From NCBI GenBank assembly GCA_000827325.1, contig KN832870.1, positions 62,001 to 126,000 on the forward strand: a stretch of DNA of 64,000 nt, given 5' to 3'. The stretch's first letter is position 1; the number at the start of each line of letters is the position of its first letter. This document shows, piece by piece, positions 1-64,000 of this stretch. The stretch is from Oidiodendron maius Zn (Eukaryota > Ascomycota > Leotiomycetes > Myxotrichaceae). The notes under the pieces are model-generated. The model saw nothing but the letters and a program-made list of their open reading frames with translations. It did no database searches and was not told where the DNA came from. Position numbers and translations under genes: made by a program.

Positions 1-683
1 CAAAACAATCGAAGTTGCTTAATGTTGATGTTGCAAAGCATAAAAGGTACATGCGATTGCAAAGAAAAAGTACCGTGGCGCAGGTACACGTAATGGGCTG
101 GGTCGTTGGCTCCTAAAGCGGAAACGTGGACAGGATTTAGCTGGCCCTTTAATCAAACCACGCGAAGAGGAGTGCCCGGGTACTGCTACCCGGACTTTCA
201 AACCAGATGTGATACGACACTCCAATCGCCACGACCAGGGAAGTCGTTCTGCAAGCTGGAGGCAGGTGTACCTCACCTTTGAATCGACCCTGAAATGTCA
301 CAATGTTACCGGCAATATTTAGCTAGAAAGCTGGTATGGCGTGACTCTCGCCATACGTGGATAAATGACTGGTCTGGCAGGAATCACTACGTACTGGTGC
401 CGGGCGCAACCAAACATACCAGCGATTATCTTAAACAGGCAGCAGGTCACAAAAGAAGTCACAGAAGCGGGGAGTGAAACGGACATTGACGCAGAAATGA
501 GTACAGACACAAGTATGTTTGGAATGCAAAATGCAGTGTGAAGTGGTATGTGGGAGGTAATGTTCAGGTAGTCGGTGAATTCGCTACGTGGGCAGACAGT
601 AAAGTTTATTCGACCAAATCACAATTATGTAATTTCCCGACCCCCACCACCTTGAACGCCTTCACTTGCATACCGTGCATAGC
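1..683. other. Gene-free left edge
   Basis: No credible coding region is visible on either strand. The only notable sequence is TTTAGCTGGCCC near 134-147, which resembles the end of the dispersed CCAGCTAAATCG repeat family seen at 5954, 6150 and 11335. The open frames here lack recognisable domains and overlap each other on both strands. Confidence 0.5.
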
Positions 684-1403
684 CTAGAGCTCCTGCTCTA
701 CAGCATTTGCCATATCAGCCATAGTGTCAAACTTCCAGTCGTAAATCTCCTCAGCCTGGTTGCCCATCGTGGCTCCAAGGCGTTCAATCCACACTGATTT
801 GATAGCGAGGCGATGCGCTGGATGATGGTCGTGAAACTGGCTCTGGGCTGTCTGGAGAACTTGGCTCTTCTCAATGCCGTACTCCGCCTTGACAGTTTCA
901 AGCATGTGCTCGAAATTTTGCTGGTCTGGCTTGTACGACCCGATGTCTTGGGCAGTGAGAACTGTATCGAAGTGAACGCCCTTGAGCGGTCCGGAGAGGG
1001 TGTCACTAATCGACTCGCGATCGACATTTGAGAGGATAAGGAGTTTGTAGGTCTTTGAAAGGCGATTGAGCGCCTCCACGCTATCTGGGAAGGCAGGCCA
1101 CTTCCCCACCGAATTACCAAATATGAGATTTTCCTCCGTGGATGGCTGAGGAAGGCCAAGTTGTTGTGCCAAAATTGGGTGAAGCGTGGCCAGCACCTTG
1201 GAGTAGATCATGTCAGGAGCCGCAGTCTGTTGGTCGCGCTCCAGGACATGATAGGTCTCAAGCAGAAACTTCCTGTCGAATTTGTTTCCGGCATTGTGCT
1301 TCTCAAGGAACGGCTGCAAGGCTGTAAGGATGCCCTGCTCCCAGTCGATCAACGTTCCGTAAACGTCGAAGCTCAGAAGTCGGTAATCTGATAGGCGTGA
1401 CAT
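684..1403 (-). CDS. Haloacid dehalogenase-like hydrolase (type II)
   Basis: Single-exon 239-residue HAD-superfamily hydrolase. The nucleophile motif DVYGTL begins at Asp13 and reads DxYGTL, with one Asp followed by Tyr-Gly, as in L-2-haloacid dehalogenases rather than the DxDGT form of phosphatases. Motif II is ILSNVD, the motif III lysine sits in SYKPDQQNF, and the C-terminal QSQFHDHHPAHRLAIKSVWI block is typical of the type II group. Length matches the family (220-250 residues), so the gene looks intact. The expected reaction is hydrolytic dehalogenation of short 2-haloacids or a related phosphate or ester hydrolysis in the cytosol; the substrate cannot be read from sequence. The start ATG follows a short leader and its frame has no upstream ATG before a stop. 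It stands alone, tail to head with a dead GABA aminotransferase. Confidence 0.88.
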   Translation of the reverse strand: MSRLSDYRLLSFDVYGTLIDWEQGILTALQPFLEKHNAGNKFDRKFLLETYHVLERDQQTAAPDMIYSKVLATLHPILAQQLGLPQPSTEENLIFGNSVGKWPAFPDSVEALNRLSKTYKLLILSNVDRESISDTLSGPLKGVHFDTVLTAQDIGSYKPDQQNFEHMLETVKAEYGIEKSQVLQTAQSQFHDHHPAHRLAIKSVWIERLGATMGNQAEEIYDWKFDTMADMANAVEQEL

Positions 1404-1811
1404 CGTTGCTCAGTAATGCTTGACAATGAAATCTTGGAAGGTGGTAAGTGAGAAGATGTGTGTAAATATGCGCTGTAGGCGTGATGATACTCGATGACAC
1501 TCATGAGTTGTGTCTATTCATTTATTTATACTTCCTTCTTTCGTAGTATCCATCTCAGTCTACCCTGTCAGCTCTCGGTTTTGCCAAGGCACTGGATTTC
1601 TTCGGAGTCGGCACGGCGGGTGTTAGTACCCGGCGCCCTTAAAATCCCAGTAGCCAAGAGAATTCTGGTGTGCAGACCCGTTAACAACTGCCCGATTTAA
1701 GTCGCGATATGTTTTAACGCGGCGTGTGATCAGGGCATCATATACTGCCTGTATGTTTCAAGACACTGCAATCATTCCATCAACTACCAACTCAAATCTA
1801 AAGAGATAACA

Positions 1812-3010
1812 ATGTCAGAACCTACTGAACCTTATTGCAAATCCCAGGACCACCAACGGTCAGCACGAAGGAAGCAGTTAACCCTCTTTTTGATTCTCGC
1901 GCTATTCAGCTAGTTGTTGATTACCATAAGAGTCATGGCAATTAAATGTTACATTGCTTCGAATTCAGTCGCGTGGAGCGCTCTTCAGGTAGCTAAATTT
2001 ACACTCTGTAGTTTGATCGATGCCGATGGCAATGAATAACTTGATGTGTTCGTCCGCGCTCCTGAATTTCATGTTCTCAATGATAATGCAAAGCTTAAAC
2101 TGACTAATTATTCCTTAGATATGCGCAAAATACATTTATTCCTCTCGGCTACAACATCCGAGCTCTTATTGAAGCAGCCTAGAGCCCAAAAAGATCTCTG
2201 CACTTGTGAACAGACCAGCGATCGGCAATTTCCTCTACAGGACTGGCTTTCCTTGCTCAAGGACGGCCTCCTTCTGCAGGTCTTAACCAAGTCTTCACAG
2301 CACAGTCAGGCTCTGAAGCAAATGAACTTGCCTTCAAAGCAGCCTTCATGTATTAGCGTCGTCTCCAGCTCGGAGAAGAAGTTGGATGATCTACGCATGA
2401 GATTAAGACTAAAATGAAGAATCAAAGCCCTGGATCTCTAGACCTTGCCATATTGAGTTTTTTCAAACACTTTTCACGGCAGAGGATTTGGCAGTCTTCC
2501 AACCACAAGCTCGAAACCTGTTCGCAAGATGGACATTCCGTCGTTCAAGTGGCCGCAAGCTCCTGTCCCATCTCTGAAGTGTTATCTCGAGCAATATGAG
2601 GTGGAAATTCGGAGGAAAGATTATTGCAGGTCGTGAGGGACGTTATCGATAGTTGGTAAATTCATAACCCTCGTCCTTCGCCGTTGGTCTTCGCAACTAG
2701 CCTTTTGCAGGCACAGCCCGTCGCAGGCAGTGTCGTGGAGGCAATTCCAGAGCGAAGGCGGTGATAACCATGCATTGCCTGCATTCTTCAAAGGACTGGA
2801 AGAAATAACTGAACAACGACGGATCGCTCTCATCGTTGACGAGGTGCAAACTGGTAAGAGCTCCATTCCCTAGCTCGTAGCTGTCTAACAGTGCTTTTAG
2901 GCTTCGGCGCGACTTGAAAATTTTGGGGACACGATCACTGGAACTTTACATCGCCACCGATATCGTGACGTCTTCTAAAACTGCAGGGTCTTTTCTTGTT
3001 TGCAAATGAT
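1812..3010 (+). pseudogene. 4-aminobutyrate aminotransferase pseudogene, 3' truncated
   Basis: Pieces of a PLP-dependent GABA transaminase appear in order but in shifting frames: an N-terminal block NPLFDSRAIQLVVDYHKSHG near 1878-1945, DADGNE followed by a stop and LDVF near 2020-2052, NRPAIGNFPLQDWLSLLKDG near 2205-2265, QVFTAQSGSEANELAFKAAF near 2285-2345, MKNQSPGSLDLAILSFFKHF from 2414, DIPSFKWPQAPVPSLK near 2530, and ALIVDEVQTG near 2835 followed by an intron and GFGAT at about 2903. The similarity fades after about 3010, so the pyridoxal-lysine region and the C-terminal third are missing. At least four stops or frameshifts are present. The active family enzyme converts GABA and 2-oxoglutarate to succinic semialdehyde and glutamate. 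The blocks are assigned from memory of the family; the dead state is clear. Confidence 0.8.
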
Positions 3011-3144
3011 TAGCGCGTTGCAATAAGTCATGTAATCGCACTCGACATGACATTGATACGGTAGGCACATGCTTCACATCGCCGCTATTTCACCTTTTGA
3101 GGACATCTGCTGTGGCCAAACGTAAATTTAGACGAGACTACAAG

Positions 3145-5752
3145 TTACACATCAAAATCAAAAACTTGGTATCCCCGCCAACATGGCTCCAAACTCATAT
3201 CAGGAAAACCTCCAAGGTCTTGCCGATAAAGTCCATTCGTAATAGGAAGATCACAGAAGCCATCCACAGCCTGTGGGAACATAGAGAAACCATCGAAGGC
3301 CGAGTCAGGTAAATTCGCTTCTACTGACAGCCCAGAGAACCCAGCCACATTGTTAACATCCCCTAAGTTGGAGATTCCCGCAGGCGTATCGCTTGGACCT
3401 TCGAGAGACTTCGGCGAAGGTTTCCATAGCTGTGCCCAGGATTTGTATTTCTCGTACCCAGACGACTGATGCTGTTCACTGTTGCTATTGCATGACTGTG
3501 ATGTTGAACGTTCATCCAAGAGAGAGACGGCTCTCGAGAGAGACTCGACTATTGATAGCTCCGACTTCGCAGAATCGATGCCCCGAGCCATCAATCGCAG
3601 CAACTTCATCCCGTTGGTGAGAGCACTGCGTAGCCGCTCAGTGGTTTCGTTCAAGCTATGTGCTAAAAACACGAGCAATGCAGCACGACACGAGCTGAAT
3701 TCTGTATAAGACGCCCTTGCTAACGCGCCGTTGTCGTGCAGGAGTTGGCACAGGTCCAGGATTTTGAACGCGGCTTCAATGCAATCGAGAGTGAGTGCAG
3801 AGCGCGCACTGGATGCTCTTGACTTCGTAGGGCGTTCTGGCGATTCGCCGTTCCTGATATATGTGAATAGGAACGGACGACCCATAAAGACCTTGGTGAG
3901 CAGGAAAGTCAGGCTTAGATGGACATTTGGACGGAACATGCCCTTTTGGGGATCCAGATCTCTACAGTAGATTTCGTCCGGCAATGAGAGCCACCATTCT
4001 TTCAGTCTCTGGCTGTGCTGGACTAACTCCTCGAGTAGATCGGCTTGTTGCATTTTTCCGGAGTTTCTAAGCTCCCTACTACAACCTGCGTTGGCTTTCC
4101 GCGCTGCGATCTTCATGAAGATCCGTTCAGTTGATGGGGGAATTACATACATGGAAATGGCAATGGACTCTAATTGAGTGGTGAGCCTGATCATTGCTTG
4201 GATATTGGCGAAGTTGGATGGTTGACGCGACGGTCGAAAGTCAAGCAGATCGCTCGGTAGCCCGGTATCAGTGTCTGACTGTGATACTGAAACAGGCCTC
4301 CCATGAAGGACACAAATTCGCCTTGCGTATATTAGTTTCCGCATAGGATTATATAGAAAGACCTTTACTTCTCAAGTGTATAGGCAGTCCACCAGAGTCG
4401 ATTTCTGATCTCCATAATACGTGGATCCAATCGAACCCCAGAGTATTTTCGATGCATGCCGTTTTGTATAGCCATCTTGATGGCCACGCCAAGGTATGTA
4501 TACGAAAGACCTGCTGTGTCTAGTGGAAGTGTGTATACACCCAGAAGCAAAAAAGCTTGGACACTCTCGATAGATGCAATGGTTATAACATCTGGAATGA
4601 GTTGAACAGCAAACTTGTATAATGTGAGACCAACATCCTCGCCAGCCGTAATATCGTGGCCGCTCGAGTTCTCCTGCGATATCTCAGTTGCAATGCTGTC
4701 AGCAGAATCTAGGTCTGCGAATTGCGTTCCTACTGCCAGTAGCATTAAGAGAATACACCATGCTGGTGAGTCATCACTTGACATTCTTGACGTCTGACTA
4801 TATATGCTCTCGAGTTTGGCCATGGCCCAATCCTCTCCGATATAATAGTAATTGGTCTGCGCATACTTGAAGAAGATAGAGATCAAGAATTCGCTAACTG
4901 GCTGAGGGGGGAACCATTGAGCCACTGTGACAAGAGTTGACCCAGATGACTGCAGGTTCTTGGCTCTATAAAATTCTTGTATGACCCCAATTTCAGGTTG
5001 ATCCTACGCGATGTTAGCCTGTTACCGCAACCTGCAAAGACAGTGACAATACAAAACCAGTGTCGGCTGATAGCTTGTCGATTTTCTGCTGAACCCGTTG
5101 CGAGAAGCTCCAATGTGAGAACTCTCCTGAATAATCTGTGACTCTGTTAGCCTGACGGCTATCGCAGTTGGTGAGCAAGCATGAGACTGACGAGCAGTGT
5201 TGTTGGACAGCTCTTTGACCGTGAAATCTTCGTCGGCAATAGACAACCCGTCTGAATTATCTTCAGCCTCGTCCATAGCCGAGCCAAGTGGTTCGGGACC
5301 CTCGCTCCGAAGAGCTTCTACAATCCTCCGGAGATTTTGAAGATCACAGGATATGTCACCAAAGAAGTGCTTAACGATGCTTTCCATGCACTTTAACTTC
5401 TCGCTGCTGTCCTGGCTGTCCGGCCGAGTGGAAGATTTGTCGCTCCCTCGGGTATCGCTTCCCTCAGACATAGACATGCTCATGTGAAATTGGCAAATGC
5501 GGTGCAAACGAAAGCATCTGCGACAAGGCACGCCTCCTTCGCACTTCTCCTTCGCACTTCGACATGAATCACATCTTCACATGACATCAGCTTCTCCTCA
5601 GACCGCTGCGCGCGCTGTTAGAAAAACATTACGTACGCACGCACTGCCCTTTTCCGGTCTTCTTCAGGTACCTTGGGTCTCTTCTTCCTACCGCCAGGCT
5701 TAGGCTTCTGTGGTGTTGATATAGCCAGATCCTTTGCCCCATCTGCCGACAT
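3145..5752 (-). CDS. Zn2Cys6 transcription factor with fungal_trans domain
   Basis: Five-exon regulator, 799 residues; exons 5752-5637, 5574-5192, 5141-5053, 5003-4369 and 4321-3145. All junctions are phase-consistent and introns are about 47-62 nt. The zinc cluster spans residues 40-66 with Cys at 40, 43, 50, 56, 59 and 66 (CX2CX6CX5CX2CX6C), and its first codon is formed across intron 1. A basic PKPGGRKKRPK patch precedes it. A linker with GEFSHWSFSQRV leads to a middle-homology region (FFKYAQTNYYYIGEDW through WWTAYTLEK) typical of PF04082. It should act in the nucleus on CGG-type half sites; the target is not known. The exon 2-3 junction uses an AGAG acceptor and is the least certain. It faces the second regulator at 6649 across an AT-rich gap. 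No inactivating change is seen. Confidence 0.88.
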
Positions 5753-5952
5753 GGCCGCTTCCCACGGTGGAGATTCGCCACGGTTGTGATAGCAGTGTTG
5801 AGATAGATGCAGCGGCTATAGATTAGCCGCCTGACAAGGGATGCATAATACCACAAAATTTGTATAGTGTATAAGAGATATGAAGCAGGAAATACCGATA
5901 GCAAGGAAGAATAACTGATTATCTTATTGATTTGATTTGATTTGATTTAGGG

Positions 5953-6480
5953 ACCAGCTAAATCGCAACAACCTTTCCTCTCTAGGATGAATGACTCAGC
6001 CTATCACATGTACCTGCACTATCCCCTCCTCTATTATCGCTTGCTATAGCGCTAATGATTATTCAACCAGTTAGATTAGAGGATAAGGTATAGCCCTAAT
6101 GATTTTTATATATTAAATTATTAGTAATTAGCATTATTTGAATAAGGGGCCAGCTAAATCGAGGCTACCTTTCTGCTTCAAGATAAATGACTTAGTATAC
6201 CTGAAATACCTATACTACAGTACTTTTTTCTATATAATTATATATACCCCTTATGCTTAGTATATTAAAACTAACTAAATACTAGTATATACCTTACTTA
6301 AGAATTTTTAGCTAACTTAAAAATTTAGAGAATTATAAAATATTTTAAGTAGAAATAGATAATTTAGATAAAATCTAAATTGTCTATTTCTGCCTAAGGT
6401 ACTTAATTATATAATGTGTATATAATCTTAGATGATAATTTATACCTAGGGCAAGAATAGACAATTCAGCATACTCTGTC
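5953..6480. repeat. AT-rich tract with two copies of CCAGCTAAATCG repeat
   Basis: Two similar segments of about 55 bp start at 5954 and 6150. Both run CCAGCTAAATCG, then ACCTTTC/ACCTTTCT and AT.AATGACT.AG, before dissolving into TA-rich sequence to about 6480. The same unit occurs inverted at 11335-11403. The sequence lies in the 0.9 kb gap between two divergent regulators and looks like remnants of a short non-autonomous DNA element eroded by C-to-T change. No gene is visible. Confidence 0.55.
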
Positions 6481-6648
6481 AATTTTCCAGATAAAGTTAG
6501 CGATTACAGTTGCCTGACTTCAAGACTTGATCTCGTCTCAAACACTTCACCTCCAACTTGACATGACTTCCCGCTCAACCTTATTGCATCTTACATTGTC
6601 CGTTGTATCTTCATCTAATGCGTGGGTCTCGACCGGCACTCTGTGTTC

Positions 6649-7914
6649 ATGCCCTCTAGACGTCCTCACAAGAAATCTCGAAAAGGTTGCGACGGATGCA
6701 AGACGCGACATCTGAAGGTGCGCCACTCCGTTAACCGATGTGGTTGATCGGCAATTAGTTTTCACTTGGCTAATTGTTCAATTGAATAATAGTGCAATGA
6801 AGTTCGCCCAGAGTGTGCGAACTGTCACGACTATAGACAGCAATGCTCATTTGCCTCAGACCCACCTGCCAGCTCTGAAAAGAAGTTACGTTGTCATGAA
6901 ACCCAACCGACATCTGGGCTCGAGATGCTTCCGTCCCAGAGTCGAAATACACATGAAGGCTTTGAAATCCACGTTCCATTACAGATGCACAGCATTCCCG
7001 CGCGAAAATTACTGCACCATTATTCAACCACCGTATATGAGACACTCAGTACAATACCCTCCCAGCAGAAAGAGTGGCGAACGTCAGTGCTCCACATTGC
7101 GTTCCAGCATAGTTTTCTTCTCCGGGCGGTTCTTGCCATGTCAGCTTTACATCTCGCACACGTCGAGGGCAATATGGCAGCTCAATTCATCCGCGAAGCT
7201 GCCATACATCAGCAAGCCGCACTTACGGAGTTCCGCCCTCTAGTAAACACATTGAATTTCTCGCCCGAAATTCTCCGCTCACTATTCCTATCGTCCTGTT
7301 TCCTATCCATGAGCGCATTTGGAATGCCCAGGATCGAAGGAAGATTTAAACTAACTGGTGCAGCAAATATAGAGGATTTCTTAACCTGTGCTAATCTTGT
7401 CCGCGGAATGACTGCCCTGCTTGAACGATGGCAGGAATCTATTCTTCACATTGGCATGGGTGACCTCACACACCCTGGAATCCAGAGCGAAACACTTCTG
7501 ATCATCAAAAGCGAGCCTCAAGCAGAGCTGATTGCTCTTTCCGATCTCTGTACTAGTTGCAATGCGGAGCTATGTGTAGAAGCGCGCCTCGCATATATAC
7601 AAGCTGTTCGAATACTCCATGAACAATTTGTACATCTTGCACGACTACCTCGCAGTGGATACTCTCGGTCTCCAGTTTTGTTCGCACTGACGTGGCCTGC
7701 CATTATACCCCAAAAGTATCTGGATCTTTTGAAGGTGCAAAAGCCACAAGCAATCGTAATATTGGCATATTATGGGTACTACTTATACCGGTTAGACTTC
7801 TTCTGGTGTTTTCAAGGTTGGGGGGCGCATTTGGTTAGAACAAGTATATCTGCACTAGGAACTACGTACGAGGAGTCACTGGCGTGGCCAAGGGCAGTAA
7901 TTGAGTTAGGTTAA
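6649..7914 (+). CDS. Zn2Cys6 transcription factor (Upc2-like architecture)
   Basis: Two-exon gene, 396 residues: exon 1 6649-6717, intron 6718-6792, exon 2 6793-7914. The zinc cluster is interrupted by the intron exactly before its third Cys; ligands are Cys14, 17, 24, 31, 34 and 41 (GCDGCKTRHLK, then CNEVRPECANC). The rest is the all-helical fungal_TF_2-like body, from LLHHYSTTVYETLS through the LLRAVLAMSALHLAH block to a terminal SLAWPRAVIEL motif. This short, N-terminal-cluster design is shared with sterol-uptake regulators such as Upc2/Ecm22 and with many catabolic regulators, so the family name does not give the target. The start is the nearest ATG upstream of a basic PSRRPHKKSRKG patch. 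It runs divergently from the 3145-5752 regulator and heads toward the permease at 9138. Confidence 0.85.
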
Positions 7915-9137
7915 TATGGTTAATACAACAATCTAAGTACGTTGAACTACACATCTCTATAAGTGAAATCTATTCTATAATCGTCTGCGTCTAGGCAACC
8001 ATCGGCTCTTCTGAAGTTGTCCTTAACGCTTATCTCAAGCTCATGGCACTACCTGAACCTGATGCGCCAGTTTTATCCAGCACAGAAGACGGATGGAATA
8101 GATTGAGCGTGACCATTGCAAGAAACATCAAGGCTGCATCAAAGATATAGATCTACAAACTCAGTTAGGCTCTATTTAATACGCCTACCAACAAGATTTC
8201 TTTCTGATCTGATTATATAAGCTATATCCTTGATAAGAGGTAATAATTCAATCCGGTTGTGTATTATCTAGACAATATATCCTTTATATGCTCGGTTAGT
8301 TTTGTATAGTTGATTTAAAGCTTCTGTATAGCATTGTGCGATTTTAAGGGACTTTGAAGCTATAGGCGTAAGCGCAAGACTATTGCTGCCTGGCCAACGC
8401 TCAAAATGTTTGCACAGCGCACTATTCAGGAAACAGTTGCATTTGCTGGAATCGGAGTTCACTCTGGCCAAGAAATTCAAGTTAAGTGCTTAAGAATACT
8501 CTTCTTAGGCATCCCTATAATATGTCTACGTGTAATTCCTAGAGTTCACCAGTGATATAGTCCTTTTAGTAGGGCCTAGAATGTTATGGATATAGGCTAT
8601 AGATTTATACTAGAGGTATTTTAAGCTAAGCTAACGCTCGGGCTTGTATATATATCCTAGTATCATATGGAATATCAACTCGCCTCGTACGTTATTCATG
8701 CAAAGTGGGGTGACGCAGCCCAAATATCAGCGTGGTGGAGGGTGGAGCAATAGGAGTGGTGGTGTGTTACATTGCAGTGCATATTACAGGGTTGGTATTG
8801 TATACAGCAGCACTAATCCCTATAGTGGATATTACCATCCGAATATACACCGAAAATAGTATACAACATCCCGACAAATGCTAAAGTGGTACTGTACATC
8901 TTGGATATATATTAGGCTGACGTGAGATTTCGTCTGTGTTTTTTACTTAGCTGAATGCGAGAAGCAAATATGAACTTGGCATTGCACGAAGCTACCTCGA
9001 CATATATAGAGTGCTTAATTATTCATTTGGTATTAATTTCCATATTATGTTGTCCAAGTCTCGAATTGGAAATGAATTAGTATTCTCTTCACATTTAACA
9101 TATCACAAACTGACATTCCAGCGCAATATCAGCCGCT
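7915..9137. other. AT-rich intergenic region
   Basis: About 1.2 kb with no supportable gene. It holds the downstream flank of the regulator and the promoter of the permease, and it is rich in TA steps. Short open frames have no recognisable domains. Confidence 0.5.
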
Positions 9138-10891
9138 ATGTCTTCAGGAAATGTTGAGAAGGGCGATAACCCACCGCCTATTGAGATATCTATTGCACCG
9201 TCCCTTAAATCAGGCGGCCTTGACGATAACTATGAGCTCTACAAGAGAATTCGCGATGTTGAGATTGACCTCGCCCAAAATAAGAAGGTCTTGCGGAAGG
9301 TTGATTCGCGTATCTTGCCTGTGCTTATGGTCACCTATTTCCTACAGTATCTGGACAAAAACTGTATCAATATTGCCAGTGTGTATGGACTAAAAACTGA
9401 TAATCACCTGAAAGGCCAGGAATATTCATGGCTAAGTATTTCACTCCGATCTTGTGTTGAATCTTCAGACTACTTACACTTACAACTAGCTACTCTCTTT
9501 TATATTGGCTACCTTGTTTTCCAGTTCCCTTTTGGTTACCTCCTACAGCATTTGCCTATAGGCCGTTTACTTTCCGCTAGCACTCTCTGCTGGGGTATCA
9601 TTCTTATCACAACACCCGCTTGCAAAAGCTTCGCTGGCCTAGCTACCAACCGATTTCTCCTCGGTGCATTTGAGAGTGCCGTTAACCCAGGTTTCGTTCT
9701 CTTGATGTCAATGTGGTATACCACAAGTGAGCAGCCACTGCGTATTGAGGCATACTACGCGACGATTGGAATATCGACCATGTTCAGCGGGCTTATAGGC
9801 TATGCCGTTGGCCACATTGCTACAGGCTTACCACGTTGGGAATATATCTTCCTCATATTCGGGGCTATTACTACAGCATGGGGGCTCTGCTCTCTGTACC
9901 TCCTCCCAGACAGTCCATCTACAGCCCGCTTCCTCACCCTCGACGATCGCACCATAGCCATTGAGCGAGTAGCAGCAAATAGACAGGGTATTAAGAACCG
10001 TGTCTTTAAACCCTATCAAACAATACATATGATACGGGATCCGAAGACATGGATTCTGTTTATCATGGCTGTATCCGGGCAAGTCCCAACTGCGGCAGTA
10101 ACGTCGTTTGCCAGTATCAATATCTCAAGTTTTGGGTTTGATACCCTTAGTTCGAATTACATGCTTATCCCAGGCGGTGCGGTCCAGCTTTTTGGCATGC
10201 TGCTCGGAGGGTGGGTCGCTACGAAGTGGGCCGGGATGAGATGCATAGTTATGCTTGTAGCAAATTCAATTTGTATTATTGGGTCAGGATTGTTGGTTGG
10301 GCTCCCGGATAGTAACAAGGTAAATTTTGAGACATGATTGAATTTTCTGTGCCGCTTCATATGTGTTGAAGACAGGAAGAATAGTAAATGCTGACAACAA
10401 CTAGTGGGGCCGTCTTGTTGCGCTGTGGCTCTGCTACCTCCAAAACTTGGGTTTCAGCATGAGTCTCACGATGATATCTTCAAATATAGCCGGTTATACC
10501 AAAAAACAGCTCACGGCAGCTGTTGTATTTATTGGGTTTTGCATAGGGAATGCTGTTGGACCTCAGACGTTTATCAGTAGTCAAGCTCGTGAGTCCCTGT
10601 CTTGCTGGGATTCTCCTTTCATCTTTCACTTGGTTCCTATCTTGTCGAGACTACGTTAGCTGACCAATTTTCCTGCTTCTAGCACATTATCCCGTGGCAT
10701 ACAAGGCAATGTTAATTGCATACACTATTAAACTGCTCATGGTGATTGTATTATATATCTATATGTGGATGTTCAACAAGAAGAGGGACAAAGAGCAAGC
10801 TGCAGTGCCAGTTAGTGAAAAGGAGGCTATTGAGATGGGCATGCATGACTTGACGGAATTTGAAAATAAAGGCTTTAGGTATTCTCTATAG
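9138..10891 (+). CDS. MFS transporter, allantoate permease (Dal5/ACS) family
   Basis: Four-exon gene, 506 residues: 9138-9435, 9490-10319, 10405-10588, 10683-10891. Introns are 54, 85 and 94 nt with GT-AG ends and matching phase; intron 1 is a multiple of three and stays open if unspliced. A hydrophilic N-terminus is followed by the anion:cation symporter start KVDSRILPVLMVTYFLQYLDK and typical blocks YSWLTTLFYIGYLVFQFP, GAFESAVNPGFVLLMSMWY, PGGAVQLFGMLLGGW and SLTMISSNIAGYTKKQLT. Twelve membrane spans are expected at the plasma membrane. Family members import allantoate, pantothenate, nicotinate or other small organic anions by proton symport. Its place next to regulators and not far from the aromatic-catabolism genes fits uptake of an anionic substrate, but that link is inference. 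Confidence 0.9.
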
Positions 10892-11959
10892 TTTAGTAAG
10901 TTATCTAACGTAGTCATCAGTAAGTGGTCCGTGTTAGCAGTCCTGGGTCCGAGGGTATATACAGCTTTACCATTTCACTGAAGGCAGCTGAGCCAAAGCC
11001 AGAAGGTAGTCTATATAGTCAGTGGTTCAATGCTACTACCGTTAACCTCCTAAGCTAGAATCAACTATACAGACCACTGTATACGCGCTCTAAAGCACAT
11101 TAATGAGTTTTATTCCTGTAATGTATTATCTTAGTCAAGAGCTTTAAATCCCAGTTTAAAGCTTATAAGGTACTGTTATTTTTAAATGATTCAGGCATAG
11201 ATTTGGATGAGCTTAGTGTAAAATAGGGCGTCCAGGTCGTGTATCCGAATGGATAACGAAGTTAACGACTGTCGGGAACACCATAGGGAAATTCCTAGTT
11301 AATATCTTCGTTCCCACCAGGCATATGAAGTGTGCTGAGTCATAAATCCCGAAGAGGAAAGAAGGCTACGATTTAGTTAATTCAGGCTACGATTTAGCTG
11401 GCCACTTTTAATATCGTGACTAAAATTGGGTGTGATCCGCTTACTGGTCTTATCCACTGACTGGTGAACTACGTTAATATTACTACCCCCAATGTTAATT
11501 GTACATACTCCAGTTTGAAACGATCAGATTCTCACAATCACACCACCATAATTCACACGGCAAGCTGCACGATCTGCGAGAACTCTCTGATTTGTCGAAG
11601 TTAATAATTATGGCCCTTCCCCTCATTCACTTTCCTGCTCTACTCTACTCCAAGTCAAGGCCAAGAGTCACAGTGGCAGCCCTAATCACATTGTCATAGC
11701 AAATTTCATCTCCATTCTTTCGCATGTGGGCATCACGACAGTTTCTGTCCGGATAACCTTCGGGGTAACTCGTGACAATGAAGGACTATCTCATCCCTTT
11801 GGTGTAGAGCCTATGGGTGAGTGATCCCGAGAAGATGATAGTTGAAATGCCGGCGATCATGCTAATATCATTGTTTGAGTTGAAGCACACGGTTGTAATT
11901 CTATAGTTGATCCAAAATGCTCGAAGCCGTCGAAAATTTTGCGTTCCGAACCTCGATCA
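10892..11959. other. Intergenic region with inverted copy of the CCAGCTAAATCG repeat
   Basis: About 1.1 kb without a supportable gene. At 11335-11403 an inverted copy of the repeat unit from 5954/6150 is visible (ATTTAGCTGG on this strand), together with a partly duplicated GGCTACGATTTAG. The rest is AT-rich with no domain-bearing frame. Confidence 0.5.
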
Positions 11960-11964
11960 TCCGT

Positions 11965-13140
11965 CTACATCGGAGCAAACTCATGACTCCACCATGCCGT
12001 TCTGTTTGCCGTATACTGGTTGCCAGAATCATAGTGGTCGGACGGCTGGAATCCACGAGTGAGATACGAACCGTCATCCGAGAGGCTGTGATATTCCAAT
12101 TGAGGTTGACCGAAGTGGCGAGCTGTGACAGTGCGCGCCGTATCGCAAGCACCGGGGTTGCCTAGTTGCAGGGGTCGATTTTGCGTTGTATCAGCTGGCA
12201 AGGTCAGACCGCCCGGGGCACGGATAGAGAGAAGTGGAATAGCCTCGTTTTTAACCGGCGCATTCAACTCCCTAGGGTTTGGGTCGTCAACTGCAATGGC
12301 ATTGCTGTATGCTATACAGATACAGACTGTACCATCTACAAGAGCAGGTAAGTTTGAGTGTTATATCATTCTTAACAGGGCTATCTTACCAATCTCTCCA
12401 TTCTTGTATTGCTCCTCAGTATTAGCAACTTTGAAAAGTTTATCTAGAATATACACTTTTGCAGCATTCTCTGGATGCTTATCCTTATCAAACAGTTGTG
12501 ATATCAACGTTATTATTGCTTCCTTTAGCTTCCTAACATTAAGGCTTAATTCCTAAATAGTGGTATACTGCTTCTTACGTGGCTTAGCAACCATCTGTAG
12601 GATATGAACCAAAAGGCGTATCCGTTCTAATGCTGGGTTAGGTATGGAAGCCTGTATAATACTATAGTCTTGCTTACCTGGCTTCAGGAGATGGTCAGGT
12701 TCCTTGTGCCAGACAGAATTCTTACCTCTTGTATCTGGCCACCACGGCGGAGCATAGGCATTGCCTTTGGTATAGGGGTAGCGGGCTTGCTTCCTGGGCT
12801 CCACAAGCTTAACAAATGCCTTGGCTATCACCTTATAACAGGATTGTTATATATCCCTGAAGCTAAGGGAATAGAATCGTTTGACCTCAGCTTCATTACC
12901 AATAATAAGTTGACGGGGTTTTTGGACCAAGGCCTTCATATTATCATATTCAACATGTTGCCCTTGGTTAGGCGAGAGACAAGCACGTTTCTTCAGCCTA
13001 TACACGGCAGGTTTCTCGAGTTCCCCGGGTGATAGCGGATCTCTCCTACTAAACGGCAGCTGGTGGCTATCATGAAACTCACTATATTAGCTGGCTTGGC
13101 TGTATACTAGAGGGAATTGTTTAGCCAGAACAAGTTGAAC
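11965..13140 (-). pseudogene. DUF2841 family gene inactivated by two RIP-type nonsense codons
   Basis: Read on the minus strand, a nearly continuous frame from about 13110 to 11965 shows a DUF2841-type protein: [62 protein letters not shown], an intron, [13 protein letters not shown], then LNVRKLKEAI, a second intron, and a polar C-terminal tail ending WWSHEFAPM. Two in-frame stops break it: TAA at 12847-12849, where the family context suggests Gln (DI-stop-QSC), and TAG at 12553-12555 (YTTI-stop-ELS). Both are one C-to-T change away from CAA or CAG. A further TAG lies upstream near 13110, so the true 5' end is uncertain. DUF2841 proteins are fungal, of unknown function, and often expanded in accessory regions. 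Confidence 0.78.
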
Positions 13141-15319
13141 AACGAATCTGGGATAGGATACAAACCTCCTATACTCGCTTTTTGTATACTCGAAAGGAAA
13201 TCTACTCTAAATCGCTTTATAAAAATTCTTTAGTAGTAAGGAATAAGAGGCACAGATATATACTTCTTCTCCTCTCCGTTCTCAACAAGCATAATGAGTG
13301 CGAATTCCTTAGCTGACAAGCTAGTACAGTCATTCAGGGCGACGCCTATAGGCTAAAATAAATTAATATATGGTCTCTAACTTGGCGTGATCGGTGCCTA
13401 CCAGACATCTAGGGTGGAAGGGTTGAGTCGTGGAGTTATGTTGTATATACAGTATATCTGTATTCTAGCAAGTCTCCATCAGGACAAAGGACCTGTATAG
13501 AGCTTCTGCGCTAAACTATCTTTAATATACAAGGGGAGAGTGAGGTGCTGGAGGGGCAAGACTGTTCAAATTGGGACGACGCTGAGGTATACCGGCATCC
13601 GTCGCTCTCTTGCGCCACTATGGTGGATCCATTGGATCTGACTTATAGCAGAATCAACTTTATATTAGAAATCCCTAGTGCATTTACTTACGTCTCATGT
13701 CTGTCTTGCCAGTCTGGAGCTTTGAATGCTTGGATTCGGAGCCCGAGTGGACGGAGCCGTTCAATGGGCGGTACGAGAGTCGACAGGAGTCTCAGAGGAC
13801 GGTCTGTGCTCAGTGGCCAACTCTAAAATAAAAGCAGGGATGCGACAGGTCAAAGGAGGCCAAGAAGTATAGAGGCCAATGAAGTATAGGATGGGGAATT
13901 GAATCTTCGGCGCGTGAGAACGGAGAGTGATCGCATCGAGGCCGTGCTGCGGCCAAGAGTCTTGGCTAAGGAGCGGGTGACCCAAACCGCGCGAAAATTG
14001 AACGTTAACATCTCCTGGTACCTAGTAGTCGAATAACGCGTTGATGAGGTGCTGGACGTGCCTCAATGACTATAATTTCTCGGAATCTGGAGAGATCTCA
14101 CTTCGCATCCAAAAGATATATTCCGCATCCGAATGTCGAGGACCAGCTGCCCTAACCTAATTCTAACAAGGCTTTGATCGACCAGGTGCAATTCCGGATC
14201 GGAGTTCTGGATCAGACTTTTGCCAATAAACTCGTACCCCGTCTTCCGCGCCCATTGAAACTTTGGCCCAAAACTAAAGCGGTAATTAGAAACTGCAAAG
14301 CACCATCTTCCAAACAGAAGAAATAATGTCAGCACACCTTCATGGCGGCAGCCCTGCACCATGTAAATCGTAAAGTCGATTACCCTGAACCAGAAGAAAA
14401 GAGAGGGGGGTAATCAGGTATTAGGACAAGGTCCCCCGGTAGGTGACCAAGGGTCCCAGGACGGCAGTAGCTTGGCGCTTGAAGGGTCATGGCTCCCTGG
14501 CATCCGACACAGTTAGCACGAAAGTCAAAACAGATGCGGGGTATCCAAGGGCGGTTCGTATCGCCATGCTGGGGAAATCAGTGCTACCGCACCAAGAGTA
14601 TGGTCTCTGCTGAAGCGGCTACCTATAACGGAATTCTTAATCGGCGACTCTGCGCCGATCTACATCAAAGCATCAATGACTACTGTAGGCAATCTACCCT
14701 CGAGATAGCCTTTGACCTGCTTGTAGACTCGAAAATCGCTTCCACATCTGTCTCCAGCTTCAAAGAAGTTCTTGCCCTACTAATCAAAGATACTGCATGT
14801 AGTTACAGACCTATCATTAGAGGTAGGAGTTACAAATATCTTAATCTATTAGGGGTAGGGTTAGAATTTGCCTCTAAAAAGAGTAAGCTCCTCTACTTTA
14901 TATATATATTGATCAAGGCCTTAAGCACGCATAACACATCCCTTAGGATCTAGGATATCCTTTAGGATCCAGGATTCAGAGGATTCATATGAGTCAATAA
15001 GAGGTTGAATAGGTCTATATGAAGGGGCCTTTACTCTAGTATAGCTGTGCCTAATTAGTTGTCTCTGCATCACTCAATAGTCAATATAACTGAGTTTTCA
15101 CCTTGATATCCGATTACAACCTGCACATTAACCTAACCTCTGCTCAAGAGTAAATAATATATAATAGAATAATTCTAGACTTATATTAAAAGGAGGTTTA
15201 TAGTAGAAGGGTGCAATTACTAAATATAACTCTCTATAAGAGTATATGGAGTCAAGATTCACTTAACTGATCTATTGTCACTACAGAGAATTTGCTATAT
15301 GCAATTCGATTGCCTACTC
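13141..15319. other. Gene-poor tract with repeat relic at its right end
   Basis: About 2.2 kb with no recognisable gene. Frames near 13545, 14063 and 14489 lack known domains and are probably chance. From about 14930 to 15160 the sequence is similar to 36755-36870 and 37186-37250 (shared GGATTCAGAGGATT, TTGTCTCT and ATAACTGAGTTTTCACC), so it is a decayed copy of the same mobile element. Confidence 0.5.
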
Positions 15320-16985
15320 CTATATATCATCTACAAGTCTACTCAAGTCCAGCTGGAACGCCTTGGACACATCCTCTAGAGCCTGCTTATAGTCTATCGC
15401 CTCAGCTCCCTTCTGGATCTGCTCACGACTTCTCACCAACTCCTCTGCAACATCCTTCCACTCCAGCATCTCCTTCCCAAGCAGACTCTTTGCTGGCTCC
15501 TCCACTTTCGCTGGCACCAATTTGCCACCCTTTTTTCTGACCTCACCATCGATAATGACGTAGTCCACATCCGCCGGGCTGGAATGTAACACGACAGCTG
15601 CGACAGGCTCATGCTGTGCACCACACACCATGGCGGGGCTCATTGCGTCCAGGATAACCAGATCGGCCAGCTTTCCAACTTGGATACTCCCGATCTCTTT
15701 ACCCATTCCCAGTGCCCGCGCGCCATTGATCGTGCCAAAATTGAATGCCTCTTCTACTGTTGGCTTCACCTTAACCGGCGCCAGATCCTTCTCAATAAAC
15801 CTTTCGTTGCGGACGGCGCGCGCCGCTTGTAGGCCCAAACGCATCTCCGCAGGAATACTGCCTTGAGCGCTGGAGTGGCAGTCTATGCCTATGCCGATTT
15901 GAGTTTGCATCTCTACGGCGCGGTCTTGGTATGCAATAGGCAACCCGTGGCCCATTTGAAGCTCCGAGCTCGCTGTGGATGATATCGTCGACCCGCTCTT
16001 TTTGAACAACTCAACGTCGCTGTCGGTCCAGTTGGTAGCATGGCTCCACAGAATGGAGCTATCCATCAACCCGTATGAATGCGCGATTTCCGGCAAGGAA
16101 TGAAGTCCAAGTTGTGCGGAACGCACATAGTGACTGGTGATGCGCTTCACCCCTGCAGCCTTGACCCTCTCGAATAGCGGTACAACACACTCCTTAGGGA
16201 GGAACCACGCGTCGAAGGCGAAACCCAACTGCACCCTACCATTGCCGAACGGTGCATTTTTGGCGAGCTCGTCGAAAGTGTTCATTACGTGGCCGCCTAG
16301 AATGTCCATATTCATCTTGAAAGGTTTCCACGATTCAACCGTAAGCGGCGGGGAGTAGCCAAAGATGGATCGGATGCCAGAGGAGATTGTTGCGGCGAGG
16401 GCCATCCTGGCTACAGATAAATGAGATCAGATACCAATAGGGTCACCTCAACAGCATTTCGAGCGCTTACAGTGATCAGACGTGATATTCATGTGCGCAT
16501 GGTCCATGAGAGTAGTCGTCCCAGCAGCGACGGCTTCTAGGCACCCGCCTAACTCTCCCCAGAAAACGTCCTCGGCGGTGTAGTTGACATGTTGCCTAGG
16601 CCCATACTCAATACTGCTAAATCCTATGACAGCTGATTGGAATACTTACATGGCACCTAAGATTCTGATTCAGTGGTGGAGTCTTAGATGTGAAGGATCA
16701 TGATATATTGACATTACCCTTTGGAACATATTCTAGCAGCGTATCATCTGCATGTCGGCCCTTGAGCTGCGTCTGCCAGACATGATGATGCGTGTCAATG
16801 AAGCCGGGAGAGACAATTTTATTAGCGCAGTCAACAACTTCGGTAGTAGCGTCCGCCTCAATAGCCGGTTCGATCTTGACAATTCTATTCCCACTAATGA
16901 GGATGTCTGTAATAGTGGGCCTGACGTGGTCGTATTCATCATGGATTAGGGCGATGCCACCTTTCAGAAGTAGGGAGGAGGGCAT
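15320..16985 (-). CDS. Amidohydrolase (cytosine deaminase/TrzN-like metal-dependent hydrolase)
   Basis: Three-exon gene, 503 residues: 16985-16718, 16623-16471, 16410-15320. The N-terminal sheet is followed by DTHHHVWQT, the metal-binding HxH-type motif that opens the TIM barrel; further ligand positions appear as MDHAHMN, LWSHATN and the GIDCHSS turn, and the C-terminal EIGSIQVGKLADLVIL strand closes the composite domain. This subgroup removes amino, chloro or amide groups from rings and small amides in the cytosol. The exact substrate is open. The 94-nt first intron could instead be read as two introns around a 7-nt exon, but one intron gives a better GFSSIEYG junction. It is divergent from the dioxygenase at 17500 and shares its 514-bp promoter, which suggests a common pathway. 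Confidence 0.88.
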
Positions 16986-17499
16986 TTTGTTTGCTACACT
17001 TTTGTTAAGAAGATTGCAGTGGAAAATCGGGAGCGTCTTTCTAACTTTTGAATACTCGAGCACCTGGAGTATCTCACCTGCTGCATGAGGTGTACCATCA
17101 CATGAATATGCCGCCACACCAATGAAAATTACCCGGCCATAGTTGGCACAGGAATGACCGCCCGCCCCAGAAATGCGGTTCCCAATATGCCGCCAGCAGA
17201 GATGACCCGCCCGCCTCTATCCGCCTGGCGGAGTTACAAGAGCTACAATGGCTTTAGGTGAACAAGCCGATATGCTTGCGACGCATACCCTTCAATGATA
17301 TTACGATGTGCTTGATGGACGCTTATTGGACCATCCTATCACAGTGCGCCCTCCAAACATATCTGGCTCTTATAGGACCTCTTTTAATCATCACTTTCCT
17401 CGTGGTGGAAAAGCTGCATTTGAAGAACAGGTTCCATCACCCCATCAATCCACGTCAAAGATCTTTTAGACATCACCGACATCAACCTCCGCTTCAGCC
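16986..17499. promoter_or_regulatory. Divergent promoter with GC-rich boxes
   Basis: The 514 bp between amidohydrolase and dioxygenase starts. It contains GACCGCCCGCCCC at 17156-17168, the related GACCCGCCCGCC near 17203, and the small palindrome TCCGCCTGGCGGA near 17218. The first box occurs in reverse complement at 21626-21638, upstream of the FAH-family gene. CGG-like boxes are usual targets of Zn2Cys6 regulators, so co-regulation is likely but untested. Confidence 0.5.
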
Positions 17500-18534
17500 A
17501 TGCCAGAGCTTGAGTTGAATTTGTCCGAGGCCCAACAAAAGAACCGAGTGGAACTCGTCCGTCCTGCCTATGTCACTTATGGCCACCCTAACCTGATCGA
17601 CGCCGCGGCTTTCGCCGGGGATTTTGGGCTCATGGAAACAACCCCACCGAACGAGACAACCCCACCGACCAAATATTTCCGTGGTTACGGTGATTTAGCT
17701 TTGACGTATGTCGTTGTCAAGACCGAGGCCCCTGAATTCTTCGGCGTGACCTTCGAAGTTAAGAGTAAGGAGGATCTCGTCAAGGCCGCCCGTATACCTG
17801 GTGCATCGAAGATCGAAGATGTAAGCCACCAGCCAGGCGGAGGGCAGCGCGTGACAATTGAAGGCCCTGATGGCGTCCCATTCAGCGTCATCTACGGCCA
17901 GAAACTGGTGGATCCAATTGAGCCACCGCCACAGTTTGAAGCGCAGAATTTCCCAGCCATAAGCGACGCTGATGACGTTAAAAAGCCTCGCAAAGGTCGG
18001 ATGCAACGGCCACAGAAAGGGCCATCGCCTATTTTCAAGTTAGGCCATTGCGGATATGTCGTCGAAGATATCATGAGCGCCTTGGAATTCTACAAAACCT
18101 ATTTTGCGCTTGAGGAGAGCGACAGCATTGCACACCCAGAAGAGAAAAATGAATTCGTCATGGTCTTCCTGCATGTCGACAGGGGCAAAGGCTGGACCGA
18201 CCACCACTCCTTCTTCTTGTTTAAGAAGTATGGGAAAATGAAGGCAGGAGTCGTTCATCATGCAGCATTTGAAGTGAAAGACTACGACATGCAGAACCTT
18301 GGTCACGACTTCCTGAGAAAGAAAGGGTATAAGCTGCAGTGGGGCATCGGTCGACACGGTCCCGGCAGTCAGGTCTTCGATTATTGGTATGACAAGTGTG
18401 GATTTGTCCTCGAGCATTACTCTGACGGCGACATTGTGAACAATGAAACGCCTTTTAAGCGGTATGGACTTGCGGAAGGCAATATTTGGGGTCCTGATAT
18501 TCCGTTCACAACTTCGCATACAGGCGAGTTCTAA
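17500..18534 (+). CDS. Type I extradiol ring-cleavage dioxygenase (VOC superfamily)
   Basis: Single-exon, 344 residues, two vicinal-oxygen-chelate modules. The C-terminal catalytic module shows the iron ligands His183 (LGHCGYVV), His253 or 254 (VVHHAAFEV) and Glu305 (LEHYSDGD), the conserved GRHGPGS turn at 284-290 and DYWYD at 294-298 that position substrate in catechol 2,3-dioxygenases. The product should open a catecholic or trihydroxylated ring next to the two hydroxyls (meta cleavage) in the cytosol. 4-Hydroxyphenylpyruvate dioxygenase was considered because of the fold, but the motifs fit the extradiol type. A short repeated TTPPNETTPPT loop at 48-57 is unusual. Together with the FAH-type hydrolase at 20253 and the divergent amidohydrolase it makes a plausible meta-cleavage set. 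Confidence 0.85.
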   Translation: MPELELNLSEAQQKNRVELVRPAYVTYGHPNLIDAAAFAGDFGLMETTPPNETTPPTKYFRGYGDLALTYVVVKTEAPEFFGVTFEVKSKEDLVKAARIPGASKIEDVSHQPGGGQRVTIEGPDGVPFSVIYGQKLVDPIEPPPQFEAQNFPAISDADDVKKPRKGRMQRPQKGPSPIFKLGHCGYVVEDIMSALEFYKTYFALEESDSIAHPEEKNEFVMVFLHVDRGKGWTDHHSFFLFKKYGKMKAGVVHHAAFEVKDYDMQNLGHDFLRKKGYKLQWGIGRHGPGSQVFDYWYDKCGFVLEHYSDGDIVNNETPFKRYGLAEGNIWGPDIPFTTSHTGEF

Positions 18535-19328
18535 ACCCATGAAGCTCGGAATTTTTGAAGGCAGCTGTTGTTGTCCTGTCATCATAGCCAAATCTGTACG
18601 CGTTGTATGTCGAAATGCTGCTCAAAACATGATTTCTCTGCCTACTGTGGCTTCATCGCGTTGGACTGTCATGGCAGGAGACCTTGTCCTGTACTAATTT
18701 GCGAGTAATTCAGATCGTAATGATGTTCCTTAGGAATGGCTCCTTACATACACCGCATTCTGTATACAAAGTCCTACAAGCTTCTCTTTCCACGCTCAAT
18801 TGAGCACTCGTCTGAATAAACCCAGCGTTTCCAATAACCAAGAGGCTTGATGAGACCAGGGTGGCCAGGAGCATTACGGCCGTAGGGATTCTCGAAATCG
18901 AGGCCGTAATAGTACATGGTGTTGGCCATTTTCCACCAAATAGGCCGTAGTTGTACAGCCTTTCCGTGACGTATTTCCTAGTCTTCTCCTCACTACTGGC
19001 CACACTGGATGCGACGCGTTTTTGGAGATACTGTGACATGTGGAGTAAGGAAAGTTCTCAGCAATATCTCTATACTTAATAGAGTCATGAGCAGAAAACA
19101 CACGACTTCCTGTGTTAGGGGAGATCTGCAAGGGGGTTCTAGGTCGTCTGGGGAAATCACGAAAAATCACGATTTCAAGGATTTTCGCCCAGATATAACT
19201 CATGCAATACTATGGTAAAGTAAAAAATGGGTTGGAACTATTCAAAGCAATTCATAACGACACTAGAAGGTCAGGCATGGCACCTCGGAAGCGCGACCAT
19301 CTGTTTTCGGCGTGCCTGGATCCAGCCA
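18535..19328. other. Intergenic region, possible decayed minus-strand coding fragment
   Basis: No intact gene. On the minus strand near 18925-18790 a frame reads YYYGLDFENPYGRN, then PGLIKPLGYWKRW before a stop. It looks protein-like rather than random, but I do not recognise the family, and flanking frames are broken. Confidence 0.3.
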
Positions 19329-19785
19329 TACTAGTACCGGTAAATACCTGAAAACCCCCCCAAACCTTTTTTTTTAGTCTTGATATGCCCCCCTCCAAGG
19401 GGGCATGCCAGGTATTTTCCCAATAAACTTTTAAGTTGTAGTTCTATTAAAATACGCTCTATATATTAAAGAAAAAGCGTTATGAGAGCTGTAATTCTAT
19501 CAGCTCCAGAACATTAAAGCTAGCATATCGATCAAGATATTACCATTTTACGTCGAGATATTTAGCACTAACTGTCGATGATAACTTGACGGATATAATA
19601 GCTTCAAAGCTAATTATTTGTTAGAAATAAAGCTCATATAGCTTTATGCTTGCTAGAGAGCATGTTTTAATATAACTGCATATTAAAAGTTTATTGAGAA
19701 AATACCTGGCATACCCCCTTGGAGAGGGGTGGATCAGGAATAAAAAAAGTTTTGGGGGGTATTTCAGGTATTCACCGTACTAGTA
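19329..19785. mobile_element. MITE-like element with ~100-bp terminal inverted repeats
   Basis: The left end runs TACTAGTACCGGTAAATACC, then a C-rich and T-rich stretch and CATGCCAGGTATTTTC, and continues AATAAACTTTTAA. The right end is the same in reverse complement (TACTAGTACGGTGAATACC, later ATGCCAGGTATTTTC and AATAAACTTTTAA). The arms match over about 100 bp with few differences, around an AT-rich centre of about 250 bp. No transposase is encoded. TA at both outer borders suggests a Tc1/mariner-type target duplication. It lies between the dioxygenase and the FAH gene. Confidence 0.8.
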
Positions 19786-19885
19786 ATTGGGAGAAAGAAG
19801 ATGGCGATTTTCGAGCAGGCCGTTCCGCATCTGCGCGAGCTATCCTGATTAAAGCCGACAACTTCAGCTATTAAAGACTGCAGGG

Positions 19886-20067
19886 ACAGTAAAACCCCGC
19901 TATAAGTATAAGTTCGGGATCGAGGAAACCATGCCATCTCTAATACACTACTAAAACCTCGCAATATACTTAAGTTTCCTCAGGCCCTGCGCGACCGGAA
20001 GCATATTACCGAGCTTTTTAGTAGTATATTCTTTATATTGAACAGTCCTTATATCAGGGTTTACTGT
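19886..20067. mobile_element. Short pogo-like inverted-repeat element
   Basis: Left end ACAGTAAAACCCCGCTATAAG and right end, in reverse complement, ACAGTAAACCCTGATATAAGG form terminal inverted repeats, and both arms also share the later ACACTACTAAAA-like block. The CAGT(N)AAACC(N)GATATAAG pattern is characteristic of pogo/Fot1-type DNA transposons. At 182 bp it is non-autonomous. Related ends occur at 22297 and about 30733. Confidence 0.65.
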
Positions 20068-20252
20068 ATAGCTCGCGCTTATGTCAGTCATTAGTCTCCT
20101 TAACAGTAATATTTAACTCAGTAGGCTAAGAATTGTTTTGGCATATTGAATATATATAAAATGAATGACCTAGAGAACCATAGCCTGCTAGATATAGCAT
20201 ATGGTATACCCTGTCTCCTATAGTGTTAAAAATCCTGAGCGAACTGTAGCCC

Positions 20253-21218
20253 TCACTCAAACGTATGCTTGTTTCTAATGCTCCCGATCCCCTCAAACTC
20301 AACCTCTACTACATCCCCATCCTTCACAAACCCGGATCCCTCCGGCTTGATAAACAGGCCTACCCCAGCTGCCGTCCCTGTCATAATAAACGTGCCTTTC
20401 CTTATCGTTGTACCTCTAGACAAATGCGCAATAATCTGCTTCACCGGGAAGACCATATTCTTGGTCGACGACTCCTGCCTGACTTGTCCATTTACCTTCG
20501 TTGTATACTTCAGTTGCTGCGGGTCTGGGATAAGAGCCGTGGAGGTGAGGCATGGCCCAACAGGCGCGAACCCATCGAAGGACTTCGCGTACGCAAACTG
20601 CCAGCCAGAAATTTCTTCGGGCATTTGCCAGTCCCGGGCACTGATGTCATTGCTGGATGTATAGCCGAGGACGTAGTCCAATGCTTCATCCTCCTGAACG
20701 TTCTTCGCGTCTTTGCTGATCACAACCGTCAACTCGCCTTCGTAGTCGAGCATGGACTGCGTTTCGGGGTGGATCGAGATTGTGTCGTAAGGTCCAGTTA
20801 GCGCGTCTGGAGGCTTGCAGAATAGAGAGGGGTATTTTGGGACTTTGTGCTGTTGTTCTTGTTAGGTTTCAGAACACATAGACGTCGCAATGCTAAGGCC
20901 TTGCCTTTCCCTCCCCTTCAACATGGTCCTTGTAGTTCATAGCAATGCACAGAACGATACCGGGGCTGGGTAATGGACTCAGGAGCTATGGGATATGTTA
21001 GAGGGATTTTTAATACCATAGCCGCCAATTTTGTATTGTGACCTCACCTTCGTGATGGTAGCCTGTCGCCCAGCCGGCCTCCATCCTGTCTCGAGATTTC
21101 CATCTAGCACCTTAACCATCGAGCCCGTGACGTCGGCCGAAGGGACTATATCGCCAAAATCACCGTAGAGGGTCTGACCGTTCTCGTCCACGAACCGCAC
21201 GAGTCTCTTAAATGACAT
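20253..21218 (-). CDS. Fumarylacetoacetate hydrolase family protein (FAHD-like)
   Basis: Three-exon gene, 282 residues: 21218-21048, 20985-20905, 20849-20253. The N-terminus (MSFKRLVRF) is family-typical; the catalytic core shows AMNYKDHVEG, LDYEGELTVVI with the metal-binding acidic residues, SSNDISARDWQ and YAKSFDGFAPVGPCL, and the end holds RKGTFIMTGTAAGVG. Length fits the 280-300 of fungal FAHD proteins. The second intron begins GCAAGG and ends CAG, so it is a GC-AG intron; a GT start would leave an in-frame stop. The enzyme would hydrolyse or hydrate a C-C bond in a keto-enol product such as a meta-cleavage product of the neighbouring dioxygenase. Its upstream region carries GGGGCGGGCGGTC at 21626, shared with the divergent promoter at 17 kb. 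Confidence 0.88.
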
Positions 21219-21610
21219 GTTGTGGCTGCTTTCAAGACACAGATAACTCTCCTTGATTCGACAGAAAGACTTCAATGTTTGCGTATAGAAGCCTAGTGAG
21301 GCTTGGTATGTTAGTCAGGTATGAATGTCTGGGTCACTAACTCCGAACAACTGTAGGCAATGGACTGCATTTATACCTCTGGAGCTACCCAGGTGAGACC
21401 AGGGCCGGAATGTACTGTAATCAAGTTCCGCGGGGTATCTTCCCAGTAGACATGTTATCCGTGCTTCTTTGCTAGCCAAATTGATTCTATGAAGGTACAG
21501 GCTGTAAATTTTGTTACACCGTCCTGGCGAAATGATTCTGCCAGGCGATATAACATTCTTTGCAGCCTGTACCTCCGTAGTTCCAACTATAAGCGTTTCC
21601 CAGAGTTTCG

Positions 21611-21638
21611 CGGCATAATTCTGGCGGGGCGGGCGGTC
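21611..21638 (+). promoter_or_regulatory. GC-rich box shared with the dioxygenase/amidohydrolase promoter
   Basis: GCGGCATAATTCTGG followed by GGGGCGGGCGGTC. In the 17.16-17.19 kb divergent promoter the reverse strand reads GCGGCATATTGGG, then TTCTGG and GGGGCGGGCGGTC. Both halves are therefore shared. The box is about 410 bp upstream of the FAH-family start codon. Confidence 0.45.
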
Positions 21639-22997
21639 GGCGGGAAGGGCGGTCTATCAGCGAGGCGGCCTGGCACCTGCAGAAACATCCGACCCGACAA
21701 GGACAACTCAACTATGCCCTAGCAGCTCTATTCCTAATGACAAAATAGGCTTGATCCTAAGTATACTTGTTGCCCTATATAACCCATTAGTACAGGTAGA
21801 GTAGAGATCTGAGAAAGGACGCTGTCCACATCCCATGTTCGCTCAACAGCGACGGCTGGACCACGGTCTGATTCCGACTTGGCAAACGAGAGAGTTGGTC
21901 GGTGACTGTCCCCGGCAAAGATTGACTTCTACGGCATGCTCTCTAGGGCGGGCGTATATATTCTCAAGTTCGGATCAGCCAGAGGGTTAATATTGCGTGA
22001 TTTCCCTCTTCAAAATTGCGTGACCTCTTGGAGACTGACGACTGCACTATCGACAGGCTTATCACATTCGTTCCGACAATCACATTGACTAGACTAAAGC
22101 GATTGGAGATGTGGCGTTGCTGAATGCAGCTGACCCTCAGCATTGGATAGGCACAATACGTCTTCCTGACCAGTTCTTCTTGCTCTATCGACTAAGAATA
22201 TGGTCTTCCCAGTGGAGCAGATTATTGCGCATTTATCTAGAGGTACAATGATAAGGAAAGGCACGGTTATTATAGATTAATATGAGCGCGAGCTATACAG
22301 TAAACCCCGATATAAGGACTCTTCGATATAAGAATACACTACTAAAACCTCAGTAATATACTTAAAGTCTCTGGTCATGCATAGGTATTTTTGGTGAAGC
22401 CCACTATATTTAGCTTAAGAATAACCTTGCAATATCTTTAAGTTTCCTCGGTCCTTGGCGTATTCTTATAGAGAGTGTTCTTGAGTTTCCTCAGCGTCAG
22501 CTGCCATTTCGTCAACCTGCATAGTCGGTACGGTGTTTATATTCGCATGCGACCTCGTGCCACTTTTCTGGTATTTGGTACAGGTGAAAGTATTCGTGTG
22601 CATCTGGACTCGAGCGGCCACTTTATTGGAGTCGACGTCAAGAGGCCCTTAGAACTCAGCCAGGGTCATGCTGTCTGACAGAGAAAAGACGGAAGACCCA
22701 CTACTGGCCAAGACTGATATCAACCGTCTCTCTGACTATAGAGCGGATATAAGAAATAATCTGACACTTGAACTCCGCATCAGACACTAGCCTCTGAGAC
22801 AAGTTCGCGGCCCCAAAGCTTCCTGCAAGCCAGGCAAGTCCGTGTAAGTGCAGCATCATCTGTGTCGTAGACTCTACGTATATTTTGACCGCCTCACTGA
22901 CAGGTGGTAGTAACCTGACATGATATTTGTACAAGCTAACATTGGATTGGCTATGCTACGAGGTATAAGACCTGCCCGGGACTCCGGAAACTACATC

Positions 22998-23069
22998 CGG
23001 CCGAAACTGCGGCCGAAACTGCGGCCGAAACTGCGGTCGAAACTGCGGTCGAAACTGCGGCCGAAACGG
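22998..23069 (+). repeat. 12-bp minisatellite (CGGCCGAAACTG)n
   Basis: Six tandem units of CGGCCGAAACTG; two units carry CGGTCG in place of CGGCCG, a C-to-T transition, and the last is degenerate. It would encode a PKLR repeat in one frame, but no gene extends through it. Confidence 0.85.
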
Positions 23070-23332
23070 CGGCTTGTGATTGCGATAGCCAGGTTAGGTG
23101 CTACTACACATGTGACTATCCTGGCAAGAAAGTAGGTGATGACAATAGGCAATCCAGGGCTGACTAGGCTTCAGAATGACCTCCAAGATCACCCAGTGTC
23201 TAGATTTTCTACCAGAGGCTTAGCGGCAGCGGTTTAGCTGACCCTTAAACCGACTACTCCCCAACTCATACTTGACTCCCCTGCGTCGTAAGAACTCTAG
23301 AATCCCTGATTTCTATTCAGAAGCCTGAGAGC

Positions 23333-24279
23333 ATGCCAAATATTGTGGTTCCCAAGGAAGATGTGTACTGTACAGTAAGGAAATAAAAACCCCTTTTCTA
23401 GAGGGTATATTAACATGCCCGCAAGCTTCTGCTCAACGATGCATATCTGCCAGGTATTAAGGGCAACCTCCAGAAGCTCACACGCAGCTGTTAATCTTCG
23501 GTAGGCGCGCTCGTTGTTGCAAGGTCACTAAGAGACTATGGAACCAGGAGAAAGTTGGCTGTATTGGTCACGTCGACACACGTCTCACAAGACACAATTC
23601 TCAGACTGAAAGTGAGTATGAGTTCTTCTGATAGCAGGCTCGCATTCTTCGTCTTTGACTCTCCGGATCTCTGCAGCATAACTTCGACCACGTGATAGAC
23701 GTTAAGAAGCTCACCAACCACGATCTTACAGCCCTTAATACTATGGGCCGTACAGACCTTCTCGCCACTTTCACCAAAATAGCACTCTGGCAGCAAACCC
23801 AGTTCCGCAAAATCGTCTATCTCGACGCTGACACGCTCCCTCTACGTGCACCTAATGAGCTCTTTGACCTCGCTATGCCCTTCGCAGCAGGGCCAGAGAT
23901 TGGCTTCCCAGACTGTTTCAACAGCGGTGTCATGGTTCTTGAACCAAATCCTGAAATATACAAGCAGCTTCTAGATCTTGCGAATAGGGGCACGTCGTTC
24001 GATGGCGGAGACCAGGGACTGCTAAATATACATTTCCACGACTTTTATCGCCTAAGTTTTATGTATAATGTGGAATTGTATCGGTCTTATAGATTGTACA
24101 TGCCAGCGTTGGAGCATTATAAGGATAAGTTGAGTGTGGTGCATTTTATTGGGAGGGAAAAGCCATGGGATATGAGAGGGAAGACTCCTGTGGATCAGTC
24201 GGCGTATGCAGCTTTTTATTGTGAACTAATCGAGAGGTGGTGGGCCGTGTATAATAACCTGACTGCGGACGAAAGTTAG
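23333..24279 (+). CDS. Glycosyltransferase family 8, glycogenin-like
   Basis: Four exons, 259 residues: 23333-23374, 23426-23453, 23505-23611, 23677-24279; introns of 51, 51 and 65 nt, all in phase. The N-terminus VYCTLLLNDAYLPGALVVA is the nucleotide-sugar start of GT8, followed by KLAVLVTSTH. FRKIVYLDADTLPLRAPNEL carries the DxD metal motif, FNSGVMVLEPN and GGDQGLLN complete the donor site, and HFIGREKPW is the C-terminal catalytic loop. It should transfer glucose or a related sugar from a UDP donor in the cytosol. The protein stops just after the catalytic domain, so it lacks the long C-terminal glycogen-synthase-binding tail of true glycogenin. The first 58 residues lie in three tiny exons and are easily missed. 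Confidence 0.88.
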
Positions 24280-24898
24280 AAGTGACAGCACTCTATCTGT
24301 CTGCGCGTGTTCTACGGTAACCCATATTTGACTGCCTCCCACCGTATGTGATTCTCGACCGTTATATAGGTTCTCGCATTCAGGTTCACAGTATGCTTTC
24401 TTTTGTCTTCTTTGACTTCCATGATTTTGCAGCAAAATGGTACCGTGCAGCTCACATACATGAACAGCTCGCTTGTCAAGTACGTTGGTACTAGCGATAC
24501 CTTTGTAAGCAATTAGCTTGGCTTACTCATCTGGAACGGCACCGCTGTTCTGGACACGCTAGGACTCAACATTACCCCTCCTCCTTTCCTTCCTTTCTTA
24601 AGTCCTTGTGATCGATTCAAACCAAATCAAGAACGGCGAATGCTCGTGCACTTAGCGTGTCCAGACCCACATTCTTCAAATCTTCCTAAGCATATGTCTT
24701 GTAGATAAGCCGTGAAACTTACTGAGATATAGGTGCGAAAGTTAATCCTCTTCTCGTCGTATTCAGTATTAACAAGTTTAATTCATAACTTACTTCATTA
24801 TTATTTTATATATCAAGTCTGGAGTATCTTTTCATGCGATAGTGTCCCATTTCTCCCTTACAATACAAAGAAGTTCTAGCACCAATGAGAAATACTCG
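24280..24898. other. Intergenic region with small inverted repeat
   Basis: About 0.6 kb with no gene. TCTGGACACGCTA near 24548 recurs inverted as TAGCGTGTCCAGA near 24655, so a stem with about 95 bp between arms could form. Confidence 0.45.
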
Positions 24899-25390
24899 AT
24901 GGCGGATACTTACCATGCCAAGAAAGTAGCTCTCATCACGACCGTCAACTTCGCCCACAAAGTCCTCACTTCTACCCAAGGCCGAAATCTCGATCATTGA
25001 CATCGCGTCCCTTAATCTCCCTATATCCAACGGGCGTGTTATACCAGCAATGGTCACTGAGCAGACACAATTCGAATACTTTAGTGCTTGGTCCGCAGTC
25101 ATAGAACCGTTTCACAGCCACATCATCGTCGCACCTGCATATAACCATTGTATGTCTGACGGAGTTAATAGTGCTATCGATTACTTGCTCCACGCGTGGA
25201 TTGGCAAGCAAGTCTTAATCGTTACGTATGGATCTCGTGCTAGTAATTTTTCGAGTGAGGCGTTGATGAACTTAAGTGATACAGAGACAAAGACTGATAT
25301 TGCTGTTGGCTGGTCAAGGTGAGGAGGGGGAAATGATAGAGTGCGGCGGGGCCATCGTTCAATGGCTTTGCGGAGTTGGCTGGGTTATTG
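24899..25390 (+). pseudogene. NAD(P)H-dependent FMN reductase-like pseudogene
   Basis: Starts MADTYHAKKVALITT at 24899, lacks the flavin-phosphate-binding loop that should follow, then shifts frame near 24978 into SIIDIASLNLP, then HIIVAPAYNHCMSDGVNSAI and HAWIGKQVLIVTYGS. The family pattern APEYNHGxPGxLKNAIDWL is recognisable but degraded (Ala for Glu, Cys for Gly). After the stop at 25322 an out-of-frame continuation may be the old C-terminus. The internal deletion and frameshift make it non-functional. Confidence 0.7.
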
Positions 25391-26037
25391 GAGGCTCCTG
25401 ATAAGACAGCATGAAATACCTCTTAGTAATATCTGTTACAGTGCATCACTAGATCGTTAGTTAATTTATATAAGTGAAAAGTAAGTTGAGCTATAGAAGG
25501 ATTGGTTTTCGTTGGGATCCTTGCAAACTTGTGACAGTGATCCACCATTAATTTTCAATTATACAATGTCCGAGGCTAAAGCTGAGGATCATGGACTTCA
25601 ACTGGAGTCTAATAAATAAAAAATAACTGCCAATGTAATCTAAAGCTGTGATAATGGTATTTGGATAGGGAGCGTTCAAAGGTGACCTTACCGGTGGTCT
25701 CTTCGCTCATGTAGTGTCCCGAAATGCTAACTAGATTTGAGTTAAAATCACGGAGCTTTCCTGTCCCGGACTTCCGACTTAGTTACCCCGCATTGGCTAA
25801 TCTTTAGTAATACCCCACCGTGAAGTATCGACAAGGTGCTTCCAGCCCGGCAACCCCAGCCCTGGGCAGAACAGTGAAAGCAAATTCCGCGCTTTCCCGC
25901 ATGGACAGGTTAAATTGGCCCTTTCGAAAGTTGCTTTGAAAGCAATGCCTTCACGCACATTTTCTTTCACCACCTTCGTACCAACTTCCATTACTCCATA
26001 CCCTTGACAGACATCTGTCTTGTTGAAACTTCGCTCC
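25391..26037. other. Intergenic region upstream of Zn2Cys6 regulator
   Basis: No supportable gene in about 0.65 kb. It is likely to contain the promoter of the regulator at 26038. A minus-strand open frame of 86 codons at 25797-26057 has no recognisable domain and overlaps the regulator start. Confidence 0.45.
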
Positions 26038-28547
26038 ATGGATAATCGGTCAGCCATTGCCCGTCATGGTCGAATCCGTGCTTGTGAGAGTTGTAACCGG
26101 TGAGAACCCCAATAATAGGCTTCAGTACCCCATCCGCGATCCTTCCATGAATGAGACATTTTGCTCACGATTGACGACTGAGTTTGTCAGACGAAAGAAA
26201 AGATGTAAGTTTAGCCAGGAGAGTGGAGTGGCTCCAGATCTTATATCCGCATTACACAATGCTCTATCCTAGATTTACTCGTCAATAGGTGATGGCCAGA
26301 AGCCACAATGCTATTTATGCATCCAGTCAGGCACTGTATGCATATATCCAAGGCTATCCTTAAAACCGGGACCTAAGAAGGGCACGAAACCTGGAGGGCA
26401 ATGCGTTAAGGGTTCTGGAGGTGATTTCGTAAAATTTCGTGGAAGATGATACTTTACTCTGACCAGCTTTAGAGGCACGAGGGGCTATAATAACTCCGAC
26501 CAACACGAGCAACGCCATGGAATGGGATATGACGGGCGAAGAGAGATGGGCTTTGTCAAGTTCCTCGCTTGAACAAAGCCCGGCACTTTGGCGAATGACC
26601 AGTTCCATCTCACCGTCGCTATCGGCTGTTCGATCCTTTCAGCCGGAATCGGTTCTTCCTTCCAGAGAGCTTATATATCACCTGGTCGACTTATTCTTCG
26701 ATTTCGTTCAGCCTCAGTTTCGATTACTTCATCGCCCATCCTTCGTTTCGTGGGTCCATAGTGAATCTTTCCTGTCCTGCAAAAACTCCACTCTTGTCCT
26801 TACTGCGATGTTTGCACTTTCTGCAAAATATTCGGACGACCCTCGGGTAGACGTTTTCGATGCGTCGCTATGCCCGAATTCAGATTGTGATAAAAGCCGA
26901 CGCGGCTTCTGCTACAAAGGGAGGAAGCGCTGGGAGCGTGGGACAGGATTTATCAATCGAGCAAGACAACACATCAACACCGAGATTTCCATGATCGAGC
27001 AGATCGAGATTACGTCTGGCCGGGTCACGAAACCGCCAATTTCCTTGATCCAGGCATGCGCCCTGCTGAGTTTTGCAGAGTTGGGAGCCGGACTCAACAA
27101 CCGGGCATATTCTCTGATTTCAACATGCGTACGCATGACTTACGACTACGGCCTCCATGAAATAGACCTCAAAAATAGTGGGGAGCCTATCGAGACGAGG
27201 GCCGGCTTGATCTCCAAGACTCCGTGGATCCAGAAAGAGGAGCTTCGCCGCGCTTGGTGGTGTATTTGGGATTTGGAGACCTTCGCCTCTACGGCAAAGC
27301 TGAGACCGCCAATGATGAATTCTAGGAGATGCAAGACAAAACTCCCATGCGATGACAAGGACTGGTTTGAGGGGCGCGAATGCTCATCGGACTTCCTGCC
27401 CGTTAATCTCCACAGCTTGCGAACATTCCTTGACGTATTACCAAACACGTCTGTCTTGTCACGCCGAATCCTCGCATGTCATCTCGGGGCGGCTTTGATT
27501 GATCTGGTAGATGTCCATAATGTTGCTGACTCGAATGAGTCTATCTTGATAATTGAGGACTGTGCCTCAGTCTGGAAGCACACCATTCCGGGGGAGTTGA
27601 GGCCTGAATCACAACCTTTGCAAATTCTCGAACAACCAAATATTTTGAGCGACATCCTGCCAATGCATATCAATATGGAACAGTCGGTATTTTCTCTTTT
27701 CGCCAAGTCAGGTGACTAACTTGAAAAATAGCATTTCGGTCATAATGGGAAAAGTACGAATGTTCAGCGGAGCGACTCCCACAACAATATTCAACTACTG
27801 CCAAGATATTTCCAAAGAGCGGTCTAATATCTCGAGAAACGAAGGGAACGCTGTCAATAGTTCGTCTGGAGCTCAAGCCTTCTTTGATGCGCTCAGGGCA
27901 TCTGATGCCATTTGCGCCATCGTTCGCGATTGGCCCACTGACTCTATTGTTCGTACATGTCCGTTCATTGTATACGCTTTATGGCTACCGGCATGCGTTC
28001 AGTTACTGGTGAAATCGTTTGCCGAGTCTGCTTGGGAGCTTGCGGAGAAAGCGACACTCTCATTGAGAATCTTGACGATGACTATGGAGCAATTCGCAGA
28101 GCACTGGGGCCTTGGCAGACTGGTACTTGGTGCGTAAATGCAATACTCTGTCTCCATAGTGGCTGTATTTCTATTTTGTGGGTTCCTGCGCTGACTGGCC
28201 GCTTAGCCTCATTCCGAAGATATGAAAGAATATTAGCCAACGGTGACAGGCTTGATGAAGAGTCAATAAGTGAGGACCACTTGTGCGCTGGCCGCGTTAT
28301 CTCCTTTCCACCACACATCAATGGATCCTTTATGAAGGAGTTATCGTCCCTCTGCACCACAAATCAGCCAGCCGACTGGCCATGCGAAGGTGAGCTCCTA
28401 CCGCAGTTAGACTTGGGAAGCGAAAGCATGCAATTGCCACATGCTTGTGACCCGCTCCCATGGAGCTTGGAATTCCCCGAATACCAATCCGATCGGTCGG
28501 GATGGCTGGAGGCAGATTTGTCGGGGTTTGATTTCACAACGATATAG
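26038..28547 (+). CDS. Zn2Cys6 transcription factor (fungal_trans, six exons)
   Basis: 720 residues from exons 26038-26099, 26191-26204, 26289-26428, 26475-27682, 27732-28129 and 28207-28547. The zinc cluster is split by two introns, one of its exons being only 14 nt; ligands are Cys16, 19, 26, 33, 36 and 43 (CX2CX6CX6CX2CX6C), followed by a basic RLSLKPGPKKGTKPG linker. The PF04082 region runs from LIYHLVDLFFDFVQPQFRLL through ELRRAWWCI. The C-terminus resumes as ISVIMGKVRMFSGA, LWLPACVQLLVKSFA and, after the last intron, ASFRRYERIL to an acidic tail. Total phase closes exactly. The exon 3-4 and 4-5 junctions (acceptor AGAG; donor GTCGGT) are weaker than the others. Target genes cannot be told; the GT8 gene and pseudogenes lie upstream. 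Confidence 0.84.
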
Positions 28548-28759
28548 CGTATGCTATTCAGGCGATCTATGTCAAACGCGCTCAAGCCCTCTAATATTGA
28601 GCTCAATCCTGCTTCAAATATAGTAAATTCAAATGCACACTATAGTACCTGATTACCCAAACCCATACTGCTCTCTTCTGGCCTGAAGATCATTCCCAAT
28701 TTGATCCCAAAGCCCCCGAATACTCCGCTCCCTTCTTTGCCTTGGCCTCTAGCAACAAT

Positions 28760-29320
28760 TAGCTCGGCCTCTGCCTGCTCTTCAATATCCTGCTCTCCAA
28801 TAGCGCCAAGTCAAACCTGGCCTGTATCTCTTCAGTAGTCCAGTGTGGCATTCCCTCGGGAAGAGTCTCTGTTCCAAGGTCCAGGCGCTGAGGTGGTAAC
28901 GTAGCTGTTCCTTACGGTATTGTATAGTGTAGTCCTCAATGCCCCTCTTCTGTCGATAGCTAGTGGGTCGAACTCTACGGTTCTCAGCCACCTAGGCCTC
29001 CTGTCTGCAAGGTATTGCCTATAAATAAGCTCTGGGCGCCCTGACCAGGTTGAAAGTGTATCAGGTGGTTCAGGTGTTGGTTCAGATGTTGGTTCAGGTG
29101 TTGGTTCAGGTGTTGGTTCAGGTGTTGGTTCAGGTGTTGGTTCAGGTGTTGGTTAAGGCTGGACTGTTGAATCTAGGATTGACTGGATATCTGACTCAAG
29201 ATATATTCTCCTAAATCCAGTGTCGCGGGCTGCAGGCAATGAGTCGAAGCTGCGAACGGGTTCTTGTTCAAAGAGGTCTTGTTAAAGAAGAAAGAGAGCT
29301 ATTGTACGGCGGAGAGAAAA
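28760..29320 (-). pseudogene. Decayed gene with PEPT tandem repeats, family unknown
   Basis: On the minus strand one frame reads FDSLPAARDTGFRRIYLESD, a TAA stop, then repeated PTPEP units, then LSTWSGRPELIYRQYLADRR. It then shifts frame into QKRGIEDYTIQYRKEQLRYH and again into TTEEIQARFDLALLESRILK. The pieces read as one protein broken by a stop and at least two frameshifts. I do not recognise the family; the setting suggests a transposon-linked or accessory gene. Confidence 0.45.
29062..29155 (+). repeat. 12-bp minisatellite (GGTTCAGGTGTT)n
   Basis: About seven to eight tandem GGTTCAGGTGTT units, one with an A in place of G and the last ending GGTTAAGG. On the minus strand it encodes the PEPT repeat of the decayed gene described at 28760-29320. 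Confidence 0.88.
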
Positions 29321-29469
29321 TATAAATATGTAGGGGAGCTTGCGCACAAGTCATCGTACGGCTCGTGGCTTATGTGCCTGCACCTGAGCCCATAATAGGG
29401 GTTCAACCCCTTACAACTGAACCTATACGACCGTTTTACACTCTCTCTATGAATGATTTCCGTGTATCT

Positions 29470-30000
29470 CTATATTTTGCTCAGCAGCGTACTCATAACA
29501 TCTTTCGTATCCTTCGAGCTCTCCTTAACTAGACCCGCAATCGCCTTGAACTTCAGGAATCGACGCATCGCCCATCAGCTCGTACATGAAGCTCTCGCTG
29601 GTCGTGACAATGGCACCCGCAGCCCTCAGCCGCGCTAACGCAATGGGGACCTCCTCAGGGTTGCACGAGCTGACGCCGTCTGCGAGGACGTATACCTTCT
29701 GTCCATGAGCCAGCGCGTCCAGCGTCATTTGCGTGGGGCAGATGTAGCTCTCGATGCCAACGATGATGGCGAGAGGTCTCTCGCTATGGACAGCATCCAC
29801 ATTCTAAACATAGTCTTGTCAACATTCTCGATGGCAGACTCCAAGGCAAACTCGGTGCAAGAATCGCCCAGCCGTGCGCGGTTCTGCGTTGTTGTATAGA
29901 CCGGAATCGACCGGATGGAAGCTGCCCTTAACATCTTCTTCGTTGTAAGAATGCTATAGATGTCAGCTATATTTCTCACCAACCGAGACATAATGTACAC
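29470..30000 (-). pseudogene. Isochorismatase-like hydrolase pseudogene
   Basis: Minus-strand pieces of a cysteine-hydrolase/isochorismatase fold: MLRAASIRSIPVYTTTQNRA, FALESAIENVDKTMF, a frameshift near 29785, then RPLAIIVGIESYICPTQMTL, VYVLADGVSSCNPEEVPIAL and AGAIVTTSESFMYELMGDAS, a second frameshift near 29555, and a C-terminal VKESSKDTKDVMSTLLSKI ending at 29470. The catalytic Cys lies in ESYICPTQ. The N-terminal strand with the catalytic Asp is not found, so the gene is 5' truncated and twice frameshifted. Confidence 0.75.
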
Positions 30001-31137
30001 CTTCTCATACTGCCATATTGATGGCCAGAATTTATCCTGGATATCGCAAATACTGGGAGCAGTCAGCCTCTCGTATATCCATAGCCGGAACTACTGGGAG
30101 CCAGTACCAGAGCGCTGGCTTTTCTGGCACGTGTTAGTTTTCTGAGGATCATTGATTGATCGAAGACCAACTCAGCCGCCTTCCTACAGTTTCCGCTATT
30201 GCAGTTATTATTGTTGTTGTTGTACTATAAGTTGAAGCTGTACGACAAGACCGGTGGTTATCTGAAAGTGCGTTGGCGGGGTTGTGGCGGAGTCTTGTAT
30301 CACGGCGGAAGGGCAGGTTTAGCGCTGATAAGTAAGATTGTAATGAATTAGCTTTGCAAACTAGTACTTGCCTTGCAAAGCTATATTATTGCCCAATGCG
30401 GAGGACTGCCCTTGTATATATTGATTAATAATTGTTGACAATACGTAAAATGGAGTTGACGACTTGATTCTTAAAACTAGAGGGGGAGGAGCCACCCTAA
30501 CTATATACTAAAGGTTAGATCAACACAGTGTCGCGTACACTGTGGAACTAATCGTAGGCAACACTCAACAATAATTCATTAATGTCCTTACAAACCGAGT
30601 ACTTCTCCGTTGTCATGCGAAAAAGAATCGCTACAGTGGCCCCGTATTGTTTATTACATCTACATCACGGCACCAGGTGCCAATCTTGCCAATCACCCTA
30701 ATCGGGAACCCAGCTGGCGCCAGCTCCCAGTGCAGTCAAACCTGGATATAAGAATACGATTGGGGCCGGAAAGTAGATTCCTAGAAGGGTGGTTATTCTT
30801 ATGATAAGGATACATGCAAAGTAATTACAGTACTATGTAAATGACCCGCGCCCCACGCAAATTTTGTTAGGACGAGTCATGTGATTTCGCTCAGGGGGGT
30901 CTTATATGCCAGCTAATACAGTATTGTAGTGCCACTTTATGCATATTGTGTAAATAGCTTAAGTCAGAGCCTTCCTTAATAATATTTTTCTTTCCTTGTA
31001 AATAATCACTTTGCCTAAGTCGCATTTGACCTCGCTCGTGCTCTTGTATCTACACAATGCCGCCACTTAACAGCAACAAAGCACGGGAGGTAGTGCTGAA
31101 CACGCCTAGCCTTTCCAATAGACCAATCAGAAGAGGC
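30001..31137. other. Intergenic region with pogo-like end
   Basis: About 1.1 kb with no gene. CAGTCAAACCTGGATATAAG at about 30733-30752 is another end of the pogo-like family found at 19886 and 22297, and TTCTTATGATAAGG near 30798 may be its partner. Otherwise AT-rich. Confidence 0.45.
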
Positions 31138-33042
31138 TCAACAAATACCCATTACTTCCCATGCTTCTAGGACTTGAAGGTAAACCCCTAGAACAGTTGT
31201 AAGCATCCGTCTCTAGCCAGGGACGTAATGAACACAACGTACCTGCTGCTTTCCATCTCACATCCAAGACCCTTAATGCCTGCTGCAGAGTCTTCAGAAC
31301 TTCAAGATAATTTGAAGAGTTCGCTTCTCGATTCAGTCGCATGTATACAACGCTTGCCTGGTATATTAAGTGCAGCCCCCATACTGAAACTTTTTCTGAG
31401 TTGAGCCCGAGCCCCGGCAAGTATTGTGGCACGGTTGCAGCTACTGTCTTTGAGACTGCTTCAGAAACACTGCTTGCATAATGGCAATGGTCAGGGTCAA
31501 TTGAGAATCCACTATTTGAAGAAACCTGCGGCTCATGGAGCGCTATAAGAGCACTGTAGCATGTCAAATCGTGGATCAACTTCACGGCTTGCTGTGAATG
31601 TGTAAATATATACCTATAACAGATGGATCTTTGATCACAATATGGTGAATTATTGACCTCGGAGGCGCTGATTAACGCGTGAAGCGTTCGATCCAGCTGC
31701 ACACCTTCCTCATGATGAAGCACCCAGTCTGTAGCGTGAGCAGAGACATGTTTGAGTACTTGACCAAGCAATCCGGCAGCCTGAGCAACTAAAGCGAACT
31801 TGCTCATATTACTGCTCAAAGGTGAAGATAGGGTACTCGAATCATCGCATGTGACCATCTGTGCTAGAAATAAGTATCCTGGGAAGATTGGTACTGCTCA
31901 CTAAGCTTACACCATTGTCCCACGCCGCATCGTCTACTGGTAAAAGGTCATGTGGTTTTGGATCCTCGGCTGCAAATCGTCTCCCTGGGTGACCGATGCT
32001 CACGAAGCTATGATAGCAGTCAGTATTCCTTCGTGTGAGGATGCATTCAGCTAATATAGAAGGCAGAGCCATCTAGCGTAAACTCTTTAGCTCGTGACCA
32101 CGACGACGTTTTGGAGTACGTCAACTCCTCAGTGCAAGGCTCACTCAAGTATAAAAAGAGAGGCTCTCGAACCGATCCAATATGATAATCGCCCACCAGA
32201 CCCTCCTCCTTTCTTCTTGCTCAACCCAGGTAAATGGCTTGCTGACTTGTGACGTTGCATTCCCGCTTATACCTAATGCATATGCGTATCTAGCACAAAC
32301 CCCGATCGACAAGAAAGCCGACGGATATATGGCATGCCCAAGTTCGTAAAGCGATATCAGTAGTCCAGCTTGCAAAACATAGAAGGAGAATATCCCTGCA
32401 GTTTCTACCTCGAGGTAGAATTGCTTTGCAGCACAGTATAACGGGGTCTGTGGATTCTTCGTATGCTCTAGCGGCAACGATATGATAAGCTTCATACAAA
32501 GAAAGAGTAATGACAGGTCTGCACGAGATTGAGATGAAGGGTGCAGATGGTGATCATAGAATCGCTTTTTAGAGATAATAGGCATCCAAGTCTGAATTGT
32601 ATCGAAGAAGTGCGAAGCAAAGATCCGAATATCGGTAACATCTCCAATAATAGATGTAATATGTGCTGGAATGGGAATGGTTGTTCCAGAAATCTCAACT
32701 CGACTATATTGAAATACTCTCGAATCTAAGAAAAGCACGTCAATGCCTTGCATGCTCCGTCGGCGGTCTTCGACAGACGAAGCGGATAGCCACGAGCCTG
32801 ACGCGCCCTGGCTATTTTGATCTGACTGCGTGTAATCACACTTCCAGTTCTTCCTAATCCGATCACAATTAGTACCGCTGTGCGGCCGAGATGTCCAATC
32901 CTGCGCTCAGGCGTTCCACCTACTTCGAGCATAAAGAACATTTGGGCAGCCCCTTGGTGCATTTCCTCTTCCGCATCTTACAAGAAGCGCATGCTTGCTG
33001 TGCAAGGTTGACACCAGATAATGGAGTTATGGAGCGTTGCAT
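31138..33042 (-). CDS. Zn2Cys6 transcription factor, five exons
   Basis: 520 residues: exons 33042-32924, 32853-32173, 32007-31911, 31858-31243, 31187-31138. Ligands are Cys18, 21, 28, 35, 38 and 45 (ACASCKMRKRKC, then CSLC and a Cys after intron 1), giving CX2CX6CX6CX2CX6C. The middle-homology region includes FFDTIQTWMPIISKKRFYDH, VEQEERRRVWWAIIILDRF and, after an intron of about 165 nt, VSIGHPGRRFAAEDP and LLPVDDAAWDNG. The end VRWKAAGVYLQVLEAWEVM is typical. An in-frame YIFTHS stretch at about 31600 may be a short unspliced insertion. No stop or frameshift is seen. A GC-rich minisatellite lies just upstream. The regulon is unknown. Confidence 0.84.
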
Positions 33043-33074
33043 ATTTTAACTTGGCGGCCGAAAAAGCGGCCGAG

Positions 33075-33120
33075 GGTGCGGGTGAGGATGCGGGTGAGGA
33101 TGCGGCGGATGAGGATGAGA
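33075..33120 (+). repeat. GGTGAGGATGCG minisatellite
   Basis: About four imperfect units of GGTGAGGATGCG in the upstream region of the regulator, 33 to 78 bp from its start codon. Purine-rich on this strand. Confidence 0.65.
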
Positions 33121-34691
33121 AATAATGGGGGTTGATGAACTAAACGCGAAGGTTGGTGATGACAAACGGAAGCTCTGCCACCACTACCTGCGGCCCTGCC
33201 AATGTTCGGTCGCATCAAACCCACCTAAGATCTCGCTAATTCAACAAAGAGATACTTTTGCTAATACTTACGTCCCTAATAAATCGCAGTATTGAACTAT
33301 AAACGCTATCAAATGCAATACGTTAATAATATATTTAGAAAGTTACTTGCATTTTAACCTTATCAGCGCTTCTTTTCGTTATATCCTCTAGACTCTAGTT
33401 TTCAAATGGCTCTAAACTAAAGACATGACACCCAGTCCTGATAGGGAAGAGTATACAAGATCTATTAGATAGCTGTTCAGTTAACTAGTCTATTAGGTTA
33501 ACGTCTAGCTTAGTTTCAAGTAGAAACTTGGCTATATCTAAGACTTCCATATATAGTCTGTATTACCCCTTATAATAATAATATATAATCCTTTTATCAG
33601 ATAACTTATTTGCACTTTAATTTGATATATTTCTTGGTCCTAAATCAACTAAGCTATACCTACCTTTATTGCTGTTACCTGCTAATACAGTCGTAAAGCA
33701 ACTTGATATACTAGTGGTGTAAGAGGTATACTATATTCAAATAATCTGTAAGACGTTTATCAAGATATCAGCGATACGTGGAACAATCCTATGTGAAGCT
33801 GATGAAGGCGACGACTTCCCAAAAATACATTATGAGCAGCTATTGTGGTCCCATCATGAAGGGCATTTTGAGGTGTAAGAGAGTCCATGATGCGCGTTCA
33901 GACATTCAGCCCTCGAACGGGGAATATATGAATCCTAGAAATTAATATATGAGAAATTGAGCGGAGCTCTCAAGTAGTCTGGTCCGTTAGCGAGATGAAA
34001 ACAACTGAACTGCTCACGTACTACACCCGATGTACCCCGCGTGTGGTAAACACAGAACATGGAGACATGCGCCTAGGATGCGCTAGTCCCCAGTCGATCG
34101 TCCATTTTCCCCGCTCGATGCCTTCAATCGAAGTGAGAATGGTTTATCGCCCAGTGGGGTATGCTTGTATAAAACCTCAGCTGCTTCCATGATGGCTTAT
34201 CCATCGATTAATCAATGTCTTTCCCCTCTGGTCACTCGTAATATGCCCTACTCATTCGTGTGCCTGACAGGCGGTGATAGACGGTCATAATGCAGACTCG
34301 AACTCGTAGGGTGGTCTATGCACCAGGAGCCGGTGCCGGGAACCACTCAAAAGGCGTTGTAAATTAACTCGACTCGAGTTGAGTTTACCATATAAGATTA
34401 AGGCATCCCACACATACTCTGATTTTATCCCTTATACATACAGCTGGATAGCCTCAATTCATGAGTTTTTCATTGATTCTACTGATCTTATTGATTCCTA
34501 CTACCTACCTGCGCACCCCCTAACTTGATTTTCAAGATCAGATACGTTAGTGTCATTTAGTAGTATTATTCAAGTTGAACCTGAATACCACATATAATCT
34601 GCCTCAGTCGAACTCAAATTCAACGCCAACTAAAATGCTCCATCACAAGGACTTCAGATAGGAGCGAAAGCCCTTCAAACAAAAGCGTAAC

Positions 34692-34970
34692 TTGTAGTAT
34701 GATGTATAAATGATTCAACGCACATCCGCTCAAACGCTAGTGCTGCAGCGGCTGAGTTAATGCAATCTATTGGTATTCGTAGGCTAATAAGGGTAGATAT
34801 GGCCTGTAGGTGGCATTTTACTTTTGTCTCGCCATCACAGCGTAAGTTCTGTACGCAACTTAGCTAGAACTCCATGACCAACACAAGGTGGATTATTCTT
34901 CAAATAGGCAAAGCCATGTCGCCGCGGCGAGAATATAGTCTTTGTTACCCACTAGCGAGCATGGATATCT
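34692..34970 (-). pseudogene. Decayed partial copy of the 59.5-61.1 kb regulator
   Basis: About 275 bp aligns in the same orientation with 60213-60487, starting with GATGTATAAATGATTCAA in both and continuing through CGCTCAAACGCTAG, GGCTGAGTTA, ATGGCCTGTAGGTGG/ATAGCCTGTAGGTGA and TACCCACTAG. The match crosses the intron position of the regulator (60369-60418), so it is a DNA duplication, not a retrocopy. Many differences are transitions. No coding capacity remains. Confidence 0.75.
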
Positions 34971-35468
34971 ATGGCTCAGAGTGGTGTTAATGTATCGTTG
35001 TGTTATGATGTTGTGTTGTGTTGAGGATATTTAATTCGACACAATCGCAGCTCAAAGCTTAGTGGATTAGCTTGAATATCGTAAGAGCGACAACTTTCAA
35101 AGCTCACCGCTGCTTGCATGGATCTCAGGCAAGGAAGATCACTTACATTCCTAACAGCCCCAAACGGGTGAGAAATTCTACCAGCGATCTCTCTTCTTAT
35201 GTTGTATCCCAACAAGAACCTTCCTTAGCATAATTCTTGTTATCCTCCCTTGGCTCTGATTCTGTGTCTATAATAGCAACCAATTCAATAGTCTATATAG
35301 AAATTCTTTGAGCCGGCTTTTTATCTGGAAGCTGAATGGTGTGAACACCCTGGATGAGGGGGAGAGCTGTAGTTATTGATTTTCGATAAATGGGACAGTT
35401 TTCGCAGATCTTATCTATAACCTTGGAGACTGTATTGTAATGAAGATTCTTGAACTGAGGCAATATAG

Positions 35469-35700
35469 GTGCACAGGTTGTAGTCAGGAATCAAGGTGAA
35501 ACTCAGTATTATATTAAGTGATACAGAGACAACTAAAGTAAGAAGAGATTCAGGAGAACTAGAGCCTTTTATGCTCAATACTATGCACTCAATTGAGTCA
35601 CCAAATAGGCTCCTACCTGGTTACCTTATAGGCACCGGTAGGCAGCCGAACAGGCAGATGTATAGTATGTGTAAATGTGCCTGAAGCCCTAGGACCTAGT
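35469..35700 (+). mobile_element. Decayed element copy, family of 36947-37245
   Basis: Begins GTGCACAGGTTGTAGTCAGG and AATCAAGGTGAAACTCAG and stays closely similar to 36947-37165 for about 220 bp (AGAGCCTTTTATGCTCAA, CAATTGAGTCACCAAATAGG). Nearly all differences between the two copies are A/G or C/T. The right terminal repeat is missing here. Confidence 0.7.
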
Positions 35701-36146
35701 CAATAAAGATTATAAGGTGCAGCTATCTCGATAAGTGCAAATTTAATAGAAGCCCGGTACTATCATAATTATAATTTGGCTGAGATCAGCCAAGAATACT
35801 GAATGATACAGCAAGGTCTCTGGAAAGAGGCCCGGAACAGAAAGATAAACTACGGAAGCCACGCTAGACGCTGGTATAAGCGGATCCTTCCCGAGAGGGG
35901 TAGAGTTGATTTACTAGTAGCTAATTAAGGGTCTGCATTATATATATAAGGAAATATAATATATTTCGTATAAAGTAGAAGCTATTAGACAGTTAAAATT
36001 TTCGGAGCTCTATATACCAATATATACTATATTTTTGCTGCCTATATATATGACTACTTGTGATTGGTAAATATTACTGGACTAGCTAGCTATATCTAAT
36101 AATAAGGCCATTGCTCTTATTCTATACTGACAGGGACTGAGATATC

Positions 36147-36282
36147 TCAAGAGTCGGAATTATCCAGGGTTGATTTCAAAGCCTGGACGAGATTCCGTAC
36201 CTCTTCAACTGTATTGTAATACAGAAGGGAACAGCGAATCACCCCATTTTCTGCGTCAATGCCGAGTACCTCGGGGCATTAA
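36147..36282 (-). pseudogene. C-terminal fragment of a class V aminotransferase-like gene
   Basis: Minus strand reads GIDAENGVIRCSLLYYNTVE, then EVRNLVQALKSTLDNSDS and a stop at 36149-36147. The RxSLxxYNTxEEVxxLVxxL pattern is the C-terminal signature of cysteine-desulfurase/isopenicillin-epimerase-like enzymes. Only about 40 residues remain, directly abutting the RA-domain fragment. Confidence 0.6.
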
Positions 36283-36535
36283 TGTTATACCTCTTCAGCG
36301 CCGCAGGAATGATCTTGTGAGTTGGATCATCCGGTGAAACCCGAAAACTCTTGAATATCTCAGAGTTACTAACGCTCGGCACTTCTCTCTCACTTTCAGA
36401 CTCTAGAGGAGTAGCTGAGCTGCTAGAAGTAGTAGAAGGATTTGCCTCCATGGACCCTGTGACATCAATGCCTGTTTCTGTCTCCTGTCGTGGTGGATGT
36501 CGAATATTCTCTTTATCGATTTCATTTCGACACAA
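36283..36535 (-). pseudogene. Ste50-like Ras-association domain fragment
   Basis: Minus strand has a Ser/Thr-rich linker (NPSTTSSSSATPLESESE) followed by EIFKSFRVSPDDPTHKIIPA and ALKRYNIN, the start of the Ras-association domain of fungal Ste50 adaptors. The domain breaks off after about 25 residues, and the SAM domain is absent. It is a gene fragment in a transposon-rich region, not a functional adaptor. Confidence 0.65.
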
Positions 36536-36946
36536 GAGGTTACTTAAAGGGGTTTAAACTACTTGCTCTATAATTTAAGTAGTTAAGAAGCTAAAAATAA
36601 ATAATGAAATTAATAATTAAGTTTTATCCTTATTTTATCTAAAGGCTAAGTTCTTTATAATTGATATATATATATTGTAAGTTAACTAAATAAGTAGGTT
36701 ATTTACTTTTCTAAGACTCTATTATAAAATATTAATTAAAGCTTTAAGTATATATCCCTTAAGACTCAAGATCTAGAATTTAGAGGATTTATATAAGTCA
36801 CTAAAAAGCTAATTAGGTCTCTATAAAGAGACCCTACTCTAATATACCTATATTTAATAGTTGTCTCTATATTACTTAATTTATCTACTGCTTCTATATA
36901 TCTTTATACTAAAAGCCTATAGTAAATCTTGAACTGAGGTCACATA

Positions 36947-37245
36947 GTGCACAGGTCGTAGTCAGGAATCAAGGTGAAACTCAGTGTTATATTAAGTGAT
37001 GCAGAGACAACTGAAGTAAGAAGAGATTCAAGAGAACTAGAGCCTTTTATGCTCAACACTATACACTCAATTGAGTCACCAAATAGGCTCCCACTTAGTC
37101 ACCCTATAGGTACCAGTGGGCAGCCTAGTAGGCAGCTGTATCGCATGTGTAGAGATGCTTGAGGCCTTATACCAGTCAACAGTAAATATAACTGAGTTTT
37201 ACTTTAATTCTTAACTATAACCTATATATTACTTAACCTCTACTT
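36947..37245. mobile_element. Inverted-repeat element (MITE-like), RIP-eroded
   Basis: Left end GTGCACAGGTCGTAGTCAGG then AATCAAGGTGAAACTCAG; right end at about 37186-37245, in reverse complement, ends with a related TAAAGTAAAACTCAG. The two ends are therefore terminal inverted repeats of about 40 bp around 200 bp. Single right-end copies occur near 15065-15160 and 58287-58365; the latter keeps the most C/G and looks least eroded. Confidence 0.65.
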
Positions 37246-37835
37246 AAGACATTGTAACAACTTTATTACGTTTAATTTCTTTATTTACTCCCTTTATAAC
37301 TTAAGAAAGAGACCTTTAAATAAGGTCCTTTAGTCCAGTATTATAGATATTTAATACTTAAGACTAGTAACCTTTGTATATTTCCTCTATTTGCTGCCTT
37401 TATAGCTTTACATGAGCCTTAAGGGCCTTATAAAGTTATAAGGGGGGTATTTTAGAGTCGCTGATTATAATACTGATATCTGACTGAGTTTATCTTATAA
37501 AGTTGTAGGAGTTTCTGGGATTAAAATCGCGAGAAGCTTTTTATGCCTATATTTTATAGTTTAATAGATTTAATTATAAAAGAAAATAATCTACTATATT
37601 GCAGTGAAACTGAAGTCAAAATACTAAAATAATACTGCAAGCCTGTGAATTCTAGAGTCGAGAACGATTCTAAGGGGTAAACCAGTATCGCTAAACTATA
37701 CAATTAAATCGGAAACAAACTTCCACTACGTGGGCAAATACTGACATAGTGTGGGTGATGGCTTTTTCTCAGCTTTGACTTCTTGCGTATTGGAAGTTTT
37801 AGAGTGAATATCCAGATATTGAATGATCATGGGAA
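37246..37835. other. AT-rich intergenic region at the left border of the catabolic cluster
   Basis: About 0.6 kb, very TA-rich up to 37700, then the 3' flank of the cluster regulator. No gene is visible. The sharp composition change near 37700 marks the border between transposon debris and the gene cluster. Confidence 0.5.
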
Positions 37836-39401
37836 CTAGAACAAGGGTACCAGATCGCGCAGCCTCAAGCCATTAAGGTCGGCGACTCTTATCACAGTTG
37901 TATGTATCCATTGAGCGTGTCTGCTCGCCGGTAGAAAAGCAATATAAGCAATTCTCAGGGAGATCAGTAACGAGAGTCCGGGTCTATTACGATAATCCGA
38001 AAGGTAGTACCCCACGCATTTGCAGATCTCAGCTGCAATAGATTGGATATTATTTAATTCATTAGGTGGACAGAGAGGTCCACGAGCGTTTGCGGGAGGC
38101 AAGTGGAATGCGGATGTGCTGGCGTCGAATGTTGGGCTTATAGCTTTAGCACCGAGCTTGAGGAGAATCATTAGAGCCGTATTGTAGAAAATAAATTCGT
38201 CAGCCCGCTCTAGGCTCGAGAAGTAGAACATGGTTGGAAACAGAGGCTGCTCATCTAGATACTGTTGTACTGGAATCTCGTGGTAGGAATTCGGGTACTC
38301 CTCCTTCCATCGACTTCGCCAAGCATATAACCCGCGAAGGTGGATTAGGATATTCCTCTCGAGTGCCTCATGGGATGATGAAGCTTTCTGTACTCCCTCC
38401 ACTTCGGGATTCCGGATGTTTCTTGCGTCATCCATGAGCCCAGGCAGATCGCACCAAATATCTTGCAAGTGGGACATAGCATTTTTTGATGACGGCTCCA
38501 GAGCCCAAGGAACAGTTTTCCATTTGATTTGTTCCAAGAAGCAGCGCTTCCCTCTGATCCAGCTTTCTAAGATAATGTTGATTCGATTAGCTTCGAAGAT
38601 ATCCTTCTCAGGTTTTGTTTGGTGTCTCTCGGGGCCCCGTAGCTCGATCAGCCTTCCAACCCCCCCAGCATGACTAATCCAGCCATAATTAGAGTCGCTG
38701 GCAATAAACTACATGTTAAATGTTACATATGGTTGACATAGCCCACGGCAGGGAAGATTTCTAGCTCACCTCGTAAACCTCGAGCGTTACGGCACTAGAG
38801 AGGATAGCTAATGAAAAGGCCTTTTCGGAATATTGTAGGTCCTGATTAAGCCGCTTTAAAGCTTTCCTATAGTTCAGAACACCCCGCTTAATCACGGCCT
38901 CTTGCCGATGTTTTCGGCCAAAGTAGGCCGTACTAAGCGCACGCATGCTTAGTTGTGCAACTAAAGATGTCGTGTCTTTAGCATGAATGTGCATCAATGA
39001 CGTTGGCATAACGATGCTGAGAAAAAGAACCGAGAGGAGAAAAGAGACATGGATGTTGTCTTCGAATGCAGACATATCAAGGCTGGAAGGAACAGATGGC
39101 TTTGTTGGCACACCGAGAAATCGAGTGTTGGAATGGCTTGGTGCGATGACAGAGTCAGTGGCCTGACCCTTTTCCGCGTCCCGTATAGTCCGTGAGACTT
39201 CATCAACGAATCGGCGCTCCCGCACATAGCCTTCGCACTCATATCCGATATTTTGACATTTTTCGCATGCTGGACGCCGCTCGTCGCATTTGACCTTCCT
39301 TCGACGGCACGTGTTGCACCCTAGGTTTATCAACCAATTTTATTCTGGTTAGATCTCGCCTCCACATATCGAAACTCACCTTTTGACCTTGTTGCTCCCA
39401 T
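37836..39401 (-). CDS. Zn2Cys6 transcription factor of the 37.8-55.1 kb cluster
   Basis: Three exons, 481 residues: 39401-39380, 39320-38770, 38708-37836; introns 59 and 61 nt. Cys9, 12, 19, 26, 29 and 36 form CX2CX6CX6CX2CX6C ([20 protein letters not shown]); intron 1 falls just before the first Cys, with only seven residues upstream. The body is the fungal_TF_2 (PF11951) type: [51 protein letters not shown], a terminal [19 protein letters not shown]. It is intact. As the only regulator inside the cluster, it is the likely pathway-specific activator. The start codon is preceded by a minimal upstream frame ATG-GAT-TAG that lies in the first of four shared motifs, so translation may be damped. 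The assignment to its neighbours is inference. Confidence 0.88.
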
Positions 39402-39405
39402 TGTT

Positions 39406-39435
39406 CCTAATCCATGGGTAAAAGAGCGAGCCGTG
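39406..39435 (+). promoter_or_regulatory. Shared cluster motif, copy 1
   Basis: CCTAATCCATGGGTAAA followed by AGAGCGAGCCGTG. It begins four bases upstream of the regulator start codon, so on the regulator's strand it lies in the 5' leader. This copy differs from the others in the right half (AGAGCGAGC for AATGCGACC). Confidence 0.6.
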
Positions 39436-39505
39436 CTCTGTAGCTCTATATAGGAAAAAATTTCGGGACCAGGGCTGCAATATGCGACGGACCTTATCCA
39501 CTTTC

Positions 39506-39535
39506 CCTAATCCATGGGTAAATTTGCGACCCGTG
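39506..39535 (+). promoter_or_regulatory. Shared cluster motif, copy 2
   Basis: CCTAATCCATGGGTAAA followed by TTTGCGACCCGTG, about 100 bp further upstream of the regulator, with a TTCC prefix also present in the 53.5 kb copy. Same orientation as copy 1. Confidence 0.62.
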
Positions 39536-40100
39536 TGCGAACCCACCCGCGACCCCGCTTGCAACGCCCGTCCCATGAAGCAGATCATCCGTTCCCTGGC
39601 TCCGACGTCAGTGCAATGCTCTGTGACTGGAACCCTGGAATATGTAATATCTCACATTCTAGGCAGCTGTGAACGCCTCCTGATCCCAAAGTATCGGGAT
39701 AATATAGTCCGGATTATGTGTGATGGCGGTAGGAGATAGTGACAAGGCAAAGTATGCATGGCGTCCTGCGAAGGGTGGCGGCATAGGGAGAACGGATTCG
39801 GCCTAAGTCTAGAAAATCCGCAGATGGGCCCACAAGAGGCACAATGAAGACCATTGGTTGTAGTGTATCTGCAATCTTGGAACTTCTCCACTGGATACAT
39901 GCCGCACCACAGAAGCTCTAATGCAAGGGCATGTTAGGCTGGGATAAAGAAGCACAAGGTGCGAATCTGACAGTGTGCATCTGCGGCCACCTCCTCCACG
40001 GAACCGAAAGGAGCACTCTCTTCGAAAATTTATGACTCGGCGTGCTTCTACACAATACTGGCAACATTCATATACCAATTGATAAATTATTCAGAGCAAC

Positions 40101-41271
40101 ATGAAGGTCGAAGGAGGAACATTTGTCATATCTGGAGGGCATGTGATGAGCATACCCCATGTGAGCAAGAAAGCGATCAGTACTAATATGTATCACACCG
40201 CAGAGCTTCAGGCCTTGGCCGAGCATGTGTAGAGGACATATGTCGCCTTAATGGATATGTAGCTATTCTGGATATTAATGCAGAACTTGCCAGTGAACTA
40301 GTGAAAGACATTGGAGGAGGAAAGGCCAAGTTCTTCGAAGCAAACGTCCTGGAGACGGAGAGCATTTCTGCCGCCATGAAAGCAGCTCTGGCCTGGTCCA
40401 AAGAGACTGGCAAGAAGATTAGAGGAGTGATTACAGCAGCAGGGGTCTCTGCTCCCGCAAAGGCTTGTTGGTTTTATTATGACTTCCTTTTATTCCTCAC
40501 ACCTAGGCGGTATTCTGAAAAGTGGCTCCGAGTTGGAGCCCGATGGGTTGACTTGATAGTGAAAATTGCAAGGCGACATAGTCTGATAGCAGTAGCAGCC
40601 TATTTTGTGTCCATGTGTTATCTCTTTCAACCTTGTAACTGATCGAATATGGATTCTAATAGCTTTTCTACTTGTAGATTCTCGATCGCCATGGAAATCC
40701 CTTCAGCCTTGATGACTTTGACTTTGTTATGAACGTCAATGTCCGAGGAACTGTCGACCTTATACGCCAATGCCTCCCCCACATGGCCAATACCACGCCT
40801 GTTGGAGAAGATGGCGAACGAGGAGTCGTCATTATGGTAGCCTCGGCTGCTGCATTTGATGGCCAGCCTGGCCAGGGTACCTCCCCTCTCTCAGATTTAA
40901 TATCATGCTGATGGACTTTTACAGTGGCATACAGCGCTTCGAAGGGTGCCATTGTGGCTCTAAATCTGCCAATGACAAGAGATCTTGCACGCTATGGAAT
41001 CAGAGTTGTTACCATTGCACCGAGTCTCTTCAATTCAAAGATGGCTCCTATGATGTCTGATAAGGTCCGCACAAGCTTAACTACTGCGATGGAGTTCCCA
41101 GGTCAGGTTGATCATTTCTAGCTTAACAATAATAGTTGCTGATAAGAATCAGTGAGACCTGGACATCCACGTGAGTTTGCACAGCTGGTAATACAGAGCA
41201 TAGAGAATATCATGCTTAATGGTGTGGTGCTTCGACTTGATGGAGGCATGAGAATGCCAGGAAAGATATAA
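40101..41271 (+). CDS. HSD17B10-like short-chain dehydrogenase (3-hydroxyacyl-CoA type)
   Basis: Five exons, 263 residues: 40101-40138, 40204-40462, 40678-40876, 40925-41101, 41153-41271. The nucleotide-binding SGGASGLGRA motif is assembled across intron 1; then [46 protein letters not shown], the YSASK catalytic block, and the end [18 protein letters not shown]. This is the type-2 3-hydroxyacyl-CoA dehydrogenase pattern. Introns 1 and 2 begin with GC (GCATGT and GCTTGT) rather than GT; every nearby GT is out of phase. Intron 2 is long, 215 nt. It would oxidise a 3-hydroxyacyl-CoA or a hydroxy-branched intermediate with NAD. The C-terminal GKI is not a standard peroxisomal signal. Confidence 0.86.
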
Positions 41272-41853
41272 CCTATAAATACAAAATGAATACATGTGAT
41301 GGTTCAAAGTTAAGTTTCTGTCACACTCTGTTAAAGTGTATAAAGGGCCATAGCCGAGAGCGTGCAGAGGCGCAGATGTTGGAAAACTATAGTAGAATAC
41401 CAGCATTCTAAGCTTTGATTAAGTAGAGTGCTAGTTTAACCTCATGTGCCCGGAAGTCCAATCATGGACACTCCAGATATAAAATTTACTGTCATACAGC
41501 CATACAGGAGGTTTGGACTCCTGAATGAAATGAGAATATATAATCTCAACTTGGCACGCGGAATGGATCCCTGATGCTAGGGGACTGGCTTCAAATTATG
41601 GAAGAAATATCACCTTGCTAGTAATCCCGCCGGCCACGCGGATGAATATGTTTGATTGTTGAGGGCCCTCCAGTTCCCCAGGCCATATAAAGTAGTAACT
41701 AGAGCGATTTTGGCAGATAGACTTGTGAGGGAAAGCCTCTGAACCAACGAACTCTCTTTGTTCAAATAGCTGAGCCACATCTATAGTTAACGGCATCCTC
41801 TTAGCAAAATTCCGTGGTACTCTTAGAGTGTACTAGCTTATCGTAGTATAATG
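41272..41853. other. Convergent 3' flanks
   Basis: About 0.6 kb between the ends of the dehydrogenase and the transporter. A minus-strand frame of 66 codons at 41596-41796 shows no domain. No terminator can be defined for a eukaryotic gene by eye. Confidence 0.4.
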
Positions 41854-43751
41854 TCATATAACCGATTTGATATCCACTACAGTCCTCTGCATATTTACCA
41901 TCTCTATCACAGATGCTCTATAACCCTTCCAGTGCCTCTTAGGCACGCCCTCTAAATATATCTCGTTAATCTCTGCTAGGGTACGATTTGATGTCTCGGG
42001 CCTATTGCGTGTTACTGTATGTGTCTTTCGAGACATATTAATTTAGAAACATACAGATAGAAATAAGTTAAAACTGTTGTTACCGCCATACAGCCTGCAA
42101 AGATCAAGAAAGCTTTAGCGCCAAGGTTGCCACTACAAGAAGGTCAGTTGTAAATACAAAGCTGGCGAGGTTAGAGGGAGAGTAACGTACGCGCCGGCGT
42201 TGATTATTTGCGGTATAGCAAAAGTCATGATAATGGCTGTGGTGTATGCCCAAAAGGCTGACCATGTCATGGTGGCCTCTCTAAGGCGTGAGGTAGGAAT
42301 CTCTGTGGGTAGGACGTAGCACCTAGGGCACATTTTAGCCTGCCATCCAGGACGAATTTTCTCAGTAGATATACTGACATGGATTGAAACCCAACAGCAT
42401 AGACAAAAGAGAAGACGATACACAACGACGCAAGTGCATCTGTCTCTTGTCTTGTGCGCAATCCTCCGCAGGCCAAGCCCCCAGCGGCGGTGTCGATGAG
42501 GAAGAGAGCAACGCATCCACCAAGCGCGATAGGGCGTCGTCCGATCCTATCCAAACAAAAGGGACCAACGATGGTACCAAGGAAGTTGATGACAAATAAA
42601 ATAACGGTGATTCTGAAAGGATCACTAACTCCGCTCTGCACGAGAAGAACAGTTGAATAGGTCGCAGTAAGTATTTGGCCACTGGCCTCGCCCAGACAGA
42701 GTCCAGCCCCAGATACCAACGTACGCTCTAGCTGCGACTTACGCAAGATCTCCCACCACTTGATATTGGCAGGGCCAGACAATTGTTGTACCTGGGCTCT
42801 CTGAGCTATAAATATTTCCGTCTCGACTAGCGCAATATCGTTGGTGCGGAGGGATGCAAGGACTATTCGGGCTTCATCCACCCGGCCTTTACTCAGCAGC
42901 CACATTGGACTCTCTGAAAGGACCAATGACAGGAGGAAGAAGGACCCGGGAGCTGCAGCTTGGATCGCCAATAGAATGATATATTGCCTCTTGTCGGGAA
43001 TCTTTTCAGTGCCCCACACTATAACAGTTGCGACAACACCAGTGAGTGAAGCAGTTGCGACAGTAAAGCCCACGGCGCGGGCACGGAAATGTGCTGGGAC
43101 GATATCGGCAAGATAGAGCGGGGCAACGTTTGTGACGAGGCTTATGCCGACGTCTGCTCGAGGTCAGGACGGGAGGAGATGGGATTTGAAATTAGGAAGG
43201 CTTACAGTTCCAAAACCTTCCAACCACCATCGCCGCAATACCAGGAGCAAAGACTTGAAGGAGTGAACCAGGGAAAGAACACAAGCCGTATGCAGCAAGC
43301 ATGGTCATCTTGCGGCCGAACTTGTGCTGTATAGCGTTGGCAGCAAACGACCCTATAGCAGCACCGGCGAGAGGAATGCAGGTTAAGAGATTCAGGCTAC
43401 CAGCCTGGAGTTTTGTCAACTTGTGAAACCTACATCGGCACATCAAGGCCATACCGTGAAGACAGGGAGGCCTCCAACTCCAGGGCCTTGGTATGTCTCA
43501 ACAAAGAGGGGTAGTGAAGCGAGAGGTGCAACAAGAGCGTTATCATAGCCATACAAGGCCAATGATAAGCTTATTATCAGAACTGTTCGCGTATATTAGT
43601 AAATTTGTATTCTAGATTGCTGTCAAGCAAGAAAACGGGCCATACGGTTCATAACCACTCGCCAGTTCATCCATCTCCTCTTTTCAAGAGACTGGGACTC
43701 GGCTATTGTGATTGCTTCCACGTGGGTGGAAATCCCCTGTGTTTCGCCCAT
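41854..43751 (-). CDS. MFS sugar/carboxylate transporter
   Basis: Seven exons, 528 residues: 43751-43646, 43582-43455, 43404-43206, 43153-42375, 42339-42191, 42132-42055, 42001-41854. Sugar-porter features include LALYGYDNALVAPLASLP, AGAAIGSFAANAIQHKFGRK, PESxMWLLSKGR-like SPMWLLSKGRVDEAR, LDRIGRRPIALGG, LPTEIPTSRLREATMTW, AKAFLIFAGCMAVTTV and LAEINEIYLEGVPKRHWKGY. Twelve spans are expected at the plasma membrane. The family takes hexoses, maltose, quinate or lactose-like substrates; which one is not clear. The 35-nt intron between exons 4 and 5 is shorter than usual, so that junction is provisional. Within this catabolic cluster its likely job is importing the pathway substrate. Confidence 0.87.
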
Positions 43752-44273
43752 CCTGCCAATGATGCCTGAAGAACTTTTGTAGATGCCTGTGCAAGGGAGA
43801 GAATAAGAAGCTTCCAGCCGGATCGTGGAGATGGGATCTTATAAGATGTAATGTCAACTAATTTAAAACATTCGAAATCTGGGATTGAGGACATCTATAC
43901 AAACATCTGTATATTTATCACCTTGATTAGGCCATGATACCCGGATTGACTTCGACGTACCCCGCATTCCAACCCCGTGGGGTTATGCACCTTTCAATAA
44001 GCAACATCCAGGCGAAGTATACTCTAGATCCTAATTGGGTTTACGTCCAAACGGGCGATTGAGCTTCTGTAAGGTTTGCAGCAAAGACGGTGACAGGGAT
44101 TCAAAGCGATGAGGTAGTGGGAATATCACATATTGACAAAGGTCTACTAGCCGCAATCTCAGATTTAGCTGGGCTCATAAAACATTCAGAGCTTATTTAG
44201 TTGGTGTTCGTGAGACGCACGTACTAGTCTATATTGGAAGTAGCTCGCTCTACCATCGCGGACCCCTCTCTGA
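43752..44273. other. Intergenic region upstream of the transporter
   Basis: About 0.5 kb with no gene; likely promoter of the transporter. It contains ACCCCGCATTCCAACC and CCCCGTGGGG near 43970, GC-rich boxes of the kind bound by zinc-cluster regulators, but no copy of the shared cluster motif. Confidence 0.4.
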
Positions 44274-44963
44274 TTGGACCATCAGTATACTCAAAATGGA
44301 GTGGCCCACATACGGACGTATCGAAAAGCAGTGTGGAAAGTGGTCACGTATTTGCTACTTTGGCCAGGGCAAGGCAAATATTGGATGACCAGGCTACCTA
44401 CCCGTAGGCGATGCCTTGTTTGCAGCCACGGTGGCATGCTGACCCAGTCTGCAATACAGGTTCATCTCAGGCAGTATCAGTCGAATCCCCTTCGAACTAA
44501 GATGGTGACTACTGGCACCCTATACGCACTGCAAGAGATGCTCACATTGTGGATTACAAAGGACTACAATAAGCATGGCCACTACTTCACCTCTCGGGTC
44601 CCGAAGATGGCTGCGTATGGAACTTTCATTAACGCACCTTTGGGACACTTCTTGAATTGCATCCTTCAAAAGGTAATCTCCGATCGAACGAGCCTGAAAG
44701 CCAAGATCATCCGGATTCTTGCCTGCTATAAAGATCAGTTGGGTCGTCTCGGCTGTCACTCTTGCCTTCGCGCAGAATTTCCCTTCCCGAGCAGGCATGG
44801 ATTCCCATTATCCAAGATTGTCGCTTTCGGCATTAGAACATACATCGGTTCGGTAGCAAAGAGGAAGCGTATTGCAGGCCTGAGGAGGGGATTGAAGAAA
44901 GTGAATAGAGGAGACAGAGTTAACTACCAAGATGCACCTAATAACTGCGAGATCGGAAATTGA
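44274..44963 (+). pseudogene. Mpv17/PMP22-like membrane protein, internally deleted
   Basis: A peroxisomal/mitochondrial Mpv17-type protein is recognisable in one frame: LTQSAIQVHLRQYQSNPLRT, then LYALQEMLTLWITKDYNKHG, VPKMAAYGTFINAPLGHFL, LQKVISDRTSLKAKIIRIL, and, after a gap, IVAFGIRTYIGSVAKRKRIA. Between them about 60-70 residues that should hold two membrane spans are missing, and a remnant (WVVSAVTLAFAQNFP) is in a different frame. The 5' part before about 44440 is not family-like. It is most likely dead, although the frame is open. Mpv17 relatives sit in peroxisomal or mitochondrial membranes, which suits the neighbouring genes. Confidence 0.7.
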
Positions 44964-45141
44964 GAGTTCGCAATACCGCAGTGCTATTGAGTCACGTGTT
45001 ACCACTCATTCAATAACGCCATCATAATGGCTTCCATTGGATGTAAAAGTCAGCCACCTGCACATAAAGAAATCAAACCCTATTATCCTTCAATACTTGC
45101 CCAAATCAATTCAACATCCACTTCGTAGCGTCGGCTCCACC

Positions 45142-47513
45142 CTATAGCTTACTCTCCAGGTCTACCAACTCCTCTAACTTCGCAAACTTGTAATAGAAAT
45201 CCAAACTCTCTGGGTTCAACAATGTCCCACTCGGCGTTATAATCTTTCCACTTACAATCTGCTTCACTGGCAACTCTACTTTCTTCAAATTGACCGTTGT
45301 CTGTTGCCACCATCAATTAACGTTACGATCGTCCCATCCCATTCCCTAACATCAAATTGCGGAAGAGAGTGTCGACAATACAAGTCCAGGGAGCTATGAG
45401 AATGGAGGGGTAACTTACAGGTATCGCCGGCGTCTCAAAAATATGCTTCGGCACATGCCTGGGGCTGAGTTCACTTCGTATGGCAGCTTTGACGTCGGTT
45501 ACCAGCTTCGTGGTGAATTTCCCACCCGGCTTCATCATCAAGAATAGCAGCACACTCTCATCGGCATCTTGTGGTCTGCGCTGCCCAACACAAATCGAGT
45601 CTGCAAGCATAGGAAACCTAGTCTCCAGTACACCATAAATCTCGGCAGATCCAAACCTGACCCCTGAGGGGTTAAGAACTCCATCTGCCCTACCCAGGAA
45701 AATGAGGTTCTTGGTTATAGGATGGATCATAACGAAATCACCGTGCGTCCATACATTTTCGTACTTCTCAAAATAAGATTGAAAGTACTTTGAGGTTCCA
45801 GAAGGAGGGTGGGCTGAATCCCCCCAGAAATAGACAGGCATGTTGGGGAACGCGGCTGGTGCGACAAGCTCGCCTGGTGTGCCATCCTCGACCGGCGCGC
45901 CGCGGACGCCAGGACCACCTTCAATGAGAGAATCGTAGATGGCGACAGGGGTGCCGAGACTTGGACCTTGTGTACCACCAACATACACTGGCGTAAGAGG
46001 ATTATCTAGTCCAAAACAGCCCGCCTCGATGATATATTAGTTCGAGCTACCCATCCAAGGATGATTAGACTTACTAAGTCTGTTCCGCCAGAGATATTGG
46101 CCAAGTGCACATGTTTAGGGAACCCCACATCATAAAACCACTTAAACAGCTGATCAGAGAGCACCATGCCAGTACTAGTAACGACTTTCAGATTCGACAG
46201 ATCGGTGACGTCTTTTGGCCTGACACCATTCTTCTGCATCTCCCACATCCACCGCGGACTAATTCCTAGCTTCGTAACCTTCTGCTTGCCGGCTAACTTC
46301 ACGAAGGTCTCCAAATCCGGTTGGAATGGAGAGCCATCGTATAGCACCACTCTTGCACCCGGAAGCATCTGCATGACGGAACTAAAGTACATCATCCATC
46401 CAGTTGTTGTATATTGTAGAGACACACAATCCTCATTTTGGTCTCGGTGAAGTCTCCCCTCTTTTGCAGAGGAGAGCATAGCGCCTCCGATCGAGTGCAC
46501 AATGCATTTTGGTGACCCGGTCGTGCCAGATGAGTAGGCTATTAAGAACGGGTCGTGGAATGCCATCCGCTCGAAGTCAGGGGTGTCCGACGTAGCCTTT
46601 TGGAGGTACGAGGCGAGGGTTTGCGTATGTGGGACTCCGCTAATATCAACTGGCTGTTTGAACCGTGGCATCGATATCATCCCTGCAAATTCGTGGACGT
46701 TTTTCATCCCGTTGACGATATCTGTCATTTTTGGTCGAAGGTCGAATCGTTTGCCGTTGTATATTGCGAAGTCATCCATGAAGATGTACTGTCAGGTCAG
46801 TCTCCAACAACCCGCGGAGCCAGGAGGCACAGGCATACCTTAGGCGTGACCTGTAAAACCCTCTGCAGCACACCTTGAACTCCCATATCCGTCGAACTGC
46901 TGCTAAACATCCCACCCAAAGTCGTAACCGCTAGGAAAACCTTTAGCGTATCCACGGAATTGCTCGCCACCACCACCACCCTATCTCCCCTCCCTACGCC
47001 GTGCTCCTTCATCGCACTTGCCAACTGTGCAACTTGCCTTCTTAGTTGCCCCCAACTTACATCTCGAATTTCGGTAGCTCCTTCCCTCACCTCTGTTAGT
47101 GCTATCTTATCATCCTCCTTCCCAATCGTTCCTCTGTGTGCTGTTGGTGAACCAGCGGCTCTCTTGTATAGAAGGTTTTCAGCGAAATTCATGAAAACGC
47201 CGTCAAACCAACGGGGGATAAAGTCTATACGTGCGTTTTCGTCGACCACTTTCGCGTAGGAGCCGGAGTAGATCAGCCCGACGTATTGGAAGCATTGATC
47301 CCAGAATTCCGTGCGCTTGGTAATCGAGTACTGATACAAATCCCAGAATGACTGTTATTTTCAGGTGTCAGCGAGGAAGATGTTAGGGGAGGTGCCACAT
47401 ACCTTGATTTGGAGATTGTGCTTCTCGTTGACATTTTGCATGAACTTGTACATCTCTGTACTAGTGGGATCAGGATGTTCCCAGAGTTTTCTCGGGGCTA
47501 TGTGAGAGTCCAT
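45142..47513 (-). CDS. Acetoacetyl-CoA synthetase-like acyl-CoA ligase, peroxisomal (PTS1)
   Basis: Five exons, 700 residues: 47513-47403, 47351-46839, 46788-46075, 46024-45419, 45300-45142. The N-terminal PRKLWEHPDPTSTEMYKFMQ is AACS-typical, the AMP-binding motif is AYSSGTTGSPKCIVHSIGG, and later LANISGGTDLAGCFG, LTPVYVGGTQGPSLG, LIFLGRADGVLNPSG and KKVELPVKQIVSGK define adenylation and C-terminal domains. It makes an acyl-CoA from a free beta-keto or related acid with ATP. The last three residues are SKL, a canonical peroxisomal import signal; it was not listed in the family members I know. It is divergent from the thiolase at 47867, and the two share a 350-bp promoter. One acceptor (CATCGAG) is needed to keep the AGCFG block in frame. 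Confidence 0.92.
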
Positions 47514-47851
47514 ATTCGAATTGAGCCCGGCGAATTTCAAAGGTACAGTGAATTAAGTTGAAGATTCTGTGTGCAAGACGGAAGGGAGGGAAGAAATGTG
47601 CAGCTTATTATAGCGGCAGAAGGTATCATTCGGTCCAATGAGAGGAATGCGGGGAGATGATTGTTGGCTTAGTTCAAGGCTCTCGGCATGTTAATAACCT
47701 CGGCTTATTACTTTCACTGAGTCTCTCTAAGTGGTATATTTAGGAGTATGTGCAGTGTTACGACCCAAGCATATTTCCCCTATAATTCGTGTTACTCATC
47801 TTTACATTACCCCGTACCAAAATTACCCCATACCAAACTTCACTGTATTCC
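47514..47851. promoter_or_regulatory. Divergent ligase/thiolase promoter
   Basis: Short region between the two divergent starts. It shows a near-duplicate ATTACCCCGTACCAAA and ATTACCCCATACCAAA at about 47806-47836. No copy of the CCATGG-centred cluster motif is seen here. The arrangement favours joint regulation of activation and thiolysis. Confidence 0.5.
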
Positions 47852-47866
47852 ATGCACACCATAGAG

Positions 47867-49308
47867 ATGGTCCGAAGTAACGAGCCATGCTACGTCCTTG
47901 GTGTGGGCATGACTAAGTTCATCAAGCCCCGTGGCAAGATCGACTATACTGAGCTCGGCTTCGAGGCAGGCATCAAAGCTATGCTCGATGCTCAGATTAA
48001 CTACGATGAAGTTGATCAAGGCGTGGCTTGCTACTGCTACGGCGATAGCACCTGCGGCCAGCGCGTGTTCTACCAGTTCGGCATGACCCAGATCCCCATC
48101 TACAATGTGAACAACAACTGCTCAACTGGAGGCACCGGCCTTTATATGGCACGAAGCCTTATCTCTCATGGGGCTGCGGACTGCATCCTCGTGGTGGGTT
48201 TTGAGAAGATGATGCCGGGTAGCCTGCGGAATTTTTGGGATGATAGATCGCAGCCAACTGGCACTATGGTAGATATGATGGCTGAGACCCGGGGCCTCAC
48301 CAACGCACCTCGCGCAGCCCAGATGTTTGGCAACGCCGGACGAGAGTATATGGAGAAGTATGTTTTCCTCCTATTTTTGTTTAGCCACCAATATATTCTG
48401 CACATCAAATGCTAACCATCTACAGGTATGGCGCCAAGGCTGAAGATTTCGCTGAGATTGCTCGCGTGAACCACGAGCACTCGCAACGAAACCCTTACGC
48501 CCAATTCAAGGACGTCTACACCCTTGAACAGATCTTGAAAGCTCCTATGATCCATGAGCCACTCACCAAGCTTCAGTGCTGCCCCACGTCCGATGGTGGA
48601 GCTGCAGCTGTTCTGGTTTCCAAATCGTTCTTGGACGCTCGCCCCCAGCTGAAGGGGCAGGCCATTCTTATTGCTGGACAATGCCTTGCCACTGATGCAC
48701 CAAGTATCTTCTCCAGGTCTGCTATCGATCTAGTGGGCTTCGAGATGACCAAATTCGCTGCTCAAGCAGCCATGAAGGAAGCCGGTGTGACTCCTGATAA
48801 TGTGCGGGTATGCGAGCTTCACGACTGTTTTTCTGCAAACGAGATCATCGTCATTGATGCTCTCGGTCTCTCCAAGGCCGGTGAGGCCCACAAGCTTGTC
48901 CGAAATGGCGACATCACCTACGGCGGAAAGCTAGTCATCAACCCCTCCGGAGGCCTCATTTCTAAGGGCCACCCTCTTGGTGCCAGCGGTATTGCTCAGT
49001 GCGCTGAGCTTGTCTGGCATCTCAGAGGTTGGGCTAACAACCGCCTTATTGAGGACACTAAGGTGGCGCTGCAACATAACCTTGGACTTGGTGGTGCTGT
49101 AGTTGTTACTGTATACAAGCGTGCCGATGGGCATACGAACACGGCTGTGGATAGCGACACGGTTGGAATGATTAATGGACTGGGTTACAACCCGGCCGTG
49201 GAAGCAAGGGGCTTTACAGAAAAGCAGGCAACGAGTGTGCGGAGCAGAACAAAAACCTCTGCTTGGGCGCTAGGTGATACAGAAAAGAAGGTCGAGTCGA
49301 GATTCTGA
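47867..49308 (+). CDS. SCPx-type thiolase (lipid-transfer thiolase)
   Basis: Two exons, 457 residues: 47867-48357 and 48426-49308; a start at 47852 would add five residues. The nucleophile Cys85 lies in NVNNNCSTGGTG, the second motif is CELHDCFSANE, and GGLISKGHPLGASGIAQC carries the C-terminal catalytic His. These match the SCP-2/3-oxoacyl-CoA thiolase group rather than classical Fox3-type thiolases. No SCP-2 lipid-binding domain follows. The enzyme would cleave a 3-oxoacyl-CoA, including branched ones, with CoA. The C-terminus is ESRF; SRF is a marginal PTS1-like end, so peroxisomal location is possible but not firm. It is divergent from the SKL-tagged ligase. Confidence 0.92.
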
Positions 49309-49824
49309 ACCCGTGTACCTTGCCCACAGCCAAGGATTTGCGTATACATTCCCTGTTAGTTCCTAAAATCATAGCTCGCTCATACCTTCATTGCATAAAA
49401 TTTGTGCTTACATTAGTGCGAGAGGGATGCCCCGTAAATGATACCGTATAAGCTATCCGATAAGACATCCTGTCCATAGTTCAGGACGAGTACAGCAATA
49501 GATTAACTCTTCAACAAATCATCGATTGACAAATTTGCCTTGCATCTACACTTGAAACCAATAATAGCCTGCACGCAGAGATGACTCTGGCGTTGAAACG
49601 AGTTGGTGCAAAGGCAGTGGCGTTATGCCTAATCCATGGGTAAAAATGCGACCCGTGCCTCGGGAAGGGGTTGCAGGAACAGGGCCGGGACTGGAGATAG
49701 TCGGACATACAAATAGAGGGTAATCTTGGAACGGAACGCAAAATGTCGCTTCAGAGGCACTTCTCTACCTGTACTCTCTCCGTGTCTCCCTTCACTTGAA
49801 ATTAACTGGTCGTTTGCCTACACT
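49309..49824. other. Intergenic region containing shared motif copy 3
   Basis: The space between thiolase end and esterase start. Its notable content is the shared motif at 49628-49657, 168 bp upstream of the esterase start. A longer esterase frame starting at 49726 is possible but its N-terminal extension has no family support. Confidence 0.5.
49628..49657 (+). promoter_or_regulatory. Shared cluster motif, copy 3
   Basis: CCTAATCCATGGGTAAA followed by AATGCGACCCGTG. This full-length copy lies upstream of the esterase gene and matches the 53.5 kb copy over its first 26 bases. Confidence 0.65.
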
Positions 49825-51051
49825 ATGGCCGATGATATCGAGACTAGCTTCGAGGCCGCTATTGACGCTGGCCAGATTAACGGTGCCATTATCTGTACCA
49901 CCGATGCTGAGGGTCGCTTCATTTATAACAAGGCGCTCGGCGAGCGCATCCTAGTGTCAGGCGAGAAGCGGCCACAGCAGCTGGATGACGTGTTGTACCT
50001 GGCCTCAGCCACCAAGCTGATCACCACTATCGCCGCTCTGCAGTGCGTTGAAGACGGTATACTGACACTGACGGACGACCTGTCGCCTGTCGCCCCCGAG
50101 CTCTCTGGCAAGCAAGTTATCACTGGCTTTTCTGACGACGGCGAAACCCCTTTGCTCGAGTCGCCAACCCGCCCTATTACGCTCGAGATGCTGCTCACGC
50201 ACAGCTCTGGCGTTAGTTATGACTTCTTAAACCCGCTCATCGCCCAGTGGTGCAAGAAGTTTGGCCCCCCACAGCAAGAGGGTAAGCGACGGCCAGTCGA
50301 GGTAGCCTTCAGCTACCCGCTTGGCTTCCAACCCGGCGAAGGCTGGATGTACGGCCCTGGGCTTGACTGGGCCGGCCGCATAGTAGAGAAGGTGACGGGA
50401 CTGACGCTGGGCGAGCGCATGCAGCAGCGCATCTTCGACCCGCTTGGAATCACTGACGCCCAGTTCTTCCCTGTTACACGCGAAGACCTCCGTGCCCGCC
50501 TCGTTGATCACAACCCGCAAGACCCTGATGCCCTTGGGCACGCCGTGCTAGGCGGCAATGCCGATATGAACAAGCGTATTGAGGGTCACTTTGGCGGCCA
50601 TAGCCTATTTATGCCGGGCACTGGCTATATCAAAGTCCTGCACTCACTGCTGGCCAATGACCAGAAACTGCTCAAACCAGACACTGTCGACGATATGTTC
50701 CAGAACCACCTCAACCTCCAATCGACCGCAGGGCACCAGGCAGCGCTGGCAAGCGCTGCAGGTGTTTTCTTCCGCGTGGGCACCGCACCTGAAACACAGG
50801 CCGGCCATGGTCTTGGCGGACTACTGACTCTGGAGGACGTCGATGGCTGGTACGGCGAGCGTACACTTACCTGGGGCGGCGGCATGACTTTTACCTGGTT
50901 CATTGATCGCAAGAACAACCTCTGCGGCGTCTGCGCCGTTCAGGCAGCGCTGCCGTTTGACGGCGACGCAGTGGCCGCACTGAAGCAGACTTTCCGCCGT
51001 AACATCTATCACAAATACGCCACATGGAGGGGCCAGCAGCAACTGTCATGA
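49825..51051 (+). CDS. Serine beta-lactamase-fold esterase/transesterase (LovD/EstB-like)
   Basis: Intronless, 408 residues. The class C beta-lactamase/DD-peptidase fold is shown by SATK at 61-64 (nucleophile Ser61, general base Lys64), the second motif Tyr176 in WMYGPGLDWAG, and the TWGGG stretch near 352-356 in place of KTG. LEMLLTHSSGVSYDF and LTLGERMQQRIFDPLGI are family-typical. Fungal members act as esterases, lactonases or acyltransferases (LovD), not as antibiotic resistance factors. Here it probably opens an ester or lactone before CoA activation. It is more GC-rich than the surrounding spaces and has no intron in a cluster where the other intact genes are spliced. The start is the ATG before ADDIETSF; an upstream in-frame ATG exists at 49726. 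Confidence 0.9.
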   Translation: MADDIETSFEAAIDAGQINGAIICTTDAEGRFIYNKALGERILVSGEKRPQQLDDVLYLASATKLITTIAALQCVEDGILTLTDDLSPVAPELSGKQVITGFSDDGETPLLESPTRPITLEMLLTHSSGVSYDFLNPLIAQWCKKFGPPQQEGKRRPVEVAFSYPLGFQPGEGWMYGPGLDWAGRIVEKVTGLTLGERMQQRIFDPLGITDAQFFPVTREDLRARLVDHNPQDPDALGHAVLGGNADMNKRIEGHFGGHSLFMPGTGYIKVLHSLLANDQKLLKPDTVDDMFQNHLNLQSTAGHQAALASAAGVFFRVGTAPETQAGHGLGGLLTLEDVDGWYGERTLTWGGGMTFTWFIDRKNNLCGVCAVQAALPFDGDAVAALKQTFRRNIYHKYATWRGQQQLS

Positions 51052-52157
51052 TGATGAAATGGAAGAGTACAAATCACTTCCGTCAGCTCGTTCGTTCAGA
51101 TATTTGTCCATCGGAATATAGAAATATGTGCCTCTCCCTCTAATGCGAAGCCCACAGTTCAGTGCCTCGGTCCAATGATGATGGTGACGCGTGTTGTTCA
51201 CTCATTCAGCCCGCTTCCAATACCTAAATACCATTTCTACTATGCTGGAATTTGACATTTTCCCTCTCCATTTGCTGCTCGAAGTTTCTGGTAGTAGAGT
51301 CGAGCATAGGCACGAGATTGACGCAGCCACTGCCTGCGTAGCGTACTCTCCCTAATATTATGGTTTGGGCCTGTGACGGCTGATACATCTTCGTAGTATA
51401 TTCTTCCTGGTTAGGTCTTAAATGTAAAAGCACCTAGAGCCTGCCAAATAGGCCACTGTCTGCGCAACGTCGAGCAACTAATTACGGCAATTTTTACTGG
51501 TGGTTAGAACATGGAGTGTGGGCTTTGAAGGACGACTCTCCACCATGTTCAGCTGGTACTCAAGCGCGTTAATGAGATACAATGGCACTTCAAGAGTGAA
51601 GGAGGAAGTGCAGGGTCTGTTAGAAGTCAATAGACCAACGCTAGGGGTTGATCAGGACCGAAAAGGCCGTCTGGCTTTGAGATTCGTCAGCAATCGATAC
51701 AGAGATGGCTGGGTTTATTGCAAAGGCGGACTAGATAACAGAGAAAGCCTTAGAGTTGACAGTTGTAGAGGTATGAAGTGGAAATTACAGAACACGAAAG
51801 GGCCAGGGAGACCTTTCTCCGCGCAAGGCGTGTTACTAAATGTAATTGTTTCGTAAAGCACTACTACCCCAACGAGTTAAATTGTTTGAGAATATAGCGA
51901 GATGTGATGAGATCAAGGAAGATCCGGGGCATCTTATTTACAATACAAAGTTATGCTCCTGTGCATAGAACTCCAAGACATCATGACCATGAACTATCTA
52001 TCTGTTCTGCTCGATACTCAGGGCACGCTTGCTGAAACAGAGACCATAGAACGCCAGACACTTGAGTATCTCGGAACAGGTTCTCGGTAATACAGACCTG
52101 TCGACACTCACAACCTAGGCATCCTCGCTATATACATGCTTGTCGAGTCGGCTGGCT
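51052..52157. other. Intergenic region
   Basis: About 1.1 kb. A plus-strand frame of 118 codons at 51500-51856 and a 69-codon minus frame at 51224-51433 have no recognisable domain. No repeats stand out. It separates esterase and SDR, whose 3' ends converge here. Confidence 0.45.
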
Positions 52158-53212
52158 TCAAATTGCCTGACCCATAACGCTTAGTTCCTTGACCGTATCT
52201 AGCTCGCCTAGGAGGTCCACAAACTTCGACCTTGCTAATTTCCAGGCCACTACACCCAAGGGGAGCCGAAGTGGGATGCACTCGCCTCGGCTGGCAATGG
52301 TGAATATCGTCCCAGCTACAGCAGAAGGTTCGATGACGACACTGGACCCGGTGGCCTTATTTACAAAGGTTTCGAGTTTCCGAGAAGGCATGTCATCAGC
52401 TGCATAGGCCGGATGCGGCTTAGTGTGGACTTTGCTCTGACCCTCGAAGTTAGTATTGACACCACTAGGCTCTACTATGCAGAAGTTGACTGTTTACGCA
52501 AACAGAGAATTAGCCACAACTGTTTCCTTAGTGGACTTAAGATCAACTGATAGCAGAAAGGTGAGAAGAGGACACTTACTGTTCCAGTCTGGGTGCATCT
52601 CCCTTGCTACAGACTCGGTAAAGCCTTCAACCGCAAATTTGCCAGCGTGGTAGTAGGCGTGGCCGGGAAACCCGCACAGCCCAGCCAGTGACGAGATGTT
52701 GAAAACTAACCCCCCTCGATGGTCTTTAGCCTGACGCATGACCTCAATGGCGTGTACCGTGACTCGTGCAGTGCCAAAAAATAGCGTCTCCATCTCTTCA
52801 TGTATTTCTTCCTCTGTTGCGGCCTCGGTGTCGCCCGAGAGGGAGTAGCCGGCGTTATTGACCACGACATCGAGACAGAAGTCCTTACCAAAATGCTTCG
52901 CTCCGGCGGCGAATGCAGCGTCGACAGAACCGACCGAGGCCACATCTATGGCGAGCTTAAGGATGTTCGGGTTCGTATTAGGGAGGTAAGAGAGACTGGA
53001 AGGGTTGCGAGCTGTTGCAATGAGGCGCTGGTTTGGCTTGCTCGCAACCAAGCTGGCAATCTCGCGACCGATGCCCGACGAGCAGCCGGTAACTTTGCGG
53101 CGTAAGAGACTTAGTTTTTTGTCTGATGTCAACTCGAAAACACGAAGGGAAACTCACTCAACCACACCGCATCGGGTGGTAGTTCGTATGGTTTTGTGTT
53201 GACAGGATTCAT
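52158..53212 (-). CDS. Classical short-chain dehydrogenase/reductase
   Basis: Three exons, 299 residues: 53212-53158, 53092-52580, 52489-52158; introns 65 and 90 nt. The cofactor motif ITGCSSGIGRE is formed across intron 1. Then LKLAIDVAS (acidic binding residue), VVNNAGYSLSG, VFNISSLAGLCGFPG and the YYHAGKFA active site (YxxxK). The substrate-loop EPSGVNTNFEGQ follows intron 2. The N-terminal RLIATARN, with Arg after the second strand, points to NADP preference. Members oxidise or reduce ketone/alcohol groups on hydrophobic substrates. No peroxisomal tail (ends GQAI). It runs divergently from the dienoyl-CoA reductase-like SDR; the motif copy at 53531 lies between them. Confidence 0.9.
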
Positions 53213-54007
53213 CTTGACAAAGAATCGCGCGTTCAAATGGCTCTTGAACACTAGCAAGCGTGTTGCCACTGTTGTAGCTGGGATCAAGACAATCAATGTG
53301 TGTCAAGTATCAGTGGCTTATTTACCGTGGACAAGTCGGCAGTCATATTATTTTGCTGTCTGCCTCCTCATTTTGTGAATAAAGTATGCATGCTGCTACG
53401 TCACAATCGCGTTCCACGCTATGAGGAAATATCCCTCTCTGTTGGGCCGCTCATTTAACCAATTTTGCGCATTTGAAATAACTTATCGGCGTCACCTGGT
53501 CCATCCTTTCCCACAGTCATTATTGAGTATGGTCGCATTTTTACCCATGGATTAGGGAAGGTGTAGCGCCGTGTAGCGCGGATCAATATCGGGGGTTGGC
53601 GACCCTGCCACCACACCTAGGCTACAGGTGATCTTCTACCCACTTTCAAGATCCGACATTGAGCTATCGGGCTTGGCTGATAGAGGCCGACGAAAGGCTT
53701 AATTCCTCCTTCACAATGCAAGGTGTAATATGAGACCGCCTGCCTTATGCCTGCCTGACCTCGATATCTAGAGCCTCGGCAACCGGCTAGCTCATTAAAC
53801 CCCTCTCGGTTCTGGCGTTGCACTTTATGACCCAAGAGATATCTCTTTTCCTATAAAAGGCCATATTTGTAGATGTTCATTCTGCTTTAGCATGCCCTGA
53901 TTACAAAATTAAGCTTAGCCCCTATCTTTTATTGTACTTCTCCCGGCCCAATATATATCCAACCTTTCATATCTCAATTGCGAACGAGCGTCACGAAACG
54001 CTACACC
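53213..54007. promoter_or_regulatory. Divergent promoter of two SDR genes
   Basis: About 0.8 kb between divergent SDR starts. It contains shared motif copy 4 and a TATA-like AATATATATCC near 53949, about 60 bp upstream of the plus-strand gene. Otherwise nothing recognisable. Confidence 0.5.
53531..53557 (-). promoter_or_regulatory. Shared cluster motif, copy 4
   Basis: On the minus strand CCCTAATCCATGGGTAAA followed by AATGCGACC; the CCGTG end is absent. It is 319 bp upstream of the minus-strand SDR and about 450 bp upstream of the plus-strand SDR. Confidence 0.62.
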
Positions 54008-55064
54008 ATGGCCTTCTCTAGTTCCGAATACCTGTCCAGTGTGTGGAAAGATGGTATTTTTGGTAAAATAATCAGGCCTTCTGTTTTATATTTTGTAGCT
54101 AATCCCGAATGTCTAGATAACAAGGTCGTCTTCTGCACCGGTGGCGCTGGATCCATCTGCAGCGTTCAGGTACGGGCTCTAGTTCATCTTGGAGCCAATG
54201 CGTGTATTGTTGGGAGGAATGTAGAGAAGACGGAAAGAATGGCTCAGGGCATTGCTACGGCGCGCAAAGGGGCGAAGGTCCTCGGCATTGGAGCTGTTGA
54301 TGTCAGGAAGTATGATAGTCTGGAGAGAGCCGTGGACAGATGCGTGAAGGAATTGGGAGCCATCGACTTTGTAATGTGAGTATTATTCAGTCTTCGGGAA
54401 TGAGGAATTGGGTGTTGGAAATATGCCAGCCACTAAGAGATATTATAGTGCTGGCGCAGCCGGAAACTTTCTTGCTCCTATCTCCCGCCTTTCCTCCAAT
54501 GCCTTCAGAGCGATTGTGGAGATCGATACTATAGGTTCTTACAATACTCTTAAAGCTACGCTCCCACATATAATCGCATCCGCAGCCAGGAATCCCAACA
54601 CGGGCACAAATGCGTCTACCGGTGGAAGAATCATTTTCCTGTCCGCTGCCTTCCATTACACAGGAGCACCTCTACAGGCACATGCTGCAGCTGCCAAGGC
54701 TGGTATCGATGCACTCTCAGCCACTGCTTCCATTGAATTCGGTCCGCGAGGCGTTACATCCAATGTCATCACCCCGGGCCCAATTGCAGACACAGAGGGC
54801 ATGGACAGACTCGGAAGCAAAGACAAAGAAAGTGCCGCTGCAGCCCTTAAGCGTGTTCCTCTGCAGAGACACGGAACAGTAAAGGAGATTGCCGATGGGA
54901 CAATTTATCTCTTCAGTGACGCTGGAAGCTATGTTAATGGCGAAGTTCTGGTCATTGATGGTGCGAGATGGCGATCACCAATGCCTATTGGCGGCCTAGA
55001 CTACCCTGCTGGTTTACTGGACGATGCGGTCCTGCTCGGTGGTAAGAAGATATCAAAGTTATAA
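54008..55064 (+). CDS. Peroxisomal 2,4-dienoyl-CoA reductase-like SDR (PTS1)
   Basis: Three exons, 309 residues: 54008-54062, 54117-54375, 54449-55064; introns 54 and 73 nt. The N-terminus YLSSVWKDGIF matches yeast Sps19-type reductases; FCTGGAGSICSVQVRALVHL is the NADP-binding region, IGAVDVRKYDSLE, IAGAAGNFLAPISRLS, GGRIIFLSAAFHYTG and a substrate-binding HGTVKEIADGTIYLFSDAGS block follow. It would reduce 2,4-dienoyl-CoA to 3-enoyl-CoA with NADPH, needed to degrade polyunsaturated chains. The protein ends ISKL, so it carries a canonical peroxisomal targeting signal. Relative to family members the usual TGGNGTI has become TGGAGSI. It is the right-most gene of the cluster. Confidence 0.93.
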
Positions 55065-56207
55065 GCTCCATTTAGGGGCTCAATAACATCGGAAGTCTTC
55101 TGTCCGTATTTCTAGTATGGCCGATATGCTCTTGACCACAGCTTCCGATGAATAGTCTGTAAATAGCTGTACGGATCCTTGTTATTCGACTTGAAGAGGC
55201 TTTATCTTTGCACAATCACCTCGGTAGCATCAACTATACCCCAAAAGAAGTGAATCTTGTTACAGTGGAGATATTAATGCCGGAAGGAAATAATATGTCC
55301 CGAAGGGACTTATGCTGTCACCTGAGATTGCCCTTGGCACTGATTTGTTGATGAACTCGATATGGAGTTGATGACTTGAATTGCCACCACAGTAGGAGAA
55401 GCCTATTAAATACATAAGTAGTACCAAATGTACTGTATGCCTGCGTACATTGAGTCCTTCGGCACTCCAACATGATTAAGCTGGCAACGCAGCGACCAGT
55501 TAACGGAAGCTGTTAGCTGAGCTCTTGTCGGCGGAAAAGTAAACCTTTTCATTTCGTTTTAGGGCATTTTGTATCGTCCCTTAAAAAGGGTCGTGTGCTA
55601 TTATTGCATACATAGCCAATATGTCTTCGAGCTTTCTCTCCATCTGCGACCAGTGACCTGGTATTGGACCCTGCGGCAAGCTCCAAAATACAGAATCTCC
55701 TGTGTACCGATTCATCGCCACCAAACCGGGCGGGGAAGCGGCCTGTGGATAGTTCTAGACCTCGATCGCCACTTGTGCGACATTTTCCAGTGAGATCAAC
55801 GACAAGCATACTGTAGAGCTGTGTCTGTGATGCGGAACAAGGCACATGTACCCCTGTAAAATAAGCCGAGTGTTTTCGTATGCATACTGCTGAATCTGAC
55901 TAGACTCTCTCAAGGAGGGAACAATCTGATCTACTGATAGCCCGTGTCTGGGCGCAGGTATCGAACCGCATGAAAGAAATCTTGCAGAATTGATCGACAT
56001 TCGGCCCCTTTCGCTTGATTTTTGTCGTTGTACATGGTTCCCCACATAAGGGCCTAGCTCTACTAATATGGTGGGTGCGTCTCTGGACCTTTACCCCAGC
56101 TTTTCCATTTATGGAGCAAGCATATAATTCTCTTCTGCCCGAACTTCGGATTTCGGGAGCTTCCCAGTGCTGTATTCTTCTTCTGTGCCATCTTACACTG
56201 GCCAAGT
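55065..56207. other. Intergenic region at the right border of the cluster
   Basis: About 1.1 kb with no supportable gene. Overlapping frames at 55549-56250 on both strands have no domains. A new gene family starts at 56208, so the cluster probably ends near 55100. Confidence 0.45.
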
Positions 56208-57843
56208 ATGCTATTCTCAAGGCCCTTGGTTTTTGTTTCTCTCTTGACAACGGCGCCAGCGCAGTTCAACCTTTCGACTGCTGTCTCCGAACTTCCCGCT
56301 TGCGCAGTGAGCCCCTCTGTATCTCCACTCAAACTCTGCTAAGAAAGAACTTCAAGATATCATGTTCTCAGCAAGAACTTCTTGTTGCACGCTGTGCTTT
56401 CGAGGATATACCAAACTGTCTTTGCACCAATGTCACTTTACAGGCACAGATCTCGGGTTGTGTACTCACGGCATGTAATCAAACTGAGCAATTCAGTAAG
56501 TAGAGGCATGCACTCGGTATCTTCTATCTTTGCTAAGAGTGTCTAGTTGCGACAACTATCACACAAGCGACCTTGTGCAAAGGTGTCCCACAGCCATCTC
56601 GCAGTGCAGAGATAATTCGGGTGGTTATCGTCATATCCGCAGTTACTTTTCCAATCTTTATCTTGAGGCTCTTCTCTCGGTACATTGTTTCAGGGTTCTG
56701 GTGGGATGATTGGGCAATAATAGCATCTGGCGTTAGTAATATGCCGAGAGTTGGGATACAAAACCCAAACTGACTTACCATTAGACACTTGTGATTCCGT
56801 TGGCCGTTATTCCGGTATATAGTACGCACCAGTCTCAACCAATTCGCGCTAAGAATGAATATTAATAGCTATCAGGTGCCACAAGAGGTTTTGGAAAGCA
56901 CGCATGGGACGTTCCACCACAGAACATTTCCTCTCTAGCAAAGGTAAGCGATCTAGGAGAGTAGTATAAAAGCATTCTAATGGTAAATAGCTCTATTATG
57001 TATCTCAAATCCTTTATCTCCTTGTCCTGCATATGACGAAGGCTTCAATCCTCCTCTTATTCTTACGCATTTTCCCGGACAGGCATTTTCGCCTTGTCAC
57101 CAAGATATGCTTAGGGTGGCTGGTCTCCCTCACCGCTGCATTCACAATTGCTATTGCTCTTCAGTGCGTCCCTGCGTCTGTAATTTGGGATACAAACGTC
57201 AAGGGCAGATGTATCAACTCGATGGTCCTGATATACGCCGCTGCTGCATTTAGCATATTCGAAGACATTGTAATTATTCTGCTCCCAGTTCGAGAGTTGA
57301 GGAATCTAAATCTTCGCTCGGGGAAGAAGTTTTCTGTTATATTTGTGTTTGTTTTCGGCTCCTTGTATGTTGTTTCACTCTTTAGTTTATTTTTCAAGTT
57401 GTTGACCTAAGCAGCGCCTGCGTAACAAGTATAGTCCGTCTGACATACATAAATGATTATTCATTCCAATCGCTCGACACAACATGTACATATTTTGCTC
57501 TAGATTCTAAACACTTCTGAATCTAATAAGCTATATAATAGGGAGTGGCACAGATGTGCTGATCTGGTCGTTCCTCGAAATCTATACTGCCATGATTTGC
57601 GGCTGCTTGATGACGATCCGACCGCTACTAACCTTACTATTCCAGAGCACCAGAAATGGTACAGAGATCAATTTCCGGTCCCATATAACGGATTCGAAAT
57701 CTGCAGGAGCTCATTGGAACCGTGTTCATAGTTCGGTGATCGAGCTTCAAAGCACGGGAAGCACAAAGATGTCGACCGATGCTGAGCGTGTACATCACGA
57801 GATGTATGGCCAAATTGGAGGACTGGAAATCTGGGTGGCCTAG
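56208..57843 (+). CDS. CFEM-domain Pth11-like G-protein-coupled receptor
   Basis: Eight exons, 420 residues: 56208-56306, 56372-56495, 56547-56731, 56785-56814, 56869-56943, 56991-57364, 57412-57485, 57542-57843; phases close exactly. The N-terminus MLFSRPLVFVSLLTTAPAQF is a signal peptide, then a CFEM domain (ELPACAQ, CAFEDIPNCLCT, QISGCVLTAC) and a fungal rhodopsin-like seven-span domain: VVIVISAVTFPIFILRLFSR, GFWWDDWAIIASG, VSQILYLLVLHMTKASILLL, TAAFTIAIALQCVPASVIWD, SIFEDIVIILLPVREL and LIWSFLEIYTAMICGCLMTI. The WxxDD motif after the first span is a Pth11 hallmark. It should sense surface or nutrient cues at the plasma membrane. Half of the coding sequence lies in short exons. The gene looks intact. 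Confidence 0.88.
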
Positions 57844-59538
57844 GCACGTTGAAATAGGGAATGCACCATATTCATCATCATTTTGCTGTTACAGGGGCAA
57901 AAGCGTGACTTCTAAGTGCACGAAGTAGTATAAACGTACATCACAAGCGAGTAATGCGTCCCTTCAATAAAACACCAAATTTCTCTACAACACAACATGC
58001 CTCAAAAGCCCATGACAGTCAAATTGCATTAGCCCTTCGAGCCATGTAAAATAATCCGCAACTAAGTGCTCGAACTGGAGGAAAGATCTATTTTGTTGAT
58101 CACTAGAAATTAAGTCCCCTAAGGCGCGACATGCGACGACGACGTGATATCTCAGCCAATTCGCGGAAATCACCAAACCTAGATGATGTAGTCCTTATTC
58201 AACACATCCTCGACCTCTATGCAAAGGAATCCCCCGGGATATCTGTGATAGAAGATATAACCGACCAACTCCTCCAGTTGTCTGTACGCCAGTCAATAGT
58301 TAACGTATAACTGAGTTTCACCTCGATAACCGACTATGACCTGCGCAATGTGTACCTCTCCCCCCAAAATATATCATCCAGAGAAATATTTGTTCTTTGC
58401 TATCTAAATGTACCGTTTTGATCCTTGAGGTTCGCAGTTGGAGCTTCAGTCCTACAAATTTCGTTGTAAATGTTGCAGTCGAATTTGTTTCTATTCATTT
58501 TGTCTGACAGCTCTCCATATATACACAGTAGCATGCCTGTGCCACCAGGCAGTGATACTGCACTTGACTCATATCAAGTGTTGTCTGTGATTTCGGTTAT
58601 ACCCCACTACTACACTTTAAATGTGTATAACTCACAAATACTAGGTTAAATCACTTGGTTCTTGATTTAAACAAAAGCTATTCTAATATTTAGTCAAACT
58701 GCCCTTATTTTTAATATATACATCTAGTCGGTATAGTATACTCTTATTTAATTTTTCAAGTTTTTCTCCCTTAATTTCAGGCTAAATTTCTTAAAGTGCT
58801 ACCTCTACTATACTTATATTCTTTACCCTATATCTCCTCCTAGCTATAAGGCTTATACTTAGATTTGCTATATAATTTAAGGATTTCTTAGACTGTATTA
58901 CAGTATAGTTTTATACTGGAGTTTAAGGCAAACCAAGTACAGCTAAAGTATCTTTTAGGTTCGTAATTGTATACTATATAAAAGCTTAATTATCTTGATT
59001 TAATGTTTTCTTGGGCAGCCTATTCCTTGGCTTTATTTAAAGCTAGAATCACTTAAATAGATTCAGTATTAGATAATATCTTATACAGTAGAGTAGGGTA
59101 CCCCCTCATAGCATAAAATCGATATATATAAATGCCTATCAAGGTATCGTACCCAAACCTGGGCCCTTTAGGCTATTGAAGGCTCTAGGCGATTAGTCTT
59201 AGCCACACGTCCCATAATTATGGAGATTTTAAGTGATTTAATTAATTTTGAGTGTGTGGGTAGACAAAAAAGAGGGTGGTGGGGCCGCTAACCGATTTCA
59301 CGGAAACATCACGGAAAACACGTGGAACTGACTGTACATCAAGTCAACAGTAAGGCATGTATTGAGTTCTTGAAGCCTCTTCGTATGCGGTTGCTGTTTC
59401 CATAGGAAGCGATGACTGGCATCAATAATTGTACTCAAATAGGAGATATGTATTTCTGAACCGCAGCAGCTCCATGGTTCAGCACTGGGTTTCAACGGTG
59501 TAGGGACTCCGACAGCGAGGATAAACGAAGCCATCCCA
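57844..59538. other. Intergenic, AT-rich region with element end
   Basis: About 1.7 kb without a gene. 58287-58365 is a right-end copy of the 36.9 kb element (AGTCAATAGTTAACGTATAA, then CTGAGTTTCACCTCGATAA). 58600-59120 is extremely TA-rich. A degenerate 3' extension of the next pseudogene may reach into 59298-59538. Confidence 0.5.
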
Positions 59539-61097
59539 CTACGAATCACTCGTAGGACCGCCAATATTTGCGCTGCGCAGTAACTTCCCCAGTCCGTCCA
59601 TCATAAAGTTCTCAGAACCGCCAACCTGGGATAGCCATACCTCCTCCAAGATCTCGGTGATATGCTTGACGGTGTTGCTGTTACTACTCTCGGTGATGAC
59701 TTTAAGCTTCTCACGAAGCATGGCCACATCCTGCTCGGATGTCAAGACGGATCCAAGGATTGCAAGGGGAAGATATAGTAATTTTCGAACGGCGCCCGGG
59801 GAGTATGCGTCTTCAAGATCTGAAGACCGTCTTTGATTGATTGTCGGAACATAAATTCATGGAACTTAGAAGTTGATGCATGCCGTGTGTGCAAGTTCCT
59901 GCTGATCAACGCTCGTATTGTAAGCATATGCAGCTTTCCTTCCCACATTTTCCTGCCGCAATTTGACTGTAGATGCTGTACAGACTTGAAAGAGGCTTCA
60001 CTAAGAGGTGCATCCGATAGTGCTAATTTAGTTGCCTGTGCGAGAATAACTAAGACATTAGGGGGGCGTCCTAACACTGGCAAGCTTTCAAGTTTGTCTA
60101 AGTAGTTTTCAGTGAGTGGTGCTGATTTGCCACTAAAGCATGCCTCGTATTTCTTCACGAACTGTTGCACAACGCAGACCAGATCCTTCGTGCTGTCAAC
60201 AAGCATAATGGTGGCACTATGATGTATAAATGATTCAATACACATTCGCTCAAACGCTAGAGCTGGGGCGGCTGAGTTAGTGCGGTCCATTGGTGTTCGA
60301 AGGCGAAGAAGGGTACACATAGCCTGTAGGTGATAGTTTAATTTTGTCGGGTCGTCACAGCGTATATTCTGCACGCAGCTCAGTCGGAAATCCATAATCA
60401 ACACAATACAGATTATACCTCAAATAGACAGAGCCACATCACTGTAGCGAGAAGATGGTCTTCTGTACCCACTAGAGAGCCATTGGCCAGTCCAGCCCGC
60501 ACCCCTTGAATGGCGGAGATATATTTTTTGACGGCAAAGTCTCGGCACCAGTCCACCTCGCTACATAACGTGGTAGCACCACATGCCATCATCGCATCCA
60601 GAAGAGGCCTGAAATGGATGCTGATGGACACCATATATGATTGGGCCTCATAGAAAAGAACCGGTTGATCATGCACTTGCGAGGGGAGGAATAAATCTGT
60701 ACAGTACTGAAACATATTGGACTGCGTCTCGGACTTGAATGGGCTTACGGAAAGTGAGCGAGGAAAAGAAGAGTCCATGGTAAGCTGTCTAGTCAGAACA
60801 CGGTGACTCACGTCGTAACAAGAACCTCCCACAAACCGCCGAAGGATCTTCGATGAGGGCGATCGGGAACCGGGGGCTTCAAGCAGCCGACGACATGTTG
60901 TTTCCACCACCGGAGCTGTCTTGGGCCAGCTGCACGAGAAGCTATTCCTCGTTCAGTTTATGCAGATTGGCCGGAGTTCGTCACATTTCTTGCGGCGTTG
61001 TCGACCTGTAATTATCAGTCACTTCTCCTCCATTGTCTTGGGCAGGTGTCGAACAGGTTAGGCATCCTGTATACCCCTTCAGTCTTGGTCTGGACAT
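59539..61097 (-). pseudogene. Zn2Cys6 regulator with nonsense zinc-ligand codon and frameshift
   Basis: Start at 61097 (MSRPRLKGYTGCLTC), exon 1 to 61055, 50-nt intron, then from 61005 RQRRKKCDELRPICIN. The next codon, expected to be the fifth zinc-binding Cys, is TGA at 60953-60955; the frame then goes on sensibly (TRNSFSCSWPK) to SFPRSLSVSPF, DQPVLFYEAQSYMVSISIHF and LLATVMWLCLFE, crosses a 50-nt intron (60418-60369) and runs to FENYYIFPL. There a missing C in a run of four (59766-59769 on the plus strand) shifts the frame; the continuation AILGSVLTSEQDVAMLREKL to a stop at 59539 is clear. Two independent lesions make loss of function likely, though the frameshift alone could be a sequencing error. 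The domain body is the fungal_TF_2 type. A partial copy lies at 34.7 kb. Confidence 0.8.
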
Positions 61098-63140
61098 TGC
61101 GTAATTCCAGGACTCAACTCGCTCGTAGAAGTTTACATATGGATATAAGGAAGATGCAAAGAATCTAAATCCTCAGAATCTTTGCTAGATTGGAGGGTGT
61201 GATGTAGGTTCTGAAGATAGGGTGGAGTGGTTATCGAAATGAGGAAGTCAATACAACCGAATATGCTAAGCCTTAAAGGGTACTGTACTAGTTGGCTTGC
61301 ATCCACAACAAAGCTGACTAAGATCCACATATGGAGGTCGCGGCCAAAAGGTCATGGGAATACCTAGACATGAGTTGACCTAATAGGGTAAGTAAAACCT
61401 CACTTACAAGCTGAAGAACCCTTTTGGCACGGTATTATTGGACTGGCTTTAGGACCGAAAGCGAAAGTCAGTCATTTCACTCGCCTTACTCACCATCAGT
61501 CACCAACTATTGACCGCATCGCAATCATCAACCATCACAATCATCAAGCAGGGGTCACTCAAACGGCTAATGATTGCGATAGTAAATGTTTAGTGATAGC
61601 GAGGCTATGACGGCAATAATTGATATCACAAGAATCAGCACCATGATAGTCATCATGGTCAAAACCATCGTGCATCAGCATCAATGCGCATGGACAATCA
61701 GTGAAGCCTACCTTCAACACATAGATCCGCATATATAAACATACCAGCCACCTTTAAACGCGGCCAACTTCCAAGTCATGTTGCGAAGCCAAGCTGTAAC
61801 CGGATACTAGTAGTCATGGTGAAAACTCTATGTAAGGCTAGAGAACAAGAGTCAATTTAGTAAGAAAAAGGGCAGGAGACTCTGACTATTAATGTAAGAT
61901 CTTATGTTACGGAACGTTTTCTCTGATGTTTTTCCAGAGGCTTGGATTATGCTAACCCTTTCTGATTAACAAAAAGATCCTGGAACCTTGCTTGCGACCA
62001 ACCTTAAAATATTTCCAACTATTTTCAGAGAATAATGCCGGTCTTTCGAACGACTGTAACACCATCTCTGCAGATCCCTTATAGCCAATTTCTGAACTTA
62101 TGCAATGATAATTTCTGTTCATTGTCCACCCAAATTGCGGTTAACCATATTTGGGTTGATCGCCGAGGGCCTTGGCTGCTAGCAAGTCAAAACATTTCAG
62201 GTCAAGGGGGAGCTGGCCATGCAAGCGACTGTATCTAAACACTCCAAGGTTGCGACATTCGACTCGCACTCCAAATTTCACGGGAATGTGAAAGGTGTGC
62301 CACTGCTCCGCTCACTAACAATGATGCATGAATTATGGTGGGTGGTTGTGAATGAACTTCACCGCCGAAGCCTTCAGTTTTTAGTTCAAGAAACAACATT
62401 AGAGGCATAGCGGTATCTGTAATGAGATATTTACGTGTGAATTAGGTGGGACCTGAATTTTACTCTGATTAGGGACGATCTTCATTAATCCCAAGAGACC
62501 GGCTACCTTATCCTCTTAACTGGAGATAGGACTGGAAGAAATTCGGCTCATAAACTTGAATTCCTCTCATCTTTAGAAATGCCGAATAATTCTCGACCCT
62601 GTTAAGAAACCCACCTGCTTCTTTCACTCTGCAATGGTTGACCTAAGAGACCTTGCCAGTATTAAACTGTCTAAGCTAGTACCTCGATAAGTAAGTATAT
62701 CGAATCCTATAGGAAAGACAGCAAACGAACCGAGACCACCTTTGGCAGGACAGGCTACTTGCCAGAGGGAAAAGGACCAGAGTTGGAAGTAGACTATCCA
62801 AGCTCCCGTCTTTGATACCCTATTCTTGACTCTTGCTGTGCCCTTATGTCTTGAACAAGCTATTTTGCTAATCACTTTTGACACCGATATTGAAATGGGT
62901 TATTATGAAACTACTAGGTGGGATAGCTGCAGAATTCGCATCAACCTTCGACACTCGATAGACTAAAACAATATCCATACCCAGCGTCCGCTCCTGGAAT
63001 TGTTCTTCTTCCCCCTTGCCACGCTGAGTTCCTCCTAATTCTTAACTCTACGAAATTAGTAGAGGCAGCTAGATTCGCTTTCTTCAAGTGAGAAGCTTCT
63101 ATCCCGCTGCTGTTGGGGGATTGCTGTTGGAAGCGCAGCC
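61098..63140. other. Intergenic region
   Basis: About 2 kb with no gene. 61500-61560 has a low-complexity CAATCATCAACCATCACAAT stretch. Frames near 62035-62410, 62624 and 63088 show no domain; the last overlaps the 3' part of the P450 on the other strand. Confidence 0.45.
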
Positions 63141-64000
63141 CTATACAGTAACAGGTCTACAGAAAGTCTGCAGATGTCGTCCCTGGAAGTGCGGAAGAAA
63201 GCACTCCCTCCATGTCAGATCGGCTACACTGTATATAGTGTTAGATATCACTCAATTTTCGCTAGGCTACACTTTACCTTGTACCATCTAGCTCAAGGTC
63301 GAAACGGCGAAAGAGAGCAGCAAATGCTAGATATAGCTCGCAGTACGCAAGGCTGCCAGCACATTAGGACAAGAATCTTTGGTTGGCGCAGAGAAGATTC
63401 GGCATCTGGACATACTTCTGACCCATACACATTCGTGGACCTCTCGAGAATGCAACCAGCCACCTCTCCAATGATGCCGAATTAGGCTCCAGCCAGCGAT
63501 CGGGATTAAAGTTATTGGGCTCCTTAAAAATCTCTTCTGAGTTGTGAACGAAGCACCCGCTCATACCTACTACGGTCTGAGTTGGCTGTCAGTAGAGCCG
63601 ATGGTAATGGAGACTGGCCACTTGCATTTTGGGGAATGTAAGAACCACTTATCGTCGCACCGGTGGTAGGGACGACGCGGAGTAGGGGAGAAGCAACGCC
63701 GGGGCTTATACGGAGCGATTCTTTAATCACCGCAGTCTCTTGTTCGTCAGTCAAGCGCGACGCACGATAGAAAAGACCTCACCAAGAAAGGCAACTTCTC
63801 CAAATCTTCGAACCTGGGTGGTTTATCGAGAGCTGGCCAGGCTCTGAGCAGCTCCTCCTTCATTCTTTTAAGCAAGCTTGGTGATTCGAGAAGGTGGAAG
63901 GTTCCTAGCATCAAGGTATTCCCGGTGATGTCGCTACCTCCGAACAATAGCGCCTGAGCCTCTTCGTACAGACTACCTGCGGATGGGAGTGGCAACCCCT
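63141..64000 (-). CDS. Cytochrome P450, 3' part, continues past the right edge
   Basis: Partial gene; the 5' part lies outside the window. Exons seen: beyond 64000-63783, 63736-63626, 63576-63416, 63352-63278, 63228-63141. The I-helix is LLFGGSDITGNTLM, where the usual AGxDT carries an acidic Asp followed by Ile-Thr. VIKESLRISPGV has the ExxR pair, EPNNFNPDRWLE the meander, and FSRGPRMCMGQN the haem-binding loop with Cys thiolate. The tail DLTWRECFLPHFQGRHLQTF then RPVTV ends the protein. The intron at 63625-63577 starts GCAAGT, a consensus GC-AG donor. It is a microsomal-type P450 that oxidises an unknown hydrophobic substrate. Coding in what is visible is intact. Confidence 0.85.

Follow-up and report, generated by a model that had tools for sequence, protein, structure and literature searches.

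A candidate regulated gene cluster of Oidiodendron maius for the partly peroxisomal breakdown of an ester-derived acid

HSD17B10 catalyses a step of isoleucine breakdown. Pc15g00720, the protein in PDB entries 6kjc and 6kje, is presumably of Penicillium origin and active on lovastatin, and we take it to be PcEST, the Penicillium lovastatin hydrolase. Isoleucine breakdown (HSD17B10) and peroxisomal branched-chain beta-oxidation (SCPx, DECR2) use the same enzyme classes as the locus described here at successive steps. Branched-chain fatty acyl-CoAs are cleaved by human SCPx (PMC8919083). The AK-toxin genes AKT1, AKT2 and AKT3 of Alternaria encode an enzyme activating carboxyl groups, a hydrolase and an enoyl-CoA hydratase, which carry peroxisomal tripeptides and were localised to peroxisomes, in a cluster with the regulator gene AKTR that also contains a polyketide synthase, an HMG-CoA synthase and a P450 and makes a toxin (PMC9134587).

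The locus lies in a 64-kb stretch of the Oidiodendron maius Zn genome (the whole of the DNA analysed, here called the window) and comprises eight genes (Table 1). Like the AK-toxin genes, it combines an activating enzyme, a hydrolase, further beta-oxidation-type enzymes and a regulator, but none of the eight genes encodes a polyketide synthase, an HMG-CoA synthase or a P450. Unlike the genes of the isoleucine and branched-chain pathways, these genes form a cluster, have duplicates and lie next to a single regulator gene. The most probable reading, to which we assign a probability of about 0.6, is a regulated, pathway-specific cluster for catabolism, whose enzymes cleave an ester and then shorten, in part within peroxisomes, the acid set free. 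The first-pass annotation of this DNA knew of no described cluster with this content, and none was found among the matches listed in searches of an open-access library.

Table 1. Genes and promoter features of the cluster (positions in the window)
Feature	Position	Strand	Details
REG, Zn2Cys6 regulator	37836..39401	-	481 aa, 3 exons
Element copy 1	39406..39431	+	4 bp upstream of regulator start codon
Element copy 2	39506..39531	+	regulator/HSD gap; one mismatch in 18-base core
HSD, HSD17B10-like (type II) 3-hydroxyacyl-CoA dehydrogenase	40101..41271	+	263 aa, 5 exons, ends PGKI
MFS, sugar-porter-like transporter	41854..43751	-	521 aa, 7 exons
AACS, acetoacetate-CoA ligase type	45142..47513	-	700 aa, 5 exons, ends SKL
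Ligase/thiolase gap	47514..47851	.	338 bp, divergent genes, no shared element (best match 10/18)
THI, SCP2-thiolase type 1	47852..49308	+	462 aa, 2 exons, ends ESRF
Element copy 3	49628..49653	+	upstream of esterase
EST, PcEST-type serine esterase (beta-lactamase family)	49825..51051	+	408 aa, no intron
SDR, short-chain dehydrogenase/reductase	52158..53212	-	299 aa, 3 exons
Element copy 4	53531..53556	-	SDR/reductase gap; 26/26 bases same as copy 3
DECR, peroxisomal 2,4-dienoyl-CoA reductase type (Sps19/DECR2-like)	54008..55064	+	315 aa, 3 exons, ends SKL

All eight genes between positions 37836 and 55064 splice into intact frames, as the first-pass annotation had stated, with splice sites picked by eye and without transcript support. 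Two of the four introns of the HSD gene need a GC-AG reading, and its paralogue has introns in the same places with GT donors. The thiolase start is set at 47852 in the model, and comparison with its paralogue suggests 47867. Repeats are found just left of the cluster.

Family and PDB matches agree with the enzyme classes first named, apart from refined labels for the thiolase and the esterase. The ligase scores 571.7 bits against the acetoacetate-CoA ligase model TIGR01217, above the curated cut-off of 520.9; its best hit is the acetoacetate-CoA ligase subfamily model NF002937 at 603.9 bits, below a cut-off of 639 set for prokaryotes, and its solved relative 4wd1 is an acetoacetate-CoA ligase. 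Since acetoacetate is the substrate of this family, the acid activated by the cluster ligase may be very short. The thiolase exceeds the cut-off of PRK08256 (561.9 bits against 436) and matches the type-1 SCP2-thiolase 6hrv with an E value of 4e-138. Thiolase and ketoacyl-synthase-like domains are present, and no SCP2 domain was detected in the whole protein by Pfam at E values up to 1; it is therefore an SCP2-type thiolase and not the full SCPx type originally proposed. PDB matches of HSD are mostly 3-hydroxyacyl-CoA dehydrogenases, type II included, with 4pn3 as the best hit and the human-type 1u7t at 7e-49, and the YxxxK motif is present in the alignment as YSASK. The closest solved relative of the reductase is the peroxisomal 2,4-dienoyl-CoA reductase 4fc6 (E 1e-41), and a C-terminal PTS1 tripeptide SKL accompanies this match; its score against PRK07677, the NCBIfam 2,4-dienoyl-CoA reductase model, is 164.3 bits, below the cut-off of 318, and its best NCBIfam model is the unnamed SDR subfamily PRK07576 (227 bits against a cut-off of 321).

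The esterase belongs to the beta-lactamase family PF00144, and shares with Pc15g00720 the SxxK motif, with its serine at residue 61, and 282 of 401 aligned columns (70% identity). It had been called LovD/EstB-like, and both of these proteins do appear in the PDB set, presumably as 4lcl ("Transesterase", E 8e-72) and 1ci8 (carboxylesterase, far behind at 2e-15), but Pc15g00720 is much closer at 3e-193. Judged by motif and identity, the cluster protein is of the PcEST type, lovastatin hydrolysis being the activity of PcEST. The main exon of the MFS gene scores 126 bits against Sugar_tr, the PDB relatives of the protein are sugar transporters, and its score against TIGR00879 is 208 bits, below the cut-off of 237.8. 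The regulator contains a Zn_clus domain (38.9 bits) and a weak Fungal_trans_2 match (21.4 bits, cut-off 21).

The gene models confirm the SKL ends of the ligase (LESKL-stop) and the reductase (ISKL-stop), and add two tails that had gone unmentioned, PGKI of HSD and ESRF of the thiolase. A standard peroxisomal signal is absent from the C-termini of HSD (GKI), the esterase (QLS) and the SDR (QAI). This SKL ending is not special to the cluster, as it recurs in the paralogue of the ligase and in the two paralogues of the reductase that were read from the same genome. The HSD paralogue at C12:1335 kb ends in PSKM (SKM), unlike cluster HSD. The earlier proposal of peroxisomal chain shortening is thus consistent with the two SKL ends, and is weakened by the SKL ends of the paralogues and by the tail of HSD.

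These assignments suggest the following order of steps. The transporter would import an ester that another organism probably makes as a natural product, and the PcEST-type esterase would cut off its acyl part; the opening of a lactone, which had also been suggested, found no support. The acetoacetate-ligase-type enzyme would convert the released acid to its CoA ester, and, should the chain contain conjugated double bonds, the reductase would remove one of them. HSD would then oxidise a 3-hydroxyacyl-CoA to the 3-oxo form, which the SCP2-type thiolase would cleave. The ligase and the reductase are predicted to act in peroxisomes, and the thiolase probably does so too. The HSD/SCP2-thiolase pair would best suit a short acid that carries either a 2-methyl branch or an oxygen at position 3. 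The first-pass annotation correctly observed that an acyl-CoA oxidase and an enoyl-CoA hydratase are missing from the eight genes, and neither family was matched by Pfam in 21 open frames from the rest of the window, which are part of its frames.

A short DNA element links most of the cluster promoters. Across the 45.9-Mb genome its 18-base word has three perfect copies and a fourth that differs at one base, every one of them inside the cluster, and no site matches with two mismatches; the 16 matches at three mismatches are in line with the reversed pattern used as control, which gave 30 for zero to three mismatches together. None of 100 window shuffles reached four matches, and, tandem arrays aside, the element alone yields 16-mers or 18-mers with at least three copies in the 64-kb window. 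All four copies sit in gaps before genes, with 17-18 bases of the core retained between diverged flanks. The cluster thus has a shared cis-element limited to itself, as is expected of a co-regulated metabolic gene cluster, though in three of its five promoter regions (regulator/HSD, esterase and SDR/reductase). This distribution suggests that most cluster genes are switched on together, and the regulator may control itself, HSD, the esterase, the SDR and the reductase through the 26-33-bp shared element. One of 48 CGG-type Zn2Cys6 dyads reached three of the five promoters, at a shuffle frequency of 0.027, and was rejected. CCTCGG is a fatty-acid-regulator motif; three of the five promoters have one site each, which is not significant given a density of 0.44 per kb over the window. 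Gapped trinucleotide dyads found in all five promoters number 142 against 80-96 in ten shuffled sets, and no one motif was identified behind this excess.

The element is missing from the MFS promoter (best 13/18) and the ligase/thiolase promoter. Since their promoters lack it, MFS, ligase and thiolase are linked to the unit by their location alone, and the earlier claim of one regulated unit holds by promoter element for five genes. The 338-bp gap between ligase and thiolase is likely a two-way promoter of their own. It is therefore conceivable, but unlikely, that two units are interleaved, an element-bearing regulon (REG, HSD, EST, SDR, DECR) and an unrelated ligase/thiolase pair and MFS gene between its members. 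The pair is located inside the regulon and not beside it, however, and HSD and an SCP2-type thiolase catalyse successive steps and are encoded as neighbours in some bacterial loci. Of 18 such loci with a relative of the thiolase, 3 have an HSD17B10-like gene (41-42% identity to cluster HSD) upstream of it, at a distance of up to about 1.3 kb; in the other 15 no HSD relative of at least 41% was found, though four of them gave SDR matches at 25-27%. In Neptunomonas (L047) and a Desulfobacterium MAG (L063), an HSD10-like gene likewise accompanies the thiolase gene, beside it or one gene away. Unlike the cluster, such bacterial neighbourhoods have an extra acyl-CoA dehydrogenase gene, which in one locus stands between the HSD and thiolase genes, with an AMP-ligase and an AraC regulator adjoining. 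The AMP-ligase beside the L047 thiolase does not match the cluster ligase at E 1e-8, and at this threshold ligase, esterase, MFS, SDR and regulator have no match in any of the 18 loci. The bacterial thiolases are at most 51% identical to the cluster thiolase (56% in one partial match, 32% in L063), against 87-89% for its own-genome paralogue, and so bacterial transfer of the thiolase gene is not supported.

Alternatively, the enzymes could trim or make the chain of a secondary metabolite, as the peroxisomal AK-toxin genes do, the locus then being a biosynthetic cluster or a tailoring part of one. Besides the AKT precedent, ketoacyl synthases abound in the genome, with at least 98 matches counted exon-wise. 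Among the matches listed, however, no ketoacyl synthase lies on this contig before C1:400,877; the closest is at a distance of about 284 kb, so that no backbone synthase of the kind expected near a secondary-metabolite cluster was found among them. The 14 AMP-binding matches scored, out of 120 candidates, include none closer than C1:480 kb. A biosynthetic role is accordingly improbable.

Within a catabolic role, a dedicated breakdown route for polyketide esters of the statin-like kind, whether produced by the fungus itself or by competitors, seems very unlikely. In such a route the esterase would take off 2-methylbutyrate, the remaining enzymes would carry out oxidation of this branched acid and shortening of the side chain with its hydroxyl groups, and the dienoyl-CoA reductase would handle double bonds left after water loss. 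If true, this would supply a natural role for the family of lovastatin hydrolases. A chance gathering of genes with no common function near a chromosome end, the element being a remnant of repeated DNA, is also very unlikely. In its favour are the neighbouring repeats and the position of the cluster, about 100-117 kb into a contig that begins with 6 kb of AT-rich DNA; against it, the element has no further genomic copy at up to two mismatches, a conserved core within diverged flanks and a place before genes in every case.

For the catabolic cluster that we prefer, relatives in the same genome bear on its origin. Five cluster enzymes have paralogues on other contigs with about 70-91% identity in the main aligned blocks, and the cluster therefore looks as if it had been put together from duplicates of scattered genes. 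It seems that copies of dispersed peroxisomal genes came together around an esterase gene to make up the pathway. The other relatives are more distant: the nearest regulator paralogue, at C16:57 kb, is 47-59% identical by blocks, the best own-genome block of the SDR by score reaches 46%, and the closest MFS paralogue, at C16:968 kb, reaches 54% in the main block. The closest esterase paralogue (C17:716.6 kb, 80% identical) is head to head with a Sugar_tr-family MFS gene whose product is 37-39% identical to the cluster MFS. Because of this low identity, the pair is a repeated association in which one block duplication is not demonstrated. This pair was the only two-enzyme stretch when a second cluster was sought by tblastn of the eight proteins against 13 + 5 genome stretches, a set outside which lie C8:1284 kb, C8:1854 kb and C4:600 kb (reductase relatives), the remoter esterase relatives, C16:57 kb and C16:968 kb. 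Short regulator-like matches were seen in two of the stretches, L044 (30 residues, zinc domain) and L031 (21% identity).

With one DNA tag before five of eight genes, co-regulation, the target of the regulator and the cluster borders are directly testable, and the locus offers a setting for finding the natural role of lovastatin-hydrolase-type esterases. Six of seven cluster gene-paralogue pairs are under purifying selection, with dN/dS of 0.055-0.146, and the ligase pair is saturated.

Family scores and solved relatives of the eight proteins encoded in the cluster suggest that it is probably catabolic, serving ester splitting and chain shortening (probability about 0.6). The ligase is an acetoacetate-CoA ligase, scoring above the TIGR01217 cut-off and below that of NF002937, and its nearest solved relative is 4wd1. 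The HSD belongs to the type II 3-hydroxyacyl-CoA dehydrogenase family, in agreement with its first-pass annotation as an HSD17B10-like dehydrogenase. The thiolase, previously called SCPx-type, is an SCP2-thiolase type 1 by family score and solved relatives and has no SCP2 domain. At 282 of 401 aligned columns, the esterase has the same residue as Pc15g00720, which we take to be PcEST, the Penicillium lovastatin hydrolase. The best solved relative of the reductase is a peroxisomal 2,4-dienoyl-CoA reductase, and none of its best 25 NCBIfam matches reaches the cut-off. The SDR is of a generic short-chain type, the MFS protein is sugar-porter-like with a score under the NCBIfam cut-off, and the regulator contains a Zn2Cys6 domain.

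HSD17B10 serves isoleucine breakdown. For that reason, and because human SCPx cleaves branched-chain acyl-CoAs (excerpted text of PMC8919083), our best guess by analogy is that the acyl part would be a short acid, either 2-methyl-branched or 3-oxygenated. For oxidation and hydration, which the eight genes do not cover, genes outside the cluster would be needed. Among 18 bacterial loci retrieved with the cluster thiolase, several of them on short contigs, an HSD17B10-like gene with 41–42% identity to the cluster HSD lies at most about 1.3 kb upstream in three (L047, L055 and L063). The order in L047 is HSD10-like, acyl-CoA dehydrogenase and thiolase, and genes for an AMP-ligase and an AraC regulator lie on the opposite strand. 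In L063 it is acyl-CoA dehydrogenase, HSD10-like and thiolase, although the thiolase there is only 32% identical to that of the cluster. In L055 a further gene separates the HSD17B10-like gene from the thiolase. Four loci (L049, L050, L051 and L054) have SDR matches of 25–27% to the cluster HSD, and the remaining 11 have none. This neighbourhood supports by analogy the view that HSD and thiolase may act in successive steps, and no more than that. At E 1e-8, no match to the cluster ligase, esterase, MFS, SDR or regulator occurs in any of the 18 loci, and none of them is a bacterial copy of the cluster.

The predicted ligase and reductase both end in SKL, as had been noted earlier. Since SKL also ends the ligase paralogue on C9 and the reductase paralogues on C4 and C14, these tails are old family features. 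SKF is a working signal in yeast catalase, and so SRF is plausible as the peroxisomal signal of the thiolase, which ends in ESRF as does its paralogue. The HSD ends in GKI and its paralogue in SKM; judging by these tails, the parent form of HSD looks peroxisomal, and the location of the cluster form is uncertain. Neither the esterase nor the SDR has a peroxisomal-type tail.

A search for words common to the five promoter regions found the 18-base element CCTAATCCATGGGTAAAA in three of them. Within the window the word occurs exactly at three sites and with one mismatch at a fourth; the expectation at three or fewer mismatches is 0.04 sites, and none of 100 shuffles gave four. The only three exact occurrences in the whole genome (45.9 Mb, 58 contigs) are in the cluster, and the reversed control has none. 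At three or fewer mismatches, the genome has 20 sites (three exact, one with one mismatch, none with two and 16 with three), and the reversed control has 30 as a total over all mismatch numbers. The four cluster copies therefore stand alone in the genome. Copies 1 and 2, in the regulator/HSD gap, lie 4 and 104 bp upstream of the regulator start codon, copy 3 lies 179 bp upstream of the esterase start codon, and copy 4 between SDR and reductase. Copies 3 and 4 agree at 26 of 26 bases, copies 2 and 4 at 91% over 33 bases, and GCGA follows all four at equal spacing. As read from the sequence, the core CCATGG is palindromic and its arms are partly symmetric, a layout expected of a site bound by a dimer. 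The best match is 13/18 in the MFS promoter, a score also reached elsewhere in the window, and 10/18 in the ligase/thiolase gap. Tandem arrays aside, no other 16- or 18-base word has at least three copies in the window. By inference, the element would be the binding site of the regulator encoded in the cluster. Read in the direction of the regulator gene, copy 1 includes ATGGATTAG, an upstream reading frame of two codons shortly ahead of the regulator start codon.

Locations of paralogues and other features (C1, contig KN832870.1, of which the window covers 62,001–126,000; other C numbers, contigs of the same genome; L041, the stretch around the closest esterase paralogue)
Feature	Location	Identity
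Ligase paralogue	C9:610 kb	72–76% in two long blocks (71–74% in a second comparison); short end blocks 59–80%
Thiolase paralogue	C3:494 kb	87–89%
HSD paralogue	C12:1335 kb	80–91% by blocks
Reductase paralogue	C4:2117 kb	79–80%
Reductase paralogue	C14:829 kb	72–74%
Esterase paralogue	C17:717 kb	80%
Esterase paralogue	C11:1288 kb	76%
Regulator, remoter relatives only		47–59% by blocks
MFS, remoter relatives only		54%, main block
SDR, remoter relatives only		46%, best block
Esterase paralogue and MFS, head to head	L041 849–5809 (C17:712–718 kb)	
HSD introns with GC donors	window 40139–40203; 40463–40677	
Element copy 1, read in regulator orientation	window 39406–39423, minus strand	
Cluster end	C1:117,064	
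223-bp direct repeats	window 35469–35691; 36947–37169	88%
Putative aromatic group	window 15320–20861	
Inverted repeats, 86 nt	window 20383–20468; 22188–22273	93%
Inverted repeats, 57 nt	window 20033–20089; 22275–22331	88%
Rhodopsin-domain gene	window 56991–57843	

Gene regions were translated in three frames, introns were picked by eye and coding sequences were then assembled by script. Introns and gene families point to a filamentous fungus. The exon borders of all eight cluster genes are predictions, and each gene has a single open frame after predicted splicing, so that the eight intact genes of the first-pass annotation stand. The HSD gene model needs GC donors in two of its four introns. 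Since the HSD paralogue has introns with GT donors at matching places, this intron reading is supported; the GC donors may lower splicing.

Own-genome searches with all eight proteins found close paralogues, on different contigs, for five. The surroundings of three are ordinary. The thiolase paralogue has an mRNA capping enzyme gene on one side and a Memo-family gene on the other. Close to the ligase paralogue is a gene for a TPR protein that matches an anaphase-promoting-complex domain, and close to that of the HSD is a gene of the Ras family. Pairwise dN/dS between cluster gene and paralogue, counted after removal of columns with low local identity, is 0.055–0.146 in six of seven pairs. These values reflect the average constraint on the two copies of a pair and not that on the cluster copy by itself; the ligase pair is not computable because its synonymous sites are saturated. 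The closest esterase paralogue and an MFS gene of the Sugar_tr family are arranged head to head, and a cytochrome-b2-like FMN dehydrogenase is nearby.

The cluster probably belongs to a known kind, the regulated fungal metabolic gene clusters. No described cluster with this gene content was among the open-access literature matches listed; of the peroxisomal sets described there, the AK-toxin genes come closest (PMC9134587, in excerpt). From the contig start to C1:400,877, there is no ketoacyl-synthase match among the best candidates scored. The contig begins with 6 kb of AT-rich DNA, and its first 10 kb contain no tandem TTAGGG or CCCTAA. AT-rich DNA adjoining the left end of the cluster holds the two direct repeats, 1,478 bp apart from start to start, which look like a small decayed repeat-flanked element. 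Elsewhere in the window, genes for an amidohydrolase, a dioxygenase-fold protein weakly similar to HpaD and a fumarylacetoacetate-hydrolase-family protein are perhaps a second catabolic group, for aromatic compounds; both long inverted-repeat pairs surround the fumarylacetoacetate-hydrolase gene. A fungal rhodopsin-domain gene adjoins the cluster on the right.
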